From Burkholderia sp. WP9 (GTDB lineage Bacteria > Pseudomonadota > Gammaproteobacteria > Burkholderiales > Burkholderiaceae), in the NCBI RefSeq assembly GCF_900104795.1, contig NZ_FNTG01000001.1, positions 4,278,001 through 4,342,000 of the forward strand: DNA of 64,000 nucleotides, written 5' to 3'. The notes below the pieces were generated by a model. It was not told the DNA's origin. It worked only from the letters and a program-made list of their open reading frames with translations, and did not search any database. Made by a program: the position numbers and the translations under genes. This document shows positions 1 through 64,000 of this stretch, piece after piece. Numbering within the stretch: position 1 is the first letter of the stretch; each line of letters begins with the position of its first letter.

Positions 1-1
1 A

Positions 2-145
2 CTCGGCACGCTGTACATTACGAGCGCGCGTTGCGACCTCGATGCGGCCGCGCTCGCCGACGATACGCGGGCGGGCGGCGTGTTCATCGCGACGCCCGGA
101 CGGCGTGGTTTGCCGGAACCGGTGTTCCAAGGCGCGCCTGCTTAG
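2..145 (+). CDS. SMP-30/gluconolactonase/LRE-family protein, C-terminal fragment
   Basis: Only the last 47 codons lie in the window, ending at TAG 143-145. The frame reads LGTLYITSARCDL, then AGGVF, then GLPEPVFQG before the stop. This is the typical closing beta-propeller strand and C-terminus of SMP-30/gluconolactonase (regucalcin-like) proteins, which hydrolyse sugar lactones using a bound divalent metal. The metal ligands would be upstream, outside the window. The gene lies 5' of an aldose 1-epimerase on the same strand, so the pair probably belongs to a sugar-oxidation operon, for example for arabinose or galactose; the substrate cannot be told from here. Family assignment rests on the C-terminal signature only. 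Confidence 0.72.
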   Translation, partial: LGTLYITSARCDLDAAALADDTRAGGVFIATPGRRGLPEPVFQGAPA

Positions 146-371
146 CGCAGAATGACGCTGCCTCGGTCTCGAGGCAGCAACGAAGCAACGCAGCAACGAA
201 GCGCAATGAGGCATTGAATCTGAAAGTGTGTCGCAAGTTGATGTTGCAATACCAGTGGCAGCAAATCGGCAGCATGCAGTTCGGACCCAGAGGCGACCCG
301 GTCAAGAAAATCGCCCTACAGCATCCGTCAGCAATGACGGCAACGTCCCAAGCCTCTCGATGGAGCCAGAT

Positions 372-1433
372 ATGACTGTTGCGAATCTCGTTTCCTCCTC
401 CCCACAGACCTCTCAGAGCCGACGCTCGCGACTCGCCGCGGCGGCCAATCCGGTGCTTCCGGGTCCCAGCACGTCGGCGGTGGCCGTCGGCGAAACCAGC
501 GGCGGCGATGTCGCGTGCATTACGCTCGCCAATGCGCATTTGCGTCTCGATGTCGCGCCGACGCTCGGTGGCGGCGTCACCCGTTTCGACTGGCGCAACG
601 ACGGCGCGCTCACGCCGATCTTCCGGCGCTGCCGCCATGTCGGGGTCGATACGCAACCGAACGAACTCGCCTGCTATCCGCTGCTGCCGTATTCGAACCG
701 GATCGGCGGCGGGCATTTCAACGTGGCGGGCCGTCGCGTCGAGGTGCCGCGCAATCGCGCCGACGAACCCCTGCCGATTCACGGCGACGGTTGGCAATCG
801 GCCTGGCAGGTCGCCGAGTCGGACCGTGAAAACGTGCGGCTCACGCTCGATCGCCGCGATGGCAAGCCCTACGCATACAGTGCGACGCAAACCTATACGC
901 TGGACGGCCCGACGCTCGTCGTGACGCTCGAAATCGAAAACGCCGGGCGTGAAGCGCTGCCTTTTGGGCTGGGCGTACATCCCTTCTTCGTGCGTGACGC
1001 GGACACCGAGTTGTCGGCGGCGGCCGGCGGCCTGTGGCTCTCCGGCGACGACTGGCTGCCCGTGCGGCACGTGCCGGCGCCGCCCGCCTGGCAATTCGGC
1101 GTGGCGTATCCGCTGCCGGAAACCATCGTCAATCACGCTTTCACCGGCTGGAGCGGCCAGGCGGCGGTGGTGTGGCCCAAGCGCCGCCTGTCGCTGAACA
1201 TTGCCGCCGATACCGACTACTACGTGCTGTACACGCCGCCGGGCGAAGACTTCTTCTGCTTCGAACCCGTCGATCATCCGATCAACGCGATGAATCTGGC
1301 CGGCGGCGCGAGTGAAAACGGCATGACCTTGCTGGGACGCGGCGAGCGTCTCACGCGCACGTTCCGCTTCACCGTCGAGCGCACCGGTTTGCGCTCGATG
1401 CCGGGAGCGCGCGGCTCGAAGCGCAAGCAGTAG
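372..1433 (+). CDS. aldose 1-epimerase (galactose mutarotase family)
   Basis: A 353-residue protein of the GalM-like superfamily, which interconverts the alpha and beta anomers of aldoses in the cytoplasm. Visible family features are NRIGGGHF (the strand carrying the substrate-binding Asn-Arg), PIHGDGW with the conserved His, GVHPFF with the second catalytic His region, and [12 protein letters not shown] near the C-terminus. ATG 372 gives the usual length; an in-frame ATG at 360 and a longer frame back to 228 are possible, but that extra sequence looks like non-coding DNA. It follows an SMP-30-type lactonase gene, so a role in sugar catabolism is likely. The exact sugar is unknown. Confidence 0.85.
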
Positions 1434-1629
1434 CGGGCGAGGGTGGCGCGACAGGGCGGACGTGTGCATGCCCTGATGCGCTGCGGGCAATCGGCTCGCA
1501 CGCTTCGCGAGCGCCGGGCCGATGCCGTGCGCACCTAGGGCGCGTTGCGGACGCTAGCCTCGCCTGTCCGCATCTCGCTCCGGACCAACGCTGCGCACGC
1601 TCGCAGCGCGGACCGCCCCGCAGGACGGG

Positions 1630-1635
1630 TAAAAT
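1630..1635 (+). promoter_or_regulatory. candidate -10 element for pyrF
   Basis: TAAAAT preceded by GGG lies 41 bases before the pyrF start. No convincing -35 hexamer is seen at 17 bases, so this is a tentative extended -10 type promoter. Confidence 0.35.
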
Positions 1636-1675
1636 ACGCGCCTCTTCCGTTTTCCTGCTCGCCGCGAGACCCACC

Positions 1676-2491
1676 ATGTCCAATTTCATCCAGACACTCA
1701 ACGACGCCTGGCAGCGCACCAACTCGCTGCTGTGCGTCGGCCTCGATCCCGAGCCCACTAAATTCCCGGGCGCGCTCGCGGGCCGGCCCGAAGCGATTTT
1801 CGACTTCTGCCGCACGATCGTCGACGCAACGGCGCCGTATGCGTCGTCGTTCAAACCGCAGATTGCCTACTTCGCGGCACATCGCGCGGAAGACCAGCTC
1901 GAGCAGTTGATCGCCCACATTCACGCGAACCATCCGGGGCTGCCGGTGATTCTGGATGCGAAGCGCGGCGACATCGGCAGCACCGCCGAGCAATATGCGC
2001 GCGAGGCGTTCGAGCGCTATCAGGCCGACGCGGTCACGGTGAATCCGTACATGGGTTTCGATTCGATCCAGCCGTATCTGGAGCACGAAGGCAAAGGCGT
2101 CATCGTGCTGTGCCGCACGTCGAACGCGGGTGGCTCCGATCTGCAATTCCTGGAAACGGGCGGCCGTCCGCTGTATCAGGTCGTCGCGCAACTGGCGGCT
2201 GACAAATGGAATGCAAGCGGCCAACTGGGTCTGGTGGTCGGCGCGACGTTCCCGAAGGAAATCGAAGTGGTGCGGGGGATTGTCGGCGATATGCCGCTGC
2301 TGATTCCGGGCATCGGCGCGCAAGGCGGCGACGTGCAAGCCACGGTCAACGCCGGCCGTACCGCGAATGGCACGGGCATGCTGATCAACTCGTCGCGGGC
2401 GATTATCTACGCGGGCAAGGGTGACGATTTCGCCGAAGCCGCAGCGAAGGCCGCGATGGAAACGCGCGACCGGATCAACGCGTTCCGGTAA
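1676..2491 (+). CDS. pyrF: orotidine 5'-phosphate decarboxylase (type 2)
   Basis: Decarboxylates OMP to UMP, the last step of de novo pyrimidine synthesis, in the cytoplasm. The 271-residue length and the motif [15 protein letters not shown], carrying the catalytic Lys-Asp pair, mark the type 2 (long) PyrF found in beta-proteobacteria and actinobacteria rather than the shorter E. coli type. Other family segments are LCVGLDPEP at the N-terminus and [11 protein letters not shown] (phosphate-binding loop) towards the C-terminus. ATG 1676 follows a CCACC stretch. The gene stands alone; pyrC is elsewhere in the window near 62 kb. Assignment is secure. Confidence 0.95.
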
Positions 2492-2535
2492 TCGCAGGCT
2501 GTTTTTTCGAAGACAGCTTCATGAGCGGGTGGGGT

Positions 2536-3054
2536 TCAAATGGGCCCCAACCGCCCGATCAACGCCGCATGCTGCGGATGTCGCGCTTTCAGCGCATCGA
2601 CATCCGCCAGCTCGAATTCGCTGAATTCAAAACCCGGCGCGACGGTGCAGCCCACCAGCGCGAAGGTCGCCGGATCCGCGCACTCCGCCGCGAACCACAA
2701 ACCTGCGGGCACCACGGCCTGAAACACAGCGTCGGCATGCGTCAGCGCGTTGCCGAGTCTGTGCGTCACCAGCGCGCCGGTCTCGTCGAGCACGTGAACG
2801 TGCAACGGCTCGCCCGCATAGAAATGCCAGACCTCGTCGGATTTGATCCGATGCCACGCCGAATGCGCGCCGTCACTGAGCAGGTAGTAGATCGCTGTCG
2901 ACGCCGAGCGGGTTTCCGCGGAACCGCCGCCGTCTTTGTCGCGCATCACGCGCTCCGCCGACCGATACGTTTCGCTAAAAAATCCGCCTTCGGGATGCGG
3001 CTTGAGATCGAGGCGGCGGACCAGTTCGTCTTTGACTGCGCGCGAATCAGGCAT
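2536..3054 (-). CDS. cupin-like DUF985 protein
   Basis: A 172-residue protein of the DUF985/cupin_5 family, single-domain beta-barrel proteins of unknown function related to yeast YML079w. Family hallmarks are HPEGGFFSETYRS near the N-terminus, YYLLSDGAHSAWHRI, EVWHFYAGEPL and the closing PGFEFSEFELAD. The His and Glu residues are spaced as in cupins that bind a metal or small molecule, but no activity can be assigned. It is the last gene of a reverse-strand run thiL-pgpA-pncC-cupin, 23 bases after pncC, so it is probably co-transcribed. Confidence 0.8.
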   Translation of the reverse strand: MPDSRAVKDELVRRLDLKPHPEGGFFSETYRSAERVMRDKDGGGSAETRSASTAIYYLLSDGAHSAWHRIKSDEVWHFYAGEPLHVHVLDETGALVTHRLGNALTHADAVFQAVVPAGLWFAAECADPATFALVGCTVAPGFEFSEFELADVDALKARHPQHAALIGRLGPI

Positions 3055-3077
3055 GGGCTTTCCGCGTTGAAGAAGGG

Positions 3078-3578
3078 TTAATGCTCGCGCTCGTCGAGCA
3101 AGGCGAGTACCCCGCGCAAGGCATGTGCGGCGGCCTGCACGCGAATCTTTTCGCGGTCGCCCTTGAAAATCTTCGTTTCCACCGACGTATGCAGCCGGTT
3201 GCTCCAGCCGAACGAGACCATGCCGACCGGCTTGGTCTCGGTGCCGCCACCCGGACCGGCGACGCCGGTAATCGACAGCGAAACCTGCGCGCGGCTATTG
3301 CGCAGCGCGCCTTCGGCCATGGCGCGCGCCACCTGCTCGCTGACCGCGCCGTGCTTCTCGATCAACTCGGCGGGCACGCCGATCATTTCGCTCTTCGCCT
3401 GATTCGAATACGTGACGAAGCCGCGCTCGAACCAGCCGCTGCTGCCGGAAATGTCGGTGATCGCGGTCGCCACCATGCCGCCCGTGCAGGACTCGGCGGT
3501 GACGAGCATCAGGCGCTCGTCGCGCAGACGGTTGCTCACGCGAATGGCGAGCTGATGAACGACGGAATCGGTAGGCAT
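3078..3578 (-). CDS. pncC: CinA C-terminal-domain protein, probable NMN amidohydrolase
   Basis: A stand-alone CinA C-terminal domain of 166 residues. Members of this family deamidate nicotinamide mononucleotide in the pyridine nucleotide salvage cycle. Signature segments are TAESCTGGMVATAITDISG, RGFVTYSNQAKSEMIGV, the AVSEQVARAMAEGA helix, and SITGVAGPGGGT with the glycine-rich loop. The start at 3578 gives MPTDSVVHQLA, the normal family N-terminus; a longer frame to 3641 adds only Pro/Gly/Ala-rich sequence and is less likely. It sits between pgpA and the cupin gene on the same strand, an order common in Burkholderiales. Confidence 0.9.
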   Translation of the reverse strand: MPTDSVVHQLAIRVSNRLRDERLMLVTAESCTGGMVATAITDISGSSGWFERGFVTYSNQAKSEMIGVPAELIEKHGAVSEQVARAMAEGALRNSRAQVSLSITGVAGPGGGTETKPVGMVSFGWSNRLHTSVETKIFKGDREKIRVQAAAHALRGVLALLDEREH

Positions 3579-3644
3579 GGCGTCAATCCGGAGAGCAGGG
3601 ACCGGCGGTGGCTGCCCGGCGGCGCGCGGGCCGCCGGGCAACGG

Positions 3645-4226
3645 TTATACGGACATGCGCCAGAGCGCAATCACGAGCAGCGTGAAAAACGCGGCGACCA
3701 GGTCATCGAACATGATGCCAAAGCCACCTTTCAGACGTCGATCGAAATAACCGATGGGCGGCGGTTTCACCATGTCGAAGAAGCGGAACACGATGAACGC
3801 CCACAGCTGGCCGGTCAGCGTGACCGGCGTGACCATCAGCAGCACCAGCCAGAAGGCGATGATTTCGTCCCACACCACGGGCGACGGATCGTCGATGCCG
3901 AGCTTCTTCGCGGTAAACCCGCAAATCGCAATCCCGCCGAAGAAGCCGGCCACGATCAGCGCGCCCCATTCGACCACCGTCAGGTAGCGGCTCAGGACGG
4001 CGAACGAGGCCCACGCGAAGAGCGTGCCGATCGTGCCCGGCGCGACTGGCGACAAGCCGCTGCCAAACCCCAGCGACAGGATGTGCAGCGGATGCGACAG
4101 CATGAAGCGCGCGGTGGCACGGCGCGGCTGACGGCCCGGCGGACGCGGATCGGGCGCGCGCGGCGCGCGGGGCGGTTCGCCGCCGATGAGTTTGTCGGCA
4201 GCGCCGAGCGGGGGATCAGTCTGCAT
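3645..4226 (-). CDS. pgpA: phosphatidylglycerophosphatase A
   Basis: Dephosphorylates phosphatidylglycerol phosphate to phosphatidylglycerol at the inner membrane. The 193 residues contain GFGSGLSPVAPGTIGTL (PgpA substrate-binding loop), VVWDEIIAFWLVL (the conserved acidic metal-binding segment), RFFDMVKPPPIGYFD, and hydrophobic segments around residues 65-85, 120-135 and 170-190. About 40 Pro/Arg-rich residues precede the conserved domain, which could mean that translation starts later. ATG 4226 overlaps the end of thiL by 11 bases, so the two are translationally linked. The thiL-pgpA-cinA order is a known conserved arrangement. Confidence 0.93.
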   Translation of the reverse strand: MQTDPPLGAADKLIGGEPPRAPRAPDPRPPGRQPRRATARFMLSHPLHILSLGFGSGLSPVAPGTIGTLFAWASFAVLSRYLTVVEWGALIVAGFFGGIAICGFTAKKLGIDDPSPVVWDEIIAFWLVLLMVTPVTLTGQLWAFIVFRFFDMVKPPPIGYFDRRLKGGFGIMFDDLVAAFFTLLVIALWRMSV

Positions 4227-5214
4227 GAAAGTGGTCGAAGCCTTGCAACGTCAGTGTGAGCGGCGCGCCAGCGGTGTCGTGCCAGCTGATCGCCGGGCGC
4301 TCGGTCGCCGCCTGGAGAGCGCTTATTGTACCGATGCGGGTGACCGGCACACCCACGTCGCGACCTGCCGCTTCGACCGAGGCGCGCGCCGAGGCCGGCG
4401 CGGTGAAACACAGCTCGTAGTCGTCGCCGCCGGCGAGCGTGCAGCGGCGCTGGATCTCGGGCGAGAGCCGGCGCAGCGCGTCCGAGCGCGGCACGGCGTC
4501 GACGTCGACGGCGGCTCGAAGGTTCGATCGTTCGAGGATGTGCAGCAGGTCGCCGGCGAGGCCGTCCGAGAGGTCGAGCGCCGCGTGGGCGATGCCTCGC
4601 AGTGCCAGCCCGAGGGCGACACGTGGCTCCGGGCGTTCGAGGGCGCGACGAAACGTCGCAGCGTCGCTGGCATCCGCGGACCACTCACCGCGTTGCACGC
4701 CGAGGCCGGCGCGCGCGTCGCCGAGCGTGCCGGAAATCCAGATATCGTCACCCGGCTGCGCGGCGTCGCGGCGCAGCGCCGCGCGCGGCGGCACGCTGCC
4801 GAACACGGTAATGCACAGATTCAGCGGGCCCCCCGTCGTATCGCCGCCGACCAATTCGCAGCCGTAGCGTTCGGCCAGCGCGAACAGCCCTTCGCTGAAC
4901 GCGGCGAGCCACGCTTCATCCGCTTTCGGCAGGGCGAACGCCAGCGTGAACGCCAGCGGTTTGGCGCCCATGGCGGCGAGGTCCGACAGATTGACCGCCA
5001 GCGCTTTGTGACCCAGCGCCTCGGGATCGACGTCAGGAAAGAAGTGGCGGCCTTCGACCAGCATGTCCGTCGAAATCGCCAGCATTTCGCCTGCGGGCGG
5101 CGCGAGCAGCGCACAGTCGTCACCGATGCCGAGCGTGCCGCCCGCGGCGTCGGAGGGCCGCGCCGCAGCGCGGCGGGCGAAGAAGCGATCGATCAGCGAA
5201 AACTCGGAGAGCAT
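4216..5214 (-). CDS. thiL: thiamine-monophosphate kinase
   Basis: Phosphorylates thiamine monophosphate to thiamine diphosphate with ATP in the cytoplasm. The 332-residue protein has LGIGDDCALLAPP (acidic Mg-binding strand), ISTDMLVEGRHFF, KALAVNLSDLAAMGAKP, VGGDTTGG and HAALDLSDGLAGDL, all hallmarks of the PurM/ThiL fold. It begins a reverse-strand set thiL-pgpA-pncC-cupin. About 250 bases separate it from the divergent malic enzyme gene, and both promoters should lie in that gap. No riboswitch is apparent upstream, which is normal for a salvage kinase. Confidence 0.94.
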   Translation of the reverse strand: MLSEFSLIDRFFARRAAARPSDAAGGTLGIGDDCALLAPPAGEMLAISTDMLVEGRHFFPDVDPEALGHKALAVNLSDLAAMGAKPLAFTLAFALPKADEAWLAAFSEGLFALAERYGCELVGGDTTGGPLNLCITVFGSVPPRAALRRDAAQPGDDIWISGTLGDARAGLGVQRGEWSADASDAATFRRALERPEPRVALGLALRGIAHAALDLSDGLAGDLLHILERSNLRAAVDVDAVPRSDALRRLSPEIQRRCTLAGGDDYELCFTAPASARASVEAAGRDVGVPVTRIGTISALQAATERPAISWHDTAGAPLTLTLQGFDHFHAD

Positions 5215-5466
5215 GGTGGCGATGGATGAACGGATAAATGCCGCGAAGTTCGGCTAACGGCGCGCATTGTACGAAGTGGGCAAGGGATCGAGACGCGATC
5301 CGCTGCCAACTCCGAGACGGGCGACGTTTGGGCGCAAGCAGGTTACGCCAGCCTTTCGCTCTGTTTAAGTCGCGGCAGTTGTACCCGTATTGAAGGAATT
5401 GGGGTGGCAATTGGGGCTACAATGCCGTCGAACGTCTATTCTAATCTGCCCTTCGAAGCCCGCCTT
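5215..5466. promoter_or_regulatory. divergent intergenic region thiL / malic enzyme
   Basis: A 252-base gap between divergent genes. A -10-like TACAAT is at 5418-5423 on the forward strand, but no -35 at standard spacing is convincing. No hairpin or repeat is evident. Confidence 0.4.
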
Positions 5467-7761
5467 ATGTCGACTCCCGTCAATAGCAAACTCCGCGAAG
5501 CCGCCCTCGATTACCACGAGTTCCCCACCCCCGGGAAGATCGCGATCGCCCCGACCAAGCAGATGATCAACCAACGCGACCTTGCGCTGGCGTACTCGCC
5601 GGGCGTGGCATTCGCGTGTGAGGAAATCGTCGAGAACCCGCTGAACGCCGCGCGCTTCACCGCGCGCAGCAACCTGGTCGGCGTGGTCACGAACGGCACC
5701 GCGGTGCTCGGTCTGGGCAACATCGGGCCGCTCGCCTCGAAGCCGGTCATGGAAGGCAAGGCCGTCCTGTTCAAGAAATTCGCCGGCATCGACGTGTTCG
5801 ATATCGAGCTGAACGAGTCCGACCCGCACAAGCTGGTCGACGTGATCGCGGCGCTGGAGCCGACCTTCGGCGGCATCAACCTCGAAGACATCAAGGCGCC
5901 GGACTGCTTCATCGTCGAACGCGAATGCCGCAAGCGCATGAAGATTCCGGTTTTCCACGACGACCAGCACGGCACGGCGATCGTCGTCGCGGCGGCCATC
6001 ACCAACGGTCTGAAGGTGGTCGGCAAGGACATCAAGGAAGTCAAGCTGGTGTCCTCGGGCGCGGGCGCGGCGGCGCTGGCCTGTCTGGACCTGCTGGTCG
6101 ATATCGGCCTGCCGCTCGAAAACATCACCGTGACCGATTTGGCCGGCGTGGTCTACAAGGGCCGCGTCGAGCTGATGGACCCGGACAAGGAGCGCTTCGC
6201 GCGTGAAACCGACGCCCGCACGCTTGCCGAAGCGATCGGCGGCGCGGACGTTTTCCTCGGCCTCTCGGCCGGCGGCGTGCTCAAGCAGGACATGGTCAAG
6301 CAGATGGCGGACAAGCCGCTGATTCTGGCGCTGGCCAACCCCACGCCGGAAATCCTGCCGGAACTCGCACTGGAAGTGCGTCCGGACGCCGTGCTGTGCA
6401 CGGGCCGCACGGACTACCCGAACCAGGTGAACAACGTGCTGGTGTTCCCGTTCCTGTTCCGCGGCGCGCTGGATGCGGGCGCGACTACGGTGACGCGGGA
6501 AATGGAAATCGCGGCGGTCAATGCGATCGCCGAACTGGCGCGCCAGGAGCAGAGCGATATCGTCGCGACGGCGTATGGCATTCAGGACCTGTCGTTCGGC
6601 CCTGAGTATCTGATTCCGAAGCCGTTCGATCCGCGTCTGATCGTCAAGGTCGCGCCGGCCGTGGCGAAGGCCGCGATGGATTCGGGTGTCGCCGAGCGTC
6701 CGATCGAGGACATGGACGCTTACGAACAGCATCTGCAGCAGTTCGTGTATCACAGCGGCACGACCATGAAGCCGATTTTCCAGCTGGCGCGCGGCGTCGA
6801 GCCGGAGAAGAAGCGCATTGTGTTCGCGGAAGGCGAAGAAGAGCGCGTGCTGCGCGCCATGCAGATAATCGTCGACGAAAAGCTGGCCAAGCCGATTCTG
6901 ATCGGCCGCCCGGCTGTGATCGAGCAGCGTATTGCGCGCTACGGTCTGCGTCTGGTCGCGGGTCAGGACTACACGGTCGTGAACACCGACCACGACGAGC
7001 GTTACCGCGACTTCTGGCAGGAATATCACAAGATGATGTCGCGCAAGGGCATCAGCGCGCAGATGGCCAAGCTCGAAATGCGCCGCCGCACCACACTGAT
7101 CGGCGCGATGCTGGTGGAAAAGGGCGAAGCCGACGGCATGATCTGCGGCACGGTGTCGACCACGCACCGGCACCTGCACTTCATCGATCAGGTGATCGGC
7201 AAGAAGGAAGGCGCGAAGGTCTACGCGGCGATGAACGCGCTGGTCCTGCCGAATCGTCAGATCTTCCTCGTGGATACGCACGTGAACGTCGATCCGACGC
7301 CGGAGCAACTCGCCGAAATCACGATCATGGCGGCGGAAGAAGTGCGCCGTTTCGGTATCGAGCCGAAGATCGCGCTGCTGTCGCATTCGAACTTCGGCAC
7401 CAGCAACGCGCCGACCGCGCAGAAGATGCGCGACACGCTGGCCATCCTGCGCGAACGCGCGCCGGACCTGCAGGTGGACGGCGAAATGCACGGCGACATC
7501 GCACTCGACGCAAATCTGCGCCGCGAAGTGATGCCCGACTCAACGCTCGAAGGCGACGCGAACCTGCTGGTGCTGCCGAACATCGACGCGGCCAACATCT
7601 CGTACAACCTGCTGAAGACCGCCGCGGGCAACAACATCGCGATTGGTCCGATGCTGCTGGGCGCGGCCAAGCCGGTGCACGTGCTGACGGCTTCGGCGAC
7701 GGTGCGCCGGATCGTCAACATGACGGCGCTGCTGGTGGCGGATGTGATCGCGGCGCGTTAA
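5467..7761 (+). CDS. maeB: NADP-dependent malic enzyme with C-terminal phosphotransacetylase domain
   Basis: Oxidative decarboxylation of malate to pyruvate, supplying NADPH and pyruvate. At 764 residues this is the large bacterial MaeB type. The malic-enzyme part (about 1-430) shows LALAYSPGVA, NGTAVLGLGNIGPLASKPVMEGK, FHDDQHGTA and VSSGAGAAALACLDLL (dinucleotide-binding loop). The rest resembles phosphate acetyltransferase (LARGVEPEKKRIVFAEGEEER, GEMHGDIALD), a domain regarded as regulatory (acetyl-CoA sensing) in this family. ATG 5467 gives MSTPVNSKLREAALDYHEFP, the usual N-terminus; the frame is open 21 codons further upstream. Monocistronic. The hairpin after the gene is oriented for the opposite strand. 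Confidence 0.94.
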   Translation: MSTPVNSKLREAALDYHEFPTPGKIAIAPTKQMINQRDLALAYSPGVAFACEEIVENPLNAARFTARSNLVGVVTNGTAVLGLGNIGPLASKPVMEGKAVLFKKFAGIDVFDIELNESDPHKLVDVIAALEPTFGGINLEDIKAPDCFIVERECRKRMKIPVFHDDQHGTAIVVAAAITNGLKVVGKDIKEVKLVSSGAGAAALACLDLLVDIGLPLENITVTDLAGVVYKGRVELMDPDKERFARETDARTLAEAIGGADVFLGLSAGGVLKQDMVKQMADKPLILALANPTPEILPELALEVRPDAVLCTGRTDYPNQVNNVLVFPFLFRGALDAGATTVTREMEIAAVNAIAELARQEQSDIVATAYGIQDLSFGPEYLIPKPFDPRLIVKVAPAVAKAAMDSGVAERPIEDMDAYEQHLQQFVYHSGTTMKPIFQLARGVEPEKKRIVFAEGEEERVLRAMQIIVDEKLAKPILIGRPAVIEQRIARYGLRLVAGQDYTVVNTDHDERYRDFWQEYHKMMSRKGISAQMAKLEMRRRTTLIGAMLVEKGEADGMICGTVSTTHRHLHFIDQVIGKKEGAKVYAAMNALVLPNRQIFLVDTHVNVDPTPEQLAEITIMAAEEVRRFGIEPKIALLSHSNFGTSNAPTAQKMRDTLAILRERAPDLQVDGEMHGDIALDANLRREVMPDSTLEGDANLLVLPNIDAANISYNLLKTAAGNNIAIGPMLLGAAKPVHVLTASATVRRIVNMTALLVADVIAAR

Positions 7762-7805
7762 TTCGCGATCCAGACAAAGCATGGCGCGGGAACGTCCGCG
7801 CTGTG

Positions 7806-7838
7806 AAAAAAAAAGGCGTGCCCGCAACGGGCACGCCT
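7806..7838 (-). terminator. Rho-independent terminator reading leftward
   Basis: An 11-bp perfect stem (7814-7824 with 7828-7838, loop CAA). On the reverse strand it is followed by an unbroken run of nine U, the arrangement of a strong intrinsic terminator. On the forward strand no U-run follows, so it is not a typical terminator for the malic enzyme gene. It implies reverse-strand transcription coming from the right. Confidence 0.8.
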
Positions 7839-8030
7839 CAGGGTGAACAGGGGATACCTCACCCTAAAAACGGCAAGTCAGACAAAATTCCGCCTTCAAA
7901 GAGCGCTCAACGGCTATAAGCCATTGCAACGGCGCATTCAGATGCTTGCAGACGCAGACGCAGCGGCCTGCCGACCACCCCCTCACACGCCCGCCTTCAC
8001 TCCATTTGCACCGTTAGAATAAATTTTAGC
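7806..8030 (-). ncRNA. putative small RNA, reverse strand
   Basis: There is no reverse-strand gene between here and rsmE, which ends at 9347 beyond the forward-strand RNase/barstar pair, yet a strong leftward terminator sits at 7806-7838. Just before it, in transcript direction, is a second hairpin: AGGGTGA/TCACCCT arms at 7840-7865. No plausible reverse-strand reading frame with a start and ribosome site is seen in 7839-8030. On the reverse strand, TTGACA-like and TTGACG-like hexamers lie near 8050-8070. The exact 5' end is a guess. This is an inference from terminator orientation and structure, not family recognition. Confidence 0.45.
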
Positions 8031-8048
8031 TTGACTAAGCTATTTATT
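8018..8048. repeat. AT-rich interrupted inverted repeat upstream of RNase gene
   Basis: AATAAAT and AGCTT (8018-8024, 8028-8032) are mirrored by AAGCT and ATTTATT (8037-8048) around GACT, with three unpaired T on the left. It lies about 155 bases before the RNase start and at the likely 5' end of the reverse-strand RNA, so it may be an operator or a promoter-associated palindrome. Confidence 0.5.
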
Positions 8049-8204
8049 CTGTCAAAAGTCGTCAAAGTCCCTCCGGTGGGCCATTCCCGCCTGATTGCAA
8101 GTTTGGGGTCGGCTGGCGAGCGTTGATTCCGGGGGCCATTAGCGATACCCTTACGTCTTTCATGGTCGTCAAACTCGTGATCTAACAGCGGGGAACCTTG
8201 ATAC

Positions 8205-8621
8205 ATGGCACGCAAGTGGCAACGCATGAAAGGCGTGCTGATCGGTGCTGTTACGCTGTGCGCTCTATCTGGCCCCGTGCCTGGCGCGTATGCACGCGAC
8301 TCCACGGCGCCCGCCGACTCGAACGCGCAGTTTCAGGGCACGATCGCGCTGGCGCAGTTGCCACGCGAAGCGGTCAATACATTGAACTTGATTGCCGCAG
8401 GCGGGCCTTACCCGTATGAGAAGGACGGCATCGTATTCGGCAATCGCGAACGGTTGCTGCCGGCCCATCGGCGCGGCTATTACCACGAATACACCGTTTC
8501 CACGCCTCGCTCACGTAATCGCGGGGCGCGTCGCATCGTCTGCGGAGGTCCGCTGAAGCGAACCGACAATTGTTACTACTCGGACGACCACTACACCAGT
8601 TTTAATCGTATTGTTGAATGA
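8205..8621 (+). CDS. secreted barnase/RNase Sa-like ribonuclease
   Basis: A 138-residue guanyl-specific ribonuclease of the microbial N1/T1/barnase superfamily. An N-terminal basic-hydrophobic signal peptide (about 1-30, ending PGAYA) implies export. The catalytic domain is recognisable from TLNLIAAGGPYPY, GIVFGNRERLLP, YYHEYTV with the likely catalytic Glu95, RGARRIV with Arg109/110, and YYSDDHYTSF with His129, matching the RNase Sa Glu-Arg-His set. Cys113 and Cys123 could form a disulfide after export. The barstar gene begins within ten bases of its stop. Such pairs are widespread in Burkholderia. The biological target (nutrition, competition or other) is unknown. Confidence 0.88.
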   Translation: MARKWQRMKGVLIGAVTLCALSGPVPGAYARDSTAPADSNAQFQGTIALAQLPREAVNTLNLIAAGGPYPYEKDGIVFGNRERLLPAHRRGYYHEYTVSTPRSRNRGARRIVCGGPLKRTDNCYYSDDHYTSFNRIVE

Positions 8622-8628
8622 CATCGGG

Positions 8629-9198
8629 ATGAACGGCATGAGCGACAACGTCTACGCGCACGACTCCGGAGTCGCGACGGATCTTTTCGCGGCCGGCGAC
8701 GGCAATCTGTTCCAGCGCGTCATGCAGATGCGAGCCGCCGATCAGGGCCGCGAGAACCAGAGCGAAGCAGGCACTGTGGTTTCATCGAACGAGGAGCCCA
8801 TGAGTCTTTTCAAGACCGTACGACCGAACATCGTACAGTCGATCCGCGCGTTCCGCGTGCAGGATCTGGCCGACGAGGCCAACCAGCTCGGCCAGCATTT
8901 TCTGTATGCGTATTGCGCCAATGCGCAGTCCAAACAGGAAGTGCTGGAGACTATCGCGACGTCGTTCCTGTTTCCGAAACACTTCGGCAAGAATTACGAC
9001 GCGCTTTACGACTGTTTGACCGATCTGGTTCATAAGGCGGGTGCGCAACCTGGCTTCGTGATCGTGCTCGAGCAGTTGCCGGTGGCGCAGAAGTTCGACA
9101 AGGAAGGGCGCGAAACGCTGCTGGACGTGTTCCGCGAAGCCTCCGAATTCTGGGCCGAGCGCAAGGTGGCATTCCGCGTGTTTTACTCGTTCGCCTGA
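8629..9198 (+). CDS. barstar family ribonuclease inhibitor
   Basis: Cytoplasmic inhibitor that would protect the cell from the neighbouring RNase. The barstar domain fills roughly the last 110 residues: SIRAFRVQDL, the segment around FLFPKHFGKNYDALYDCLTD (barstar's Asp-containing binding helix region), and AFRVFYSFA at the end. ATG 8629 (or 8638) couples it to the RNase stop at 8621 but leaves about 57 N-terminal residues of unknown role. An internal in-frame ATG at 8800, preceded by GAGGAG at 8791-8796, would give a normal-sized 132-residue barstar. Which start is used cannot be decided from sequence. A terminator follows at 9250. Confidence 0.87.
   Translation: MNGMSDNVYAHDSGVATDLFAAGDGNLFQRVMQMRAADQGRENQSEAGTVVSSNEEPMSLFKTVRPNIVQSIRAFRVQDLADEANQLGQHFLYAYCANAQSKQEVLETIATSFLFPKHFGKNYDALYDCLTDLVHKAGAQPGFVIVLEQLPVAQKFDKEGRETLLDVFREASEFWAERKVAFRVFYSFA
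8791..8802 (+). promoter_or_regulatory. ribosome binding site and alternative internal start in the barstar gene
   Basis: GAGGAG three bases before an in-frame ATG (8800-8802). It is better placed than anything before 8629 or 8638, and starting here would yield only the conserved barstar domain. Confidence 0.45.
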
Positions 9199-9249
9199 GA
9201 TTTTCGTTTGTATTTTTGCCCGAGCGTTGCCCGCTTGGGCTAAGTAGAG

Positions 9250-9278
9250 AGGCCCGCCAATGGCGGGCCTTTGTTTTT
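9250..9278 (+). terminator. Rho-independent terminator after the barstar gene
   Basis: Stem AGGCCCGC/GCGGGCCT (9250-9270) with a short loop, followed by TTTGTTTTT. Oriented for forward transcription and placed 52 bases after the barstar stop. Confidence 0.85.
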
Positions 9279-9346
9279 GCTGCGGTAGATGTCGACGTAC
9301 CCTGCGCCGCCGCCGGTCCAGGCGGCAAACCCGGCACGCAGGCGGC

Positions 9347-10102
9347 TTACCAGCCGCCCCAGCCGGCCGCCAACGCCGAGAGCACTGCGATGCCGGCAGT
9401 TTCGGTGCGCATCACGCGCGGGCCGAGGCCGACGGCGGTGAAACCGTGATCGGTCGCGGCCGCTTCCTCTGCGGCGGAAAAGCCGCCTTCCGGGCCGACC
9501 AGCACCGTCACGCGTCCTTTCGGCGGCTCGGCGGGCAACGCGGAAAAGCTGATGCTGGCGCGCGGCGACAACAGAATGCGCAAGTCGCCTTCTTCAGGCG
9601 TGCGCGGCATGGCGCCCAGCCAGGTGGCGATCTCGCGCACCGGCATGACTTCCGGCAGGCGATTGCGCCCGCACTGCTCGCACGACGCCCGCACGATCCC
9701 TTGCCAATGCGCATGGCGCCGCTGCGCGCGCTCGCCCGACAGACGCACGACGCTGCGGGTGGTGGTCAGCGGCACGAAGGCTGCCGCGCCGAGTTCGACG
9801 GCCTTTTCGATCAGCCAGTCCATCTTGTCGCCGCCGGCGATGCCCTGCGCGAGCGTGAGGCGATACGGCGCCTCGACTTCGATATTGCGGAATTCGCGGA
9901 TTCTTACCTTGGCCGAGCGGCGCTCGACCTCGACGAGTTCGGCGCTATATTCGCCGCCTTCGCCATTGAACAGCACGATCGAATCGCCGGGCTGCAAACG
10001 CAGCACGAGCACATGCCGAACGACGTCATCGGGAAGCTGCATGATGTCGTCGGGTTGAAGGGGCGTTCCGACGAAGAAGCGTGGCATCAGAAAAATACTC
10101 AT
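9347..10102 (-). CDS. rsmE: 16S rRNA (uracil-1498-N3)-methyltransferase
   Basis: Methylates U1498 of 16S rRNA in the 30S subunit; SPOUT-class enzyme. The 251 residues show the PUA-like N-terminal part (PRFFVG, HVLVLRLQPGD, LFNGEGGEY) and the knotted C-terminal SAM site: AQGIAGGDKMDWLIEKAVELG, TTRSVVR, LVGPEGGFSAAE and GLGPRVMRTETAG. Translation may start at 10102 or five codons later at MPRFFV; neither has a clear ribosome site. Its start lies 4 bases beyond the stop of the VOC gene, so the two are likely co-transcribed. Confidence 0.94.
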   Translation of the reverse strand: MSIFLMPRFFVGTPLQPDDIMQLPDDVVRHVLVLRLQPGDSIVLFNGEGGEYSAELVEVERRSAKVRIREFRNIEVEAPYRLTLAQGIAGGDKMDWLIEKAVELGAAAFVPLTTTRSVVRLSGERAQRRHAHWQGIVRASCEQCGRNRLPEVMPVREIATWLGAMPRTPEEGDLRILLSPRASISFSALPAEPPKGRVTVLVGPEGGFSAAEEAAATDHGFTAVGLGPRVMRTETAGIAVLSALAAGWGGW

Positions 10103-10106
10103 TGGT

Positions 10107-10520
10107 TCACGAAAGGTGGCGAGCGAGCGCCCAGCGGTAGCCGTCCAGATCTTCGACCTGGGCGAAGCGGTCGCCCCAGAACTGATCCTGTGGCTCGCTC
10201 AGCGATTTTGCGCCGGCGGCCAGCGCCCGCGCGTAAATCGCGTCGACATCGTCGACATAGACATAGAACGATTGCGGTGCGATCGCGCCCGCGCTTTTCG
10301 GTGTTTTCGCAGCCGAGCCGAACGCGCCTTCCGGTGCGAACATCACGATCAACTGGCCCTGGTAGGTCATCTCGACATGCATGACGACACCGTCGTCCTG
10401 GACACTGTCGCGCACTTCGAAGCCGAACGCCGCCGTGAAGAACGCGGACGCGGCACGTGCATCGCGCACCGTCAGATAGGGGGTCAACCAGGGCACACCG
10501 GCGGGGCGGGAGGCGGTCAT
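10107..10520 (-). CDS. VOC/glyoxalase-superfamily protein
   Basis: A 137-residue member of the vicinal-oxygen-chelate fold, subtype similar to PhnB/YP_-type 'VOC family' proteins. Features are TPYLTVRDARAASAFFTAAFGFE at the N-terminus (first beta-alpha-beta unit), HVEMTYQGQLIVMFAPEG, then FYVYVDDVDAIYARALAAG starting the second unit, and WGDRFAQVEDLDGYRWALA at the end. This family includes lyases, dioxygenases and resistance proteins, and no substrate can be inferred. ATG 10520 is chosen because the conserved fold begins there; the open frame extends 37 codons further with no homology-like content. It directly precedes rsmE. Confidence 0.82.
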   Translation of the reverse strand: MTASRPAGVPWLTPYLTVRDARAASAFFTAAFGFEVRDSVQDDGVVMHVEMTYQGQLIVMFAPEGAFGSAAKTPKSAGAIAPQSFYVYVDDVDAIYARALAAGAKSLSEPQDQFWGDRFAQVEDLDGYRWALARHLS

Positions 10521-10634
10521 GGAGTTCTCCGGATCCAAAGGGTTGGCGGGGCATAGGCAGCAAGTCCAGGCGGATGGTCGCGCATCGAGATGCCGATAGC
10601 GCAGTCCGACGGAACCGAGCATTTTGCCCACGCG

Positions 10635-11570
10635 TTAGCTTGCTGGCTTTAAGAATTGACTTAGTTTATCGCGCACTGAGCGGGATGCCGAGAACAGTCC
10701 GGCGTGCGTGGCCGTGTCGTAGTGCATCAGGTCGTCGATCTGGCGCGCGGCGAGGCGGGCCGCGAGCGTATCGGCGGTGAGGGCGGCCGGGTCGAGCGTG
10801 TCGCTGGCGGTGGCCATCATCCAGAGCGAGCCGTACAGAGGGATGAACGTGCTCATGGTGCGGACAATGGCGAACGCCGCGCGCAGGTCGCCGAGCAGTC
10901 GCGCAATGCGCTCACCGTGAAAATACGGCGAGCCGAGGTGTACGGAGACGGCGGCCGTCGGGCTCATGCTCCGCTTGAGCTGCTGATAGAAGGCTTGCGT
11001 GTAGAGGCCGGCGGCGGGTGAGTCGGGCGGCGTCAGGTCGAACACGACCAGATCGAATTGCGCCGGCGCCGCGGCTTCGACGTAATGCGCGGCGTCGCCG
11101 ATCACCAGTTGGACGCGAGGGTTGTCGAAGGCGCCACCGTGCACTTCCGGCAGATGCTCGCGCGTCAGGCGGACCACTTCGGCGTCCAACTCCGCCACCA
11201 CGATCCGTTCGATACCCGCATGCCTCAGCAATTGCCGCGCGGCGCCGCCGTCGCCGCCGCCCAGCACGAGCGCCGCTTGCGGCGATGGATGCGCCAGCGC
11301 GGCCGGGTGCACCATGCATTCGTGATAGATGAACTCGTCGCCGGCGGACGCCATCGGACGGCCGTCGAGCGTGAAGAGCCGGCCAAGTTGCGGCGTGTCC
11401 CAGACTTCGATCCGCTGGAAAGGTGAATCGGCGTGCGCCACCCGCTTCGCATGCGGAAATCCGTAGACGGCGTCGGGACTCGGTCGGAACAGCAGCGGAG
11501 CGCTCACGGCTGGCGGGCTCCGTGCGGAGCGCGGTGGGTTGAGGTTGTGCAATTGTAAAGGGCGAAGCAC
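10635..11570 (-). CDS. spermidine synthase-like aminopropyltransferase
   Basis: A protein of up to 311 residues with the polyamine aminopropyltransferase fold (SpeE superfamily). Seen motifs: [19 protein letters not shown] (substrate strand pair), [29 protein letters not shown] (the GGGDGG SAM/dcSAM-binding loop), [18 protein letters not shown], and [14 protein letters not shown] with the catalytic Asp region. True spermidine synthases usually carry DSTDP where this protein has DLTPPDSP, so the preferred amine may differ. The N-terminal start is uncertain: GTG at 11570, or a later GTG at 11507. It is divergent from tkt. Confidence 0.82.
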
Positions 11571-11786
11571 GGCGCGGCCTCGGCGCGCGCACCGAGCCGC
11601 ACGACCCGTCGGCTTTCGGGGCGGGGGGCGGGCAACGTTCTGTTAGAATGTCACGCTTTCAGCCTTGTCCGTTTGCTCTGCCCGTTTCGCGTCTCCTGGC
11701 GCCGCACCGTGCGCCCGAGTGAGCTGGCATTCGAGCATCCGGGCCTCAAGCGCATACCGCTTTCTGACTCTGTCTCCGGACTCGAC

Positions 11787-13808
11787 ATGACGACCCCGTC
11801 TCCCGCACCCACTTCCTTGATGGCCAACGCAATCCGCGCGTTGTCCATGGACGCCGTTCAAAAAGCGAACTCCGGCCACCCCGGCATGCCGATGGGCATG
11901 GCCGAAATCGGCGTGGCTTTGTGGTCGCGCCATCTGCGCCACAACCCGAAGAACCCGCAATGGGCCGATCGCGACCGTTTCGTGCTGTCCAACGGCCACG
12001 GCTCGATGCTGCTGTATTCGCTGCTGCACCTCACCGGCTACGATCTGCCGATCGAAGAGCTGAAGAACTTCCGCCAGATGCATTCGAAGACGCCGGGCCA
12101 CCCGGAATACGGCATCACGCCGGGCGTCGAAACGACCACGGGCCCGCTCGGCCAGGGGCTGGCGAATGCGGTCGGCATGGCGCTTGCCGAGTCGCTGCTC
12201 GCGACCGAGTTCAACAAGCCTGACGCAACCATCGTCGACCACCACACGTACGTGTTCGTCGGCGACGGCTGCCTGATGGAAGGCATCTCGCACGAAGCGT
12301 GCTCGCTGGCGGGCGTGCTGAAGCTGAACAAGCTGATCGCGTTCTACGACGACAACGGCATCTCGATCGACGGCGAAGTGGTGCACTGGTTCCACGACGA
12401 CACGCCGAAGCGCTTCGAGGCGTATGGCTGGAACGTGATCCCGAACGTGGTCGGCCACGACGTCGAGGCAGTCGACGCAGCCATCAAGCAGGCCAAGCAA
12501 TCCGACAAGCCCACGCTGATCTGCTGCAAGACGGTGATCGGCGAAGGCTCGCCGAACAAGGCGGGCAGCCACGATTCGCACGGCTCGGCGCTCGGCGACA
12601 AGGAAGTCGCGGCCACGCGCGAGAAGATCGGCTGGAAGTGGGAACCGTTCGTGATCCCGCAAGAGGTCTACTCCGCATGGGACGCAAAGGAAGCCGGCGC
12701 ACGCAACGAAGCCGAGTGGGACAAGGCGTTCGCCGCGTACGCAGCCAAATATCCGCAGGAAGCCGCTGAATTCAAGCGCCGCGATGCGAAGCAGTTGCCG
12801 GCCGACTGGAAGGAAAAGGCCAAGGCGATCATTGCCGGCGCGAACGAGCGCGCGGAAACCGTCGCGACGCGCAAGGCATCGCAACAGGCTATCGAAGCGT
12901 TGTCGGCCGTGCTGCCGGAACTGCTCGGCGGCTCCGCCGACCTGACCGGTTCGAACCTGACCAACTGGAAGGCCGCCAAGCCGGTGCGCGTGAACGCCGA
13001 AGGCAAGGCTGCCGGCAACTACGTCAATTACGGCGTGCGCGAATTCGGCATGAGCGCCGCGATCAACGGCGTTGCGCTGCATGGCGGCTTCAAGGCCTTC
13101 GGCGGCACGTTCCTGACGTTCTCGGACTACAGCCGCAACGCGCTGCGCGTCGCCGCGCTGATGAAAGCGCCGTCGATCTTCGTGTTCACGCACGACTCGA
13201 TCGGTCTGGGCGAAGACGGCCCGACCCACCAGTCGATCGAACATGTTGCGAGCCTGCGTCTGATTCCGCACCTGCAAGTGTGGCGTCCGGCTGATACCGT
13301 GGAGACGGCGGTGGCCTGGACCCACGCGGTCGAACATCACGGCCCGTCGGCCCTGATCTTCAGCCGTCAGAACCTGCCGTTCTCGGAACGCACGGACGCG
13401 CAGATCGCCAACATCGAGAAGGGCGGTTACGTGCTGCGCGACTGGAACGACGAAATCGTCGCGCGCAAGATCATCCTGATCGCCACCGGTTCGGAAGTCG
13501 AACTGGCGCTGAACGCGGTCGAGCCGCTGGCGCGCGAAGGCATCGCGGCGCGCGTCGTGTCCATGCCGTCGACCACTGTGTTCGACAAGCAGGACGCCGA
13601 ATACCGCGAGCGCGTGCTGCCGCAAGGCGTGCGCCGCGTCGCGATCGAAGCGGGCGTTTCGGATTTCTGGCGCAAGTACGTGGGTCTGGAAGGCGGCGTG
13701 GTCGGTATCGACACGTTCGGCGAATCGGCCCCGGCTGGCGTGCTGTTCAAGCATTTCGGCTTCACCGTCGAACACGTGGTGGAGACGGCAAAAGCCGCAC
13801 TCGGCTGA
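11787..13808 (+). CDS. tkt: transketolase
   Basis: Thiamine-diphosphate enzyme of the non-oxidative pentose phosphate pathway, also needed for erythrose-4-phosphate supply. The 673 residues match the family length. Motifs: [55 protein letters not shown] with the ThDP/Mg signature, and [17 protein letters not shown] plus [14 protein letters not shown] in the pyrimidine-binding domain. ATG 11787 is the normal start; the upstream in-frame ATG at 11673 adds unrelated sequence. gap follows 95 bases later on the same strand, as is common in beta-proteobacteria, linking sugar interconversion to lower glycolysis. Confidence 0.96.
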
Positions 13809-13817
13809 TGCTGGACA

Positions 13818-13853
13818 AGCGTTGCCGTCGGCGTGCGAACGCGCGGCAACGCT
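13818..13853 (+). repeat. long intergenic hairpin between tkt and gap
   Basis: A 10-bp perfect stem (AGCGTTGCCG at 13818-13827 with CGGCAACGCT at 13844-13853) enclosing a second small stem GCGT/ACGC. No U-run follows, so it is not a classic terminator. It may be a processing or mRNA-stability element between the two genes. Confidence 0.6.
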
Positions 13854-13903
13854 GTCAGTCAGACGAACCTGGACGAATTTTTTTAGCCATCAGGAGATAG
13901 ACC

Positions 13904-14914
13904 ATGACGATTCGCGTCGCAATCAACGGCTACGGCCGGATCGGCCGCAACACGCTGCGCGCCTTCTATGAAAACGGCAAGAAGCACGATATCGAAATCG
14001 TCGCCATCAACGATCTCGGCGATGCCAAGACCAACGCTCACCTGACGCAATACGACACTGCGCACGGCAAGTTCCCGGGCGAAGTGTCGGTGGACGGCGA
14101 CTACCTGGTTGTCAACGGCGACAAGATCCGCGTGCTGGCCAACCGCAACCCGGCTGAACTGCCGTGGGGCGAGCTGAACGTCGACGTCGTGCTCGAATGC
14201 ACGGGCTTTTTCACGACCAAGGAAAAGGCGAGCGCGCACATCAAGGGTGGCGCGAAGAAGGTGATCATCTCGGCGCCGGGCGGTAAAGACGTCGACGCCA
14301 CGATCGTCTACGGCGTGAACCACCATGTGCTGAAGGCATCGGATACGGTGATCTCGAACGCATCGTGCACGACGAACTGCCTCGCACCGCTCGTCAAGCC
14401 GCTGAACGACAAGATCGGTCTGGTGAACGGTCTGATGACCACGATCCACGCATACACGAACGACCAGGTTCTGACGGACGTGTACCACGAAGACCTGCGC
14501 CGCGCGCGCTCGGCCACGCACAGCCAGATCCCGACCAAGACGGGCGCGGCTTCGGCGGTCGGCCTGGTGTTGCCGGAACTGAACGGCAAGCTCGACGGTT
14601 ACGCGATTCGTGTTCCGACGATCAACGTGTCGGTCGTCGACCTGTCGTTCATCGCCGCGCGCGACACGACGGTCGAAGAAGTCAACGCGATCATGAAGGA
14701 AGCGTCGGAAGGCTCGCTGAAGGGCATCCTCGGCTACAACGATGCACCGCTGGTGTCGATCGACTTCAACCACAACCCGGCTTCGTCGACGTTCGACGCG
14801 ACGCTGACCAAGGTGTCGGGCCGTCTGGTGAAGGTGTCGAGCTGGTACGACAACGAGTGGGGCTTCTCGAACCGCATGCTGGACACGGCTGTGGCGCTGG
14901 CCAACGCGAAGTAA
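13904..14914 (+). CDS. gap: glyceraldehyde-3-phosphate dehydrogenase, type I
   Basis: Interconverts glyceraldehyde-3-phosphate and 1,3-bisphosphoglycerate with NAD. The 336 residues begin [19 protein letters not shown] (Rossmann loop). The active site [12 protein letters not shown] carries the nucleophile Cys155, and [15 protein letters not shown] sequence closes the protein. An AGGAG site lies at 13891-13895, nine bases before ATG. The gene follows tkt and ends before a bidirectional terminator shared with the reverse-strand GntR gene. Confidence 0.96.
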
Positions 14915-14973
14915 ATCACGGCGCTTCGTGCGCTAGCTATGCCTGCCAAAGCCGGTTTGAGTCGGCGGAGGCA

Positions 14974-15005
14974 GAAAAAAACCGCTCTTCGGAGCGGTTT
15001 TTTTT
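14974..15005. terminator. bidirectional Rho-independent terminator (gap / GntR gene)
   Basis: ACCGCTC-TTCG-GAGCGGT with A-run on the left and T-run on the right, so a U-tail is produced in either direction. It sits between the convergent gap and regulator genes. Confidence 0.88.
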
Positions 15006-15008
15006 CGC

Positions 15009-15704
15009 CTACTGCGGTTGCGGAGTCGGGAAATAGACGCCGGCGCGCTGCGCGGCGTTCGAGATATGCGTTTCGATGGCCTTGCCGGCGGCGGCGGAAT
15101 CGCGCGCCTTCAGCGCATCCAGAATCACGCGATGCTCGTTGTACGTGGATAGCACCAGTTCACGCCGGTAATACGGCATGCGCTGGCTTTCCTTCATGAT
15201 CTCCGCGCTGCTGCTCAGGATCGACTCGATCGCCGCATTGCCGGCAATGCTGACGATCCGCATGTGGAAGTCGTAGTCGAGCCGGGCGGCTTCATCGAGT
15301 TCGTCGCAGGCGAGCGCTGTTTGCATGGCCGTGATGTTCTCTTCGAACCACGCGAGGTCGGAATCACTGACCGCGAGCGCCGCCATACGCGCGATAAAGC
15401 CTTCCAGCGCGAAGCGCATCTGATACGTATCAGGCAGTGACGATTGCTCCGCGAAGCGCCACGGTTGCGCGGCCGACGCCTGCGCGCTTTCCACGTACAC
15501 ACCCTTGCCAGGCCTGATTACCAGCAAACCGAGCGCTTCGAGCGTGGAGAGCGCTTCGCGCAACGAAGCGCGGCTGATGGCAAGTTCTTCGGAGAGTTGA
15601 CGCTGAGCCGGCAGCAAGCTGCCTACGGGATAGACGCCCGCTTCGATCCGTTCGCGGATGGTCGCGATGGCGGCATCGGTAACGGTATGCGGGACGTTTT
15701 TCAT
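15009..15704 (-). CDS. GntR/FadR-family transcriptional regulator (FCD domain)
   Basis: A 231-residue repressor-type protein. The N-terminal winged helix (about 1-70) has IRERIEAGVYPVGSLLPAQRQLSEELAIS-type sequence and SRASLREALSTLEALGL, followed by an FCD ligand domain with RFALEGFIARMAA, the metal-ligand-like DYDFHMRIV, and a distal NEHRVILDAL plus ETHISNA, matching the His/Asp metal site of this subfamily. Start 15704 gives MKNVPHTV; twelve codons upstream are open but contain the operator region. It is divergent from a dicarboxylate transporter followed by allantoicase and ureidoglycolate lyase, and GGTCNGACC palindromes flank both promoters. Likely controls that set; the ligand is unknown. 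Confidence 0.87.
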   Translation of the reverse strand: MKNVPHTVTDAAIATIRERIEAGVYPVGSLLPAQRQLSEELAISRASLREALSTLEALGLLVIRPGKGVYVESAQASAAQPWRFAEQSSLPDTYQMRFALEGFIARMAALAVSDSDLAWFEENITAMQTALACDELDEAARLDYDFHMRIVSIAGNAAIESILSSSAEIMKESQRMPYYRRELVLSTYNEHRVILDALKARDSAAAGKAIETHISNAAQRAGVYFPTPQPQ

Positions 15705-15726
15705 TGTTGTCTCACTTTGGAATCGC

Positions 15727-15737
15727 GGTCTGACCAG
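15727..15737. promoter_or_regulatory. operator-like palindrome at the regulator's own promoter
   Basis: GGTCTGACCAG shares the GGTCNGACC core with the site at 15885-15899 and fits the FadR-type TNGTNNNACNA pattern except at one outer base. It lies just downstream of a reverse-strand -10 TACAAT (15739-15744), suggesting autorepression. Confidence 0.6.
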
Positions 15738-15842
15738 CATTGTAATACGCGGTCCGAACGCTCGTGCAGCTTACCGTTTGCCGACGCCGATCCGGACTGA
15801 AAACGCTGCAAAAACAGCGGGTAAACACTGTTTTATGAAACC

Positions 15843-15871
15843 TTGACGCCAGTATATCGGCTTCCTACTAT
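15843..15871 (+). promoter_or_regulatory. sigma-70 type promoter of the dicarboxylate transporter operon
   Basis: TTGACG (15843-15848), 17-base spacer, TACTAT (15866-15871). Transcription would begin near 15878, immediately before the operator palindrome. Confidence 0.65.
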
Positions 15872-15884
15872 TCGACATAACAGC

Positions 15885-15899
15885 ACTGGTCGGACCAGT
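15885..15899. promoter_or_regulatory. perfect GntR/FadR-type operator palindrome
   Basis: ACTGGTC-G-GACCAGT has 7-bp perfect arms and matches TNGTNNNACNA. It is placed directly after the predicted +1 and 35 bases before the transporter start, where a bound repressor would block elongation. Confidence 0.75.
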
Positions 15900-15933
15900 C
15901 TGAACAGATGTGAATCGTAACCAGGAGGAAGCC

Positions 15934-17256
15934 GTGTTGAAATTTTTCAATTCGCTGTTTGGCCGGGTCGTCATAGCGCTGGTGGCCGGTATCGTGATCG
16001 GCGCCGTATTCCCGCATTTCGCCCAATCGCTGCGTCCGCTCGGCGATGGTTTTCTCAAGCTGATCAAGATGGTGATCGGCCCGATCGTCTTTTGCGTCGT
16101 GGTCAGCGGCATGGCGCATGCCGGCGACTTGCGCAAAGTGGGCCGCGTCGGCCTGAAGGCCGTGGTCTACTTCGAGGTGATGACGACGATCGCGCTCGTG
16201 ATCGGCGCAGTCCTGGCGTACGTTACGCGTCCTGGCGTCGGCATGAATATCGATCTGCGCTCGCTGGATCCCGCGTCGCTCTCCACGTACACCGAGCACG
16301 CGAAAAGCCTGAAGGACACGGCCGGCTTCCTGCTGAAAATCATCCCCGACACCGCGATCAACGCTTTCGCCACCGGCGACATCCTGCAAATTCTGGTGTT
16401 TTCGGTGCTGTTCGGCTCGGCGCTGTCGCTGCTCGGCAATAAGGCTCAGCGCGTGAGCAGCCTGATCGACGAACTGTCGCAAGTGTTTTTCCGCGTGATG
16501 GGTTTCATCATCAAGCTCGCGCCGCTCGGCGTGCTCGGGGCGATCGCCTTCACCACCGGCACGTACGGCGTCGAATCGCTCAAGCAACTCGGCTTGCTGG
16601 TGCTCGTGTTTTACGCGAGCTGCTTCGTGTTCGTAGTCGTGGTGTTGGGCGTCGTCATGCGGCTCGCCGGCTTCAGCATCTTCAAGCTGATTCGCTACCT
16701 GCGCGAAGAGTTGTCGATCGTGCTCGGCACCGCTTCGTCCGACGCCGTGCTGCCGCAGATCATGCGCAAGCTCGAATGGATGGGCGTCAAGGATTCGACC
16801 GTCGGCCTCGTCATTCCGACCGGCTACTCGTTCAATCTGGACGGCTTTTCCATCTACCTCACGCTCGCCGTGATTTTCATCGCGCAGGCAACCAACACGC
16901 CGCTGTCGATGCACGACCTGATCGTGGTGGTGCTGGTTTCGCTGGTGACCTCGAAGGGCGCGCACGGCATTCCCGGCTCGGCCATTGTGATTCTGGCCGC
17001 CACGCTGTCCGCGATTCCGGCGATTCCCGTGCTCGGCCTCGTGCTGATCCTGCCGGTCGACTGGTTCGTCGGCATTGCGCGCGCGTTGACCAACCTGATC
17101 GGCAACTGCGTGGCGACAGTGGTGGTCGCCGTGTGGGAGAACGATATCGACCGGGCGCGCGCTCATCGCGTGCTGAATCGCGACGCGGCATTGCGCTACG
17201 TGCCGGCCGGCGACGACGCCGCGCCCGCCACTGGCGAACACGCTCCTGCCGTCTAA
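15934..17256 (+). CDS. dicarboxylate/amino acid:cation symporter (DctA family)
   Basis: A 440-residue inner-membrane secondary transporter of the DAACS family, close to DctA. Seen: FIKMVIGPIVFCVVVSGMAHAGD-type sequence in the first third, LGTASSDAVLPQIMRKLE (the serine-rich hairpin-loop region), VIPTGYSFNLDGFSIYLTLAVIF and VTSKGAHGIPGSAIVILAATLS, which form the substrate and cation site in family structures. Start is GTG 15934, five bases after AGGAGG (15923-15928); the earlier GTG 15910 has no such site. It is followed by alc and allA, so it may import an allantoin-pathway acid rather than, or besides, C4-dicarboxylates; that is inference from context only. Confidence 0.88.
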   Translation: MLKFFNSLFGRVVIALVAGIVIGAVFPHFAQSLRPLGDGFLKLIKMVIGPIVFCVVVSGMAHAGDLRKVGRVGLKAVVYFEVMTTIALVIGAVLAYVTRPGVGMNIDLRSLDPASLSTYTEHAKSLKDTAGFLLKIIPDTAINAFATGDILQILVFSVLFGSALSLLGNKAQRVSSLIDELSQVFFRVMGFIIKLAPLGVLGAIAFTTGTYGVESLKQLGLLVLVFYASCFVFVVVVLGVVMRLAGFSIFKLIRYLREELSIVLGTASSDAVLPQIMRKLEWMGVKDSTVGLVIPTGYSFNLDGFSIYLTLAVIFIAQATNTPLSMHDLIVVVLVSLVTSKGAHGIPGSAIVILAATLSAIPAIPVLGLVLILPVDWFVGIARALTNLIGNCVATVVVAVWENDIDRARAHRVLNRDAALRYVPAGDDAAPATGEHAPAV

Positions 17257-17377
17257 ACCGCCTGAAATCTGCTTCCGAATCCGCGCGCGCCCACGCAGCA
17301 GCGCGCGTTCTGCGCCGGCAGAGGCTGCACATGCCGGCTCTCCTTCACTTTTTCGCGCCTGACCGAGACTAGAGACA

Positions 17378-18388
17378 ATGGCTAATCCGATCCTCGACCC
17401 CAACGCTCCTGCTTTCACCCGTCGCTATATGAACCTCGCCGACCCGCGTCTGGGCGCGAAGGCGCTCTTCGCCAGCGACGAATTCTTCGCGCCGAAAGAA
17501 CGCATGCTCGAACCGCAACCGGCGGTGTTCATTCCCGGTAAGTACGACGACCACGGCAAGTGGATGGACGGTTGGGAAACCCGCCGCAAGCGCACCACCG
17601 GTCACGATTACTGTGTGATTCGTCTCGCGCGGCCAGGCGTCGTTTACGGCGTGGATCTGGATACGAGCCACTTCACCGGCAATTTTCCGCCGGCCGCATC
17701 GATCGACGCCTGCTACGTGGAGGGTGACGTTCCGCCCGACAACGCCGACTGGCAAACGCTCGTGCCGGCGACCACGTTGCAGGGCAACCAGCACCACTAC
17801 GTCGACGTCAGCGACGCGCGCGCCTTCACCCATTTGCGTGTGAATCTGTATCCGGACGGCGGCCTTGCCCGCCTACGCGTGTACGGCCAGCCGAAGCGAG
17901 ATTGGGAGCGCGTCGAGCGCGGCACGCTGTTGGATCTGGCCGCCATCGAAAACGGCGCGTATCTGGTTGCCGCTAACAACCAGCACTTCGGGCCGGCCTC
18001 GCAAATGCTGATGCCTGGCCGTGGCGTCAACATGGGCGACGGCTGGGAAACGCGGCGCCGTCGCGAGCCGGGCAACGACTGGGCGATCGTCGCGTTGGCG
18101 CGGCCGGGCGTGATCCGCAAGATCGAAGTGGATACGGCGCACTTCAAGGGCAATTTCCCGGACCGCTGCTCGCTGCAAGCCGCGTCGGTGACGGGCGGCA
18201 CGGACGATTCGCTCGTTACGCAGGCGATGTTCTGGCCGGTGCTGCTCGGCGAACAGAAACTGCAGATGGACCACGTCCACACCTTCGCGGACAACCTCGC
18301 GTCGCTGGGCCCGGTCACGCACGTGCGTTTCAATATCTTTCCGGACGGCGGCGTGTCGCGCCTGCGCCTGTGGGGCGAAATCGCATAA
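17378..18388 (+). CDS. alc: allantoicase
   Basis: Hydrolyses allantoate to ureidoglycolate and urea in purine catabolism. The 336 residues contain two tandem jelly-roll repeats, as expected: one around [43 protein letters not shown] (about 64-105) and a matching unit around [40 protein letters not shown] (about 222-262). ATG 17378 is supported by family-like [21 protein letters not shown] shortly after. It is separated by about 120 bases from the transporter and by 16 bases from ureidoglycolate lyase, so it probably shares the GntR-controlled transcript. Confidence 0.94.
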
Positions 18389-18404
18389 CGGAGGAGCGGC
18401 GTCG

Positions 18405-18917
18405 ATGAAGACATTGCAGATGGAACGGCTCACGCGCGCGGCTTTCGCGCCATTCGGCGACGTTATCGAACTGGACGGCGCACGGCATTTCGCCATCAAT
18501 GGCGGCACGACCGAGCGTTATCACGACCTTGCCTGTGTCGACGTGACGGAGCACGGCGGGCGGCCGCTGATCAACCTGTTTCGCGCGCAGCCGCGCGCGC
18601 TGCCCGTCGAGATCACGATGATGGAGCGGCATCCGCTCGGCAGCCAGGCTTTCATTCCCTTAACGGCCGGCCGCTATCTGGTGGTGGTCGCGCCGGCCGG
18701 CGAATTCGATCCGTCGCAAATGCGCGCCTTCTGGACCGATGCGTGGCAGGGCGTGAACTATGCGAAAGGCGTGTGGCATCACCCGTTGCTCGCGCTCGAT
18801 CGGGTGAGCGATTTCGTGGTGGTCGATCGTGGCGGCGAGCAGCCTAATTGCGACGAATTGTCATTGGTAGAGCCGTGGCGGCTGACGTTCGAACCGAGCG
18901 CCGAGCTGGTGGAGTAG
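18405..18917 (+). CDS. allA: ureidoglycolate lyase
   Basis: Cleaves ureidoglycolate to glyoxylate and urea, the step after allantoicase. The 170-residue cupin-like protein has [41 protein letters not shown] and [16 protein letters not shown], all family hallmarks. GGAGG lies about ten bases before ATG 18405. It overlaps no gene and ends before a strong terminator. Together with alc and the upstream transporter it forms a small ureide-degradation operon. The genes for urate oxidation and allantoinase are not in this window. Confidence 0.93.
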
Positions 18918-18956
18918 GGGCGCCAACAGCCTGCGCACAGACCGTGCCGCAGATGC

Positions 18957-18997
18957 AAAAAGACCCGGCCGATGCGAATCGGCCGGGTCTTTTTTTG
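18957..18997. terminator. bidirectional terminator (allA / fur)
   Basis: 13-bp stem AGACCCGGCCGAT/ATCGGCCGGGTCT (18961-18990) around GCGA, with AAAA on the left and seven T on the right. It serves the convergent allA and fur genes. Confidence 0.9.
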
Positions 18998-19035
18998 CCC
19001 GCCGGAGCGCGCGCCCCAGCGCGGCCGGCCTCGCG

Positions 19036-19464
19036 TCAATGCTTGCGATGCGGGCAGTTCTCCTTGGTGCAGGCGCCGTACAAGGCCAACGCGTGTTCCT
19101 GCAGCTTGAAGCCGCGTTCCTTCGCGATGGACTGCTGACGGCTCTCGATTTCGGAATCGAAAAATTCTTCGACGAGCCCGCAATCGAGACACACGAGGTG
19201 GTCGTGGTGCGACCCCTCATTCAGTTCGAACACCGCTTTACCCGACTCGAAATTGCTGCGCGAGAGCAGGCCGGCCTGCTCGAATTGCGTCAGCACGCGA
19301 TACACGGTTGCAAGCCCGATATCGAGTTCTTCGTGCAGCAGGTTGCGGTACACATCTTCAGCCGTCAGGTGACGCACCGGGCTGTGCTGGAAAATCTCAA
19401 GGATTTTGAGGCGCGGAAGGGTCGCCTTGAGCCCGATATTCTTGAGATCGGTTGGATTGGTCAT
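19036..19464 (-). CDS. fur: ferric uptake regulator
   Basis: Fe(II)-responsive repressor of 142 residues. The winged helix is at about 1-80, with [26 protein letters not shown] and [17 protein letters not shown]. The metal-binding part has HHDH at 86-89, CxxC at 92-95 and a second Cys pair at 132/137 ([10 protein letters not shown]), the structural zinc set of beta-proteobacterial Fur. ATG 19464 is unambiguous. It is divergent from bamE, a conserved pairing in beta- and gamma-proteobacteria. No clear 19-bp Fur box is visible in the 158-base gap. Confidence 0.96.
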
Positions 19465-19482
19465 GACAAGGGATCCCTAGAG

Positions 19483-19488
19483 TACAAT
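19483..19488 (+). promoter_or_regulatory. candidate -10 for bamE
   Basis: TACAAT on the forward strand in the fur-bamE gap. A -35 at standard spacing is not clear. Confidence 0.35.
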
Positions 19489-19622
19489 GCTGGGCTCTCA
19501 TAGTAATGTGTTTTTGGCGTTCTGGTCATCTTCGATGGAATGAAACTCGCGCGGCTCGTCAGCGGGCCCGCACGGTGAGTGAAATGATTTCAAAATCTCA
19601 ATTGATCTACCGGGGGAGCCGC

Positions 19623-20447
19623 ATGCGGGGTACCTTGATCGCTGTTGCGACTGTCGCGGTTCTTGCCGGATGTTCCACTTACGACAGCCTGACACAGCGT
19701 ATTGCCCAAAGCATCACGCCGTACCGTATCACGGTGGTGCAAGGCAATTTCGTCTCGAAAGAAGCGGCTGCACAGATGCAGGTCGGCTTGACCCGCGCGC
19801 AGGTCAAGCAATTGCTCGGCACGCCGCTCCTGACCGACATGTTCCACGCGGACCGCTGGGACTACGTGTTCTATTTCAAGCGTGGCTCGACGAGTGTCGT
19901 CCAGCAGCGCGACTTCGTGGTCATGTTCGCGGGCGACCGCGTCGCCAGCTGGTCGGGTGGTGACGATCTGCCGTCCAACCTCGAATTGCTGGCCGAAATC
20001 GACGGCGACAAGCTGGGCAAGAAGAAGGCCGCCACTGCCGTGGCGAGCGGCGCGAGTGGCGCGAGCGATGCAGCCGCGGCGGCGCCGGTCACGCTGGACA
20101 CCGTGCGTTCGCCGTCCGTCGCTGGCGCTGCCGGCGCGGCGACGCCGTCAACGGACGCCAACGCGGAAGCCGCGCAAGCCGCCAATCGTGCGACCAATGC
20201 GGTGCAGCTGTCGCCCGCGCGTCCGAGTGTGCCGAGCGCGCCGACGGCGAACGGCGGCGGCATCCCGCAGCAAAGCCCCACGGGCAATGGGCAGCCGCAG
20301 TTCCAGTTCCATCGTCCGCCGCCGCCGCAGAATCCGGGTACGGACAACAGCAATCCGGTCGGACCGACGGGCCCGCAGAGCAGCAACGGCGGCCCGACGC
20401 ACAACGCGCCGCTGACCTCGTCCTCGTCTACGGGAACGGGCGGCTAA
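19623..20447 (+). CDS. bamE: outer-membrane assembly lipoprotein BamE, C-terminally extended
   Basis: Accessory lipoprotein of the BAM complex that inserts outer-membrane beta-barrels. Start 19623 gives a lipoprotein signal ending VLAGC, with Cys17 to be lipidated. The SmpA/OmlA domain follows (about 18-125): PYRITVVQGNFVSKEAA, VGLTRAQVKQLLGTPLLTD, WDYVFYFKRG and QRDFVVMFAGDRVASWSG. The remaining roughly 145 residues are low-complexity Ala-, then Pro/Gly/Asn/Ser-rich sequence, making the protein 274 residues against about 110-180 in most species. An in-frame ATG at 19584 would spoil the signal peptide. The divergent fur and the following dapB are the usual neighbours. Confidence 0.93.
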   Translation: MRGTLIAVATVAVLAGCSTYDSLTQRIAQSITPYRITVVQGNFVSKEAAAQMQVGLTRAQVKQLLGTPLLTDMFHADRWDYVFYFKRGSTSVVQQRDFVVMFAGDRVASWSGGDDLPSNLELLAEIDGDKLGKKKAATAVASGASGASDAAAAAPVTLDTVRSPSVAGAAGAATPSTDANAEAAQAANRATNAVQLSPARPSVPSAPTANGGGIPQQSPTGNGQPQFQFHRPPPPQNPGTDNSNPVGPTGPQSSNGGPTHNAPLTSSSSTGTGG

Positions 20448-20635
20448 TTGCGCTGTCCCTGTCTTAAGACTCATCCTTAAGACTCACGCTTGAGACGAAC
20501 GCCGCGCACGGGCAGCCGCAGTGCGCGGCGTCCGTGCGGTTCTCTGCTTTTTCAGTCATGCGCGGCGCACGGGTGCTGCCCGCCGCCGCTTTCGCCCGCC
20601 TTTGCCGGGTTTTGCCTTTTCGAACCCTCGTAGCC

Positions 20636-21433
20636 ATGAAAATTGCCATTGCTGGCGCATCGGGCCGTATGGGCCGCATGCTCATCGAAACAGTCCTCAA
20701 CGATACCGACGCCACGCTGTCCGGCGCACTCGATCGCGCGGGCTCCCCGCAACTCGGCCAGGACGCCGGCGCGTTTCTCGGCAAACAGACGGGCGTCATG
20801 CTAACCGACGATGTCGAGCGCGTATTCGCCGAATCCGACTACCTGATCGACTTCACGCGCCCCGAAGGCACGCTGATGCATCTCGAAGCGGCGCAGCGTC
20901 ACAACGTGAAAATGGTGATCGGCACCACCGGCTTCGACAACGAACAGAAGGCGCAACTGCGCGCCGCGGCGGACAAGATCGCCATCATGTTTGCGTCGAA
21001 CATGAGCGTCGGCGTGAACGTCACGCTGAAGCTGCTCGAATATGCCGCGAAGCACTTCGCGACGGGCTACGACATCGAGATCATCGAGGCGCATCACCGT
21101 CACAAGGTCGACGCGCCGTCCGGCACGGCGTTGACCATGGGCGAAGTGATCGCCAACGCGCTCGGCCGCAATCTCGACGACTGCGCGGTCTACAGCCGCG
21201 AAGGCGTCACCGGCGAACGCGACCCGTCCACGATCGGTTTTTCGGCGATTCGCGGCGGCGACATTGTCGGCGACCATACGGTGCTGTTTGCGGGCATCGG
21301 CGAGCGCATCGAAATCACGCACAAATCGGCGAGCCGTCTGTCGTATGCGCAAGGCGCGCTTCGTGCTGTCCGTTTCCTCGAAGGCCACTCCACCGGCTTT
21401 TTCGACATGCAGGACGTACTCGGCCTGCGTTGA
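20636..21433 (+). CDS. dapB: 4-hydroxy-tetrahydrodipicolinate reductase
   Basis: NAD(P)H-dependent reductase of the lysine/diaminopimelate pathway. The 265-residue protein starts [17 protein letters not shown] (nucleotide-binding loop), continues with [14 protein letters not shown] and [11 protein letters not shown], and carries the catalytic segment [15 protein letters not shown] with the His-His and Lys of the active site. The start at 20636 is standard; the frame is open 34 codons upstream without family content. It lies downstream of bamE and 100 bases before exbB on the same strand. Confidence 0.95.
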
Positions 21434-21533
21434 ACGCTGAATTCAACGCTGTGTCCGACGTATTCTGAGCGAAGGCCGGGGGCACGGCGTCTCCCGGCAC
21501 CCTCCTGAAATCACTACTCCACGGCGAGGTCAG

Positions 21534-22244
21534 ATGGCAGGCAGCAGCGGCATCATCCATTACCTGCAAACCAGCGACGCGATCACGCATGGCGTCGCTT
21601 ACGTGCTGCTGGCCATGTCGATTGCGAGCTGGTGCTTTCTGATCGTCAAAAGTTGGATCCTCACGCGCGCGAAACGTCAGGCCACGCGCGCGATCGCGCA
21701 GTTCTGGCAGGCGCCCACGTTGTCCGAAGGAGTCGTGGCGCTCAGGCGCGCGGACCGCGAACGGGTCTTCACACCGCTTGCGGAAGCGGCGCTTCATGCG
21801 GCCGAAGTGGATATTCCGGGCGCGCTGCTCGCCCGCGTCGAGCGTGGCGAGCGGGTGCTGCGGGCGTTGCGCCAGGCGCTGAATGCTTCACAGCGGCGGC
21901 TCGAATTCGGCCAGGTGCTGCTGGCCTCGGTGGGCAGCACGGCGCCTTTCGTCGGCTTGCTCGGCACCGTGTGGGGCATCTATCACGCGCTCGGCAGCAT
22001 TGCGGCGAGCGGTCAGGCGCAGATCGAAAATGTCGCCGGGCCGGTCGGCGAGGCGCTCATCATGACCGCTTTCGGCCTCGTGGTCGCGATTCCGGCGGTG
22101 CTCGCGTACAACGTGCTCGGCCGGCTGGTGCGGCAGTTGTCGGAAGAGCTCGACGGCTTTGCGCACGACCTGCACGCCTACGTGTGCGCGCCGGCGGAAC
22201 AGGTTCCAGCGCACGCGCGCGCCCACCAGGCCTCGACCCACTAA
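21534..22244 (+). CDS. exbB: MotA/TolQ/ExbB-family proton channel protein
   Basis: Inner-membrane subunit of a proton-motive-force motor of the ExbB/TolQ type, 236 residues. Three membrane segments are visible: about 20-42 (AYVLLAMSIASWCFLIV), about 130-150 (LLASVGSTAPFVGLLGTVWGIY) and about 175-198 (GEALIMTAFGLVVAIPAVLAYN); the last two carry the conserved GLLGTV and the channel residues. The next gene is exbD, with TonB-type partners missing here. TolQ is an alternative assignment, but the lack of tolA/tolB and the direct exbD partner favour ExbB. Confidence 0.88.
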   Translation: MAGSSGIIHYLQTSDAITHGVAYVLLAMSIASWCFLIVKSWILTRAKRQATRAIAQFWQAPTLSEGVVALRRADRERVFTPLAEAALHAAEVDIPGALLARVERGERVLRALRQALNASQRRLEFGQVLLASVGSTAPFVGLLGTVWGIYHALGSIAASGQAQIENVAGPVGEALIMTAFGLVVAIPAVLAYNVLGRLVRQLSEELDGFAHDLHAYVCAPAEQVPAHARAHQASTH

Positions 22245-25424
<3,180 letters not shown>

Positions 25425-25515
25425 GGATCAACGAAGACATGACAGCAGGCAGGACGCCGCCGCGCGCGGCGGCGCTTGTCCGCGCTGCGGAATCTACTGC
25501 GAACCAGGAGCCAAT

Positions 25516-26067
25516 GTGACTCGCAGATCGTTTTTGACGCTGGCTTGCAGCGTGCTGATGTTGTCCGCCTGCGGCTTCCAGCTGCGCGGCCAGCAGGACT
25601 ACGCATTCAAACGCCTCTTTATCGCCGGCGGTTCTCCATCGGCGGCCGCGCGCTTGACGCGTATCGTGCAAGGCGGCAGCGACACGGTCGTGGTCACGTC
25701 GGTCGCGAATGCCGACGCCACCTTGCAGATCACCGAAGGCCGTGGCACCAGCACGCTGACGCTGAACTCGCTGGGCGCGGTCGAAGAGTACGCACTGAAT
25801 CTTTCGATGACCTATTCGCTAACGGCCAAGGACGGCACGCTGCTGATTCCGCCGAGCGTGATCGCGCTGAACCGCGCGATGACCTATAGCGATCAATATT
25901 CGCAAGCGAAAGCCGCCGAAAGCGAAATTCTCTTCGCCGATATGGAAAACGACGCGATCGACCAGCTCACGCGACGTCTGTCTGTCGTTCGCACGATGCA
26001 CCCGGCGCCGGGCCAGGAAGTGCCGTCGATTGCGCCGCGCGCGCCGTTGCCGCCGCCGCCGCTGTGA
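25516..26067 (+). CDS. lptE: LPS-assembly lipoprotein LptE
   Basis: Outer-membrane lipoprotein that plugs the LptD barrel during lipopolysaccharide export. GTG start at 25516 after a CAGGAG site. The 183 residues begin with a lipoprotein signal ending LMLSAC (Cys19), then GFQLRGQ, the conserved first motif of LptE/RlpB. The middle (TLTLNSLGAVEEYALNLSMTYSL, AMTYSDQYSQAKAAESEILF) fits the family's alpha-beta sandwich; a Pro-rich tail closes it. Placement between leuS and holA matches the usual order. Confidence 0.92.
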   Translation: MTRRSFLTLACSVLMLSACGFQLRGQQDYAFKRLFIAGGSPSAAARLTRIVQGGSDTVVVTSVANADATLQITEGRGTSTLTLNSLGAVEEYALNLSMTYSLTAKDGTLLIPPSVIALNRAMTYSDQYSQAKAAESEILFADMENDAIDQLTRRLSVVRTMHPAPGQEVPSIAPRAPLPPPPL

Positions 26068-26133
26068 GCGTCGTGCCGCGTTGTTTGTTTCGCTTAATGT
26101 GCCGCACCTGTTCAACCTCGCCGATCGGTAGCC

Positions 26134-27252
26134 ATGCAACTGCGACTTGACGCGCTCGAAGCGCATCTCGCCAAGGGACTCGCCGGACTGTACGTCGTGT
26201 ACGGCGACGAGCACCTGCTCGCGCAGGAAGCGTGCGACCGGATTCGCGCCACCGCGCGCGCGGCCGGCTTCACCGATCGCTCGGTGTTCACCGTGGAGCG
26301 CGGGTTCGACTGGAGTTCGCTGCTGGGCGCGAGCCAGTCGATGTCGCTGTTCGGCGACCGTCAACTGGTCGAGTTGCGCATTCCGTCTGGCAAGCCAGGC
26401 AAGGAAGGCGCGGACGCGCTGAAAGCGCTGGCCGCCGCCGTGAACGACGACGTGCTCACCATGATCACGCTGCCGCGGCTCGATGCGGCCACGCAGAAGT
26501 CCGCATGGTTCACGGCGTTGTCCGACGCGGGCGTCGCGCTGAAAATCGATCCGGTCGAGCGTGCGCAGTTGCCGAATTGGGTTGGCCAGCGGCTCGCTGC
26601 CCAAGGGCAACGTGTAGCCGCCGGAGAAGAAGGGCGGCGCGCATTGGCCTTTATCGCCGAGCGTGTGGAGGGCAATCTGCTTGCCGCGCATCAGGAAATC
26701 CAGAAGCTCGGGCTGCTGTATCCGGCCGGGTCGCTGAGCTTCGAGCAGGTTCAGGACGCCGTGCTCAACGTCGCCCGTTATGACGTTTTCAAGTTGAACG
26801 AAGCGATGCTGGCCGGCGACGTCGGCCGCCTGTCGCGTATGCTCGACGGTTTGCGCGGCGAAGGCGAGGCCGCGGTGCTGGTGCTGTGGGCGGTCGTGGA
26901 AGAACTCCGCACGCTGCTGCGCATCAAACGCGGCGTAGCGGCCGGCAAGCCGCTCGCGATGCTGGTGCGCGAGAACCGCGTATGGGGTCCGCGCGAACGG
27001 TTGATCGGTCCGGCCCTGTCGCGGGTCAGCGAGGGCACGCTGGAAAAGGCGCTTGCGCTGGCGGCGCGGCTGGATCGGCAGGTCAAAGGTTTGTCGGGCG
27101 GCACGCCGGGCAATCATCGCAACGATCCGCCGCCTGATCCGTGGGATGGCCTGTTCGAATTGGCCATGACGGTGGCGGCGCCGAAAACGTCGCCCGTGCC
27201 ACCGCCACGACCTCGGCCTGGAACTGCTGCACCGGCACGAAGGCCGGCCTGA
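26134..27252 (+). CDS. holA: DNA polymerase III subunit delta
   Basis: Clamp-loader subunit that opens the beta sliding clamp. The 372-residue protein begins MQLRLDALEAHLAKGLAGLYVVYGDEHLL, as in HolA, where the GDE segment starts the AAA-like fold; later LFGDRQLVELRIPSGKPGKEG and LERVEGNLLAAHQEIQKLGLLYP-like sequence are typical. The C-terminal collar domain has ALAARLDRQVKGL. The last roughly 30 residues are Pro/Arg/Ala-rich. It follows lptE by 66 bases. Confidence 0.92.
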   Translation: MQLRLDALEAHLAKGLAGLYVVYGDEHLLAQEACDRIRATARAAGFTDRSVFTVERGFDWSSLLGASQSMSLFGDRQLVELRIPSGKPGKEGADALKALAAAVNDDVLTMITLPRLDAATQKSAWFTALSDAGVALKIDPVERAQLPNWVGQRLAAQGQRVAAGEEGRRALAFIAERVEGNLLAAHQEIQKLGLLYPAGSLSFEQVQDAVLNVARYDVFKLNEAMLAGDVGRLSRMLDGLRGEGEAAVLVLWAVVEELRTLLRIKRGVAAGKPLAMLVRENRVWGPRERLIGPALSRVSEGTLEKALALAARLDRQVKGLSGGTPGNHRNDPPPDPWDGLFELAMTVAAPKTSPVPPPRPRPGTAAPARRPA

Positions 27253-27517
27253 ACGGCAACGCCAGGCCAGCCGGCAAGCTGTGAGGGCGCTTTTGAGTCG
27301 CTCATGAGGCACCCTTGAATCGCCATTGAATCGCATCGTGATGTCTTCCTGAAGCGCGAGTGAACCGGCAAGCCTGCTGCGTTCCTCGTGCGCCGGGGTG
27401 AAGAACAACCCGCCCGGCGGCAAGCAAAGCGCCTTCGCCCGACTTACAATCGCTTAATCTTTCGCTCATTCTGTCCGTCCGCCGCACCTCGATGTGCGCG
27501 GCACCACGAGAATCTCC

Positions 27518-28789
27518 ATGGATATCGACCAGTACATGACCGACCTCGGCCGTCGCGCCCGCCAAGCATCGAGGGCTATGGCGCGGGCGTCGACGGCGGC
27601 GAAGAACGCCGCGCTCGCAGCCGTCGCCGAGGCGATCGAGCGCGACGCCGCCTCGCTCAAAGAAGCGAATGCGCGCGACGTGGCCAAGGCTCGCGAGAAA
27701 GGCCATGACGCCGCGTTCATCGACCGTTTGACGCTGTCGGACAAAGCGCTGAAGACGATGGTGGAAGGTCTGCGGCAAGTCGCCGCGCTGGCCGATCCGA
27801 TCGGCGAGATCAGCAATCTGAAGTACCGGCCGAGCGGCATTCAGGTCGGTCAGATGCGCGTGCCGCTCGGCGTGATCGGCATCATCTACGAATCGCGTCC
27901 GAACGTGACGATCGACGCCGCGGCGCTCTGCCTCAAGTCGGGCAACGCCACGATTCTGCGCGGCGGTTCCGAAGCGCTCGAATGCAATACGGCGCTGGCG
28001 AAGCTGATCGGCGAGGGTCTCGAAGCCGCAGGTCTGCCGCAGGACGCCGTGCAAGTGGTGGCCACCTCGGACCGCGCGGCGGTCGGCAAGCTGATCACCA
28101 TGACGGAGTACGTCGACGTAATCGTGCCGCGCGGCGGCAAGAGCCTGATCGAGCGCCTGATGAACGAAGCGCGCGTGCCGATGATCAAGCACCTCGACGG
28201 CATCTGCCACGTGTACGTGGACGATCGCGCGGATCTGACCAAGGCGCTGACCGTTTGCGACAACGCCAAGACGCACCGCTACGGCACCTGCAATACGATG
28301 GAAACGCTGCTGGTCGCACGCGGTATCGCGGCTCAAGTGCTGCCGCCTTTGGGCAAGCTGTATCGCGACAAGGAAGTCGAACTGCGGGTGGACGCCGCGG
28401 CGCGCGCCGTGCTGGCGGATGCGGGCGTGGGCCCGCTTGTCGATGCGACCGAAGAAGACTGGCGCACCGAATATCTCGCGCCGGTGCTGGCGATCAAGGT
28501 GGTGGACGATCTCGATGCGGCAATCGAGCACATCAACGAGTACAGCTCGCAGCACACCGACGCGATCGTTACCGAAGACCATGATCGCGCGATGCGCTTC
28601 CTGCGCGAAGTGGACTCGGCGAGCGTGATGGTCAATGCGTCGACGCGTTTTGCCGATGGCTTCGAATTCGGCCTGGGCGCGGAGATCGGCATCTCGAACG
28701 ACAAGCTGCATGCGCGCGGTCCGGTGGGACTCGAAGGGCTGACGTCGATGAAATACGTCGTGCTCGGGCACGGCGAAGGCCGTCAATAA
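27518..28789 (+). CDS. proA: gamma-glutamyl phosphate reductase
   Basis: Reduces gamma-glutamyl phosphate to glutamate semialdehyde in proline synthesis (NADPH). The 423 residues are family length. Motifs: [50 protein letters not shown], and the catalytic segment [15 protein letters not shown] with the nucleophilic Cys. The start at 27518 gives [11 protein letters not shown]; eight codons of open frame precede it. proB is not adjacent. Codon use matches the neighbours, and the gene appears monocistronic. Confidence 0.95.
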
Positions 28790-28874
28790 GGGCGCCTTCG
28801 CGGGTTCGTCTTTCGTAGAAGCGCGCTGATGCGCGCGCTTCTCTTTACGCCAATACGCTGCACAAGGATCGTCG

Positions 28875-29291
28875 ATGCTTTGGGTCAAAACGTTTCATAT
28901 CGTCCTGGTTGCTTCGTGGTTCGCCGGCCTGTTCTATCTGCCGCGCATCTTCGTCAATCTGGCGATGGAAACGGAACCCGCGGCCACGGCGCGTCTGTTG
29001 ACGATGGCGCGCAAGCTGTTTCGCTTCATGACGTTTATCGCGGTGCCGGCGCTGGCATGTGGACTGTGGCTTTGGCTCGTGATTGGTATCGGCAGCGGGC
29101 AGGGGTGGATTCACGCGAAGGTCGGTGTGGTGGTGCTGCTGATCGGGTATCACGCGTACTGCGGTGTGTTGCTGCGGACGTTCGAGCGCGGTGAGAATCG
29201 TCGGTCGGATAAGTGGTATCGGATGTTCAACGAACTGCCGGTGCTGGGGATGCTCGCGGCGGTGGCGTTGGTGGTGATCAAGCCGTTTTAG
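28875..29291 (+). CDS. hemJ: HemJ/CopD-like membrane protein, putative protoporphyrinogen oxidase
   Basis: A 138-residue inner-membrane protein of the HemJ (UPF0093) family, proposed to oxidise protoporphyrinogen IX in bacteria that lack HemG and HemY. The first segment MLWVKTFHIVLVASWFAGLFYLPRIFV carries conserved His8 and the WFAGLFYLPR signature; further segments are about 48-70, 77-97 and 118-137, giving four helices. KVGVVVLLIGYH in the third contains the conserved Lys and a His. An AAGGA site precedes ATG 28875. Annotation as CopD-family is the common alternative. Confidence 0.8.
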   Translation: MLWVKTFHIVLVASWFAGLFYLPRIFVNLAMETEPAATARLLTMARKLFRFMTFIAVPALACGLWLWLVIGIGSGQGWIHAKVGVVVLLIGYHAYCGVLLRTFERGENRRSDKWYRMFNELPVLGMLAAVALVVIKPF

Positions 29292-29726
29292 GACGGGGCG
29301 AGCTTTCGGTGGGTTCGTTCGTCAGGCTGCGGGCTTGGGTTGGATGAAGGGCGGTTTGCTGGATTCGGCAAACTGCCTTTTTTTATGGTCGGTGCTGATG
29401 TGCGACGCGTTGTCTTAGGCCGAATGGCTAGCGCGGTCGTGAGGCTATATTGGGACGGCCAATGCGCGTGTGGGCTGAATTATAATTTCCGAACCACTGG
29501 CACCAACCGGTGGTCAGGTTTAGCAGCCTGTGCCGAAAACCGCACACCCGCCGAGGCGGGGCGTGCGTCTGCCTCTGCACGTCTCATTTCCATGGGCGGG
29601 CCGTGGTGGGGAGCCGAAAGGCTCGCCGGTATGTTTTTGGCCCGGTCTGCTAACCCGCTACGTGCCCGCTCACCCTCCTTGCAAGCGAGTGTCGGGCGAT
29701 CCAGTTAAGTTTCAGGAGATCGCACC
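29292..29726 (+). promoter_or_regulatory. accessory leader region with Ash/Icd-like sequence and hairpin
   Basis: A 435-base gap with no ordinary gene. A consensus -10 TATAAT is at 29481-29486. A hairpin follows at about 29492-29513 (ACCACTGG...CCGGTGGT with one G-U pair). From about 29530 to 29708 two overlapping frames read PKTAHPPRRGVRLPLHVSFPW and ENRTPAEAGRASASARL, which resemble the short 'Ash family / host cell division inhibitor Icd-like' products annotated in enterobacterial P4-type phages. It may be a structured leader whose translation is incidental. An AGGAG ends the block at 29714-29718 before an ATG at 29727. Confidence 0.45.
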
Positions 29727-30163
29727 ATGAGCAAGTCCATCAAAAATCAACCCGCCTCACGCCGCCAGTCGATGCCTTGCAGTACGAAAAGCTCGCGTTG
29801 TCCGCATTTGGTTCGTGCGAACGGCAGTTGACTCAACTTAACCGTTTGGCCACGCTTGCGACCTCGATATATAGGAATCCTGCATTGACCCACCACGAAC
29901 GACGCAGCCGGCAAGTGCTGCTCGAACTGCTGGTTGAAACGTGCGAGGAATACGAGCGGGAAGTGGAAGGCGACCGCGAGCTGTATCAGGTGATTGCGCT
30001 CGATGCGAAGGGCGTCGCGCATCGGCGGATTACGGCGGGTGCAGCGGCGAAGTTGCTGGCGGAGGCGGGGCAGAAACCGAAAAAAGACAAGCCGATCGTT
30101 GGACGGGGCGTGCCAGCGACGCGCAGATCGGCGGAGAGTAAAACCGATGTGACGGCGTACTGA
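29727..30163 (+). pseudogene. small hypothetical gene, apparently frameshifted near its 5' end
   Basis: ATG 29727, behind AGGAG, opens MSKSIKNQPASRRQS but this frame soon stops. A second frame (TTG 29777 to 30163, 128 residues) reads QYEKLALSAFG, ERQLTQLNRLATLATSIYR, then an acidic helical stretch with DRELYQVIALDAKGVAHRR. One missing C near 29765 would join them as RR-PVDALQYEKLALS. Predicted soluble and helical, no known domain. Either a real one-base deletion, a sequencing error, or a genuine TTG start at 29777. Similar small proteins of unknown function are, as far as I recall, found behind Ash-like leaders in Burkholderia; this was not checked. Confidence 0.55.
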
Positions 30164-30196
30164 GATTGACTGTCGATTAGCTCTATAAATGAAAAG

Positions 30197-30216
30197 AGGC
30201 GCGACCGGTCGCGCCT
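30197..30216. terminator. 20-bp perfect palindrome, probable terminator hairpin
   Basis: AGGCGCGACC and its exact complement back to back. A CTTTTC stretch follows on the reverse strand, so it could end leftward transcription from the DUF4440 genes; the forward side has only GTTA. Confidence 0.55.
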
Positions 30217-30259
30217 GTTAGGTCCTTGGCTCAGCGCTATTGAACGCCTATGCGCTATC

Positions 30260-30600
30260 TCAGCGCGTCGTAGTTGACGACGCCACACGCCATGCATCTC
30301 CGCGTCGCACATACAGATTGGTGAAAAGCATTAGCGGTTGTTTTCATGCCGGCGCTCGGTGTGTAGTGGTTGACTCCGGAAACCATCGCGACATTTCCAA
30401 AGACTCGCACCTTCAGTTCGCCGAGCGTTTTGCGCGGACCTAGGCAGAAACATCGGCGCGAGCAGGACGTCGGCCTTCGTACGACGCGCACCGTTAGCCA
30501 TCGTCTCGACGAACGAATCGTCGAGCAGTTGGTCGAGCGTCGCGCGGTCGCCGCGAATGATAGGCTGAGGACAGTCAGGAAGGTAGGTGTTTCATGATCT
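30260..30600 (-). pseudogene. decayed DUF4440/NTF2-like paralogue
   Basis: Reverse-strand fragments match the intact gene just upstream (30714-31139) but in several frames. One frame reads VRVFGNVAMVSGVNHYTPSAG, aligning with VDVHVNGDMAIVIGTNHFKPG; after a shift another reads TNLYVRRGDAWRVASSTTTR then TGA (30260-30262), aligning with TDVFVRRVDGWRVVSSQMTR. Further upstream LDQLLDDSFVET-like sequence appears in a third frame. At least two frameshifts and no usable start, so this is a degraded tandem duplicate. No function is expected. Confidence 0.75.
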
Positions 30601-30713
30601 ATATCCGCTGAATGGGCGACTCTAGGTCTCTTAGGTTGGTTTGCCAGATCACCTTGGATCGCCACCTACAAGCGCATCGGCTTTGCGGCGGCGCTCAGGC
30701 CGCCGCGTTTGAC

Positions 30714-31139
30714 TCATCGACGAGTCATTTGCGATGACACGACACGCCAGCCGTCGACTCTGCGCACGAAGACATCGGTAAACGAATAGTCCACCGGCTG
30801 AACGGTAGGGCCCGGCTTGAAATGATTGGTGCCGATGACGATGGCCATGTCGCCGTTCACATGCACGTCCACATCCATCAAGACTTGCGATGACCCCCGC
30901 GGCGGTGGCGGCGCGAGCAGCACATCGGATTTGCTGCGGCGCTGGCCGTTAGGAGAAGTTTCCACAAATGAATCGTCAAGAAGCTTGTCCATCGTGGCGC
31001 GGTTGGTGGTTAGGATTGCTTGGATCCAGGTTTGCTCCATTGCCTTCAATGTCGCTTCGTCGTTATCGGCAGCGAATGCGCGGGGTGCGGTAAAGCATAG
31101 TGTTAGGAGAGTTAGCGCGAGATAGGAGCGGGATTTCAT
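30714..31139 (-). CDS. exported DUF4440/SnoaL-like (NTF2-fold) protein
   Basis: A 141-residue protein with a signal peptide (KSRSYLALTLLTLCFTAPRAFA, split about residue 23) and a single DUF4440/NTF2-like domain: DEATLKAMEQTWIQAILTTNRATMDKLLDDSFVET, then VDVHVNGDMAIVIGTNHF, and the closing VFVRRVDGWRVVSSQMTR. Such cone-shaped alpha-beta proteins bind or convert small molecules, but the family is too diverse to assign a role. Start 31139 fits the signal peptide; ATG at 31148 or 31157 is also possible and no clear ribosome site decides. It lies beside a broken copy of itself, in lower-GC DNA than the flanks. Confidence 0.72.
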   Translation of the reverse strand: MKSRSYLALTLLTLCFTAPRAFAADNDEATLKAMEQTWIQAILTTNRATMDKLLDDSFVETSPNGQRRSKSDVLLAPPPPRGSSQVLMDVDVHVNGDMAIVIGTNHFKPGPTVQPVDYSFTDVFVRRVDGWRVVSSQMTRR

Positions 31140-31157
31140 AATAGATAACATTATCAA

Positions 31158-31670
31158 TATTAATTGGCGTTGGAGCGATAAATGCGCTTTTTCGAAGATA
31201 TCCGCTGATTAAGCAAATTGCTTTCGCGGTCTTTAGAAAATAAAGGCGCGAAGTGCGCGACGGACCAAGCGATTGTAAAAATTCTAGTATTTTTGTTGAG
31301 GTTTGATTGTAGGAGAAATCCTAATTTCTTCGTTCACGATGAAGTCCATCTAGCTAGTCTGCGGCTATTGATAAATATGCAAGATCGCGAGCGCGAAAGT
31401 CTTGTGTGGTGGGAATTCCCGCTGCTGAAGGTGATCCGCTGCTAAGAGCGCCTAGAGAAGATTCGGAAAGTCTTAAAAATTCGCTGTTGTTTAGGAGGTG
31501 TCCTATTCAACGCCTATTCGGCGGTGCCTATATTTGCGACCTTGCTTCAAGGTTTATTGAGGTGGTCGGATGAAATTTAGACCGTTTCCGCTGTTGGTCG
31601 ATGTCCGAGCAACCCTCAGAGGCGACAACGCAATGCTGAGTATGTCACCGCAAATTAAATAGGCGAAATT
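31158..31670. other. AT-rich gap upstream of the giant adhesin gene
   Basis: 513 bases with noticeably lower GC than the rest of the window. A 75-codon open frame (31218-31445) has no ribosome site or recognisable sequence and is not called. A small hairpin CCTTG-CTT-CAAGG is near 31550. The adhesin promoter is probably here, but no -35/-10 pair is convincing. The composition suggests acquired DNA or a long regulatory leader. Confidence 0.5.
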
Positions 31671-34600
31671 GTGAATAAATCATACAAAACAGTCTGGAAT
31701 GAGACCACCGGTACCTACGTCGCGGCACCTGAAGTAGCAAAGAGCCGTGGGAAGAAGAGTCCTTCTTCCAGAACACTTATGGTGGCACTCATGGCGGCTG
31801 GAGCCGGCAGCGTGGCATCGATGGATGCGCACGCGGGCGCGCTCGACGGCGGTACGGTAAGCCAGAGCCAAGACCTTGCGTATGGCACCGGTGCAGTATC
31901 GTCGAGCGCCGATAGCTATAACGCAAGTATCGCAATCGGCAACAACGCTACGGCGACAAATCAACTGTCGATTGCGATTGGTACAGGGGCAACGTCAACG
32001 GGACTGCATGCCGTCGTCATTGGGGGCGGGGCTGCGGCAGCCGGCAATGACAGCACGATAATCGGCTCCGGTGCGAGCGGCACGAATACATGGGCAACGG
32101 CTGTCGGCTCTTCTGCGAAAGCCGGCTATTTTGATGTCGCAGTCGGAGCTGTTGCTACAGCTGCGGGCGGAGATTCTGTCGCGTTCGGTTCGGCTGCAAA
32201 AGCGATTGGCGCATGGTCTTCAGCGCTCGGCGATAGCTCACAGGCGACGACTGCGAACTCGGTGGCACTGGGCTCGAACTCGGTGGCGAATTCGACGACA
32301 CTGACGACGGCAGGCTTCACGCCGGTCGGCGGCACGGCGATCTCGGCGGCCACGGCGCTCGGCGGTGAAGTGTCGGTTGGCGCGGCGGGCAAGGAGCGCC
32401 GCATCACGAATGTGGCAGCAGGTCTGAACGCGACGGATGCAGTGAACGTAAGCCAGTTGCAGTCGGAAGACGCGAAGGTGAACACGGTTAGTAACAACGT
32501 GAACAACCTGAGCAACACCATCACCAACATCAACAACGGTGGTGGCATCAAGTACTTCCATACGAACTCGACTGGAACCGACTCGTCGGCAACGGGTGGA
32601 AATGCGATTGCGATCGGCTCCGCCGCAACTTCCAGTGGCAGCGGTACGATTGCCATGGGAACGGGTGCCCAGGCAAGCGACAACTACACAACGGCGATCG
32701 GCAACCTTGCTTACGCCGCCAATCCGGGAGGAATCGATGCTTCAGGTTCTTCAACGGCGGTCGGCGCATCTTCAACGGCATCTGGCATGTACTCGACGGC
32801 CGTCGGTACGTTGTCGAGAGCAAGTGGCGGAGCATCGAGTGCTTTGGGCGTGAACGCGACCGCGAGCGGCGACCGCTCGATCGCGTTGGGTGCAAGTTCG
32901 CAAGGTTCGGGAAGCTATGCAGCGGCGCTTGGCACGCTCAGCACTGCGTCGGGCGCAAATTCTTCGGCAATCGGCACACAATCGAAGGCGACTGGCGGAA
33001 ATTCCGTGGCGGTCGGCAATAACGCGCAAGCGCAAAACACTTCGGCCATTGCTATAGGCCAGGCGGCTATCGGCTCAGGTAGCGGATCGACCGCGATTGG
33101 CCAGGCATCGACGGCCAGCGGAAACAATTCGGTTACCGTAGGTAGCTCCGCCATGGGCGCGGGGACAAGTGCAATTGCCGTTGGCTCGTCGGCGAAGGCC
33201 GCGGCTGATTACACATTCGCGGCAGGCAACGCGGCATCGGCTGTGAGCCTTGGCGACATCGCGTTGGGCGCCTCGTCAACGGCCAGCGGTGCCGGCGGCA
33301 CTTCCTACGCCACCGCACTGGGGACCAATGCCCAGGCGATTGGAGCCAGTACGGTCGCAGTCGGCGGCGGCGCGAAAGCGACGGCGGCAAATTCGGTGGC
33401 ACTGGGCGCGAACTCGACCACCACGGCAAACCTGTCGGCAGCCGGTTACAACCCGGGTACAGGTACGCTCTCGGGTATTGCTTCGGCGGCCAACGGTGAA
33501 GTGTCGGTGGGTTCCACAGGCAAGGAGCGTCGCATCACGAACGTGGCCGCCGGCTCGGCCGCGACAGATGCAGTGAACGTGAGCCAGTTGATGTCGGAAG
33601 ACGCCAAGGTGAACACGGTTAATAGCAACGTGACCAACCTGAGCACCACCGTCACCAACATCACCAACGGTGGTGGTATCAAGTATTTCCATGTGAACTC
33701 GACGGCGGCGGACTCGTCCGCGGGCGCGGCTCAGAGCGTAGCCATTGGTGGCAATGCCGTTACCGGCGGCGGTGCCAAGTCGATCGCCATCGGGGAGAAC
33801 GCTTCGGCTGCAGGCGCTTACAGCTCCTACGGTGGGGATGGCGCGTACAACACAGCGATCGGCGCCGGTGCGACGGCGGACGGCACTTCTGGAAACTGGG
33901 GGCACAATACAGCACTCGGTGGCAATACCAATGCGACCGGCACCAATGCTGTCGCTTTGGGTTACGGCGCGACGGCCGTGGCAGCGCAAGCGAGCGCGAT
34001 GGGTTATACCGCCACCGCAAGCGGGGCCAATTCTGTGGCGTTGGGCGGCGCCGCGAGTGCGACGGCGGGGAACTCGGTGGCACTGGGCGCAAGTTCGACG
34101 ACAACCGGTGCCAACTCGGTCGCGGTTGGACCCGCAGCGGTGGCGTCCGGTCAGAGCGCAACAGCAATGGGTCAGGCGTCGACGGCCTCGGGTGCCTACA
34201 CGAATACGATGGGTTATCAGACGGTCGCCGCGGCTTCGGACGGGATTGCCATTGGCACGCAGGCGAACGTGACTTCAAGCGCCGCACAAGGCGTCGCGAT
34301 CGGTGCGCGGGCAACTGCGTCAGGCAGCAGCTCAATTGCGATGGGCAACTCGGCGGCGGCAAGCGGCACGGGTGATATGGCATTCGGCGCATCATCGATA
34401 GCGAGCGGAGCAGGTGTCAGCGCAGCGACGGCGATGGGCTACGCTTCTTCGGCCAATGCTGTGGGTTCTACCGCGATTGGTGGATATTCGTCTGCGACGG
34501 GCGCGAATTCGTCGGCGTTCGGCTATAACGCAAAGGCAACGGCGGCCAATTCGGTGGCGCTCGGGCAGGGCTCGACGACGACAGCGAACCTATCGGCAGC

Positions 34601-37600
34601 GGGTTACAACCCGGGCTCGGCAACGCTCTCGGGTATTGCTTCGGCGGCCAACGGTGAAGTGTCGGTGGGCTCAGCAGGCAAGGAGCGTCGCATCACGAAC
34701 GTGGCGGCCGGTTCGGCGGCCACGGACGCGGTGAACGTGAGCCAGTTGATGTCGGAAGACGCAAAGGTGAACACGGTGAATAACAACGTGAACAACCTGA
34801 GCACGAGCGTCACGAACATCAACAACACGGTGAATAACATCACCAGCGGTTCGGGCATCAAGTACTTCCACGCGAACTCGACGGCGGCGGACTCGTCGGC
34901 AACGGGAACGAACTCCGTGGCGATCGGTGACAAGGCGTCGTCGCTTGGCGGTTCGTCGGTTGCGATGGGTGACAGTGCGACGGCAGCGGGGGCGGCCAGT
35001 ATTGCGATCGGTAACAACGCGCAGAATGTAACCGGCGCGAACAATTCGATTGCCATCGGCGGAGATTCGAAGGCGGCTGACAAATCCGTTTCTCTGGGCA
35101 ATGGTGCTGATACTTCGCTGTCGAGTTGGGGCGTTGCGGTTGGCACGAACGCGAAGGTTTCGGCTGCGCTGGGCACGGCAATTGGTGGTGGTGCCATGGT
35201 TAGCGGTGCGAATGGGACGGCGATCGGCACGAACGCTGTGGCCTCAGCGGTCAACTCGGTGGCGTTGGGCAACGCAGCGACGACGACGGCGAACCTGTCG
35301 GCCGCGGGTTACAACCCGGGCACGGGCACGCTCTCGGGTACGGCATCGACCGCTAACGGTGAAGTGTCAGTCGGTTCGGCAGGCGCGGAGCGTCGCATCA
35401 CGAACGTGGCCGCCGGCTCGGCCGCGACAGATGCAGTGAACGTGAGCCAGTTGATGTCGGAAGATGCGAAGGTGAACACGGTTAATAACAACGTGAACAA
35501 CCTGAGTAACAGCATCACGAATATCACCAATACGGGCACCAAGTATTTCCACGTAAATTCGACGTTGGCAGATTCTTCAGCCAGTGGGGGGAACGCTGTT
35601 GCGATTGGTGCCGTTGCGAATGCATCGGGAGGAAGCGCGATTGCAGTGGGTAATAACGCAACCGCATCGGTTGCTTACTCGGTTGCGATGGGCAACAGCG
35701 CTAACGTATCTGGGGCCAACGGAACAGCATTTGGTTATACCTCGACGGTGGTGGGGTCTGGCGGTGTCGCATTGGGCAACGCCACCTATTCGAAGGGAGA
35801 GTCGGCGGTAGCACTGGGCAACGGCTCGACCGCGACTGGCGACTATTCGCTGGCAATGGGCAAGATCTCGACTTCAACGGGGACGAGCGCAGTTGCACTG
35901 GGCTTCAACTCGACCGCGTCAGCGGCCAATTCAGTGGCGCTGGGTTCGGGTTCGACGACGACGGCAAACCTGTCGGCAGCCGGTTACAACCCGGGTACAG
36001 GTACGCTCTCGGGTATTGCTTCGGCGGCCAACGGTGAAGTGTCGGTGGGTTCCGCAGGCAAGGAGCGTCGCATCACGAACGTGGCCGCCGGCTCGGCCGC
36101 GACAGATGCTGTGAACGTGAGCCAGTTGATGTCGGAAGACGCCAAGGTGAACACGGTTAATAGCAACGTGACCAACCTGAGCACCACCGTCACCAACATC
36201 ACCAACGGTGGTGGCATCAAGTATTTCCATGTGAACTCGACGGCGGCGGACTCGTCAGCGGGCGCGGCTCAGAGCGTAGCCATTGGTGGCAATGCCGTTA
36301 CCGGCGGCGGTGCCAAGTCGATCGCCATCGGGGAGAATGCTTCGGCTGCAGGCGCTTACAGCTCCTACGGTGGGGATGGCGCGTACAACACAGCGATCGG
36401 CGCCGGTGCGACGGCGGACGGCACCTCTGGAAACTGGGGGCACAATACAGCGCTCGGTGGCAATACCAATGCGACCGGCACCAATGCTGTCGCTTTGGGT
36501 TACGGCGCGACGGCCGTGGCAGCGCAAGCGAGCGCGATGGGTTATACCGCCACCGCAAGCGGGGCCAATTCTGTGGCGTTGGGCGGCGCCGCGAGTGCGA
36601 CGGCGGGGAACTCGGTGGCACTGGGCGCAAGTTCGACGACGACCGGCGCCAACTCGGTCGCGGTTGGACCCGCAGCGGTGGCGTCGGGTCAGAGCGCAAT
36701 GGCAATGGGTCAGGCGTCGACGGCCTCGGGTGCCTACACGAATACGATGGGCTATCAGACGGTCGCAGCGGCTTCGGACGGGATTGCCATTGGCACGCAG
36801 GCCAATGTCGGTAGCGCTGCGTCACAAGGCATTGCAATCGGTGCGCGGGCGACGTCATCGGGGAGCAGTGCTGTAGCGCTGGGGAACACCGCAAAATCGA
36901 TCGGGACGAGCGCGATCGCGCTGGGCTCGTCGTCGACGGCTGCGGCGAACTATACGTTTGCGGCAGGCAACGCGGCATCGGCCGTGGCCCTTGGCGACAT
37001 CGCGCTGGGCGCCTCGTCGACGGCCAGCGGTGCCGGCGGCACTTCGTACGCCACCGCACTGGGGACCAATGCCCAGGCGATTGGAGCCAATGCCGTCGCA
37101 GTCGGCGGCGCCGCGAAAGCGACGGCGGCAAATTCGGTGGCATTGGGCGCGAGCTCGACGACCACGGCAAACCTGTCGGCATCGGGTTACAACCCGGGTA
37201 CGTTGACCCTGTCGGGTACGGCTTCGGCGACCAACGGTGAGGTGTCAGTGGGCTCGGCGGGCAAGGAGCGTCGCATCACGAATGTAGCAGCGGGTTCGGC
37301 TGCGACGGATGCGGTGAACGTGAGCCAGTTGATGTCGGAAGACGCGAAGGTGGACACGGTTAATAACAACGTGAACAACCTGAGCACCACCGTCACCAAC
37401 ATCGCCAACGGTGGCGGCATCAAGTACTTCCACGCAAACTCGACGCTGGCGGATTCGACGGCAACGGGTGCCAACTCGGTCGCGGTTGGACCCGCAGCGC
37501 TGGCGTCGGGTCTGAGTGCAACGGCAATGGGTCAGGCGTCGACCGCCTCGGGCGCGTACACGAATACGATGGGCTATCAGACGGTCGCCGCGGCTTCGGA

Positions 37601-40600
37601 CGGGATTGCCATTGGCACGCAGGCGAACGTGACTTCCAGCGCCGCACAAGGTGTTGCTATCGGTCAACGCGCCACGGCGTCAGGCAGCAACGCAGTTGCG
37701 ATGGGCAGTACGGCGGCGGCAAGCGGCACCGGTGATATGGCATTCGGTGCATCATCGTTAGCGAGCGGGGCAGGTGTCGGCGCAGCGACGGCGATGGGCT
37801 ACGCTTCTTCGGCCAATGCTGCGGGTTCTACGGCGATTGGTGGATATTCGTCTGCGACGGGCGCGAATTCGTCGGCGTTCGGCTACAACGCAAAGGCAAC
37901 GGCGGCCAATTCGGTGGCGCTCGGGCAGAGCTCGACGACCACGGCGAATCTGTCGGCAGCGGGTTACAACCCGGGTACGGGCACGCTCTCGGGCATTGCA
38001 TCGGCGGTTAACGGTGAAGTGTCGGTGGGTTCGGCAGGCAAGGAGCGTCGCATTACGAACGTGGCAGCCGGTTCGGCGGCGACGGATGCAGTGAACGTGA
38101 GCCAGTTGATGTCGGAAGACGCAAAGGTGAACACGGTCAATAGCAACGTGAACAACCTGAGCAACACCGTCAACAACATCAATACGGCGACGGGCAACAT
38201 TTCCAACATTAACAACACGGTGACCAACATCACCAATGGTGGTGGCATCAAGTATTTCCACACGAATTCGACGCTGGCGGATTCGACCGCGAACGGCGTT
38301 GGTGCGGTGAGCGTGGGCGGAGCGGCGATCTCGGACGCGGCGGATGGCGTGTCGATCGGCACAAGCGCGACGGTCGCGACCACGGCGACGAGCGGCATTG
38401 CGATTGGCAAGAACTCGAGGGTTGGCGCCAGCTCGGTGGATTCGATCGCGATTGGCGATGGTGCAAGTGCGACTGTGGCGAACTCGATAGCGCTGGGCTC
38501 GAATTCGACGACCACGGCAAACCTGTCGGCGGCCGGTTATAACCCGGGTACGGGCGTGCTCTCGGGTACGGCTTCGGCGGCTAACGGCGAAGTGTCGGTG
38601 GGCTCGACAGGCAAGGAGCGTCGAATCACGAACGTAGCAGCCGGCGCGGCCGCGACGGATGCGGTGAACGTGAGCCAGTTGCAGTCGGAAGACGCGAAGG
38701 TGAACACGGTTAATAACAACGTGAACAACCTGAGTGGCAACGTCACGAACATCGCTGGCAACGTCACCAACATCAGCAATACGGTGAACAACATCACCAA
38801 CGGTGGTGGCATCAAGTACTTCCACGTGAACTCGACGCTGGCGGATTCGTCGGCGACAGGTGCCAACTCGGTCGCGGTTGGACCCGCAGCGGTGGCGTCG
38901 GGTCTGAGTGCAACGGCAATGGGTCAGGCTTCGACCGCCTCGGGTGCGTACACGAATACGATGGGCTATCAGACAGTCGCCGCGGCTTCGGACGGGATTG
39001 CCATTGGCACGCAGGCCACTGTCGGTAGCGCTGCGTCACAAGGCGTCGCGATCGGCGCGCGGGCAACATCATCGGGGAGCAGTTCTGTAGCGCTGGGGAA
39101 CGCGGCAACGTCGTCGGGGGGCAGTGCTGTAGCGCTGGGGAACGCGGCAAAATCGATCGGGACGAGCGCGATCGCACTGGGCTCGTCGACGGCTGCGGCG
39201 AACTACACGTTTGCAGCAGGCAACGCAGCATCGGCCATGGCTCTTGGCGACATCGCGCTGGGCGCCTCGTCGACGGCCAGCGGTGCCGGCGGCACATCCT
39301 TCGCCACCACGCTGGGGACCAATTCCCAGGCGATTGGAGCCAATACCGTCGCGGTCGGCGGCGGCGCGAAAGCGACGGCGGTAAATTCGGTGGCACTGGG
39401 CGCGAACTCGACGACTACGGCGAACCTGTCGGCCGCCGGTTACAACCCGGGTACGGGCACGCTCTCGGGTACGGCATCGACCGCTAACGGCGAAGTGTCG
39501 GTGGGCTCCGCAAGCGCGGAGCGCCGCATCACGAACGTGGCAGCGGGTTCGGCCGCGACGGACGCGGTGAACGTGAGCCAGCTGATGTCCGAAGACGCGA
39601 AGGTGAACACGGTTAATAACAACGTGAATAACCTGAGCGGCAACGTCACGAATATCGCGGGCAATGTCACCAACATCAGCAACACGGTGAACAACATCAC
39701 CAATGGCGGTGGTGGGATCAAGTACTTCCATGCGAACTCGACGTTGGCTGACTCGTCGGCAACGGGTACGGACGCGGTGGCGATCGGTGGTGCGGCAACT
39801 GCCTCGGCAGCGAACTCGGTCGCACTGGGCTCGAACTCGACGACGACGGCGAACCTGTCGGCTGCGGGTTACAACCCGGGCTCGGGGGCGCTGTCGGGCA
39901 CGGCATCGGCAGCCAATGGTGAAGTCTCGGTGGGGGCATCGGGCAAGGAACGTCGTATCACGAACGTTGCAGCCGGCTCGGCTGCGACGGATGCGGTGAA
40001 CGTAAGTCAGCTGATGTCGGAGGATGCAAAGGTCAACGCGGTCAACAGCAACGTGACCAACCTCAGCAACAACGTCACGAACATCGCGGGCAATGTCACG
40101 AACATCAGCAACACGGTGAACAACATCACCAACGGTGGCACTGGCATCAAGTATTTCCACACGAACTCGACACTGACTGATTCGACCGCGAATGGCGTTG
40201 GTGCGGTGAGCGTCGGCGGTGCGGCGATCTCGGACGCTACGGATGGCGTGTCGATCGGCACAAGTGCGACGGTCGCGACCACGGCGACGAGCGGCATTGC
40301 GATTGGCAAGAACTCGAGGGTTGGCGCCAGCTCCGTAGATGCGATCGCGATTGGCGATGGTGCGAGTGCGACTGCGGCGAACTCGGTCGCGCTGGGCGCG
40401 AACTCGACGACGACGGCAAACCTGGCGACTGCGGGTTACAACCCGGGCAGCGGCACGTTGTCGGGCACGGCATCGACCGCTAATGGTGAAGTGTCGGCGG
40501 GAGCATCGGGCAAGGAACGTCGCGTCACCAACGTGGCTGCCGGTTCGGCGGCAACCGACGCGGTGAACGTCAGCCAGTTGATGTCAGAAGACGCGAAGGT

Positions 40601-43600
40601 CAACACGATCAACAGCAACGTGAACAACCTGAGCACCAGTGTCACGAACATCAGCAGCACGGTGAATAACATCACCAACGGTGGTGGCGGCGTCAAATAC
40701 TTCCACGCGAACTCGACGCTAGCGGACTCGTCGGCAACGGGTACGGACTCGGTGGCGATCGGGGGCAATGCGTCGGCAACGGCGGCGAACTCGATAGCAC
40801 TGGGTTCGAACTCGACGACGACGGCAAACCTGTCGGCAGCGGGTTACAACCCGGGGACGGCAACGCTGTCGGGCACGGCTTCGGCAGCCAATGGCGAAGT
40901 CTCTGTCGGCGCCGCAAGCAAGGAACGCCGCGTCACGAACGTGGCAGCCGGCTCGGCCGCAACGGACGCGGTGAACGTCAGCCAATTGATGTCAGAAGAC
41001 GCAAAGGTCAACACGATCAACAACAACGTGACCAACCTCAGCAACAACGTCACGAACATCGCAGGCAACGTCACCAACATGAGCAACGTGGTGAACAACA
41101 TTACCAACGGTGGTGGCGGGGTCAAATACTTCCATGCGAACTCGACGCTGGCGGATTCTTCGGCGTCAGGTACGGATGCGGTCGCGATCGGGGGCAATGC
41201 ATCGGCAACGGCAGCGAACTCGGTCGCACTGGGCTCGAACTCGACGACGACGGCAAACCTGTCGGCAGCAGGTTACAACCCGGGCACGGGAGCGCTTTCG
41301 GGCACAGCATCGGCGGTCAATGGCGAAGTGTCGGTCGGTGCAGCAGGCAAGGAGCGTCGCGTGACGAACATTGCAGCCGGTTCGGCTGCAACGGATGCGG
41401 TGAACGTCAGCCAGTTGATGTCGGAGGATGCAAAGGTCAACGCGATCAATAGCAACGTGACCAACCTCAGCAACAACGTCACGAACATCGCAGGCAACGT
41501 CACCAACATGAGCAACGTGGTGAACAACATTACCAACGGTGGCAACGGCATCAAGTACTTCCACGCGAACTCGACGCTGGCTGACTCGTCGGCAACGGGC
41601 ACGGACGCGGTGGCGATCGGTGGCAACGCTCAGGCGACAGCGGCGAACTCAATAGCGTTGGGCTCGAACTCAACGACCACGGCAAATCTCTCGGCCGCAG
41701 GCTACAACCCAGGCACGGCAACACTGTCGGGCACGGCATCCGCAGCCAATGGTGAAGTCTCGGTCGGCGCCGCAGGCAAGGAACGTCGCATCACCAACGT
41801 GGCAGCGGGTTCGTCCGCAACGGACGCGGTGAACGTCAGCCAGTTGATGTCAGAAGACGCGAAGGTCAACACGATTAATAGCAACGTGACCAACCTGAGC
41901 AACAACGTCACGAACATCGCAGGCAATGTCACCAACATTAGCAACACGGTGAACAACATCACCAATGGCGGTGGCGGCATCAAGTACTTCCACGTGACCT
42001 CGACGCTCGCGGATTCGTCGGCGTCGGGTACGGATGCGGTGGCGATCGGGGGCAATGCATCGGCATCGGCAGCCAACTCGGTCGCGCTGGGTTCAAACTC
42101 GACGACAACGGCGAACCTGTCGGCAGCGGGTTATAACCCGGGCACGGCGGCGCTGTCGGGCACGGCATCGGCGGTCAATGGTGAGGTTTCTGTCGGCGCA
42201 GCAGGCGAAGAACGTCGCATGACGAACGTGGCAGCAGGCTCGGCCGCGACCGATGCGGTGAACGTCAGCCAGTTGATGTCGGAAGACGCGAAAGTCAACA
42301 CGATCAACAACAACGTGAACAACCTGAGTACCAGCGTCACCAACATCAGCAACACGGTGAACAACATCACCAATGGTGGCACTGGAATCAAATACTTTCA
42401 CGCGAACTCATCGCTGGCGGATTCGTCGGCGTCGGGCACGGATGCGGTGGCGATCGGTGGTAACGCCTCGGCGACAGCGACTAACTCTGTAGCACTGGGT
42501 TCGAACTCGACGACCACGGCTAACCTGTCGGCGGCAGGTTACAACCCGGGCACCACGGCTCTGTCGGGCACGGCATCGGCAGCCAATGGCGAAGTGTCGG
42601 TGGGCGCCGCAGGCAAGGAACGCCGCGTCACGAACGTGGCAGCCGGATCTGCAGCAACGGACGCGGTGAACGTCAGCCAGTTGATGTCGGAGGATGCAAA
42701 AGTCACCACGATCAACAATAATGTGACCATCCTCAGCAATAACGTCACGAACATCGCGGGCAACGTCACCAATCTTAGCAACACGGTGAACAACATCACC
42801 AGCGGTGGCAGCGGCATCAAGTATTTCCACACCAACTCGACGCTGGCTGACTCATCGGCAACGGGTGCGGACGCAGTCGCCATTGGTGGCAATTCATCGG
42901 CGACGGCAGCGAACTCGGTCGCGCTGGGTTCGAACTCGACGACGACGGCAAACCTGTCGGCAGCGGGGTACAACCCAGGCCCGGCAACACTTTCCGGCAC
43001 GGCATCGGCAGCTAATGGCGAGGTGTCGTTGGGCGTCGCAGGCAAGGAACGTCGTATCACCAACGTGGCAGCGGGCGCGGCCGCAACGGACGCGGTGAAC
43101 GTGAGCCAGTTGATGTCGGAAGACGCGAAGGTCAACACAATCAACAACAACGTGACCAACCTCAGCAACAACGTCACGAACATCGCAAGCAACGTAACCA
43201 ACATCAGCAGTACGGTGAACAACATCACCAATGCTGGCAGCGGCATCAAGTACTTTCACGCGAACTCATCGTTGGCCGACTCATCGGCAACGGGTACGGA
43301 CGCAGTCGCCATTGGTGGCAATGCATCGGCATCGGCGGCTAACTCTGTCGCACTCGGTTCGAACTCAACGACCACGGCAAACCTGTCGGCCGCAGGCTAC
43401 AACCCAGGCACGGCAACACTGTCGGGCACGGCATCCGCAGCCAATGGTGAAGTGTCGGTGGGCGCCGCAGGCAAAGAACGTCGCATCACCAACGTGGCAA
43501 CCGGTTCAGCCGCAACGGACGCAGTAAACGTGAGCCAGCTTCAATCGGAAGACGCAAAGGTCAATGCCGCGGGTTCAGGCACGGCGGCTGCACTGGGCGG

Positions 43601-46319
43601 CGGTTCTACCTACAACACGACGACGGGTGCGATCACCAACCCGACGTATGTATTGAATGGCGGCAAGACGTTCAACAACGTGGGCGACGTGGTCGAGAAC
43701 ATCGACGGTCGCGTGACGCAGAACACGACTGACATCACGAACCTGACCAACAACATCAACAACGGTGAAGTCGGTCTCGTGCAGCAGGATGCAAGTTCAC
43801 GCAACATCACGGTGGCGAAGGACAGCGACGGCACGGTGGTGGACTTGGCGGGTACGGCGGGGCCGCGCAAGCTGACGGGTTTGTCGGCAGGTGATGTGAA
43901 CGCAACGAGCGTGGATGCGGTGAACGGCTCGCAGTTGTATGCGACGAACCAGAATGTGTCGAACGTCGGCAACACGGTCAACAATCTGAGTAACGACGTC
44001 ACGAACATCAACAATACGGTGAACAACATCACCAATGGTCTTGGCGGCATCAAGTACTTCCATGCGAACTCGACGCTGGCGGATTCGTCGGCAACGGGTA
44101 CGGATGCAGTCGCCATTGGTGGCAACGCTCAGGCGACGGCAGCGAACTCGGTTGCACTGGGTTCGAACTCGACGACGACGGCAAACCTGTCGGCAGCGGG
44201 TTACAACCCGGGCACGGCAACACTGACGGGCACGGCATCGGCAGCCAATGGTGAAGTCTCGGTAGGCGCTGCAGGCAAGGAACGCCGCATCACGAACGTC
44301 GCAGCCGGTTCGGCCGCAACGGACGCGGTCAACGTCAGCCAGTTGCAGTCGGAAGACGCGAAGGTCAACACGATCAACAACAACGTGACCAACCTGAGCA
44401 ACAACGTCACGAACATCGCGGGCAACGTCACCAACATCAGCAACACCGTGAACAACATCACCAACGGTGGCAACGGCATCAAGTACTTCCACGCGAACTC
44501 GTCGCTGGCGGATTCATCGGCAACGGGCACCAACAGCCTGGCAGCCGGCCCGGCGGCGTTGGCGGCCGCCACGGACGCAGTCGCACTGGGTAACGGCGCG
44601 AAAGCGTCCAACGCTGGCGCAGTAGCACTAGGCGCAGGGTCGACGACCACAACGGCGGTCGCCACGTCCGGCACGACGATAGGCGGCATCACCTACACGT
44701 TTGCAGGCATGGCTCCGTCGAGCACGGTGAGCGTGGGTGCAGCGGGCAGCGAGCGCACGATCACGAACGTGGCGGCTGGCCGCCTGAGCGCGACGAGCAC
44801 GGATGCGGTGAACGGCAGCGAACTGTTCGCCACCAACCAGCAGGTGACGCAGAACACCACGGACATCACCAACCTGACGAACAACATGAACAACGGTTCG
44901 GTCGGCTTGGTGCAGCAGGACGCGACGTCGCGCACCATCACGGTCGCGAAGGGCACCGACGGCGCGCTGGTCGACTTTGCCGGGACAGCAGGCGCGCGTC
45001 AGCTGACGGGTGTGGCCGCCGGCGCAGTGACCGCGACAAGCGTGGATGCGGTGAACGGCGCGCAGCTCTACGGCGTGTCGCAGAGCGTGGCGGATGCGAT
45101 CGGCGGTGGCTCGACGGTGAACACGGATGGCTCGATCTCGGCCCCGACTTACGTGGTGAACGGCGCGACCGTCCACAACGCGGGCGACGCGATCACCAAC
45201 CTCGACAACCGTGTGACGCAGAACACCACCAATATCAGCACGATCAACAACACGCTGAACAGCATCACCACCGGCGGTGGCGTCATGTACGTCCACGTGA
45301 ACTCGGCCCTGGCCGATTCGCAGGCAAGCGGTGCGGAGTCGGTGGCGATCGGCGGTAACGCGCAGTCGCAGGCAGCGAACTCGGTCGCGTTGGGTTCGAA
45401 CTCCGTCGCTAACCGTGCCAACACGGTGTCGGTGGGGGCGGCCGGAGCGGAGCGCCAGATCACCAACGTGGCGGCCGGTACGGCGGATACGGACGCGGTG
45501 AACGTCGCGCAGTTGAAGGCGTCGGGCGTGATCAATACGGATGGCACGACCAACGCTGCCGTGACGTACGACCACAACGCTGACGGGTCGGCGAACTACA
45601 GCAGCGTCACAATGGGTAACGGCGTGGCGGGCGGCACGACGATCCGCAACGTGGCGGCAGGCACGGCCGCTGACGATGCGGTCAACGTCAGCCAGATGAA
45701 CGCGGCCATCTCCAACGTCACGAATATCATCAGCTCGGCAGGCAACCCGATGTTCGCGGCAGACGGCAACCGTGACACGGAATCGGCCGTTGCCAGCGGC
45801 ACGCACGCCACGGCAATGGGCGCGAACGCGAAGGCGAGCGCGGCGAATTCGGTGGCGCTGGGTGCGAACTCGGTGGCGGATCGCGAGAACACGGTGTCGG
45901 TGGGTTCGGCGGGCAACGAACGCCAGATCACCAACGTCGCGGCCGGCACGGCAACCACCGACGCAGTCAACGTCGGCCAGTTGAACGAAGCGATCGGCGC
46001 GTCGGTCGGCAACCTGCCGGCCGGTACCTCGGCGAAGGACTACACGGACCAGCAGATCAACGCGGTGCAGAACGGCTTGAACCAGGTCGCGAAAAATGCG
46101 TACGCAGGTATCGCGGCCGCTACGGCACTGACGATGATCCCGGACGTCGATCAAGGCAAGACGATCGCGGTCGGTGTCGGCGGCGGCTCGTATAAGGGTT
46201 CGCAGGCTGTGGCGCTCGGCGTCTCGGCCCGCATCACCCAGAACCTGAAGATGAAGGCCGGCGCGGGTACGAGCTCGCAAGGCACGACGGTGGGCGTGGG
46301 TGCTTCCTACCAGTGGTAA
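31671..46319 (+). CDS. giant trimeric autotransporter adhesin (YadA-like, type Vc)
   Basis: One uninterrupted frame of 4882 residues. GTG 31671 begins the extended signal peptide NKSYKTVWNETTGTYVA; a hydrophobic core leads to cleavage near AHA55. The passenger consists of YadA-head repeats (SVAIGxxAxAxG type), necks with the HIM-like ERRITNVAAG...DAVNVSQL, and short Asn/Val-rich coiled-coil stalks ending IKYFHxNS. Nineteen KYFH-marked supermodules run from codon 32550 to 44481; many are exactly 143 residues apart. Two stalk inserts with GLVQQDA...RNITVAKD occur near 43.75 and 44.9 kb. The C-terminal about 90 residues (from TDQQINAVQNGLNQV to GVGASYQW) form the beta-barrel anchor with terminal aromatic Trp. 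Expected at the cell surface as a trimer, in adhesion or biofilm formation. An OmpA-type lipoprotein gene follows. Confidence 0.96.
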   Translation: MNKSYKTVWNETTGTYVAAPEVAKSRGKKSPSSRTLMVALMAAGAGSVASMDAHAGALDGGTVSQSQDLAYGTGAVSSSADSYNASIAIGNNATATNQLSIAIGTGATSTGLHAVVIGGGAAAAGNDSTIIGSGASGTNTWATAVGSSAKAGYFDVAVGAVATAAGGDSVAFGSAAKAIGAWSSALGDSSQATTANSVALGSNSVANSTTLTTAGFTPVGGTAISAATALGGEVSVGAAGKERRITNVAAGLNATDAVNVSQLQSEDAKVNTVSNNVNNLSNTITNINNGGGIKYFHTNSTGTDSSATGGNAIAIGSAATSSGSGTIAMGTGAQASDNYTTAIGNLAYAANPGGIDASGSSTAVGASSTASGMYSTAVGTLSRASGGASSALGVNATASGDRSIALGASSQGSGSYAAALGTLSTASGANSSAIGTQSKATGGNSVAVGNNAQAQNTSAIAIGQAAIGSGSGSTAIGQASTASGNNSVTVGSSAMGAGTSAIAVGSSAKAAADYTFAAGNAASAVSLGDIALGASSTASGAGGTSYATALGTNAQAIGASTVAVGGGAKATAANSVALGANSTTTANLSAAGYNPGTGTLSGIASAANGEVSVGSTGKERRITNVAAGSAATDAVNVSQLMSEDAKVNTVNSNVTNLSTTVTNITNGGGIKYFHVNSTAADSSAGAAQSVAIGGNAVTGGGAKSIAIGENASAAGAYSSYGGDGAYNTAIGAGATADGTSGNWGHNTALGGNTNATGTNAVALGYGATAVAAQASAMGYTATASGANSVALGGAASATAGNSVALGASSTTTGANSVAVGPAAVASGQSATAMGQASTASGAYTNTMGYQTVAAASDGIAIGTQANVTSSAAQGVAIGARATASGSSSIAMGNSAAASGTGDMAFGASSIASGAGVSAATAMGYASSANAVGSTAIGGYSSATGANSSAFGYNAKATAANSVALGQGSTTTANLSAAGYNPGSATLSGIASAANGEVSVGSAGKERRITNVAAGSAATDAVNVSQLMSEDAKVNTVNNNVNNLSTSVTNINNTVNNITSGSGIKYFHANSTAADSSATGTNSVAIGDKASSLGGSSVAMGDSATAAGAASIAIGNNAQNVTGANNSIAIGGDSKAADKSVSLGNGADTSLSSWGVAVGTNAKVSAALGTAIGGGAMVSGANGTAIGTNAVASAVNSVALGNAATTTANLSAAGYNPGTGTLSGTASTANGEVSVGSAGAERRITNVAAGSAATDAVNVSQLMSEDAKVNTVNNNVNNLSNSITNITNTGTKYFHVNSTLADSSASGGNAVAIGAVANASGGSAIAVGNNATASVAYSVAMGNSANVSGANGTAFGYTSTVVGSGGVALGNATYSKGESAVALGNGSTATGDYSLAMGKISTSTGTSAVALGFNSTASAANSVALGSGSTTTANLSAAGYNPGTGTLSGIASAANGEVSVGSAGKERRITNVAAGSAATDAVNVSQLMSEDAKVNTVNSNVTNLSTTVTNITNGGGIKYFHVNSTAADSSAGAAQSVAIGGNAVTGGGAKSIAIGENASAAGAYSSYGGDGAYNTAIGAGATADGTSGNWGHNTALGGNTNATGTNAVALGYGATAVAAQASAMGYTATASGANSVALGGAASATAGNSVALGASSTTTGANSVAVGPAAVASGQSAMAMGQASTASGAYTNTMGYQTVAAASDGIAIGTQANVGSAASQGIAIGARATSSGSSAVALGNTAKSIGTSAIALGSSSTAAANYTFAAGNAASAVALGDIALGASSTASGAGGTSYATALGTNAQAIGANAVAVGGAAKATAANSVALGASSTTTANLSASGYNPGTLTLSGTASATNGEVSVGSAGKERRITNVAAGSAATDAVNVSQLMSEDAKVDTVNNNVNNLSTTVTNIANGGGIKYFHANSTLADSTATGANSVAVGPAALASGLSATAMGQASTASGAYTNTMGYQTVAAASDGIAIGTQANVTSSAAQGVAIGQRATASGSNAVAMGSTAAASGTGDMAFGASSLASGAGVGAATAMGYASSANAAGSTAIGGYSSATGANSSAFGYNAKATAANSVALGQSSTTTANLSAAGYNPGTGTLSGIASAVNGEVSVGSAGKERRITNVAAGSAATDAVNVSQLMSEDAKVNTVNSNVNNLSNTVNNINTATGNISNINNTVTNITNGGGIKYFHTNSTLADSTANGVGAVSVGGAAISDAADGVSIGTSATVATTATSGIAIGKNSRVGASSVDSIAIGDGASATVANSIALGSNSTTTANLSAAGYNPGTGVLSGTASAANGEVSVGSTGKERRITNVAAGAAATDAVNVSQLQSEDAKVNTVNNNVNNLSGNVTNIAGNVTNISNTVNNITNGGGIKYFHVNSTLADSSATGANSVAVGPAAVASGLSATAMGQASTASGAYTNTMGYQTVAAASDGIAIGTQATVGSAASQGVAIGARATSSGSSSVALGNAATSSGGSAVALGNAAKSIGTSAIALGSSTAAANYTFAAGNAASAMALGDIALGASSTASGAGGTSFATTLGTNSQAIGANTVAVGGGAKATAVNSVALGANSTTTANLSAAGYNPGTGTLSGTASTANGEVSVGSASAERRITNVAAGSAATDAVNVSQLMSEDAKVNTVNNNVNNLSGNVTNIAGNVTNISNTVNNITNGGGGIKYFHANSTLADSSATGTDAVAIGGAATASAANSVALGSNSTTTANLSAAGYNPGSGALSGTASAANGEVSVGASGKERRITNVAAGSAATDAVNVSQLMSEDAKVNAVNSNVTNLSNNVTNIAGNVTNISNTVNNITNGGTGIKYFHTNSTLTDSTANGVGAVSVGGAAISDATDGVSIGTSATVATTATSGIAIGKNSRVGASSVDAIAIGDGASATAANSVALGANSTTTANLATAGYNPGSGTLSGTASTANGEVSAGASGKERRVTNVAAGSAATDAVNVSQLMSEDAKVNTINSNVNNLSTSVTNISSTVNNITNGGGGVKYFHANSTLADSSATGTDSVAIGGNASATAANSIALGSNSTTTANLSAAGYNPGTATLSGTASAANGEVSVGAASKERRVTNVAAGSAATDAVNVSQLMSEDAKVNTINNNVTNLSNNVTNIAGNVTNMSNVVNNITNGGGGVKYFHANSTLADSSASGTDAVAIGGNASATAANSVALGSNSTTTANLSAAGYNPGTGALSGTASAVNGEVSVGAAGKERRVTNIAAGSAATDAVNVSQLMSEDAKVNAINSNVTNLSNNVTNIAGNVTNMSNVVNNITNGGNGIKYFHANSTLADSSATGTDAVAIGGNAQATAANSIALGSNSTTTANLSAAGYNPGTATLSGTASAANGEVSVGAAGKERRITNVAAGSSATDAVNVSQLMSEDAKVNTINSNVTNLSNNVTNIAGNVTNISNTVNNITNGGGGIKYFHVTSTLADSSASGTDAVAIGGNASASAANSVALGSNSTTTANLSAAGYNPGTAALSGTASAVNGEVSVGAAGEERRMTNVAAGSAATDAVNVSQLMSEDAKVNTINNNVNNLSTSVTNISNTVNNITNGGTGIKYFHANSSLADSSASGTDAVAIGGNASATATNSVALGSNSTTTANLSAAGYNPGTTALSGTASAANGEVSVGAAGKERRVTNVAAGSAATDAVNVSQLMSEDAKVTTINNNVTILSNNVTNIAGNVTNLSNTVNNITSGGSGIKYFHTNSTLADSSATGADAVAIGGNSSATAANSVALGSNSTTTANLSAAGYNPGPATLSGTASAANGEVSLGVAGKERRITNVAAGAAATDAVNVSQLMSEDAKVNTINNNVTNLSNNVTNIASNVTNISSTVNNITNAGSGIKYFHANSSLADSSATGTDAVAIGGNASASAANSVALGSNSTTTANLSAAGYNPGTATLSGTASAANGEVSVGAAGKERRITNVATGSAATDAVNVSQLQSEDAKVNAAGSGTAAALGGGSTYNTTTGAITNPTYVLNGGKTFNNVGDVVENIDGRVTQNTTDITNLTNNINNGEVGLVQQDASSRNITVAKDSDGTVVDLAGTAGPRKLTGLSAGDVNATSVDAVNGSQLYATNQNVSNVGNTVNNLSNDVTNINNTVNNITNGLGGIKYFHANSTLADSSATGTDAVAIGGNAQATAANSVALGSNSTTTANLSAAGYNPGTATLTGTASAANGEVSVGAAGKERRITNVAAGSAATDAVNVSQLQSEDAKVNTINNNVTNLSNNVTNIAGNVTNISNTVNNITNGGNGIKYFHANSSLADSSATGTNSLAAGPAALAAATDAVALGNGAKASNAGAVALGAGSTTTTAVATSGTTIGGITYTFAGMAPSSTVSVGAAGSERTITNVAAGRLSATSTDAVNGSELFATNQQVTQNTTDITNLTNNMNNGSVGLVQQDATSRTITVAKGTDGALVDFAGTAGARQLTGVAAGAVTATSVDAVNGAQLYGVSQSVADAIGGGSTVNTDGSISAPTYVVNGATVHNAGDAITNLDNRVTQNTTNISTINNTLNSITTGGGVMYVHVNSALADSQASGAESVAIGGNAQSQAANSVALGSNSVANRANTVSVGAAGAERQITNVAAGTADTDAVNVAQLKASGVINTDGTTNAAVTYDHNADGSANYSSVTMGNGVAGGTTIRNVAAGTAADDAVNVSQMNAAISNVTNIISSAGNPMFAADGNRDTESAVASGTHATAMGANAKASAANSVALGANSVADRENTVSVGSAGNERQITNVAAGTATTDAVNVGQLNEAIGASVGNLPAGTSAKDYTDQQINAVQNGLNQVAKNAYAGIAAATALTMIPDVDQGKTIAVGVGGGSYKGSQAVALGVSARITQNLKMKAGAGTSSQGTTVGVGASYQW
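33423..34265 (+). repeat. adhesin internal duplication, copy A
   Basis: 843 bases nearly identical to 35961-36803 (offset 2538, a multiple of 3). About 15 differences were counted by eye, mostly at third codon positions. It covers a neck, a stalk, the KYFH motif and a long head segment. Confidence 0.85.
34107..34790 (+). repeat. adhesin internal repeat, partner of 37467-38150
   Basis: A second long repeat at offset 3360 bases. It overlaps the end of duplication copy A, giving a mosaic of shared blocks. It includes the head segment with MGYQTVAAASDGIAIGTQ and the following neck. Confidence 0.75.
35961..36803 (+). repeat. adhesin internal duplication, copy B
   Basis: Second copy of the 33423-34265 block. 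The copies diverge abruptly after about 34265 and 36803. Confidence 0.85.
37467..38150 (+). repeat. adhesin internal repeat, partner of 34107-34790
   Basis: Same block as at 34107 with scattered differences; the boundaries were judged by eye. Confidence 0.75.
39720..44481 (+). repeat. tandem 429-bp (143-residue) head-neck-stalk supermodules
   Basis: KYFH codons fall at 39720, 40149, 40695, 41124, 41553, 41982, 42390, 42819, 43248, 44052 and 44481. Seven of the ten intervals are exactly 429 bases; the exceptions are 546, 408 and 804. Each unit runs KYFH, short head, SNSTTTANLSAAGYNPG loop, neck, stalk. Confidence 0.9.
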
Positions 46320-46444
46320 GTGCCATGACGGATGGGGCGTGAGCCTCGTCCGTCAGCCAGATCTGCTTTGACTTGACTGCATGCGCGCCCTTGTCCGAGG
46401 AACACACGGCAAGGGCGCCGCCTCAATTGACTGAATCCCTGAAA

Positions 46445-47176
46445 ATGAACTTAACGCTTTCCAAGTCTTCGCGCGCGCTATTGCTCGGCGCGTGTGTGAT
46501 GTTTCTCGCTGCGTGCAGCACGCAGTCGGGCCCAACCTATACGCTTCACGCGGTGAGCGTGCCGAATCAGCAGGCGCCGATCTATCGGGTCAATTGCGAG
46601 GGACTCTTCGAAAGCTCGAAGAGTTGCGTGCGTGTGGCGGGGCAGACCTGCAAGAATCAACCGGTGACATGGCTCGAAGCCGTTGATCGCGTAAGCGACG
46701 GCGCGCTGAAGAAGGATGCGCGCGAATTGACCTTCATGTGCGGCAAACCGGTTGTTGCAGAGCAGCTCCCGCAGCAGCCGGTGCTGCAACAGCCCGCTGC
46801 GCAGCCGCAAGCAAAACAGGTGGCGCCGCAGGTTCGCCTGCTGCTGCAAGGCAACGCGAACTTCGCGACGGATAGCGCGGTGCTTGGCTCAATTGCAAAG
46901 AGGAATCTCGACCACTTCATGAGCGTGAACCGGGGCGTGAACCTGCATCGCGTGACGGTGGTGGGCTACACCGACGCGACAGGCTCGCAAGCCCATAACC
47001 TGAGCCTGTCCGAGGCTCGCGCCGACGCCGTCGCCCAATACCTGCGTGATGGCGGCCTCCATGCCGAGCAGTTCGTCGCACGAGGTCTGGGCAGCGCTGA
47101 TCCGGTCGCGTCGAATGCGACGCCCGAAGGCCGCATGCAGAACCGCCGCGTCGACGTCCGCGTATTCGCCGAGTAA
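46445..47176 (+). CDS. OmpA-domain outer-membrane lipoprotein
   Basis: A 243-residue lipoprotein: signal ending FLAAC (Cys24), a periplasmic N-terminal region (about 30-110) with Cys-containing CEGLFESSKSC and GQTCKNQPVTWLEAVDRV, a Gln/Pro linker (about 110-135), and a C-terminal OmpA peptidoglycan-binding domain with ANFATDSAVLG, VTVVGYTDATGSQAHNLSLSEARADAVAQYL and GRMQNRRVDVRV. ATG 46445 is chosen because it begins the signal; upstream frame to 46373 is non-signal sequence. It lies 125 bases after the giant adhesin, so it may help to tether or assemble it at the peptidoglycan. That role is inference. Confidence 0.88.
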   Translation: MNLTLSKSSRALLLGACVMFLAACSTQSGPTYTLHAVSVPNQQAPIYRVNCEGLFESSKSCVRVAGQTCKNQPVTWLEAVDRVSDGALKKDARELTFMCGKPVVAEQLPQQPVLQQPAAQPQAKQVAPQVRLLLQGNANFATDSAVLGSIAKRNLDHFMSVNRGVNLHRVTVVGYTDATGSQAHNLSLSEARADAVAQYLRDGGLHAEQFVARGLGSADPVASNATPEGRMQNRRVDVRVFAE

Positions 47177-47202
47177 CGCGCAGCACACATCGCTCGACCA
47201 CG

Positions 47203-47229
47203 AAGGCCTGCCGTCGCGCAGGCCTTTTT
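47203..47229 (+). terminator. Rho-independent terminator after the OmpA-like gene
   Basis: AAGGCCTGC/GCAGGCCTT stem (47203-47226) followed by T residues, 27 bases after the stop. It also lies at the 3' side of the convergent hexR gene. Confidence 0.82.
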
Positions 47230-47242
47230 CATCTGCAACGCC

Positions 47243-48088
47243 TCAACTCTCGTCGTCGACCCGCAACCGGCCGATCACGCCTTTCGCCTGTCCCACGCGC
47301 TCCACTAACTCGGGTCCACGCTTGAGCGCGACACCGACCGCCAGAATGTCGCCGATCGCCAGATGCGACATACGCGATGTCATCGGCGAAAACACATCGT
47401 TTTCCTCGACCACGTTCGAGAACAGACAGATCGACGCGACCCGCGCGAGCGGTGAGCTGCCGTGCGTGATCGCGATCACTTTCGCGCCACGAGCGAGCGC
47501 TGAACGCGCGGCTTCGATGATGTCGCGGGTGCGGCCGGTATTCGATACCGCCACCACCACATCGCCGGGGCCGAGCAGTGCCGCCGACATCGAATAGGTA
47601 TGCGGGTCGGAGTAGGCGACGCTCGGCATGCCGAGGCGGAAGAACTTGTGCTGAATATCCTGCGCGGCGATGCCCGAGCCGCCCGCGCCGTAGAACTCGA
47701 TGCGCGCCGCGTTCGCGAGCAACTCGACGGCCGCTTCGACGCTATCCGGCGACAGGCTGTTGCGCACTTCGATCAGCGTGCCGATGGTCCGGTCGAATAC
47801 CTTCGCGATGAGGCCGGGAGCGCCTTCGTCCGGCTGCACGTCCCGATAGACGGTGGGCACACCCGACGCAATCCCTTGCGCAAGCCGGATCTTGAATTCG
47901 CGAAACCCCGAAAAGCCGAGCGCATGACAAAACCGCGCGATGGTCGGCTGGCTAACGCCTGCGCGGGCGGCCACTTCCGTCATGGAAAGATCGAGCACTT
48001 CGCGCGGCGCTTCGATCACGTAGTCGGCCAATTTGCGCTCGGACGGCCGCAACTGGTCGCGCATCTCTTCCACCTGGGACAGCATCAT
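47243..48088 (-). CDS. hexR: RpiR-family regulator HexR
   Basis: Transcriptional repressor of central sugar catabolism that senses Entner-Doudoroff intermediates (KDPG in known HexR). The 281 residues have an N-terminal helix-turn-helix (MTEVAARAGVSQPTIARFCHALGFSGFREFK, about 37-67) and a SIS sugar-phosphate domain (IEFYGAGGSGIAAQDIQHKFFRLG, VVAVSNTGRTRDIIEAA, VIAITHGSSPLARVA). The start at 48088 (MMLSQ) is favoured over longer open frame to 48199, which would run through the promoter. It is divergent from edd, with HexR-like boxes at both promoters, so autoregulation and edd control are likely. Confidence 0.9.
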   Translation of the reverse strand: MMLSQVEEMRDQLRPSERKLADYVIEAPREVLDLSMTEVAARAGVSQPTIARFCHALGFSGFREFKIRLAQGIASGVPTVYRDVQPDEGAPGLIAKVFDRTIGTLIEVRNSLSPDSVEAAVELLANAARIEFYGAGGSGIAAQDIQHKFFRLGMPSVAYSDPHTYSMSAALLGPGDVVVAVSNTGRTRDIIEAARSALARGAKVIAITHGSSPLARVASICLFSNVVEENDVFSPMTSRMSHLAIGDILAVGVALKRGPELVERVGQAKGVIGRLRVDDES

Positions 48089-48121
48089 TGGAAAACTCGC
48101 ACTATGCTGAAGAATGCGTGG

Positions 48122-48157
48122 ACTATATCTGATTGCTGAAGAGGTACAAAAACTACA
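48122..48157 (-). promoter_or_regulatory. hexR promoter with overlapping HexR-like box
   Basis: Reverse strand: -35 TTGTAC (48144-48149), 16-base spacer, -10 TATAGT (48122-48127). The box TGTAGTTTTTGTACC (48143-48157) covers the -35, so binding would repress. Confidence 0.65.
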
Positions 48158-48265
48158 TTTGAGGCGGTAGGTGTAATCCCTAGGTTTCGGCCGTTGCATG
48201 CGAGAGCAAGGCTGGCCGGGCGTTTCCGGCTGTCTCCGTATGCCGCAGCGCAGCAGCGTTCGTCG

Positions 48266-48294
48266 TTGCGATCGTGTAGTTTTTCTACTAAGAT
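48266..48294 (+). promoter_or_regulatory. edd promoter with HexR-like box in the spacer
   Basis: TTGCGA (48266-48271), 17-base spacer, TAAGAT (48289-48294). TGTAGTTTTTCTACT (48275-48289) fills the spacer and resembles the known HexR site TGTARTWWWWYTACA. Confidence 0.7.
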
Positions 48295-48378
48295 GGCGTC
48301 AGTCAGTTGATCCGACACCCCGCGATACCTACCTGGCACAGTGCGCGCCCGCCCCACGCCAGCGACGAAGGAGCTCCG

Positions 48379-50283
48379 ATGGTTTCCCCGCATTCGCAAT
48401 TGTTGAAGGTCACGCAACGCGTGGTCGAGCGCAGCAAGCCCACCCGCGAGGCGTATCTGGCCCGCATCGACCAGGCGCAAGGCCGGTTCCCGGCGCGCGG
48501 CGCGCTCTCCTGCGCCAATCTGGCCCACGGTTTCGCCGGGCTCGAAGGCAACGACAAGCTCGTCATCAAACAGATTCGCGAGCCGAACATCGGCATCGTG
48601 TCCTCGTACAACGAAATGTTGTCGGCCCACGCGCCGTACAAAAACTACCCGGACATCATCAAGCAGGCCGCGCGTGAAAACGGCGGCGTCGCGCAATTCG
48701 CGGGCGGCGTGCCGGCCATGTGCGACGGCATTACGCAAGGCAATGCGGGCATGGAACTGTCGCTGTTCTCGCGAGAAGTGATCGCGATGAGCACGGCGGT
48801 CGCGCTAACGCACAACATGTTCGACGCGGCACTGTGCCTCGGCATTTGCGACAAGATCGTGCCGGGCCTGCTGATCGGCGCGCTGCAGTTCGGCCATCTG
48901 CCGACCATCTTCGTGCCGGCCGGCCCGATGGGCAGCGGCCTGTCCAACGACGACAAAGCCAAGACACGCCAGCTCTTCGCCACCGGCCAATGCGGCCGCG
49001 ACGCGCTGCTCGAAGCGGAAGCCGCCGCGTATCACAGCCACGGTACCTGCACGTTCTACGGCACGGCCAACAGCAATCAGATGCTGATGGAAGTGATGGG
49101 TTTGCATCTGCCGAGTTCGGCTTTCGTGCATCCGCATACGCCACTGCGCGACGCGCTGACCGCGCAGGCCGCGCGCCGCGTGCTCGATCTGACGGTGGAG
49201 CGCGGCAACTACACGCCGATCGGCCACGTGATCGACGAAAAAGCGATCGTCAACGGCATCGTTGCCTTGCTGGCGACCGGCGGCTCGACCAATCACACGC
49301 TGCACCTGGTGGCGATTGCTCGCGCGGCGGGCATCGTGATCGATTGGGACGACTTCGACGCGCTGTCGCAAGCCGTGCCGCTGCTCGCGAAAATTTATCC
49401 GAACGGCAAGGCTGACGTGAACCACTTCCACGCGGCCGGCGGCGTCGCTTTCCTGGTGCGCAATCTGCTGGAAGGCGGCTTGCTGCACGAGGACGTCAAT
49501 ACGGTCGCGGGCAAGGGACTCAAGCATTACACGGAAGAGCCGAAGCTGATCGACGGCAAGCTGCAATGGGTGCCGGGCGCGCAAGCGAGCGAAGACACGG
49601 CCGTGCTGCGCGGCATCAAGGAACCGTTCCAGCCGGATGGCGGCTTGCGTCTGATGCAGGGCAAGCTCGGCCGCGGTGTGATCAAGATTTCGGCGGTCGC
49701 GGCGGCGCATCGCAAGGTGAAGGCGCCGGCGATCGTGTTCGACTCGCAGGAAGCCGTGCAGGAAGCGTTCGACAAAGGCGAACTGAAGCGCGACTTCATC
49801 GCCGTGGTGCGCTTCCAGGGCGCGCGTGCAAACGGCATGCCCGAGCTCCATCGTTTGACGCCGCTGCTCGGTGTGTTGCAGGATCAGGGTTTCCACGTCG
49901 CACTGGTCACGGACGGCCGTATGTCCGGCGCGTCGGGCAAGGTGCCGGCGGTGATTCATCTGTCGCCTGAAGCCTTGCTGCAAGGGCCGATCGGCAAGGT
50001 GCGCACGGGCGACATGCTGGTGATCGACGCCGAAGCCGGCGTGCTCGACATCGAAATCGAAGCGGCCGAATGGGCCGCGCGGCCGAACGCCGTGCCGCTG
50101 CATCAGGCGGCAAACGAAGTGGGTTTCGGCCGGGAATTGTTCGGCGTGTTTCGCGCGGCGGCGGCGCCGGCGGAGCAGGGCGCGTCGGTATTCGGCGCGA
50201 TGGTGGGCGAGCATTCGGCGCATCACGGCGAAGCGGCCAAAGCTCACACCGGAAAACATACAAGCACCACTCAAGCCAGCTAA
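48379..50283 (+). CDS. edd: phosphogluconate dehydratase
   Basis: First Entner-Doudoroff enzyme: 6-phosphogluconate to KDPG, with an Fe-S cluster. The 634 residues belong to the IlvD/Edd family: [33 protein letters not shown] with a cluster-type Cys, [16 protein letters not shown] with another, [20 protein letters not shown] with the third, and [19 protein letters not shown] near the C-terminus. AAGGAG at 48368-48373 precedes ATG 48379; upstream open frame to 48307 is not needed. eda follows after 25 bases. Expression is probably under HexR. Confidence 0.96.
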
Positions 50284-50308
50284 GCGCTGCAGAACAAGGA
50301 GTCTGACT

Positions 50309-50950
50309 ATGACGTCGAAAACAGTAAGCGATATCGTGCGCCTCGGCCCGGTGATTCCGGTGCTCGCGTTCGACTCGGTCGAACAGGGTGAGCAGGTGTC
50401 GCGCGCGCTGCATGCGGGCGGCGTGAAGGTGCTGGAAATTACCTTGCGCACCGCCGCCGGTCTGGAAGCGATCGAGCGCGCAAGCCAGTTGGCTGAAGAC
50501 ATCGTGGTCGGTGTCGGCACGATTACGAAGCCCGAGCACTGCGCTCAGGCTAAAAAGGCGGGCGCGCAATTCGGCGTTTCGCCGGGTCTGACGAAAGACA
50601 TGCACAAGGCCGCACAGGACGCAGGCTTGCCGCTGCTGCCAGGCGTGATGACGCCGACCGACATCATCACGGCGCTCGAACTCGGCTACGAGATCGTGAA
50701 GTTTTTCCCTGCCCAGCAGGCCGGCGGCGTGCCGATGCTGCAAGCTTTCCACGGCCCGTTCCCGAATCTGAAATTCTGCCCGACCGGCGGTATCACGGCC
50801 GAATCGGCTTCGACTTTCCTGTCGCTGCCGAACGTGGTGTGCGTCGGCGGTTCGTGGCTCACGCCGAAAGCCGCGCTTGCTTCGCACAACTGGGAAGAGA
50901 TCACGCGTCTCGCGCGCGCCGCGAGCCAGTTGGCCGCGCCCGCCCATTAA
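50309..50950 (+). CDS. eda: KDPG/KHG aldolase
   Basis: Cleaves 2-keto-3-deoxy-6-phosphogluconate to pyruvate and glyceraldehyde-3-phosphate. The 213-residue TIM-barrel has VIPVLAFDSVEQ, LEITLRTAAGLEAI with the conserved Glu, VGVGTITKPE, and KFFPAQQAGGVPMLQAFHGPF with the Schiff-base Lys (family motif KFFPA), then FCPTGGIT. AAGGAG lies eight bases before ATG 50309. Co-transcribed with edd; a long terminator follows at about 51000. Confidence 0.96.
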   Translation: MTSKTVSDIVRLGPVIPVLAFDSVEQGEQVSRALHAGGVKVLEITLRTAAGLEAIERASQLAEDIVVGVGTITKPEHCAQAKKAGAQFGVSPGLTKDMHKAAQDAGLPLLPGVMTPTDIITALELGYEIVKFFPAQQAGGVPMLQAFHGPFPNLKFCPTGGITAESASTFLSLPNVVCVGGSWLTPKAALASHNWEEITRLARAASQLAAPAH

Positions 50951-50997
50951 GTTGAAGCGGCGCGCACGTCAAGCGGTCTTCAAGGCCCTACGCAAAA

Positions 50998-51047
50998 GGA
51001 GCCTCGTCGATACAGCCATCTGAGCTGTCGCGGCGAGGCTCTTTTTT
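50998..51047 (+). terminator. Rho-independent terminator after eda
   Basis: Long imperfect stem: GAGCCTCG..CG pairs with CG.CGAGGCTC, with an inner ACAGC/GCTGT hairpin, followed by TTTTTT at 51042-51047. Confidence 0.83.
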
Positions 51048-51196
51048 CAATATGCATACGCGAGCGGCGCGCGTGGGTCGGCAACACACAGTAAAATTCA
51101 GCGTCCGCGCGGTCAGCCCGGTTTCGAGGCGCCGCACAGGTCGCCGTGAGACAGGGTGCTGACTGTTGTCCGCATTCACAAGAAAACGCCGGGCAG

Positions 51197-51249
51197 CCCC
51201 AAGTTTTTTGTGGCCCCCTCGGGGGCTGGCGCGAAGCGCCAGGTTGGGG
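51197..51249 (+). promoter_or_regulatory. three-way-junction hairpin element upstream of gntP
   Basis: Outer stem CCCCAA (51197-51202)/TTGGGG (51244-51249) encloses two perfect hairpins: GCCCCC-TC-GGGGGC (51213-51226) and CTGGCGC-GAA-GCGCCAG (51226-51242, sharing one base). It lies 34 bases before the gntP start, between the eda terminator and AAGGAGGAG. Similar GC-rich units are scattered in Burkholderiales as I recall them, so it may be either a dispersed repeat or a leader regulating translation. The rest of the 50951-51283 gap shows nothing further. Confidence 0.5.
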
Positions 51250-51283
51250 GCACTCAAATCAATAACGCAAAAGGAGGAGCTTC

Positions 51284-52675
51284 ATGGAAGCTGTCCACGG
51301 CAGCACGCTGCTAGTCTTCGCGGTGATCGCCATCGCATTGCTGATCCTGCTGATCACGCGCTACAAGGTTTACCCTTTCCTCGTTCTGATCATCGTGTCG
51401 CTGCTGCTCGGGCTCGCGTCCGGCATGCCGATCGGCACCATCGTCAAGTCGTTCGAAACGGGTAACGGCAATACGCTCGGGCACATCGCCATCGTGGTCG
51501 GTCTGGGTACGATGCTCGGCAAGATGATGGCCGAATCGGGCGGCGCCGAGCGCATTGCCACTACGTTGATCGACTTCTTCGGGGAAAAGAACATCCATTG
51601 GGCGATGATGATCGTGGCGATCATCGTCGGCTTGCCGGTGTTCTTCGAAGTCGGTTTCGTGCTGCTGATTCCAATCGCTTTCAACGTCGCGAAGCGCACC
51701 AACAAATCGTTGCTGCTAGTCGGCTTGCCAATGGTCGCGGGTCTGTCCGTCGTGCACGGCCTGCTTCCGCCGCACCCGGCCGCGATGCTCGCGGTGCAGG
51801 CGTATCACGCGGATATCGGCCGGACCATTGCGTATGGCCTGATCGTCGGCGTGCCGACCGCGATCGTCGCGGGTCCGCTGTTTGCGTTGCTGATCAGCCG
51901 CTATATCAAGCTGCCGAAAGACAACGCGCTCGCTTCGCAGTTTCTCGGCGCTGGCGACGCGAATGGCGCGAACAACGGTGCGCAACAGGCGGCGCCCAAG
52001 CGTGAACTGCCGAGCTTCGGCATCACGCTGTTCACGATCCTGCTGCCGGTTATCCTGATGCTGGTCGGCAGCTGGGCCGACCTCGTGTTCACGCCGAAAA
52101 CCTTGCCGAACGATCTGCTGCGCTTCGCTGGCAATTCGGATGTGGCGCTGCTGATCGCCGTGCTCGTCAGCTTCTGGACCTTCGGCGCAAGCCGCGGCTT
52201 CAATCGCGAGCAGATCCAGAAATTCTGCGGCGAGTGTCTCGCGCCGATCGCGGGCATTACGCTGATCGTCGGCGCGGGCGGCGGGTTCGGCCGCGTGCTG
52301 ATGGATAGCGGCATTTCGAAGGAAATCGTCAATGCGGCGACGTCGGCGCATCTGTCGCCGCTGCTGTTCGGCTGGCTCGTCGCGGCGCTGATTCGTCTGG
52401 CAACGGGTTCGGCGACGGTCGCGATGACCACCGCTTGCGGCATCGTCGCACCGATCGCGGCAGCGGGCGCGGTGCAGGTGAAGCCGGAACTGCTGGTGCT
52501 GGCCACGGGTTCGGGTTCGCTGATCTTTTCGCACGTGAACGACGGCGGTTTCTGGCTGATCAAGGAGTACTTCGGGATGACGGTGGGGCAGACCTTCAAG
52601 ACATGGTCGCTCCTCGAAACCATCATCTCGCTGATGGGGTTGGGTTTGACCTTCGCACTCGCGGCGGTCTTGTAA
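51284..52675 (+). CDS. gntP: gluconate:H+ symporter, GntP family
   Basis: Inner-membrane carrier of 463 residues that imports gluconate or a related aldonate. Twelve or more hydrophobic segments; family signatures are LGLASGMPIGTIVKSFETGNGNTLGHIA, LGTMLGKMMAESGGAERIA, GLPVFFEVGFVLLIPIAF, HGLLPPHPAAMLAVQAY, and the C-terminal VLATGSGSLIFSHVNDGGFWLIKEYFG. AAGGAGGAG at 51271-51279 precedes ATG 51284. gntK follows ten bases after its stop, so uptake and phosphorylation are coupled, feeding edd-eda just upstream. Confidence 0.94.
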   Translation: MEAVHGSTLLVFAVIAIALLILLITRYKVYPFLVLIIVSLLLGLASGMPIGTIVKSFETGNGNTLGHIAIVVGLGTMLGKMMAESGGAERIATTLIDFFGEKNIHWAMMIVAIIVGLPVFFEVGFVLLIPIAFNVAKRTNKSLLLVGLPMVAGLSVVHGLLPPHPAAMLAVQAYHADIGRTIAYGLIVGVPTAIVAGPLFALLISRYIKLPKDNALASQFLGAGDANGANNGAQQAAPKRELPSFGITLFTILLPVILMLVGSWADLVFTPKTLPNDLLRFAGNSDVALLIAVLVSFWTFGASRGFNREQIQKFCGECLAPIAGITLIVGAGGGFGRVLMDSGISKEIVNAATSAHLSPLLFGWLVAALIRLATGSATVAMTTACGIVAPIAAAGAVQVKPELLVLATGSGSLIFSHVNDGGFWLIKEYFGMTVGQTFKTWSLLETIISLMGLGLTFALAAVL

Positions 52676-52685
52676 GGAGTTTTTG

Positions 52686-53183
52686 ATGATTCTGATCGCA
52701 ATGGGCGTGTCCGGCGCCGGCAAGACGAGAATTGGCGAAATGCTGGCAGAGCGCCTGCACTGCGCGTTCACCGACGGCGACGCGTTTCACAGCGCCGCCA
52801 ACAAAGAGAAAATGCACCACGGCATTCCGCTGACGGACGAAGACCGCTGGCCGTGGCTGAAAACGATTCGCGCCGCGATCGAGGAGAAGCAGACGGCGGG
52901 CGAGACGGCGGTGTTCACGTGTTCGTCGCTGAAACGCTCGTATCGCGACGTTCTGCGCGATGGCGACAGGGACGTGTGCTTCGTCTACCTCAAGGGTTCG
53001 CGTGAGGTGCTGGAGCAGCGGCTGACCACGCGCACCGGCCATTTCTTCGATCCGTCGCTGCTGCAAAGCCAGCTCGATACGCTCGAAGAGCCGGGCGCCG
53101 ATGAGGCGATCACGGTGAGCATCGAACTGTCGCCGGAAGAGATCGTCGAAAGCGTGTTGATCCAGGTCGAAGCGCGTAAGTGA
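52686..53183 (+). CDS. gntK: gluconokinase
   Basis: Phosphorylates gluconate to 6-phosphogluconate, the substrate of Edd. The 165 residues match the thermoresistant GntK type: P-loop GVSGAGKT (7-14), FTDGDAFHSAANKEKMHHGIPLTDEDRWPWL, CSSLKRSYRDVLR and VYLKGSREVLEQRL, then GHFFDPSLLQSQLDTLEEP. AAGGAG overlaps the gntP end region and precedes ATG 52686. Distal gene of the gntP-gntK pair. A bidirectional terminator is shared with purB. Confidence 0.95.
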   Translation: MILIAMGVSGAGKTRIGEMLAERLHCAFTDGDAFHSAANKEKMHHGIPLTDEDRWPWLKTIRAAIEEKQTAGETAVFTCSSLKRSYRDVLRDGDRDVCFVYLKGSREVLEQRLTTRTGHFFDPSLLQSQLDTLEEPGADEAITVSIELSPEEIVESVLIQVEARK

Positions 53184-53205
53184 ATTTGCCCGGTCGCTGC
53201 AGATG

Positions 53206-53237
53206 AAAAAAAACCGCTCCTCGGAGCGGTTTTTTTA
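53206..53237. terminator. bidirectional terminator (gntK / purB)
   Basis: ACCGCTCC/GGAGCGGT stem (53213-53231 region) with A-run before and seven T after. Its core is nearly the same as that of the terminator at 14974. Confidence 0.87.
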
Positions 53238-53274
53238 TGCCTCGTGCAACGAGGTCAGGAGCGGCCAACGCAAA

Positions 53275-55792
<2,518 letters not shown>

Positions 55793-55930
55793 AATCCTGC
55801 CTCCCTACGACGCGAATTTGCGGCTTCTCGATGGTTATGCAAAAAAAACATAATCGGATAAGGAAACGGCATTGGATTTCAAATCGGCGTTTTTCGACAA
55901 TGCTGTCATTCGATCAACGCCGGAGCGTTC

Positions 55931-57253
55931 ATGTCATCCCAGCAACAGGCAGCACAAGTCGCACAATCCGCAGCAACGTTGCAGTCGGTTCCTTCCTACC
56001 TGAATAAAGACGACCTCGGCCCGTGGGGCAACTACCTGCGCCAGGTCGATCGCGTCGCGCCGTACCTCGGCTCCCTGTCCCGCTGGCTCGAAACCCTGAA
56101 GCGCCCGAAGCGCATTCTGGTCGTCGACGTGCCTATCGAACTCGATAACGGCACGGTCGCTCACTTCGAAGGCTATCGCGTGCAGCACAACGTGTCGCGC
56201 GGTCCGGGCAAGGGCGGTGTGCGTTACCACCAGGACGTGACGTTGTCGGAAGTGATGGCCTTGTCGGCGTGGATGTCGGTGAAGAATGCTGCGGTCAACG
56301 TGCCGTACGGCGGCGCGAAGGGCGGCATCCGTGTCGACCCGCGCACGTTGTCGCGTGGTGAGCTCGAGCGCGTGACGCGCCGCTACACCAGCGAAATCGG
56401 CATCATCATCGGACCGAATACCGACATTCCCGCGCCGGACGTGAACACGAACGAGCAGATCATGGCGTGGATGATGGACACATACTCGATGAACCAGGGC
56501 CAAACGGCCACGGGCGTCGTGACGGGCAAGCCGATCACGCTGGGCGGTTCGCTCGGCCGCCGCGAGGCAACGGGCCGCGGCGTGTTCGTGGTGGCCTCCG
56601 AAGCCGCACGCCGTATCGGTGTGGAAATCGAAGGCGCGCGCATCGCGGTGCAGGGCTTCGGCAACGTGGGCGGCATCGCGGCGCGTTTGTTCCAGGAAGC
56701 GGGTTCGAAGCTGGTCGCGGTGCAGGATCACACCGGTTCGCTGTACAAGTCGACGGGTATCGACGCCGTCGCACTGCTCGAACATGTGGCCAGACACGGT
56801 GGCGTGGGCGGCTTCCCGGAAGCGGACGCCGTAAGCAATGAAGAATTCTGGACCGTCGAATCGGACATTCTGATTCCGGCCGCGCTGGAAAATCAGATCA
56901 CCGAAAAGAACGCGGCGAAGATCAAGACGAAGATCGTCGTGGAAGGCGCCAACGGCCCGACCACCACGGCCGCGGACGACATCCTGCACGATCGCGGCAT
57001 TCTCGTGATTCCGGACGTGGTGGCCAACGCCGGCGGCGTGACCGTGTCTTACTTCGAATGGGTGCAGGACTTCTCGAGCTTCTTCTGGACGGAAGACGAG
57101 ATCAACCAGCGTCTGGAGCGTGTGATGCGTGAAGCATTCGCCGCCGTGTGGCAGGTGTCGAGCGAGCAAAAGGTGTCCGTGCGGACGGCGGCGTTTATCG
57201 TCGCATGTAAGCGGATCCTGGAAGCGCGCGAACTGCGCGGCCTGTATCCCTGA
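55931..57253 (+). CDS. gdhA: glutamate dehydrogenase
   Basis: Oxidises glutamate to 2-oxoglutarate and ammonia (or the reverse) with NAD(P). The 440 residues fit the hexameric Glu/Leu/Phe/Val dehydrogenase family: [18 protein letters not shown], the catalytic [13 protein letters not shown] with Lys130, [18 protein letters not shown], and [17 protein letters not shown] (dinucleotide fold). Cofactor specificity was not decided. It lies upstream of a complete glutamate/aspartate ABC transporter, suggesting a glutamate catabolic unit. Confidence 0.95.
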
Positions 57254-57517
57254 TTTTTGCGGTTCGAACGGCGGCTCCGTTATCGCGCGGATCCGCCGGC
57301 AATCCTTGCTTCAACGCGGTCCACAAGACGGCGTGTTGGACCCGGCGGGCAGCATCGTATCGATGCCGCCCGCCTTTCTATATGCGGAAAGGTTGACCGA
57401 CCGTCCCGACGGGCCGCGAAGCAGTAGCGGCGGCCACGCAACAACATGGTTTATAGCGATACTTTCAGAATAATTACTTTGCTAAACTGGCGCCGGTTCT
57501 TGCCAAGGAGATCAAAA

Positions 57518-58411
57518 ATGAAGGTTAAAAAAGCTGCGCTGCTGCTCGCGACTCTCGGACTGTTTACGGTTGGCGCGCATGCGCAAGACGCTGGTACGCT
57601 GAAAAAGATCAAGGACACGGGCGTCATTTCGCTGGGCCATCGCGAATCGTCCATCCCGTTTTCGTATTACGACGACAAGCAGAACGTTATCGGCTACTCG
57701 CAGGAATTCGCCCTGAAAGTGGTGGAAGCGGTGAAGCAGAAGCTGAACATGCCTGGCCTGAAGGTCAAGCTCACGCCGGTCACGTCGCAAAACCGTATTC
57801 CGCTGGTGCAGAACGGCACCGTCGACATGGAATGCGGCTCGACCACCAACAATGCTGAACGTCAGCAGCAGGTTGCCTTCTCGAACACGATCTTCGTGAT
57901 CGGCACGCGCCTCATGACCAAGAAAGACTCCGGCATCAAGGACTGGGCCGACCTGAAGGGCAAGACGGTCGTTACGACTGCCGGGACCACCTCCGAGCGC
58001 CTGCTTCGCAAGATGAATCAGGACAAGAGCATGGGCATGAACATCATCAGCGCGAAGGACCACGGCGAGTCGTTCCTGACGCTCTCCACGGGCCGCGCCG
58101 CTGCCTTCATGATGGACGACGCACTGCTCGCGGGCGAACGCGCCAAGTCGAACAATCCGGGCGATTTCGTGATCGTCGGCGCGCCGCAATCGCATGAAGC
58201 GTACGGCTGCATGATTCGCAAGAACGATCCGGAATTCAAGAAGGTGGTCGACGAGGCAATCGCCAAGGTCGAAACCTCGGGCGAGGCCGACGCGATCTAC
58301 AAGAAGTGGTTCGAATCGCCGATTCCGCCGAAGGGCCTGAATCTGAACTTCCCGGAAAGCGATGACATCAAGGCGCTCTACAAGAGCCCGAATGACAAGG
58401 CAATCGATTAA
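57518..58411 (+). CDS. gltI: glutamate/aspartate ABC transporter substrate-binding protein
   Basis: Periplasmic binding protein of a polar amino acid importer. Signal peptide KVKKAALLLATLGLFTVGAHA (cleavage near residue 23); mature part has TGVISLGHRESSIPFSYYDDKQNVIGYSQEFALKV and VTSQNRIPLVQNGTVDMECGSTTN, closely like GltI/YbeJ. The 297 residues and AAGGAG seven bases before ATG 57518 support the start. gltJ, gltK and gltL follow, giving a full GltIJKL system. The 264-base gap upstream may hold its promoter; no clear element was seen. Confidence 0.95.
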   Translation: MKVKKAALLLATLGLFTVGAHAQDAGTLKKIKDTGVISLGHRESSIPFSYYDDKQNVIGYSQEFALKVVEAVKQKLNMPGLKVKLTPVTSQNRIPLVQNGTVDMECGSTTNNAERQQQVAFSNTIFVIGTRLMTKKDSGIKDWADLKGKTVVTTAGTTSERLLRKMNQDKSMGMNIISAKDHGESFLTLSTGRAAAFMMDDALLAGERAKSNNPGDFVIVGAPQSHEAYGCMIRKNDPEFKKVVDEAIAKVETSGEADAIYKKWFESPIPPKGLNLNFPESDDIKALYKSPNDKAID

Positions 58412-58493
58412 ACCTTAGCTGTTTTTTTGAAACGCTGAACGAAACGGAAGGGGCCACGCGCTTCTTCCGTTTCTTTTTGCTGGAGTCTTGGTC

Positions 58494-59234
58494 ATGTCAT
58501 ATCACTGGAACTGGGGCATTTTGCTGAGTCCGGTCTCCACCGGCGAGCCGACCACCTATCTGGGCTGGTTGTTGTCGGGCTTCTGGGTGACGATCACCGT
58601 GTCGCTGTCGGCATGGGTGATCGCGCTGATCGTCGGGTCGTTGTTCGGCGTGCTGCGCACCGTGCCGAACAAGTGGGCGTCGGGTATCGGCACGGTCTAT
58701 GTCGCGATTTTCCGAAACATTCCGCTGATCGTGCAGTTCTTCATCTGGTATCTGGTGATACCGGAGTTGCTGCCTGTTTCCGTGGGCAACTGGTTCAAGC
58801 AACTGCCGCCGAGTGCGCAGTTCTTTTCGTCGTCGATCATCTGTCTCGGGCTCTTTACCGCCGCGCGCGTGTGCGAGCAGGTGCGCTCGGGTATCAACGC
58901 ACTGCCGCGCGGCCAGCGCGCCGCGGGTCTGGCCATGGGTTTCACGCAGTGGCAGACCTATCGTTATGTGCTGCTGCCGGTCGCGTACCGGATCATCGTG
59001 CCGCCGCTCACGTCCGAGTTTCTGAATATCTTCAAGAATTCGGCGGTGGCGTCGACGATCGGTCTGCTCGATCTGTCCGCTCAGGCGCGCCAACTGGTCG
59101 ACTACACGTCGCAAACGTATGAGTCGTTTATCGCGGTCACGCTGGCGTACATGCTGATCAATCTGGTCGTGATGCAACTCATGCGCTGGGTCGAAGCCAA
59201 GACCCGGTTGCCCGGCTATATCGGAGGCAAGTAA
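58494..59234 (+). CDS. gltJ: glutamate/aspartate ABC transporter permease GltJ
   Basis: Inner-membrane permease of the polar amino acid family, 246 residues. Features: [25 protein letters not shown] (first membrane segment with the HisM-type start), [19 protein letters not shown], and the EAA loop [31 protein letters not shown] that contacts GltL. Start 58494 (MSYHWNWG) follows TGGAG by eight bases; TTG 58488 is less likely. Stop and gltK start overlap by one base at 59234. Confidence 0.94.
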
Positions 59235-59911
59235 TGCATCATTTCGACTGGAGCGGTATTCCGGGCGCATTGCCTACGCTGTGGACCGGCGCCGTCGTCA
59301 CCTTCAAGATCACGTTGATCGCGATCGTGTTCGGCATTGTCTGGGGCACGGTCCTCGCCATGTTGCGGCTGTCGTCGTTCAAGGCCTTCGAGTGGTTCGC
59401 GAAGGGCTACGTAACGATCTTCCGTTCGATCCCGCTGGTGATGGTGCTGCTGTGGTTCTTCCTGATCGTGCCGCAAGTGCTGCAGAACGTGCTCGGGTTG
59501 TCGGCGGATATCGACATTCGCCTCGCGTCGGCCATGGTCGCGTTCTCGCTGTTCGAGGCGGCGTACTATTCGGAGATCATCCGCGCCGGCATTCAGGCCG
59601 TGCCGCGCGGGCAGGTCAACGCGGCGTTCGCGCTCGGCATGAACTACGCGCAGGCCATGCGCCTGATCGTGCTGCCGCAGGCATTCCGCGCCATGGTTCC
59701 GCTGCTGCTCACGCAGGGTATCGTGCTGTTTCAGGATACGTCTCTCGTCTACGTGATCAGCCTCGCCGACTTCTTCCGCACCGCCACGAATATTGGCGAC
59801 CGTGACGGTACGAATGTCGAGATGGTACTGTTCGCGGGCGCGTGTTATTTCGCGATCTGCGTGATCGCGTCGAGCCTCGTCAAAGGTCTTCAGAAAAAGG
59901 TCGCAAGATGA
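59234..59911 (+). CDS. gltK: glutamate/aspartate ABC transporter permease GltK
   Basis: Second permease subunit, 225 residues, with membrane segments at about 15-40, 55-75, 85-105 and 190-215. It carries the EAA motif ([33 protein letters not shown]). TAATG overlap with gltJ and ATGA overlap with gltL (59908-59911) show tight translational coupling within the operon. Confidence 0.94.
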
Positions 59912-60633
59912 TCTCTATCAAGAATGTTTCGAAGTGGTACGGTCAGTTCCAGGTGCTGACCGACTGCACGACGGAAGTCAAAAAGGGTGAAGTGGTGGTG
60001 GTGTGCGGGCCGTCGGGTTCGGGCAAGTCCACGCTGATCAAAACCGTCAACGGCCTCGAGCCGTTCCAGAAGGGCGAGATCATCATCAACGGTCAGTCGC
60101 TGACCGACAAGAAAACCAATCTGTCGAAGCTGCGTTCCAAAGTCGGCATGGTGTTCCAGCACTTCGAACTGTTTCCGCATCTGTCGATCGTGCAGAACCT
60201 CACGCTTGCTCAGGTGAAGGTGCTGGGCCGTTCGAAAGACGAAGCAACGGCGAAAGGGCTGAAACTGCTCGATCGCGTGGGCTTGCGCGCGCATGCGGAC
60301 AAATTCCCGGGGCAGTTGTCGGGCGGTCAGCAACAGCGCGTGGCGATTGCCCGCGCGTTGTCGATGGACCCGATCGCCATGCTGTTCGACGAGCCGACCT
60401 CGGCGCTCGATCCGGAAATGATCAACGAAGTGCTCGACGTGATGGTCGAACTCGCGCAGGAAGGCATGACCATGATGTGCGTCACGCACGAAATGGGCTT
60501 CGCGAAGAAGGTCGCGCACCGCGTGATCTTCATGGACAAGGGCTTGATCGTGGAAGACGACCGCAAGGAAGACTTCTTCGCCAATCCGAAGTCGGATCGC
60601 GCGAAGGACTTTTTGGCCAAGATCCTGCACTAA
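59908..60633 (+). CDS. gltL: glutamate/aspartate ABC transporter ATP-binding protein GltL
   Basis: ATPase of the importer, 241 residues. Walker [10 protein letters not shown] (34-42), ABC signature LSGGQQQR (137-144), Walker B ending DEP (161-163), and the switch His in [11 protein letters not shown] 59908 overlaps the gltK stop. A terminator follows at 60690. With gltI-J-K it forms a four-gene glutamate uptake operon next to gdhA. Confidence 0.96.
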
Positions 60634-60683
60634 GTGTGTTTTGAAGCCGCGCCGTTCAGGCGGCGCGGTGCTGCGGCACAGGC

Positions 60684-60716
60684 AAAAAGAAGCCGCTCTG
60701 AAAGAGCGGCTTTTCT
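60684..60716. terminator. terminator between gltL and the glutamine amidotransferase gene
   Basis: AAGCCGCTCT-GAA-AGAGCGGCTT stem (60690-60712) with TTTTC after it on the forward side and five A (60684-60688) before it, so it can act in either direction. The flanking genes converge. Confidence 0.82.
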
Positions 60717-60782
60717 GTGTATGGCGATCCGGCTTGAGCGAATGTAGCGGGCTTTAAATGGTCAGGTGATGTGCTCAAGCGC

Positions 60783-61718
60783 TCAGGATTCGAACGCTGC
60801 CGCGTCGTCCGCTGCTTCGAGGTCCACCTCGGCGTCCCGCTCGGGCATGGGCTCGATCGAAGCTGCGATCGTACTGGCCGAAGCCGACGCATCCAACGCG
60901 GGATTGCGCAGCTTTTCCAGTACCGAAGCCGACACCGGCACGTTGACGCGGTCAATCACCTCGCCGTGCTGGAACATCATCAGATCGCCCGGTTCGAATG
61001 CGCTCCAGACTTCGTTGTCGGTCAGCGGCTTGGTGGCGATGACCGCGACGCGGTCTTCGGGCGTGGTGTACTTGGCGAAATCGATCGACACGTCCGCGTC
61101 GACGAGATGCGCGGTGGAAAACGGCCAGCGCCGCACGATGTAGTGCAGATGCGTGGAGCAATGCGCGAACAGCGCCTGGCCGTTCGACATCAGGAAATTG
61201 AACACGCCGAACTGCGTGATTTCGCGCGTGAGGGTTTCGAGCGCGGCAAACAGTTCGTCGAGCGGCGGCTGCTGCGCGCCGGGAAAAGCCTTACGCAAAC
61301 CTTCGAGCAGCGCGCAGAAAGCGAGCTCGCTGTCGGTCGTGCCGACCGGCTGATACACGCCTGATAACACCGGCGAATAATCCTTGAGGTCGCCGTTGTG
61401 CGCAAAGATCCAGTGGCGTCCCCACAATTCACGCATGAACGGGTGGCAGTTTTCCAGCAGGATATGCCCCTGCGTCGCCTTGCGGATATGCGCAATGGTG
61501 TTCTTCGATTTGATCGGGTAGCGCTTGACCATCTCGGCGATCGGCGAGGTCGCCGACGATTGATGGTCGATGAACAGGCGGCAGGCTTTGTCTTCAAAGA
61601 AGGCGATGCCCCAGCCGTCGGCATGGTGATCGGTGACGCCGCCGCGCGCCGCAAAGCCGGTGAACGAGAACGTGACGTCCGTTGGCGCGGCGCAGTTCAT
61701 TCCGAGTAGTTGGCACAT
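60783..61718 (-). CDS. class II glutamine amidotransferase (YafJ-like)
   Basis: A 311-residue protein with an N-terminal glutamine amidotransferase class II domain: the nucleophile is Cys2 after removal of Met (CQLLGMNC), followed by GFAARGGVTDHHADGWGIAFFE, AHIRKATQGHILLENCHPF and WIFAHNGDLKDYSPVL, as in YafJ/DUF4-type amidotransferases without a fused synthase. About 50 C-terminal residues, rich in Ala/Ser/Glu, are beyond the usual domain length. The ammonia acceptor is unknown. It is divergent from pyrC, with 166 bases between. Confidence 0.87.
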   Translation of the reverse strand: MCQLLGMNCAAPTDVTFSFTGFAARGGVTDHHADGWGIAFFEDKACRLFIDHQSSATSPIAEMVKRYPIKSKNTIAHIRKATQGHILLENCHPFMRELWGRHWIFAHNGDLKDYSPVLSGVYQPVGTTDSELAFCALLEGLRKAFPGAQQPPLDELFAALETLTREITQFGVFNFLMSNGQALFAHCSTHLHYIVRRWPFSTAHLVDADVSIDFAKYTTPEDRVAVIATKPLTDNEVWSAFEPGDLMMFQHGEVIDRVNVPVSASVLEKLRNPALDASASASTIAASIEPMPERDAEVDLEAADDAAAFES

Positions 61719-61884
61719 GTTGCGGGTAAGCCTGTGAACGGGTCGAGCCGTTACAATGATGATTTTCCAAGCATATCACCGAGCCAGAAACGCCAAATAG
61801 CAAAATTGACGTGTGTTTATGCCGCAACGTTGCGGTTTGACCGCATAGATTGGCTTTTGTCGTCGAATCTCGTCCCCTGCCGCC

Positions 61885-62946
61885 ATGACTGCTTCCAACG
61901 CTTCCCTCGACTCCATCACGCTCGCCCGCCCGGACGACTGGCACCTGCACGTCCGCGACGGCGCGATGCTGGCCGCCGTGCTGCCGGACACCGCGCGCCA
62001 GTTCGGCCGTGCGATCATCATGCCGAACCTGAAGCCGCCGGTCACGACCACCGCGATGGCGCAGGCTTATCGCGAGCGGATCGTCGCCGCGATTCCCGAA
62101 GGCGCGAAGTTCGAACCGCTAATGACGTTGTACCTGACCGACAACACGCCGCCCGACGAAATCCGCCGTGCGCGCGAAAGCGGCTTCGTGCATGGCGTGA
62201 AGCTGTATCCGGCGGGCGCGACGACCAACTCGGACGCGGGCGTCACCGACATCATGAAGTGCGCCAAAACGCTCGAAGTAATGCAGGAAGTGGGCATGCC
62301 GCTGCTGGTGCACGGTGAAGTGACCGATGCGTCGATCGACCTGTTCGACCGCGAGAAGGTGTTCATCGACCGGGTCATGACGCCGTTGCGCCGCGCGTTT
62401 CCGGCGCTGAAGGTGGTGTTCGAGCACATCACCACGAAAGACGCGGTCGACTACATCCGCGAAGCCGGCGTGGCGCCGGGGCTGCTGGGCGCGACGATCA
62501 CCGCGCATCACCTGCTGTACAACCGCAACGCGATCTTCCAGGGCGGCATTCGTCCGCATTACTACTGCTTGCCGGTGTTAAAGCGCGAGACGCATCGCGT
62601 GGCGCTGGTCGAGGCGGCGACGTCGGGCAATCCGCGCTTCTTCCTCGGCACGGACAGCGCGCCGCATCCGAAGGGGTTGAAAGAGCACGCTTGCGGCTGC
62701 GCGGGTTGCTATACGGCGCTGCACGCTTTGGAGCTGTACACGGAAGCGTTCGACAAAGCCGACGCGCTCGACAAGCTCGAAGGCTTTGCAAGCTTTTTTG
62801 GCGCGGACTTCTACGGTCTGCCGCGCAGCGAGGAGAAGGTCACGCTGCGTCGTGAAGAATGGACGCTGCCGGCCGAGTTGCCGGTTGGCGATACGCCGGT
62901 CGTGCCGCTGCGCGGCGGCGAGTCGATCGGCTGGCGTCTCGTTTGA
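61885..62946 (+). CDS. pyrC: dihydroorotase
   Basis: Zinc enzyme of pyrimidine synthesis converting carbamoyl-aspartate to dihydroorotate; class II (E. coli-type), 353 residues. The first metal pair is H20xH22 in [13 protein letters not shown]; later the carboxylated-Lys region [33 protein letters not shown] and [24 protein letters not shown] with the catalytic Asp are all present. ATG 61885 is unambiguous. The DUF3025 gene follows eleven bases later and is probably co-transcribed. Confidence 0.96.
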
Positions 62947-62957
62947 GGTTGCGGTAG

Positions 62958-63785
62958 ATGCAGGCGCATGAGGCGAAGCCGGCGGGCTTCGCCGCAATCG
63001 ACTGGGCAAGGCCGTGGTTCGCGCCGTTCGCCGCACGCGGCAGGCGCTGGCAGCAGGCCGCGCTGACGGGCTACGAGGCCCTGCTCGCCGAGATGAACGC
63101 CGATGCCGGTGAAACGCGGCAAACCACGGGGCGTGGCCAGCGCCTTGCGTTCATCGCACAGGACGATCTGCCGCCAGGCGCGGCGTACGAGGCGCATATC
63201 GCGTCCACCGGCTGCGTGCCGACCCGCCACAATCTGCACGACTTCTTCAATGCGTCGATGTGGTTTGCTTTTCCGCGCATCAAGGCGGCGCTGAACGTGC
63301 GTCAGTCGGCGGCCATCGATGCGTTGGGCGTCGGCCCGACCCGCGGCGGCGTGCGCGATACGCTGACGCTGTTCGACGAGAACGCGCTGCTGTTCGCATG
63401 CGCGGATCCCGCTTTGAGCGCGGCCTTGCGCGGTTTCGACTGGCACACGCTGCTGGTGGCGCGGCGTGATGCGTGGGGCATGAGTTGCGAAGTGCGCTGC
63501 TTCGGCCATGCATTGCTGGAAAAGCTGATCGCGCCGTTCAAGGCCTGCACGGGCCACGCGTGGATCGTCGATGTGCCGGCTGCATATTTCGAATGGGACG
63601 CGACGAAACGGGACGTGTGGCTCGACGAGTCCGTCGCCGAGGCGCTGCTCAGTACCGACGCACTCACGAGTCGCATGTTCGCGCCGCTTCCAGTGCTGGG
63701 CATTCCGGGCTGGTGGCCGGAGAACGAATCTCCCTCGTTCTACGACGACACTGCCGTATTTCGCTGCGGGCGGCGCGCGCGTTGA
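62958..63785 (+). CDS. DUF3025-family protein of unknown function
   Basis: A 275-residue soluble protein that matches the beta-proteobacterial DUF3025 family by its core TRHNLHDFFNASMWFAFPRIKAALNV and the segment ACTGHAWIVDVPAAYFEWD. No catalytic motif known to me is present, and no signal or membrane segment is seen. It follows pyrC closely, an association seen often in this group; co-transcription is likely but a link to pyrimidine synthesis is not established. The rnpB gene starts about 95 bases downstream. Confidence 0.8.
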   Translation: MQAHEAKPAGFAAIDWARPWFAPFAARGRRWQQAALTGYEALLAEMNADAGETRQTTGRGQRLAFIAQDDLPPGAAYEAHIASTGCVPTRHNLHDFFNASMWFAFPRIKAALNVRQSAAIDALGVGPTRGGVRDTLTLFDENALLFACADPALSAALRGFDWHTLLVARRDAWGMSCEVRCFGHALLEKLIAPFKACTGHAWIVDVPAAYFEWDATKRDVWLDESVAEALLSTDALTSRMFAPLPVLGIPGWWPENESPSFYDDTAVFRCGRRAR

Positions 63786-63864
63786 GCGCGTTGGGTTCGG
63801 TCGCATCTCATCTTGGCCATTCGGCTATTTCAGCCGTCGGCTCGGCTCGGGGCTCCCGCAGGTG

Positions 63865-63871
63865 TTAAAAT
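63865..63871 (+). promoter_or_regulatory. candidate -10 for rnpB
   Basis: TTAAAAT about 11 bases before the RNase P RNA 5' end; no good -35 is seen. Confidence 0.4.
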
Positions 63872-63881
63872 CCGCCGCAGC

Positions 63882-64000
63882 AAAGCAGGCCAGGCAGTCG
63901 CGGCCTCCGAGGTTTCGGCCAACGAGGGCGAGGAAAGTCCGGACTCCACAGGGCAGGGTGATGGCTAACGGCCATCCGTGGCGACACGCGGAACAGGGCA
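63882..64000 (+). ncRNA. rnpB: RNase P RNA (class A), 5' part
   Basis: The catalytic RNA that matures tRNA 5' ends. The segment begins with AAGCAGGCCAGGCAGTCGC, includes the universally conserved GAGGAAAGTCCGGACT and CACAGGGCAGGGTGATGG, and runs into the window edge, so the 3' two thirds are missing. The 5' end position is approximate. Identification is secure from the conserved P4/CR-I type sequence. Confidence 0.93.

Follow-up and report, generated by a model that had tools for sequence, protein, structure and literature searches.

The window, that is the whole stretch of 64,000 nucleotides of Burkholderia sp. WP9 DNA analysed here, carries a well-preserved and very long gene which, judging from its sequence, would encode a type Vc trimeric autotransporter adhesin (TAA) of a Paraburkholderia-like bacterium, with a homotrimeric state, surface display and an adhesive role predicted from its family. 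We consider it very probable that the locus as a whole is best explained as an adhesive rod of type Vc containing a spacer array, whose length changes module by module through recombination. The protein family, its motifs and repeat-driven length change are already known, and what is worth keeping is the series of module-wise length variants in Paraburkholderia. The main features of the adhesin locus, all on the forward strand, are the following.

31671..46319, forward: trimeric autotransporter adhesin gene, 4882 codons, GTG start, intact; Pfam YadA_stalk in 25 stretches, YadA_head in 20
31671..31817, forward: ESPR extended signal peptide, residues 1-49 (PF13018, E 2.8e-13)
32550..39719, forward: N-terminal and middle part, 8 units from HANS to HANS (188-401 residues), in most of them a long YadA-like head and a short coil
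33414..34264, forward: 851-bp block, copy 1 (98.1% identity to 35952-36802)
35952..36802, forward: 851-bp block, copy 2 (98.1% identity to 33414-34264)
39720..44480, forward: compact array, HANS-to-HANS units 9-18; seven of ten intervals 429 bp, the rest 408, 546 and 804
41124..41552, forward: typical 143-residue unit, with HANS, YadA-like head turns, head-insert-like loop, neck, heptad coil and Gly linker
46140..46316, forward: C-terminal YadA membrane anchor (PF03895, E 2.4e-21, residues 81-139 of translated 45900-46316)
46373..47176, forward: OmpA-family protein gene (PF00691, E 2.2e-18), 53 bp 3' of the adhesin if TTG is the start

The adhesin frame is uninterrupted across 14.6 kb, and it has the sequence features of the type Vc class, namely the C-terminal anchor, the N-terminal ESPR and a passenger of heads, necks and coiled stalks (by Pfam, PF05658 in 20 stretches and PF05662 in 25). 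The YadA anchor is absent from the Pfam list of the whole protein and emerges clearly in a separate scan of the last 139 residues, where the PF03895 match covers 60 of 60 profile positions. The Pfam names Baculo_PEP_C, Sec3_CC, Snapin_Pallidin, LPP and DUF1664, which also occur in the stalk, are taken as coiled-coil look-alikes. Matches to the NCBIfam models of the named adhesins Ata, BimA, YadA, EmaA and Vomp all score under the curated cut-off of the respective model (919.5 bits against 2500 for Ata, 664.9 against 800 for BimA, 540.2 against 750 for YadA), so that the protein is a TAA, yet none of these named ones. The sequence-only reading, which had proposed a trimeric autotransporter of 4882 residues, was right in coordinates and counts, and the type of protein it proposed is supported by the Pfam domains.

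Compared with solved structures, one 143-residue unit gives matches to 11 different PDB entries by sequence (E <= 0.001), and the best of them, extending over most of its length, are 2yo0 (3.2e-35), 4usx (2.6e-27) and BpaA 3la9 (1e-16). The KYFHANST of the unit aligns on KYYHANST of 2yo0 and on KYFHANST of 4usx, which identifies it as the HANS motif. Published passages state that HANS motifs occur only before YadA-like heads, and that the structure accounts for the His, Ala, Asn and Ser of the motif plus the conserved preceding Tyr and Phe (PMC2942831); HANS is also listed as a short alpha-to-beta connector (PMC7247746). By reading the units, 19 of 19 KYFH run into head repeats: the motif, first taken as the end of each stalk, rather begins the next head. 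KYFH as a new motif has to be ruled out, being the HANS motif of the passages just cited, and the suggestion that a KYFH-delimited pitch is of an undescribed kind is not supported either, as KYFHANS is a HANS connector with a crystal structure (PMC2942831) and the same 143-residue spacing exists in public relatives.

The conserved NSTTTANLSAAGYNPG loop sits ahead of the neck, as had been noticed at first; it is distinct from the neck, and the 2yo0 alignment crosses it with gaps. A head insert, called HIN2 in the passage describing it, likewise precedes the neck (PMC2942831), and by this position and the published passages we name the loop head-insert-like. The unit would thus be made of HANS, a short head, a head insert, a neck and a coil, all of them already described in the passages cited. 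A low-confidence AlphaFold model of a two-unit monomer (mean pLDDT 56, pTM 0.32) places a helix at unit residues 95-137 and may be used in support of the coil helix only. Among the literature matches listed for the letter string KYFH none concerned a TAA by its title, serum amyloid A being the commonest title subject, and no account of this gene was found among the listed open-licence publications on Paraburkholderia TAAs or P. xenovorans YadA adhesins.

There are 19 KYFH sites, with codon starts from 32550 to 44481, and all of them read KYFHx[NT]S; a further copy, the 20th, has diverged to MYVHVNS and is located at residue 4539 (~45285), ahead of the C-terminal part. The 18 intervals between the KYFH sites are 1131, 1179, 681, 678, 1203, 828, 564, 906, 429, 546, 429, 429, 429, 408, 429, 429, 804 and 429 bp. 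The first eight are aperiodic (564-1203 bp, or 188-401 residues) with no two equal, and the regular pitch is confined to the membrane-proximal half, where Tandem Repeats Finder reports a period of 429 over 40641-43564 (6.9 copies, 83% matches). Our recount agrees with the earlier one, both in the 19 sites and in the seven of the last ten intervals that are exactly 429 bp, and the idea of head-neck-stalk modules at fixed pitch in what was then called the distal half is supported by Pfam, interval counts and PDB matches together. The supermodule had also been called exact, which is true of its length in those seven intervals and untrue of its sequence, since DNA identity among the seven 143-residue units is 81.6-88.6% (mean 85.7) and protein identity 85-96%. 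The 851-bp block, whose two copies share 98.1% identity, appears from its sequence to be a recent internal duplication.

The coils of the short-stalk units follow a heptad register: the frequency with which V, I, L or M recur is 0.79 at lag 7 and 0.74 at lag 14, but 0.10 at lag 6 and 0.01 at lag 8, and the hydrophobic residues show the 3/4 pattern. These coils are rich in Asn (204 of 731 residues) and contain 55 charged residues in the same 731. The sole short compact unit, of 136 residues, is shorter by exactly one heptad. When stalk length is taken modulo 7, two adjacent classes hold 67 of 83 single-neck units and 16 fall outside, the 83 coming from the window and eight relatives (9 genomes) and being kin by descent, so that a chi-square p-value overstates the effect; 13 loci were entered in this count, and L059, L060, L064 and L066 yielded no such unit.

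From this architecture, and from what is typical for the family, we propose that three identical chains would be exported by Sec and inserted in the membrane via the C-terminal YadA anchor, and would build a long rod of beta-roll heads and trimeric coils rich in Asn and Thr, one following the other in alternation. The neck would re-nucleate each coil and the HANS connector each head. The compact 143-residue units may serve as a regular spacer that lifts the larger and more varied N-terminal heads off the cell surface, and their number may shift by recombination between copies, where mainly changes by whole units or heptads would be tolerated because they leave the register of the coil and the transitions between strand and helix intact. 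If a coil residue is taken as 0.149 nm and a head turn of 14 residues as 0.48 nm, the short-stalk coils give ~122 nm and the heads ~89 nm, i.e. ~210 nm before the C-terminal stalk, and one compact unit takes ~9 nm by a hand calculation with the same constants; the rod would be, very roughly, 200 nm long. A published passage on BpaC reports 20 head turns in 8.95 nm (PMC9543794), giving 0.45 nm per turn.

The adjacent OmpA-like gene allows a comparison of the same locus in relatives, where it also adjoins the adhesin. It is matched at E <= 1e-40 in 76 of 144 same-genus genomes, own included, many of them weaker relatives, and 20 loci were taken from these matches, mostly the best-scoring ones (G116 and G068, among the top, were left out). 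Counting frames of >300 codons that carry two or more motif matches, one ending in G[AV]SYQW was found in 16 of the 20; under these settings L055, L061, L062 and L069 have none, and L065 and L067 are truncated where their contigs stop. Intervals of 142-144 residues are present in nine of the 20 loci (L050-L054, L056-L058, L067). The two closest named loci belong to P. xenovorans LB400 (L051) and to a Paraburkholderia metagenome bin, and it is from these two that the window is called Paraburkholderia-like. LB400 has at this place a 4732-codon frame in which 21 HANS sites are found and eight intervals measure 143 residues, and like the window adhesin it adjoins the OmpA-like gene.

Two observations on other loci may be mentioned separately. 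L052 and L057 each have two adhesin-motif frames in different reading frames (779 + 3505 and 1467 + 531 codons), being decayed or mis-assembled. In L063 (~13690-17360) and L064 (~14440-17650), on the reverse strand, frames of 1223 and 1069 codons lie opposite the adhesin strand and inside its coordinates, with pattern matches exactly every 112 residues (8 and 7 intervals) and without the neck motif; most likely they are an antisense reading and reflect a repeat of 336 bp within the adhesin genes concerned.

The clearest sign of steps by modules and heptads comes from the block differences among P. graminis-type alleles. Proteins P0002-P0008, five of which bear the P. graminis name (all except P0002 and P0004), have 12-16 KYFH each and compact pitches of 150, 143, 136 and 129 residues, that is, one-heptad steps. 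P0007 and P0008 are one protein with different starts, with 100% identity and contigs of equal length, so there are six alleles. Compared to the reference P0003, each of the others is 99.2-100% identical over aligned residues and has one internal block difference, of 293 residues in P0005, 586 in P0007, 150 in P0004, 7 in P0002 and 699 in P0006; 293 is 143 + 150, 586 is twice 293, and 699, which fits no simple multiple, takes in larger units of the N-terminal part. This comparison disregards the N-terminus, as the start of P0003 is further along, and the aligner was set to prefer one long gap over several, with the pitch lists agreeing with the blocks. Some of these length differences could be due to short-read collapse, against which argue, for P0003 and P0007, the contigs of 4.26 and 4.03 Mb on which they lie. 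From the P. graminis-type sequences it thus seems that length changes in steps of a whole unit or a heptad, recombination being the putative cause.

The P. graminis proteins P0003 and P0007 likewise consist of HANS-delimited units, of 129-150 residues, and share the GASYQW end with LB400 and the window adhesin. L057, which stands beside the OmpA-like gene, opens with spacings 250, 242 and 256 like P0003, which suggests that these proteins come from the same locus. The site number differs (12-16 KYFH in the P. graminis type, 21 HANS matches in LB400, 19 KYFH or 20 HANS matches in the window), as does the pitch mix of the three, and the head-insert variant is of the TLATAGFTPVGGT type in P0003 and of the TTTANLSAAGYNPG type in the window.

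A real, if smaller, chance belongs to the alternative that the compact units are themselves multivalent binding surfaces and not a passive spacer, by analogy with what has been argued for the BadA stalk. Each of them carries a YadA-like head, a fold which according to a published passage binds collagen in YadA (PMC9543794), and fibronectin binding of BadA is ascribed to its repetitive stalk motifs (PMC9602544). Their head is short, however, with 77 residues up to the neck against 123-350 in the first eight units.

It is rather unlikely that the fixed pitch is a mere trace of recent tandem duplication, without selection on length. Such events do take place in these genes: the window gene has its own 851-bp duplication, three of the LB400 units share one and the same DNA sequence, and the mean dS of the eight LB400 units is 0.21. 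The seven 143-residue units of the window, however, differ by a mean pairwise dS of 0.56, more than the three single-copy flanking genes between the window genome and LB400 (0.20-0.24), with a pN/pS of 0.135, and the length of 143 residues is kept in seven of eight compact single-neck units, the eighth being exactly 7 residues shorter. The window array is probably older than its uniform pitch suggests, and as it is old and its pN/pS low, we infer that copies and pitch have been held by selection.

The same values tell that the arrays are not orthologous position by position, since dS within the window array, and also between window and LB400 units (0.60), exceeds that of the flanks and of the region coding for the TAA anchor (0.22); for the OmpA-like gene it is 0.39. 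This excess may come from turnover of units, from the import of an already diverged array or from a faster change of the repeats. A tree built from 40 compact units groups all 8 from the window in a single clade (100/96) and the 9 from LB400 in another, weakly supported one (85/75); units of L054 (12 units), L052, L056 and L058 are split over more than one group, so clustering by genome is not general.

That the gene is silent or decaying seems quite improbable: split or mis-assembled frames in L052 and L057 and the four of 20 loci without a TAA-like frame with the usual end would speak for it, and the intact window frame, its ESPR and anchor and the low pN/pS among units speak against. An assembly artefact of over-expanded or mis-joined copies, which had been named as what would overturn the first interpretation, is hardly credible. 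The 851-bp block, with 98.1% identity between its copies, has a length at which short reads may be misplaced, but the longest exact repeat within the adhesin gene is 188 bp, copy-specific substitutions make every unit recognisable, the frame stays open, and the LB400 ortholog comes from a separate public genome.

The adhesive rod with a spacer array, which we prefer, has close counterparts among known systems. The best PDB match of the unit, 2yo0, we take together with 2yo3 to be SadA of Salmonella, the PDB label reading putative inner membrane protein; it has a KYYHANS connector, but in the alignment the head-insert region of its solved fragment is the shorter one, and this fragment has no regular array. 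BadA belongs to a pathogen, and its repeat unit differs from that of the window. It is described in the published passages as a 'beads-on-a-string' TAA of Bartonella henselae, with 3082 aa and ~240 nm (PMC7247746), whose domain number varies among strains, which is ascribed to recombination (PMC8859334). Head 3 of BpaA from Burkholderia pseudomallei (3la9/3laa) shows the same order of HANS, YadA-like head, head-insert region, neck and coil; unlike in the window, an FGG motif precedes it, and BpaA has four heads with low-complexity stretches between them, no regular 143-residue array being described in the passages concerned (PMC2942831).

Periscope proteins offer another parallel, being surface rods whose length varies with repeat number; in the passage that defines them they are monomeric, and TAAs are expressly excluded as lacking tandem repeat domains (PMC9704523). 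The P. graminis-type alleles do vary in repeat number between close strains, and the window adhesin would, by its TAA architecture, not be monomeric, nor is it, with 81.6-88.6% DNA identity between units, built of highly identical tandem domains. We may tentatively suggest, with somewhat less than even confidence, a trimeric counterpart of periscope proteins, i.e. that Paraburkholderia adhesins tune fibre length within a species by modules of ~143 residues and by single heptads. If true, nature would here have a ruler for fibre length, in a family to which true tandem domains have been denied, and the locus bears on the statement to this effect in the 2022 review, as far as the passage goes (PMC9704523). 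Near-identical alleles differing by modules or one heptad would be a handle on how adhesin length relates to attachment, and on how trimeric coils hold their register through recombination.

How far the array is spread was estimated by a search with query residues 2684-3860 against 5.8 billion proteins, in which 1198 candidates were scored (only those sharing most words, with lengths 0.55-1.75 times the query), 131 reached E <= 0.001 and 120 of these were listed. At least five HANS-like sites are found in 47 of the 120 listed homologues, the query left out; the names listed among the 120 include Pseudomonas, Klebsiella, Cupriavidus and Variovorax, and other pitches occur, e.g. 138, 201 and 220. 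Three of the 120 are longer than the window adhesin (P0011 with 5036 aa, P0057 with 4916, P0077 with 5240), which rules out a record; of the extreme length claimed in the sequence-only reading, a very great length stands. In a class-wide sample close units (E <= 1e-15) were present in two of 274 genomes, own included, so the close form looks lineage-restricted. Plasmid matches number 207 records, all at <60% identity.

The whole genome (9.02 Mb, 7 contigs) contains, by stalk matches, four TAA-like frames of 4886, 3028, 1263 and 995 codons, counted from stop to stop. The second giant one, of 3028 codons, is located on contig C2 at ~1694800-1703100 (reverse strand), and some of its stalk matches are 696 bp apart (1698282, 1698978, 1699674), a pitch of 232 residues.

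Upstream of the adhesin, a DUF4440/SnoaL-like gene occupies 30717-31157 on the reverse strand (PF14534, E 7e-18), and the frame beside it (30258-30665, reverse), with no Pfam match, resembles by eye a decayed second copy. On the forward strand, ~2 kb upstream of the adhesin, positions 29588-29677 match the C4 antisense RNA family (RF01695) with 67.9 bits, the cut-off being 45. A C4-like RNA is also present, on the adhesin strand, in three of the four related loci scanned (L050, L051 and L053; not L052), and in L053 group II intron matches at 9549-9624 and 16954-17102 (reverse strand) stand around this RNA upstream of the adhesin.
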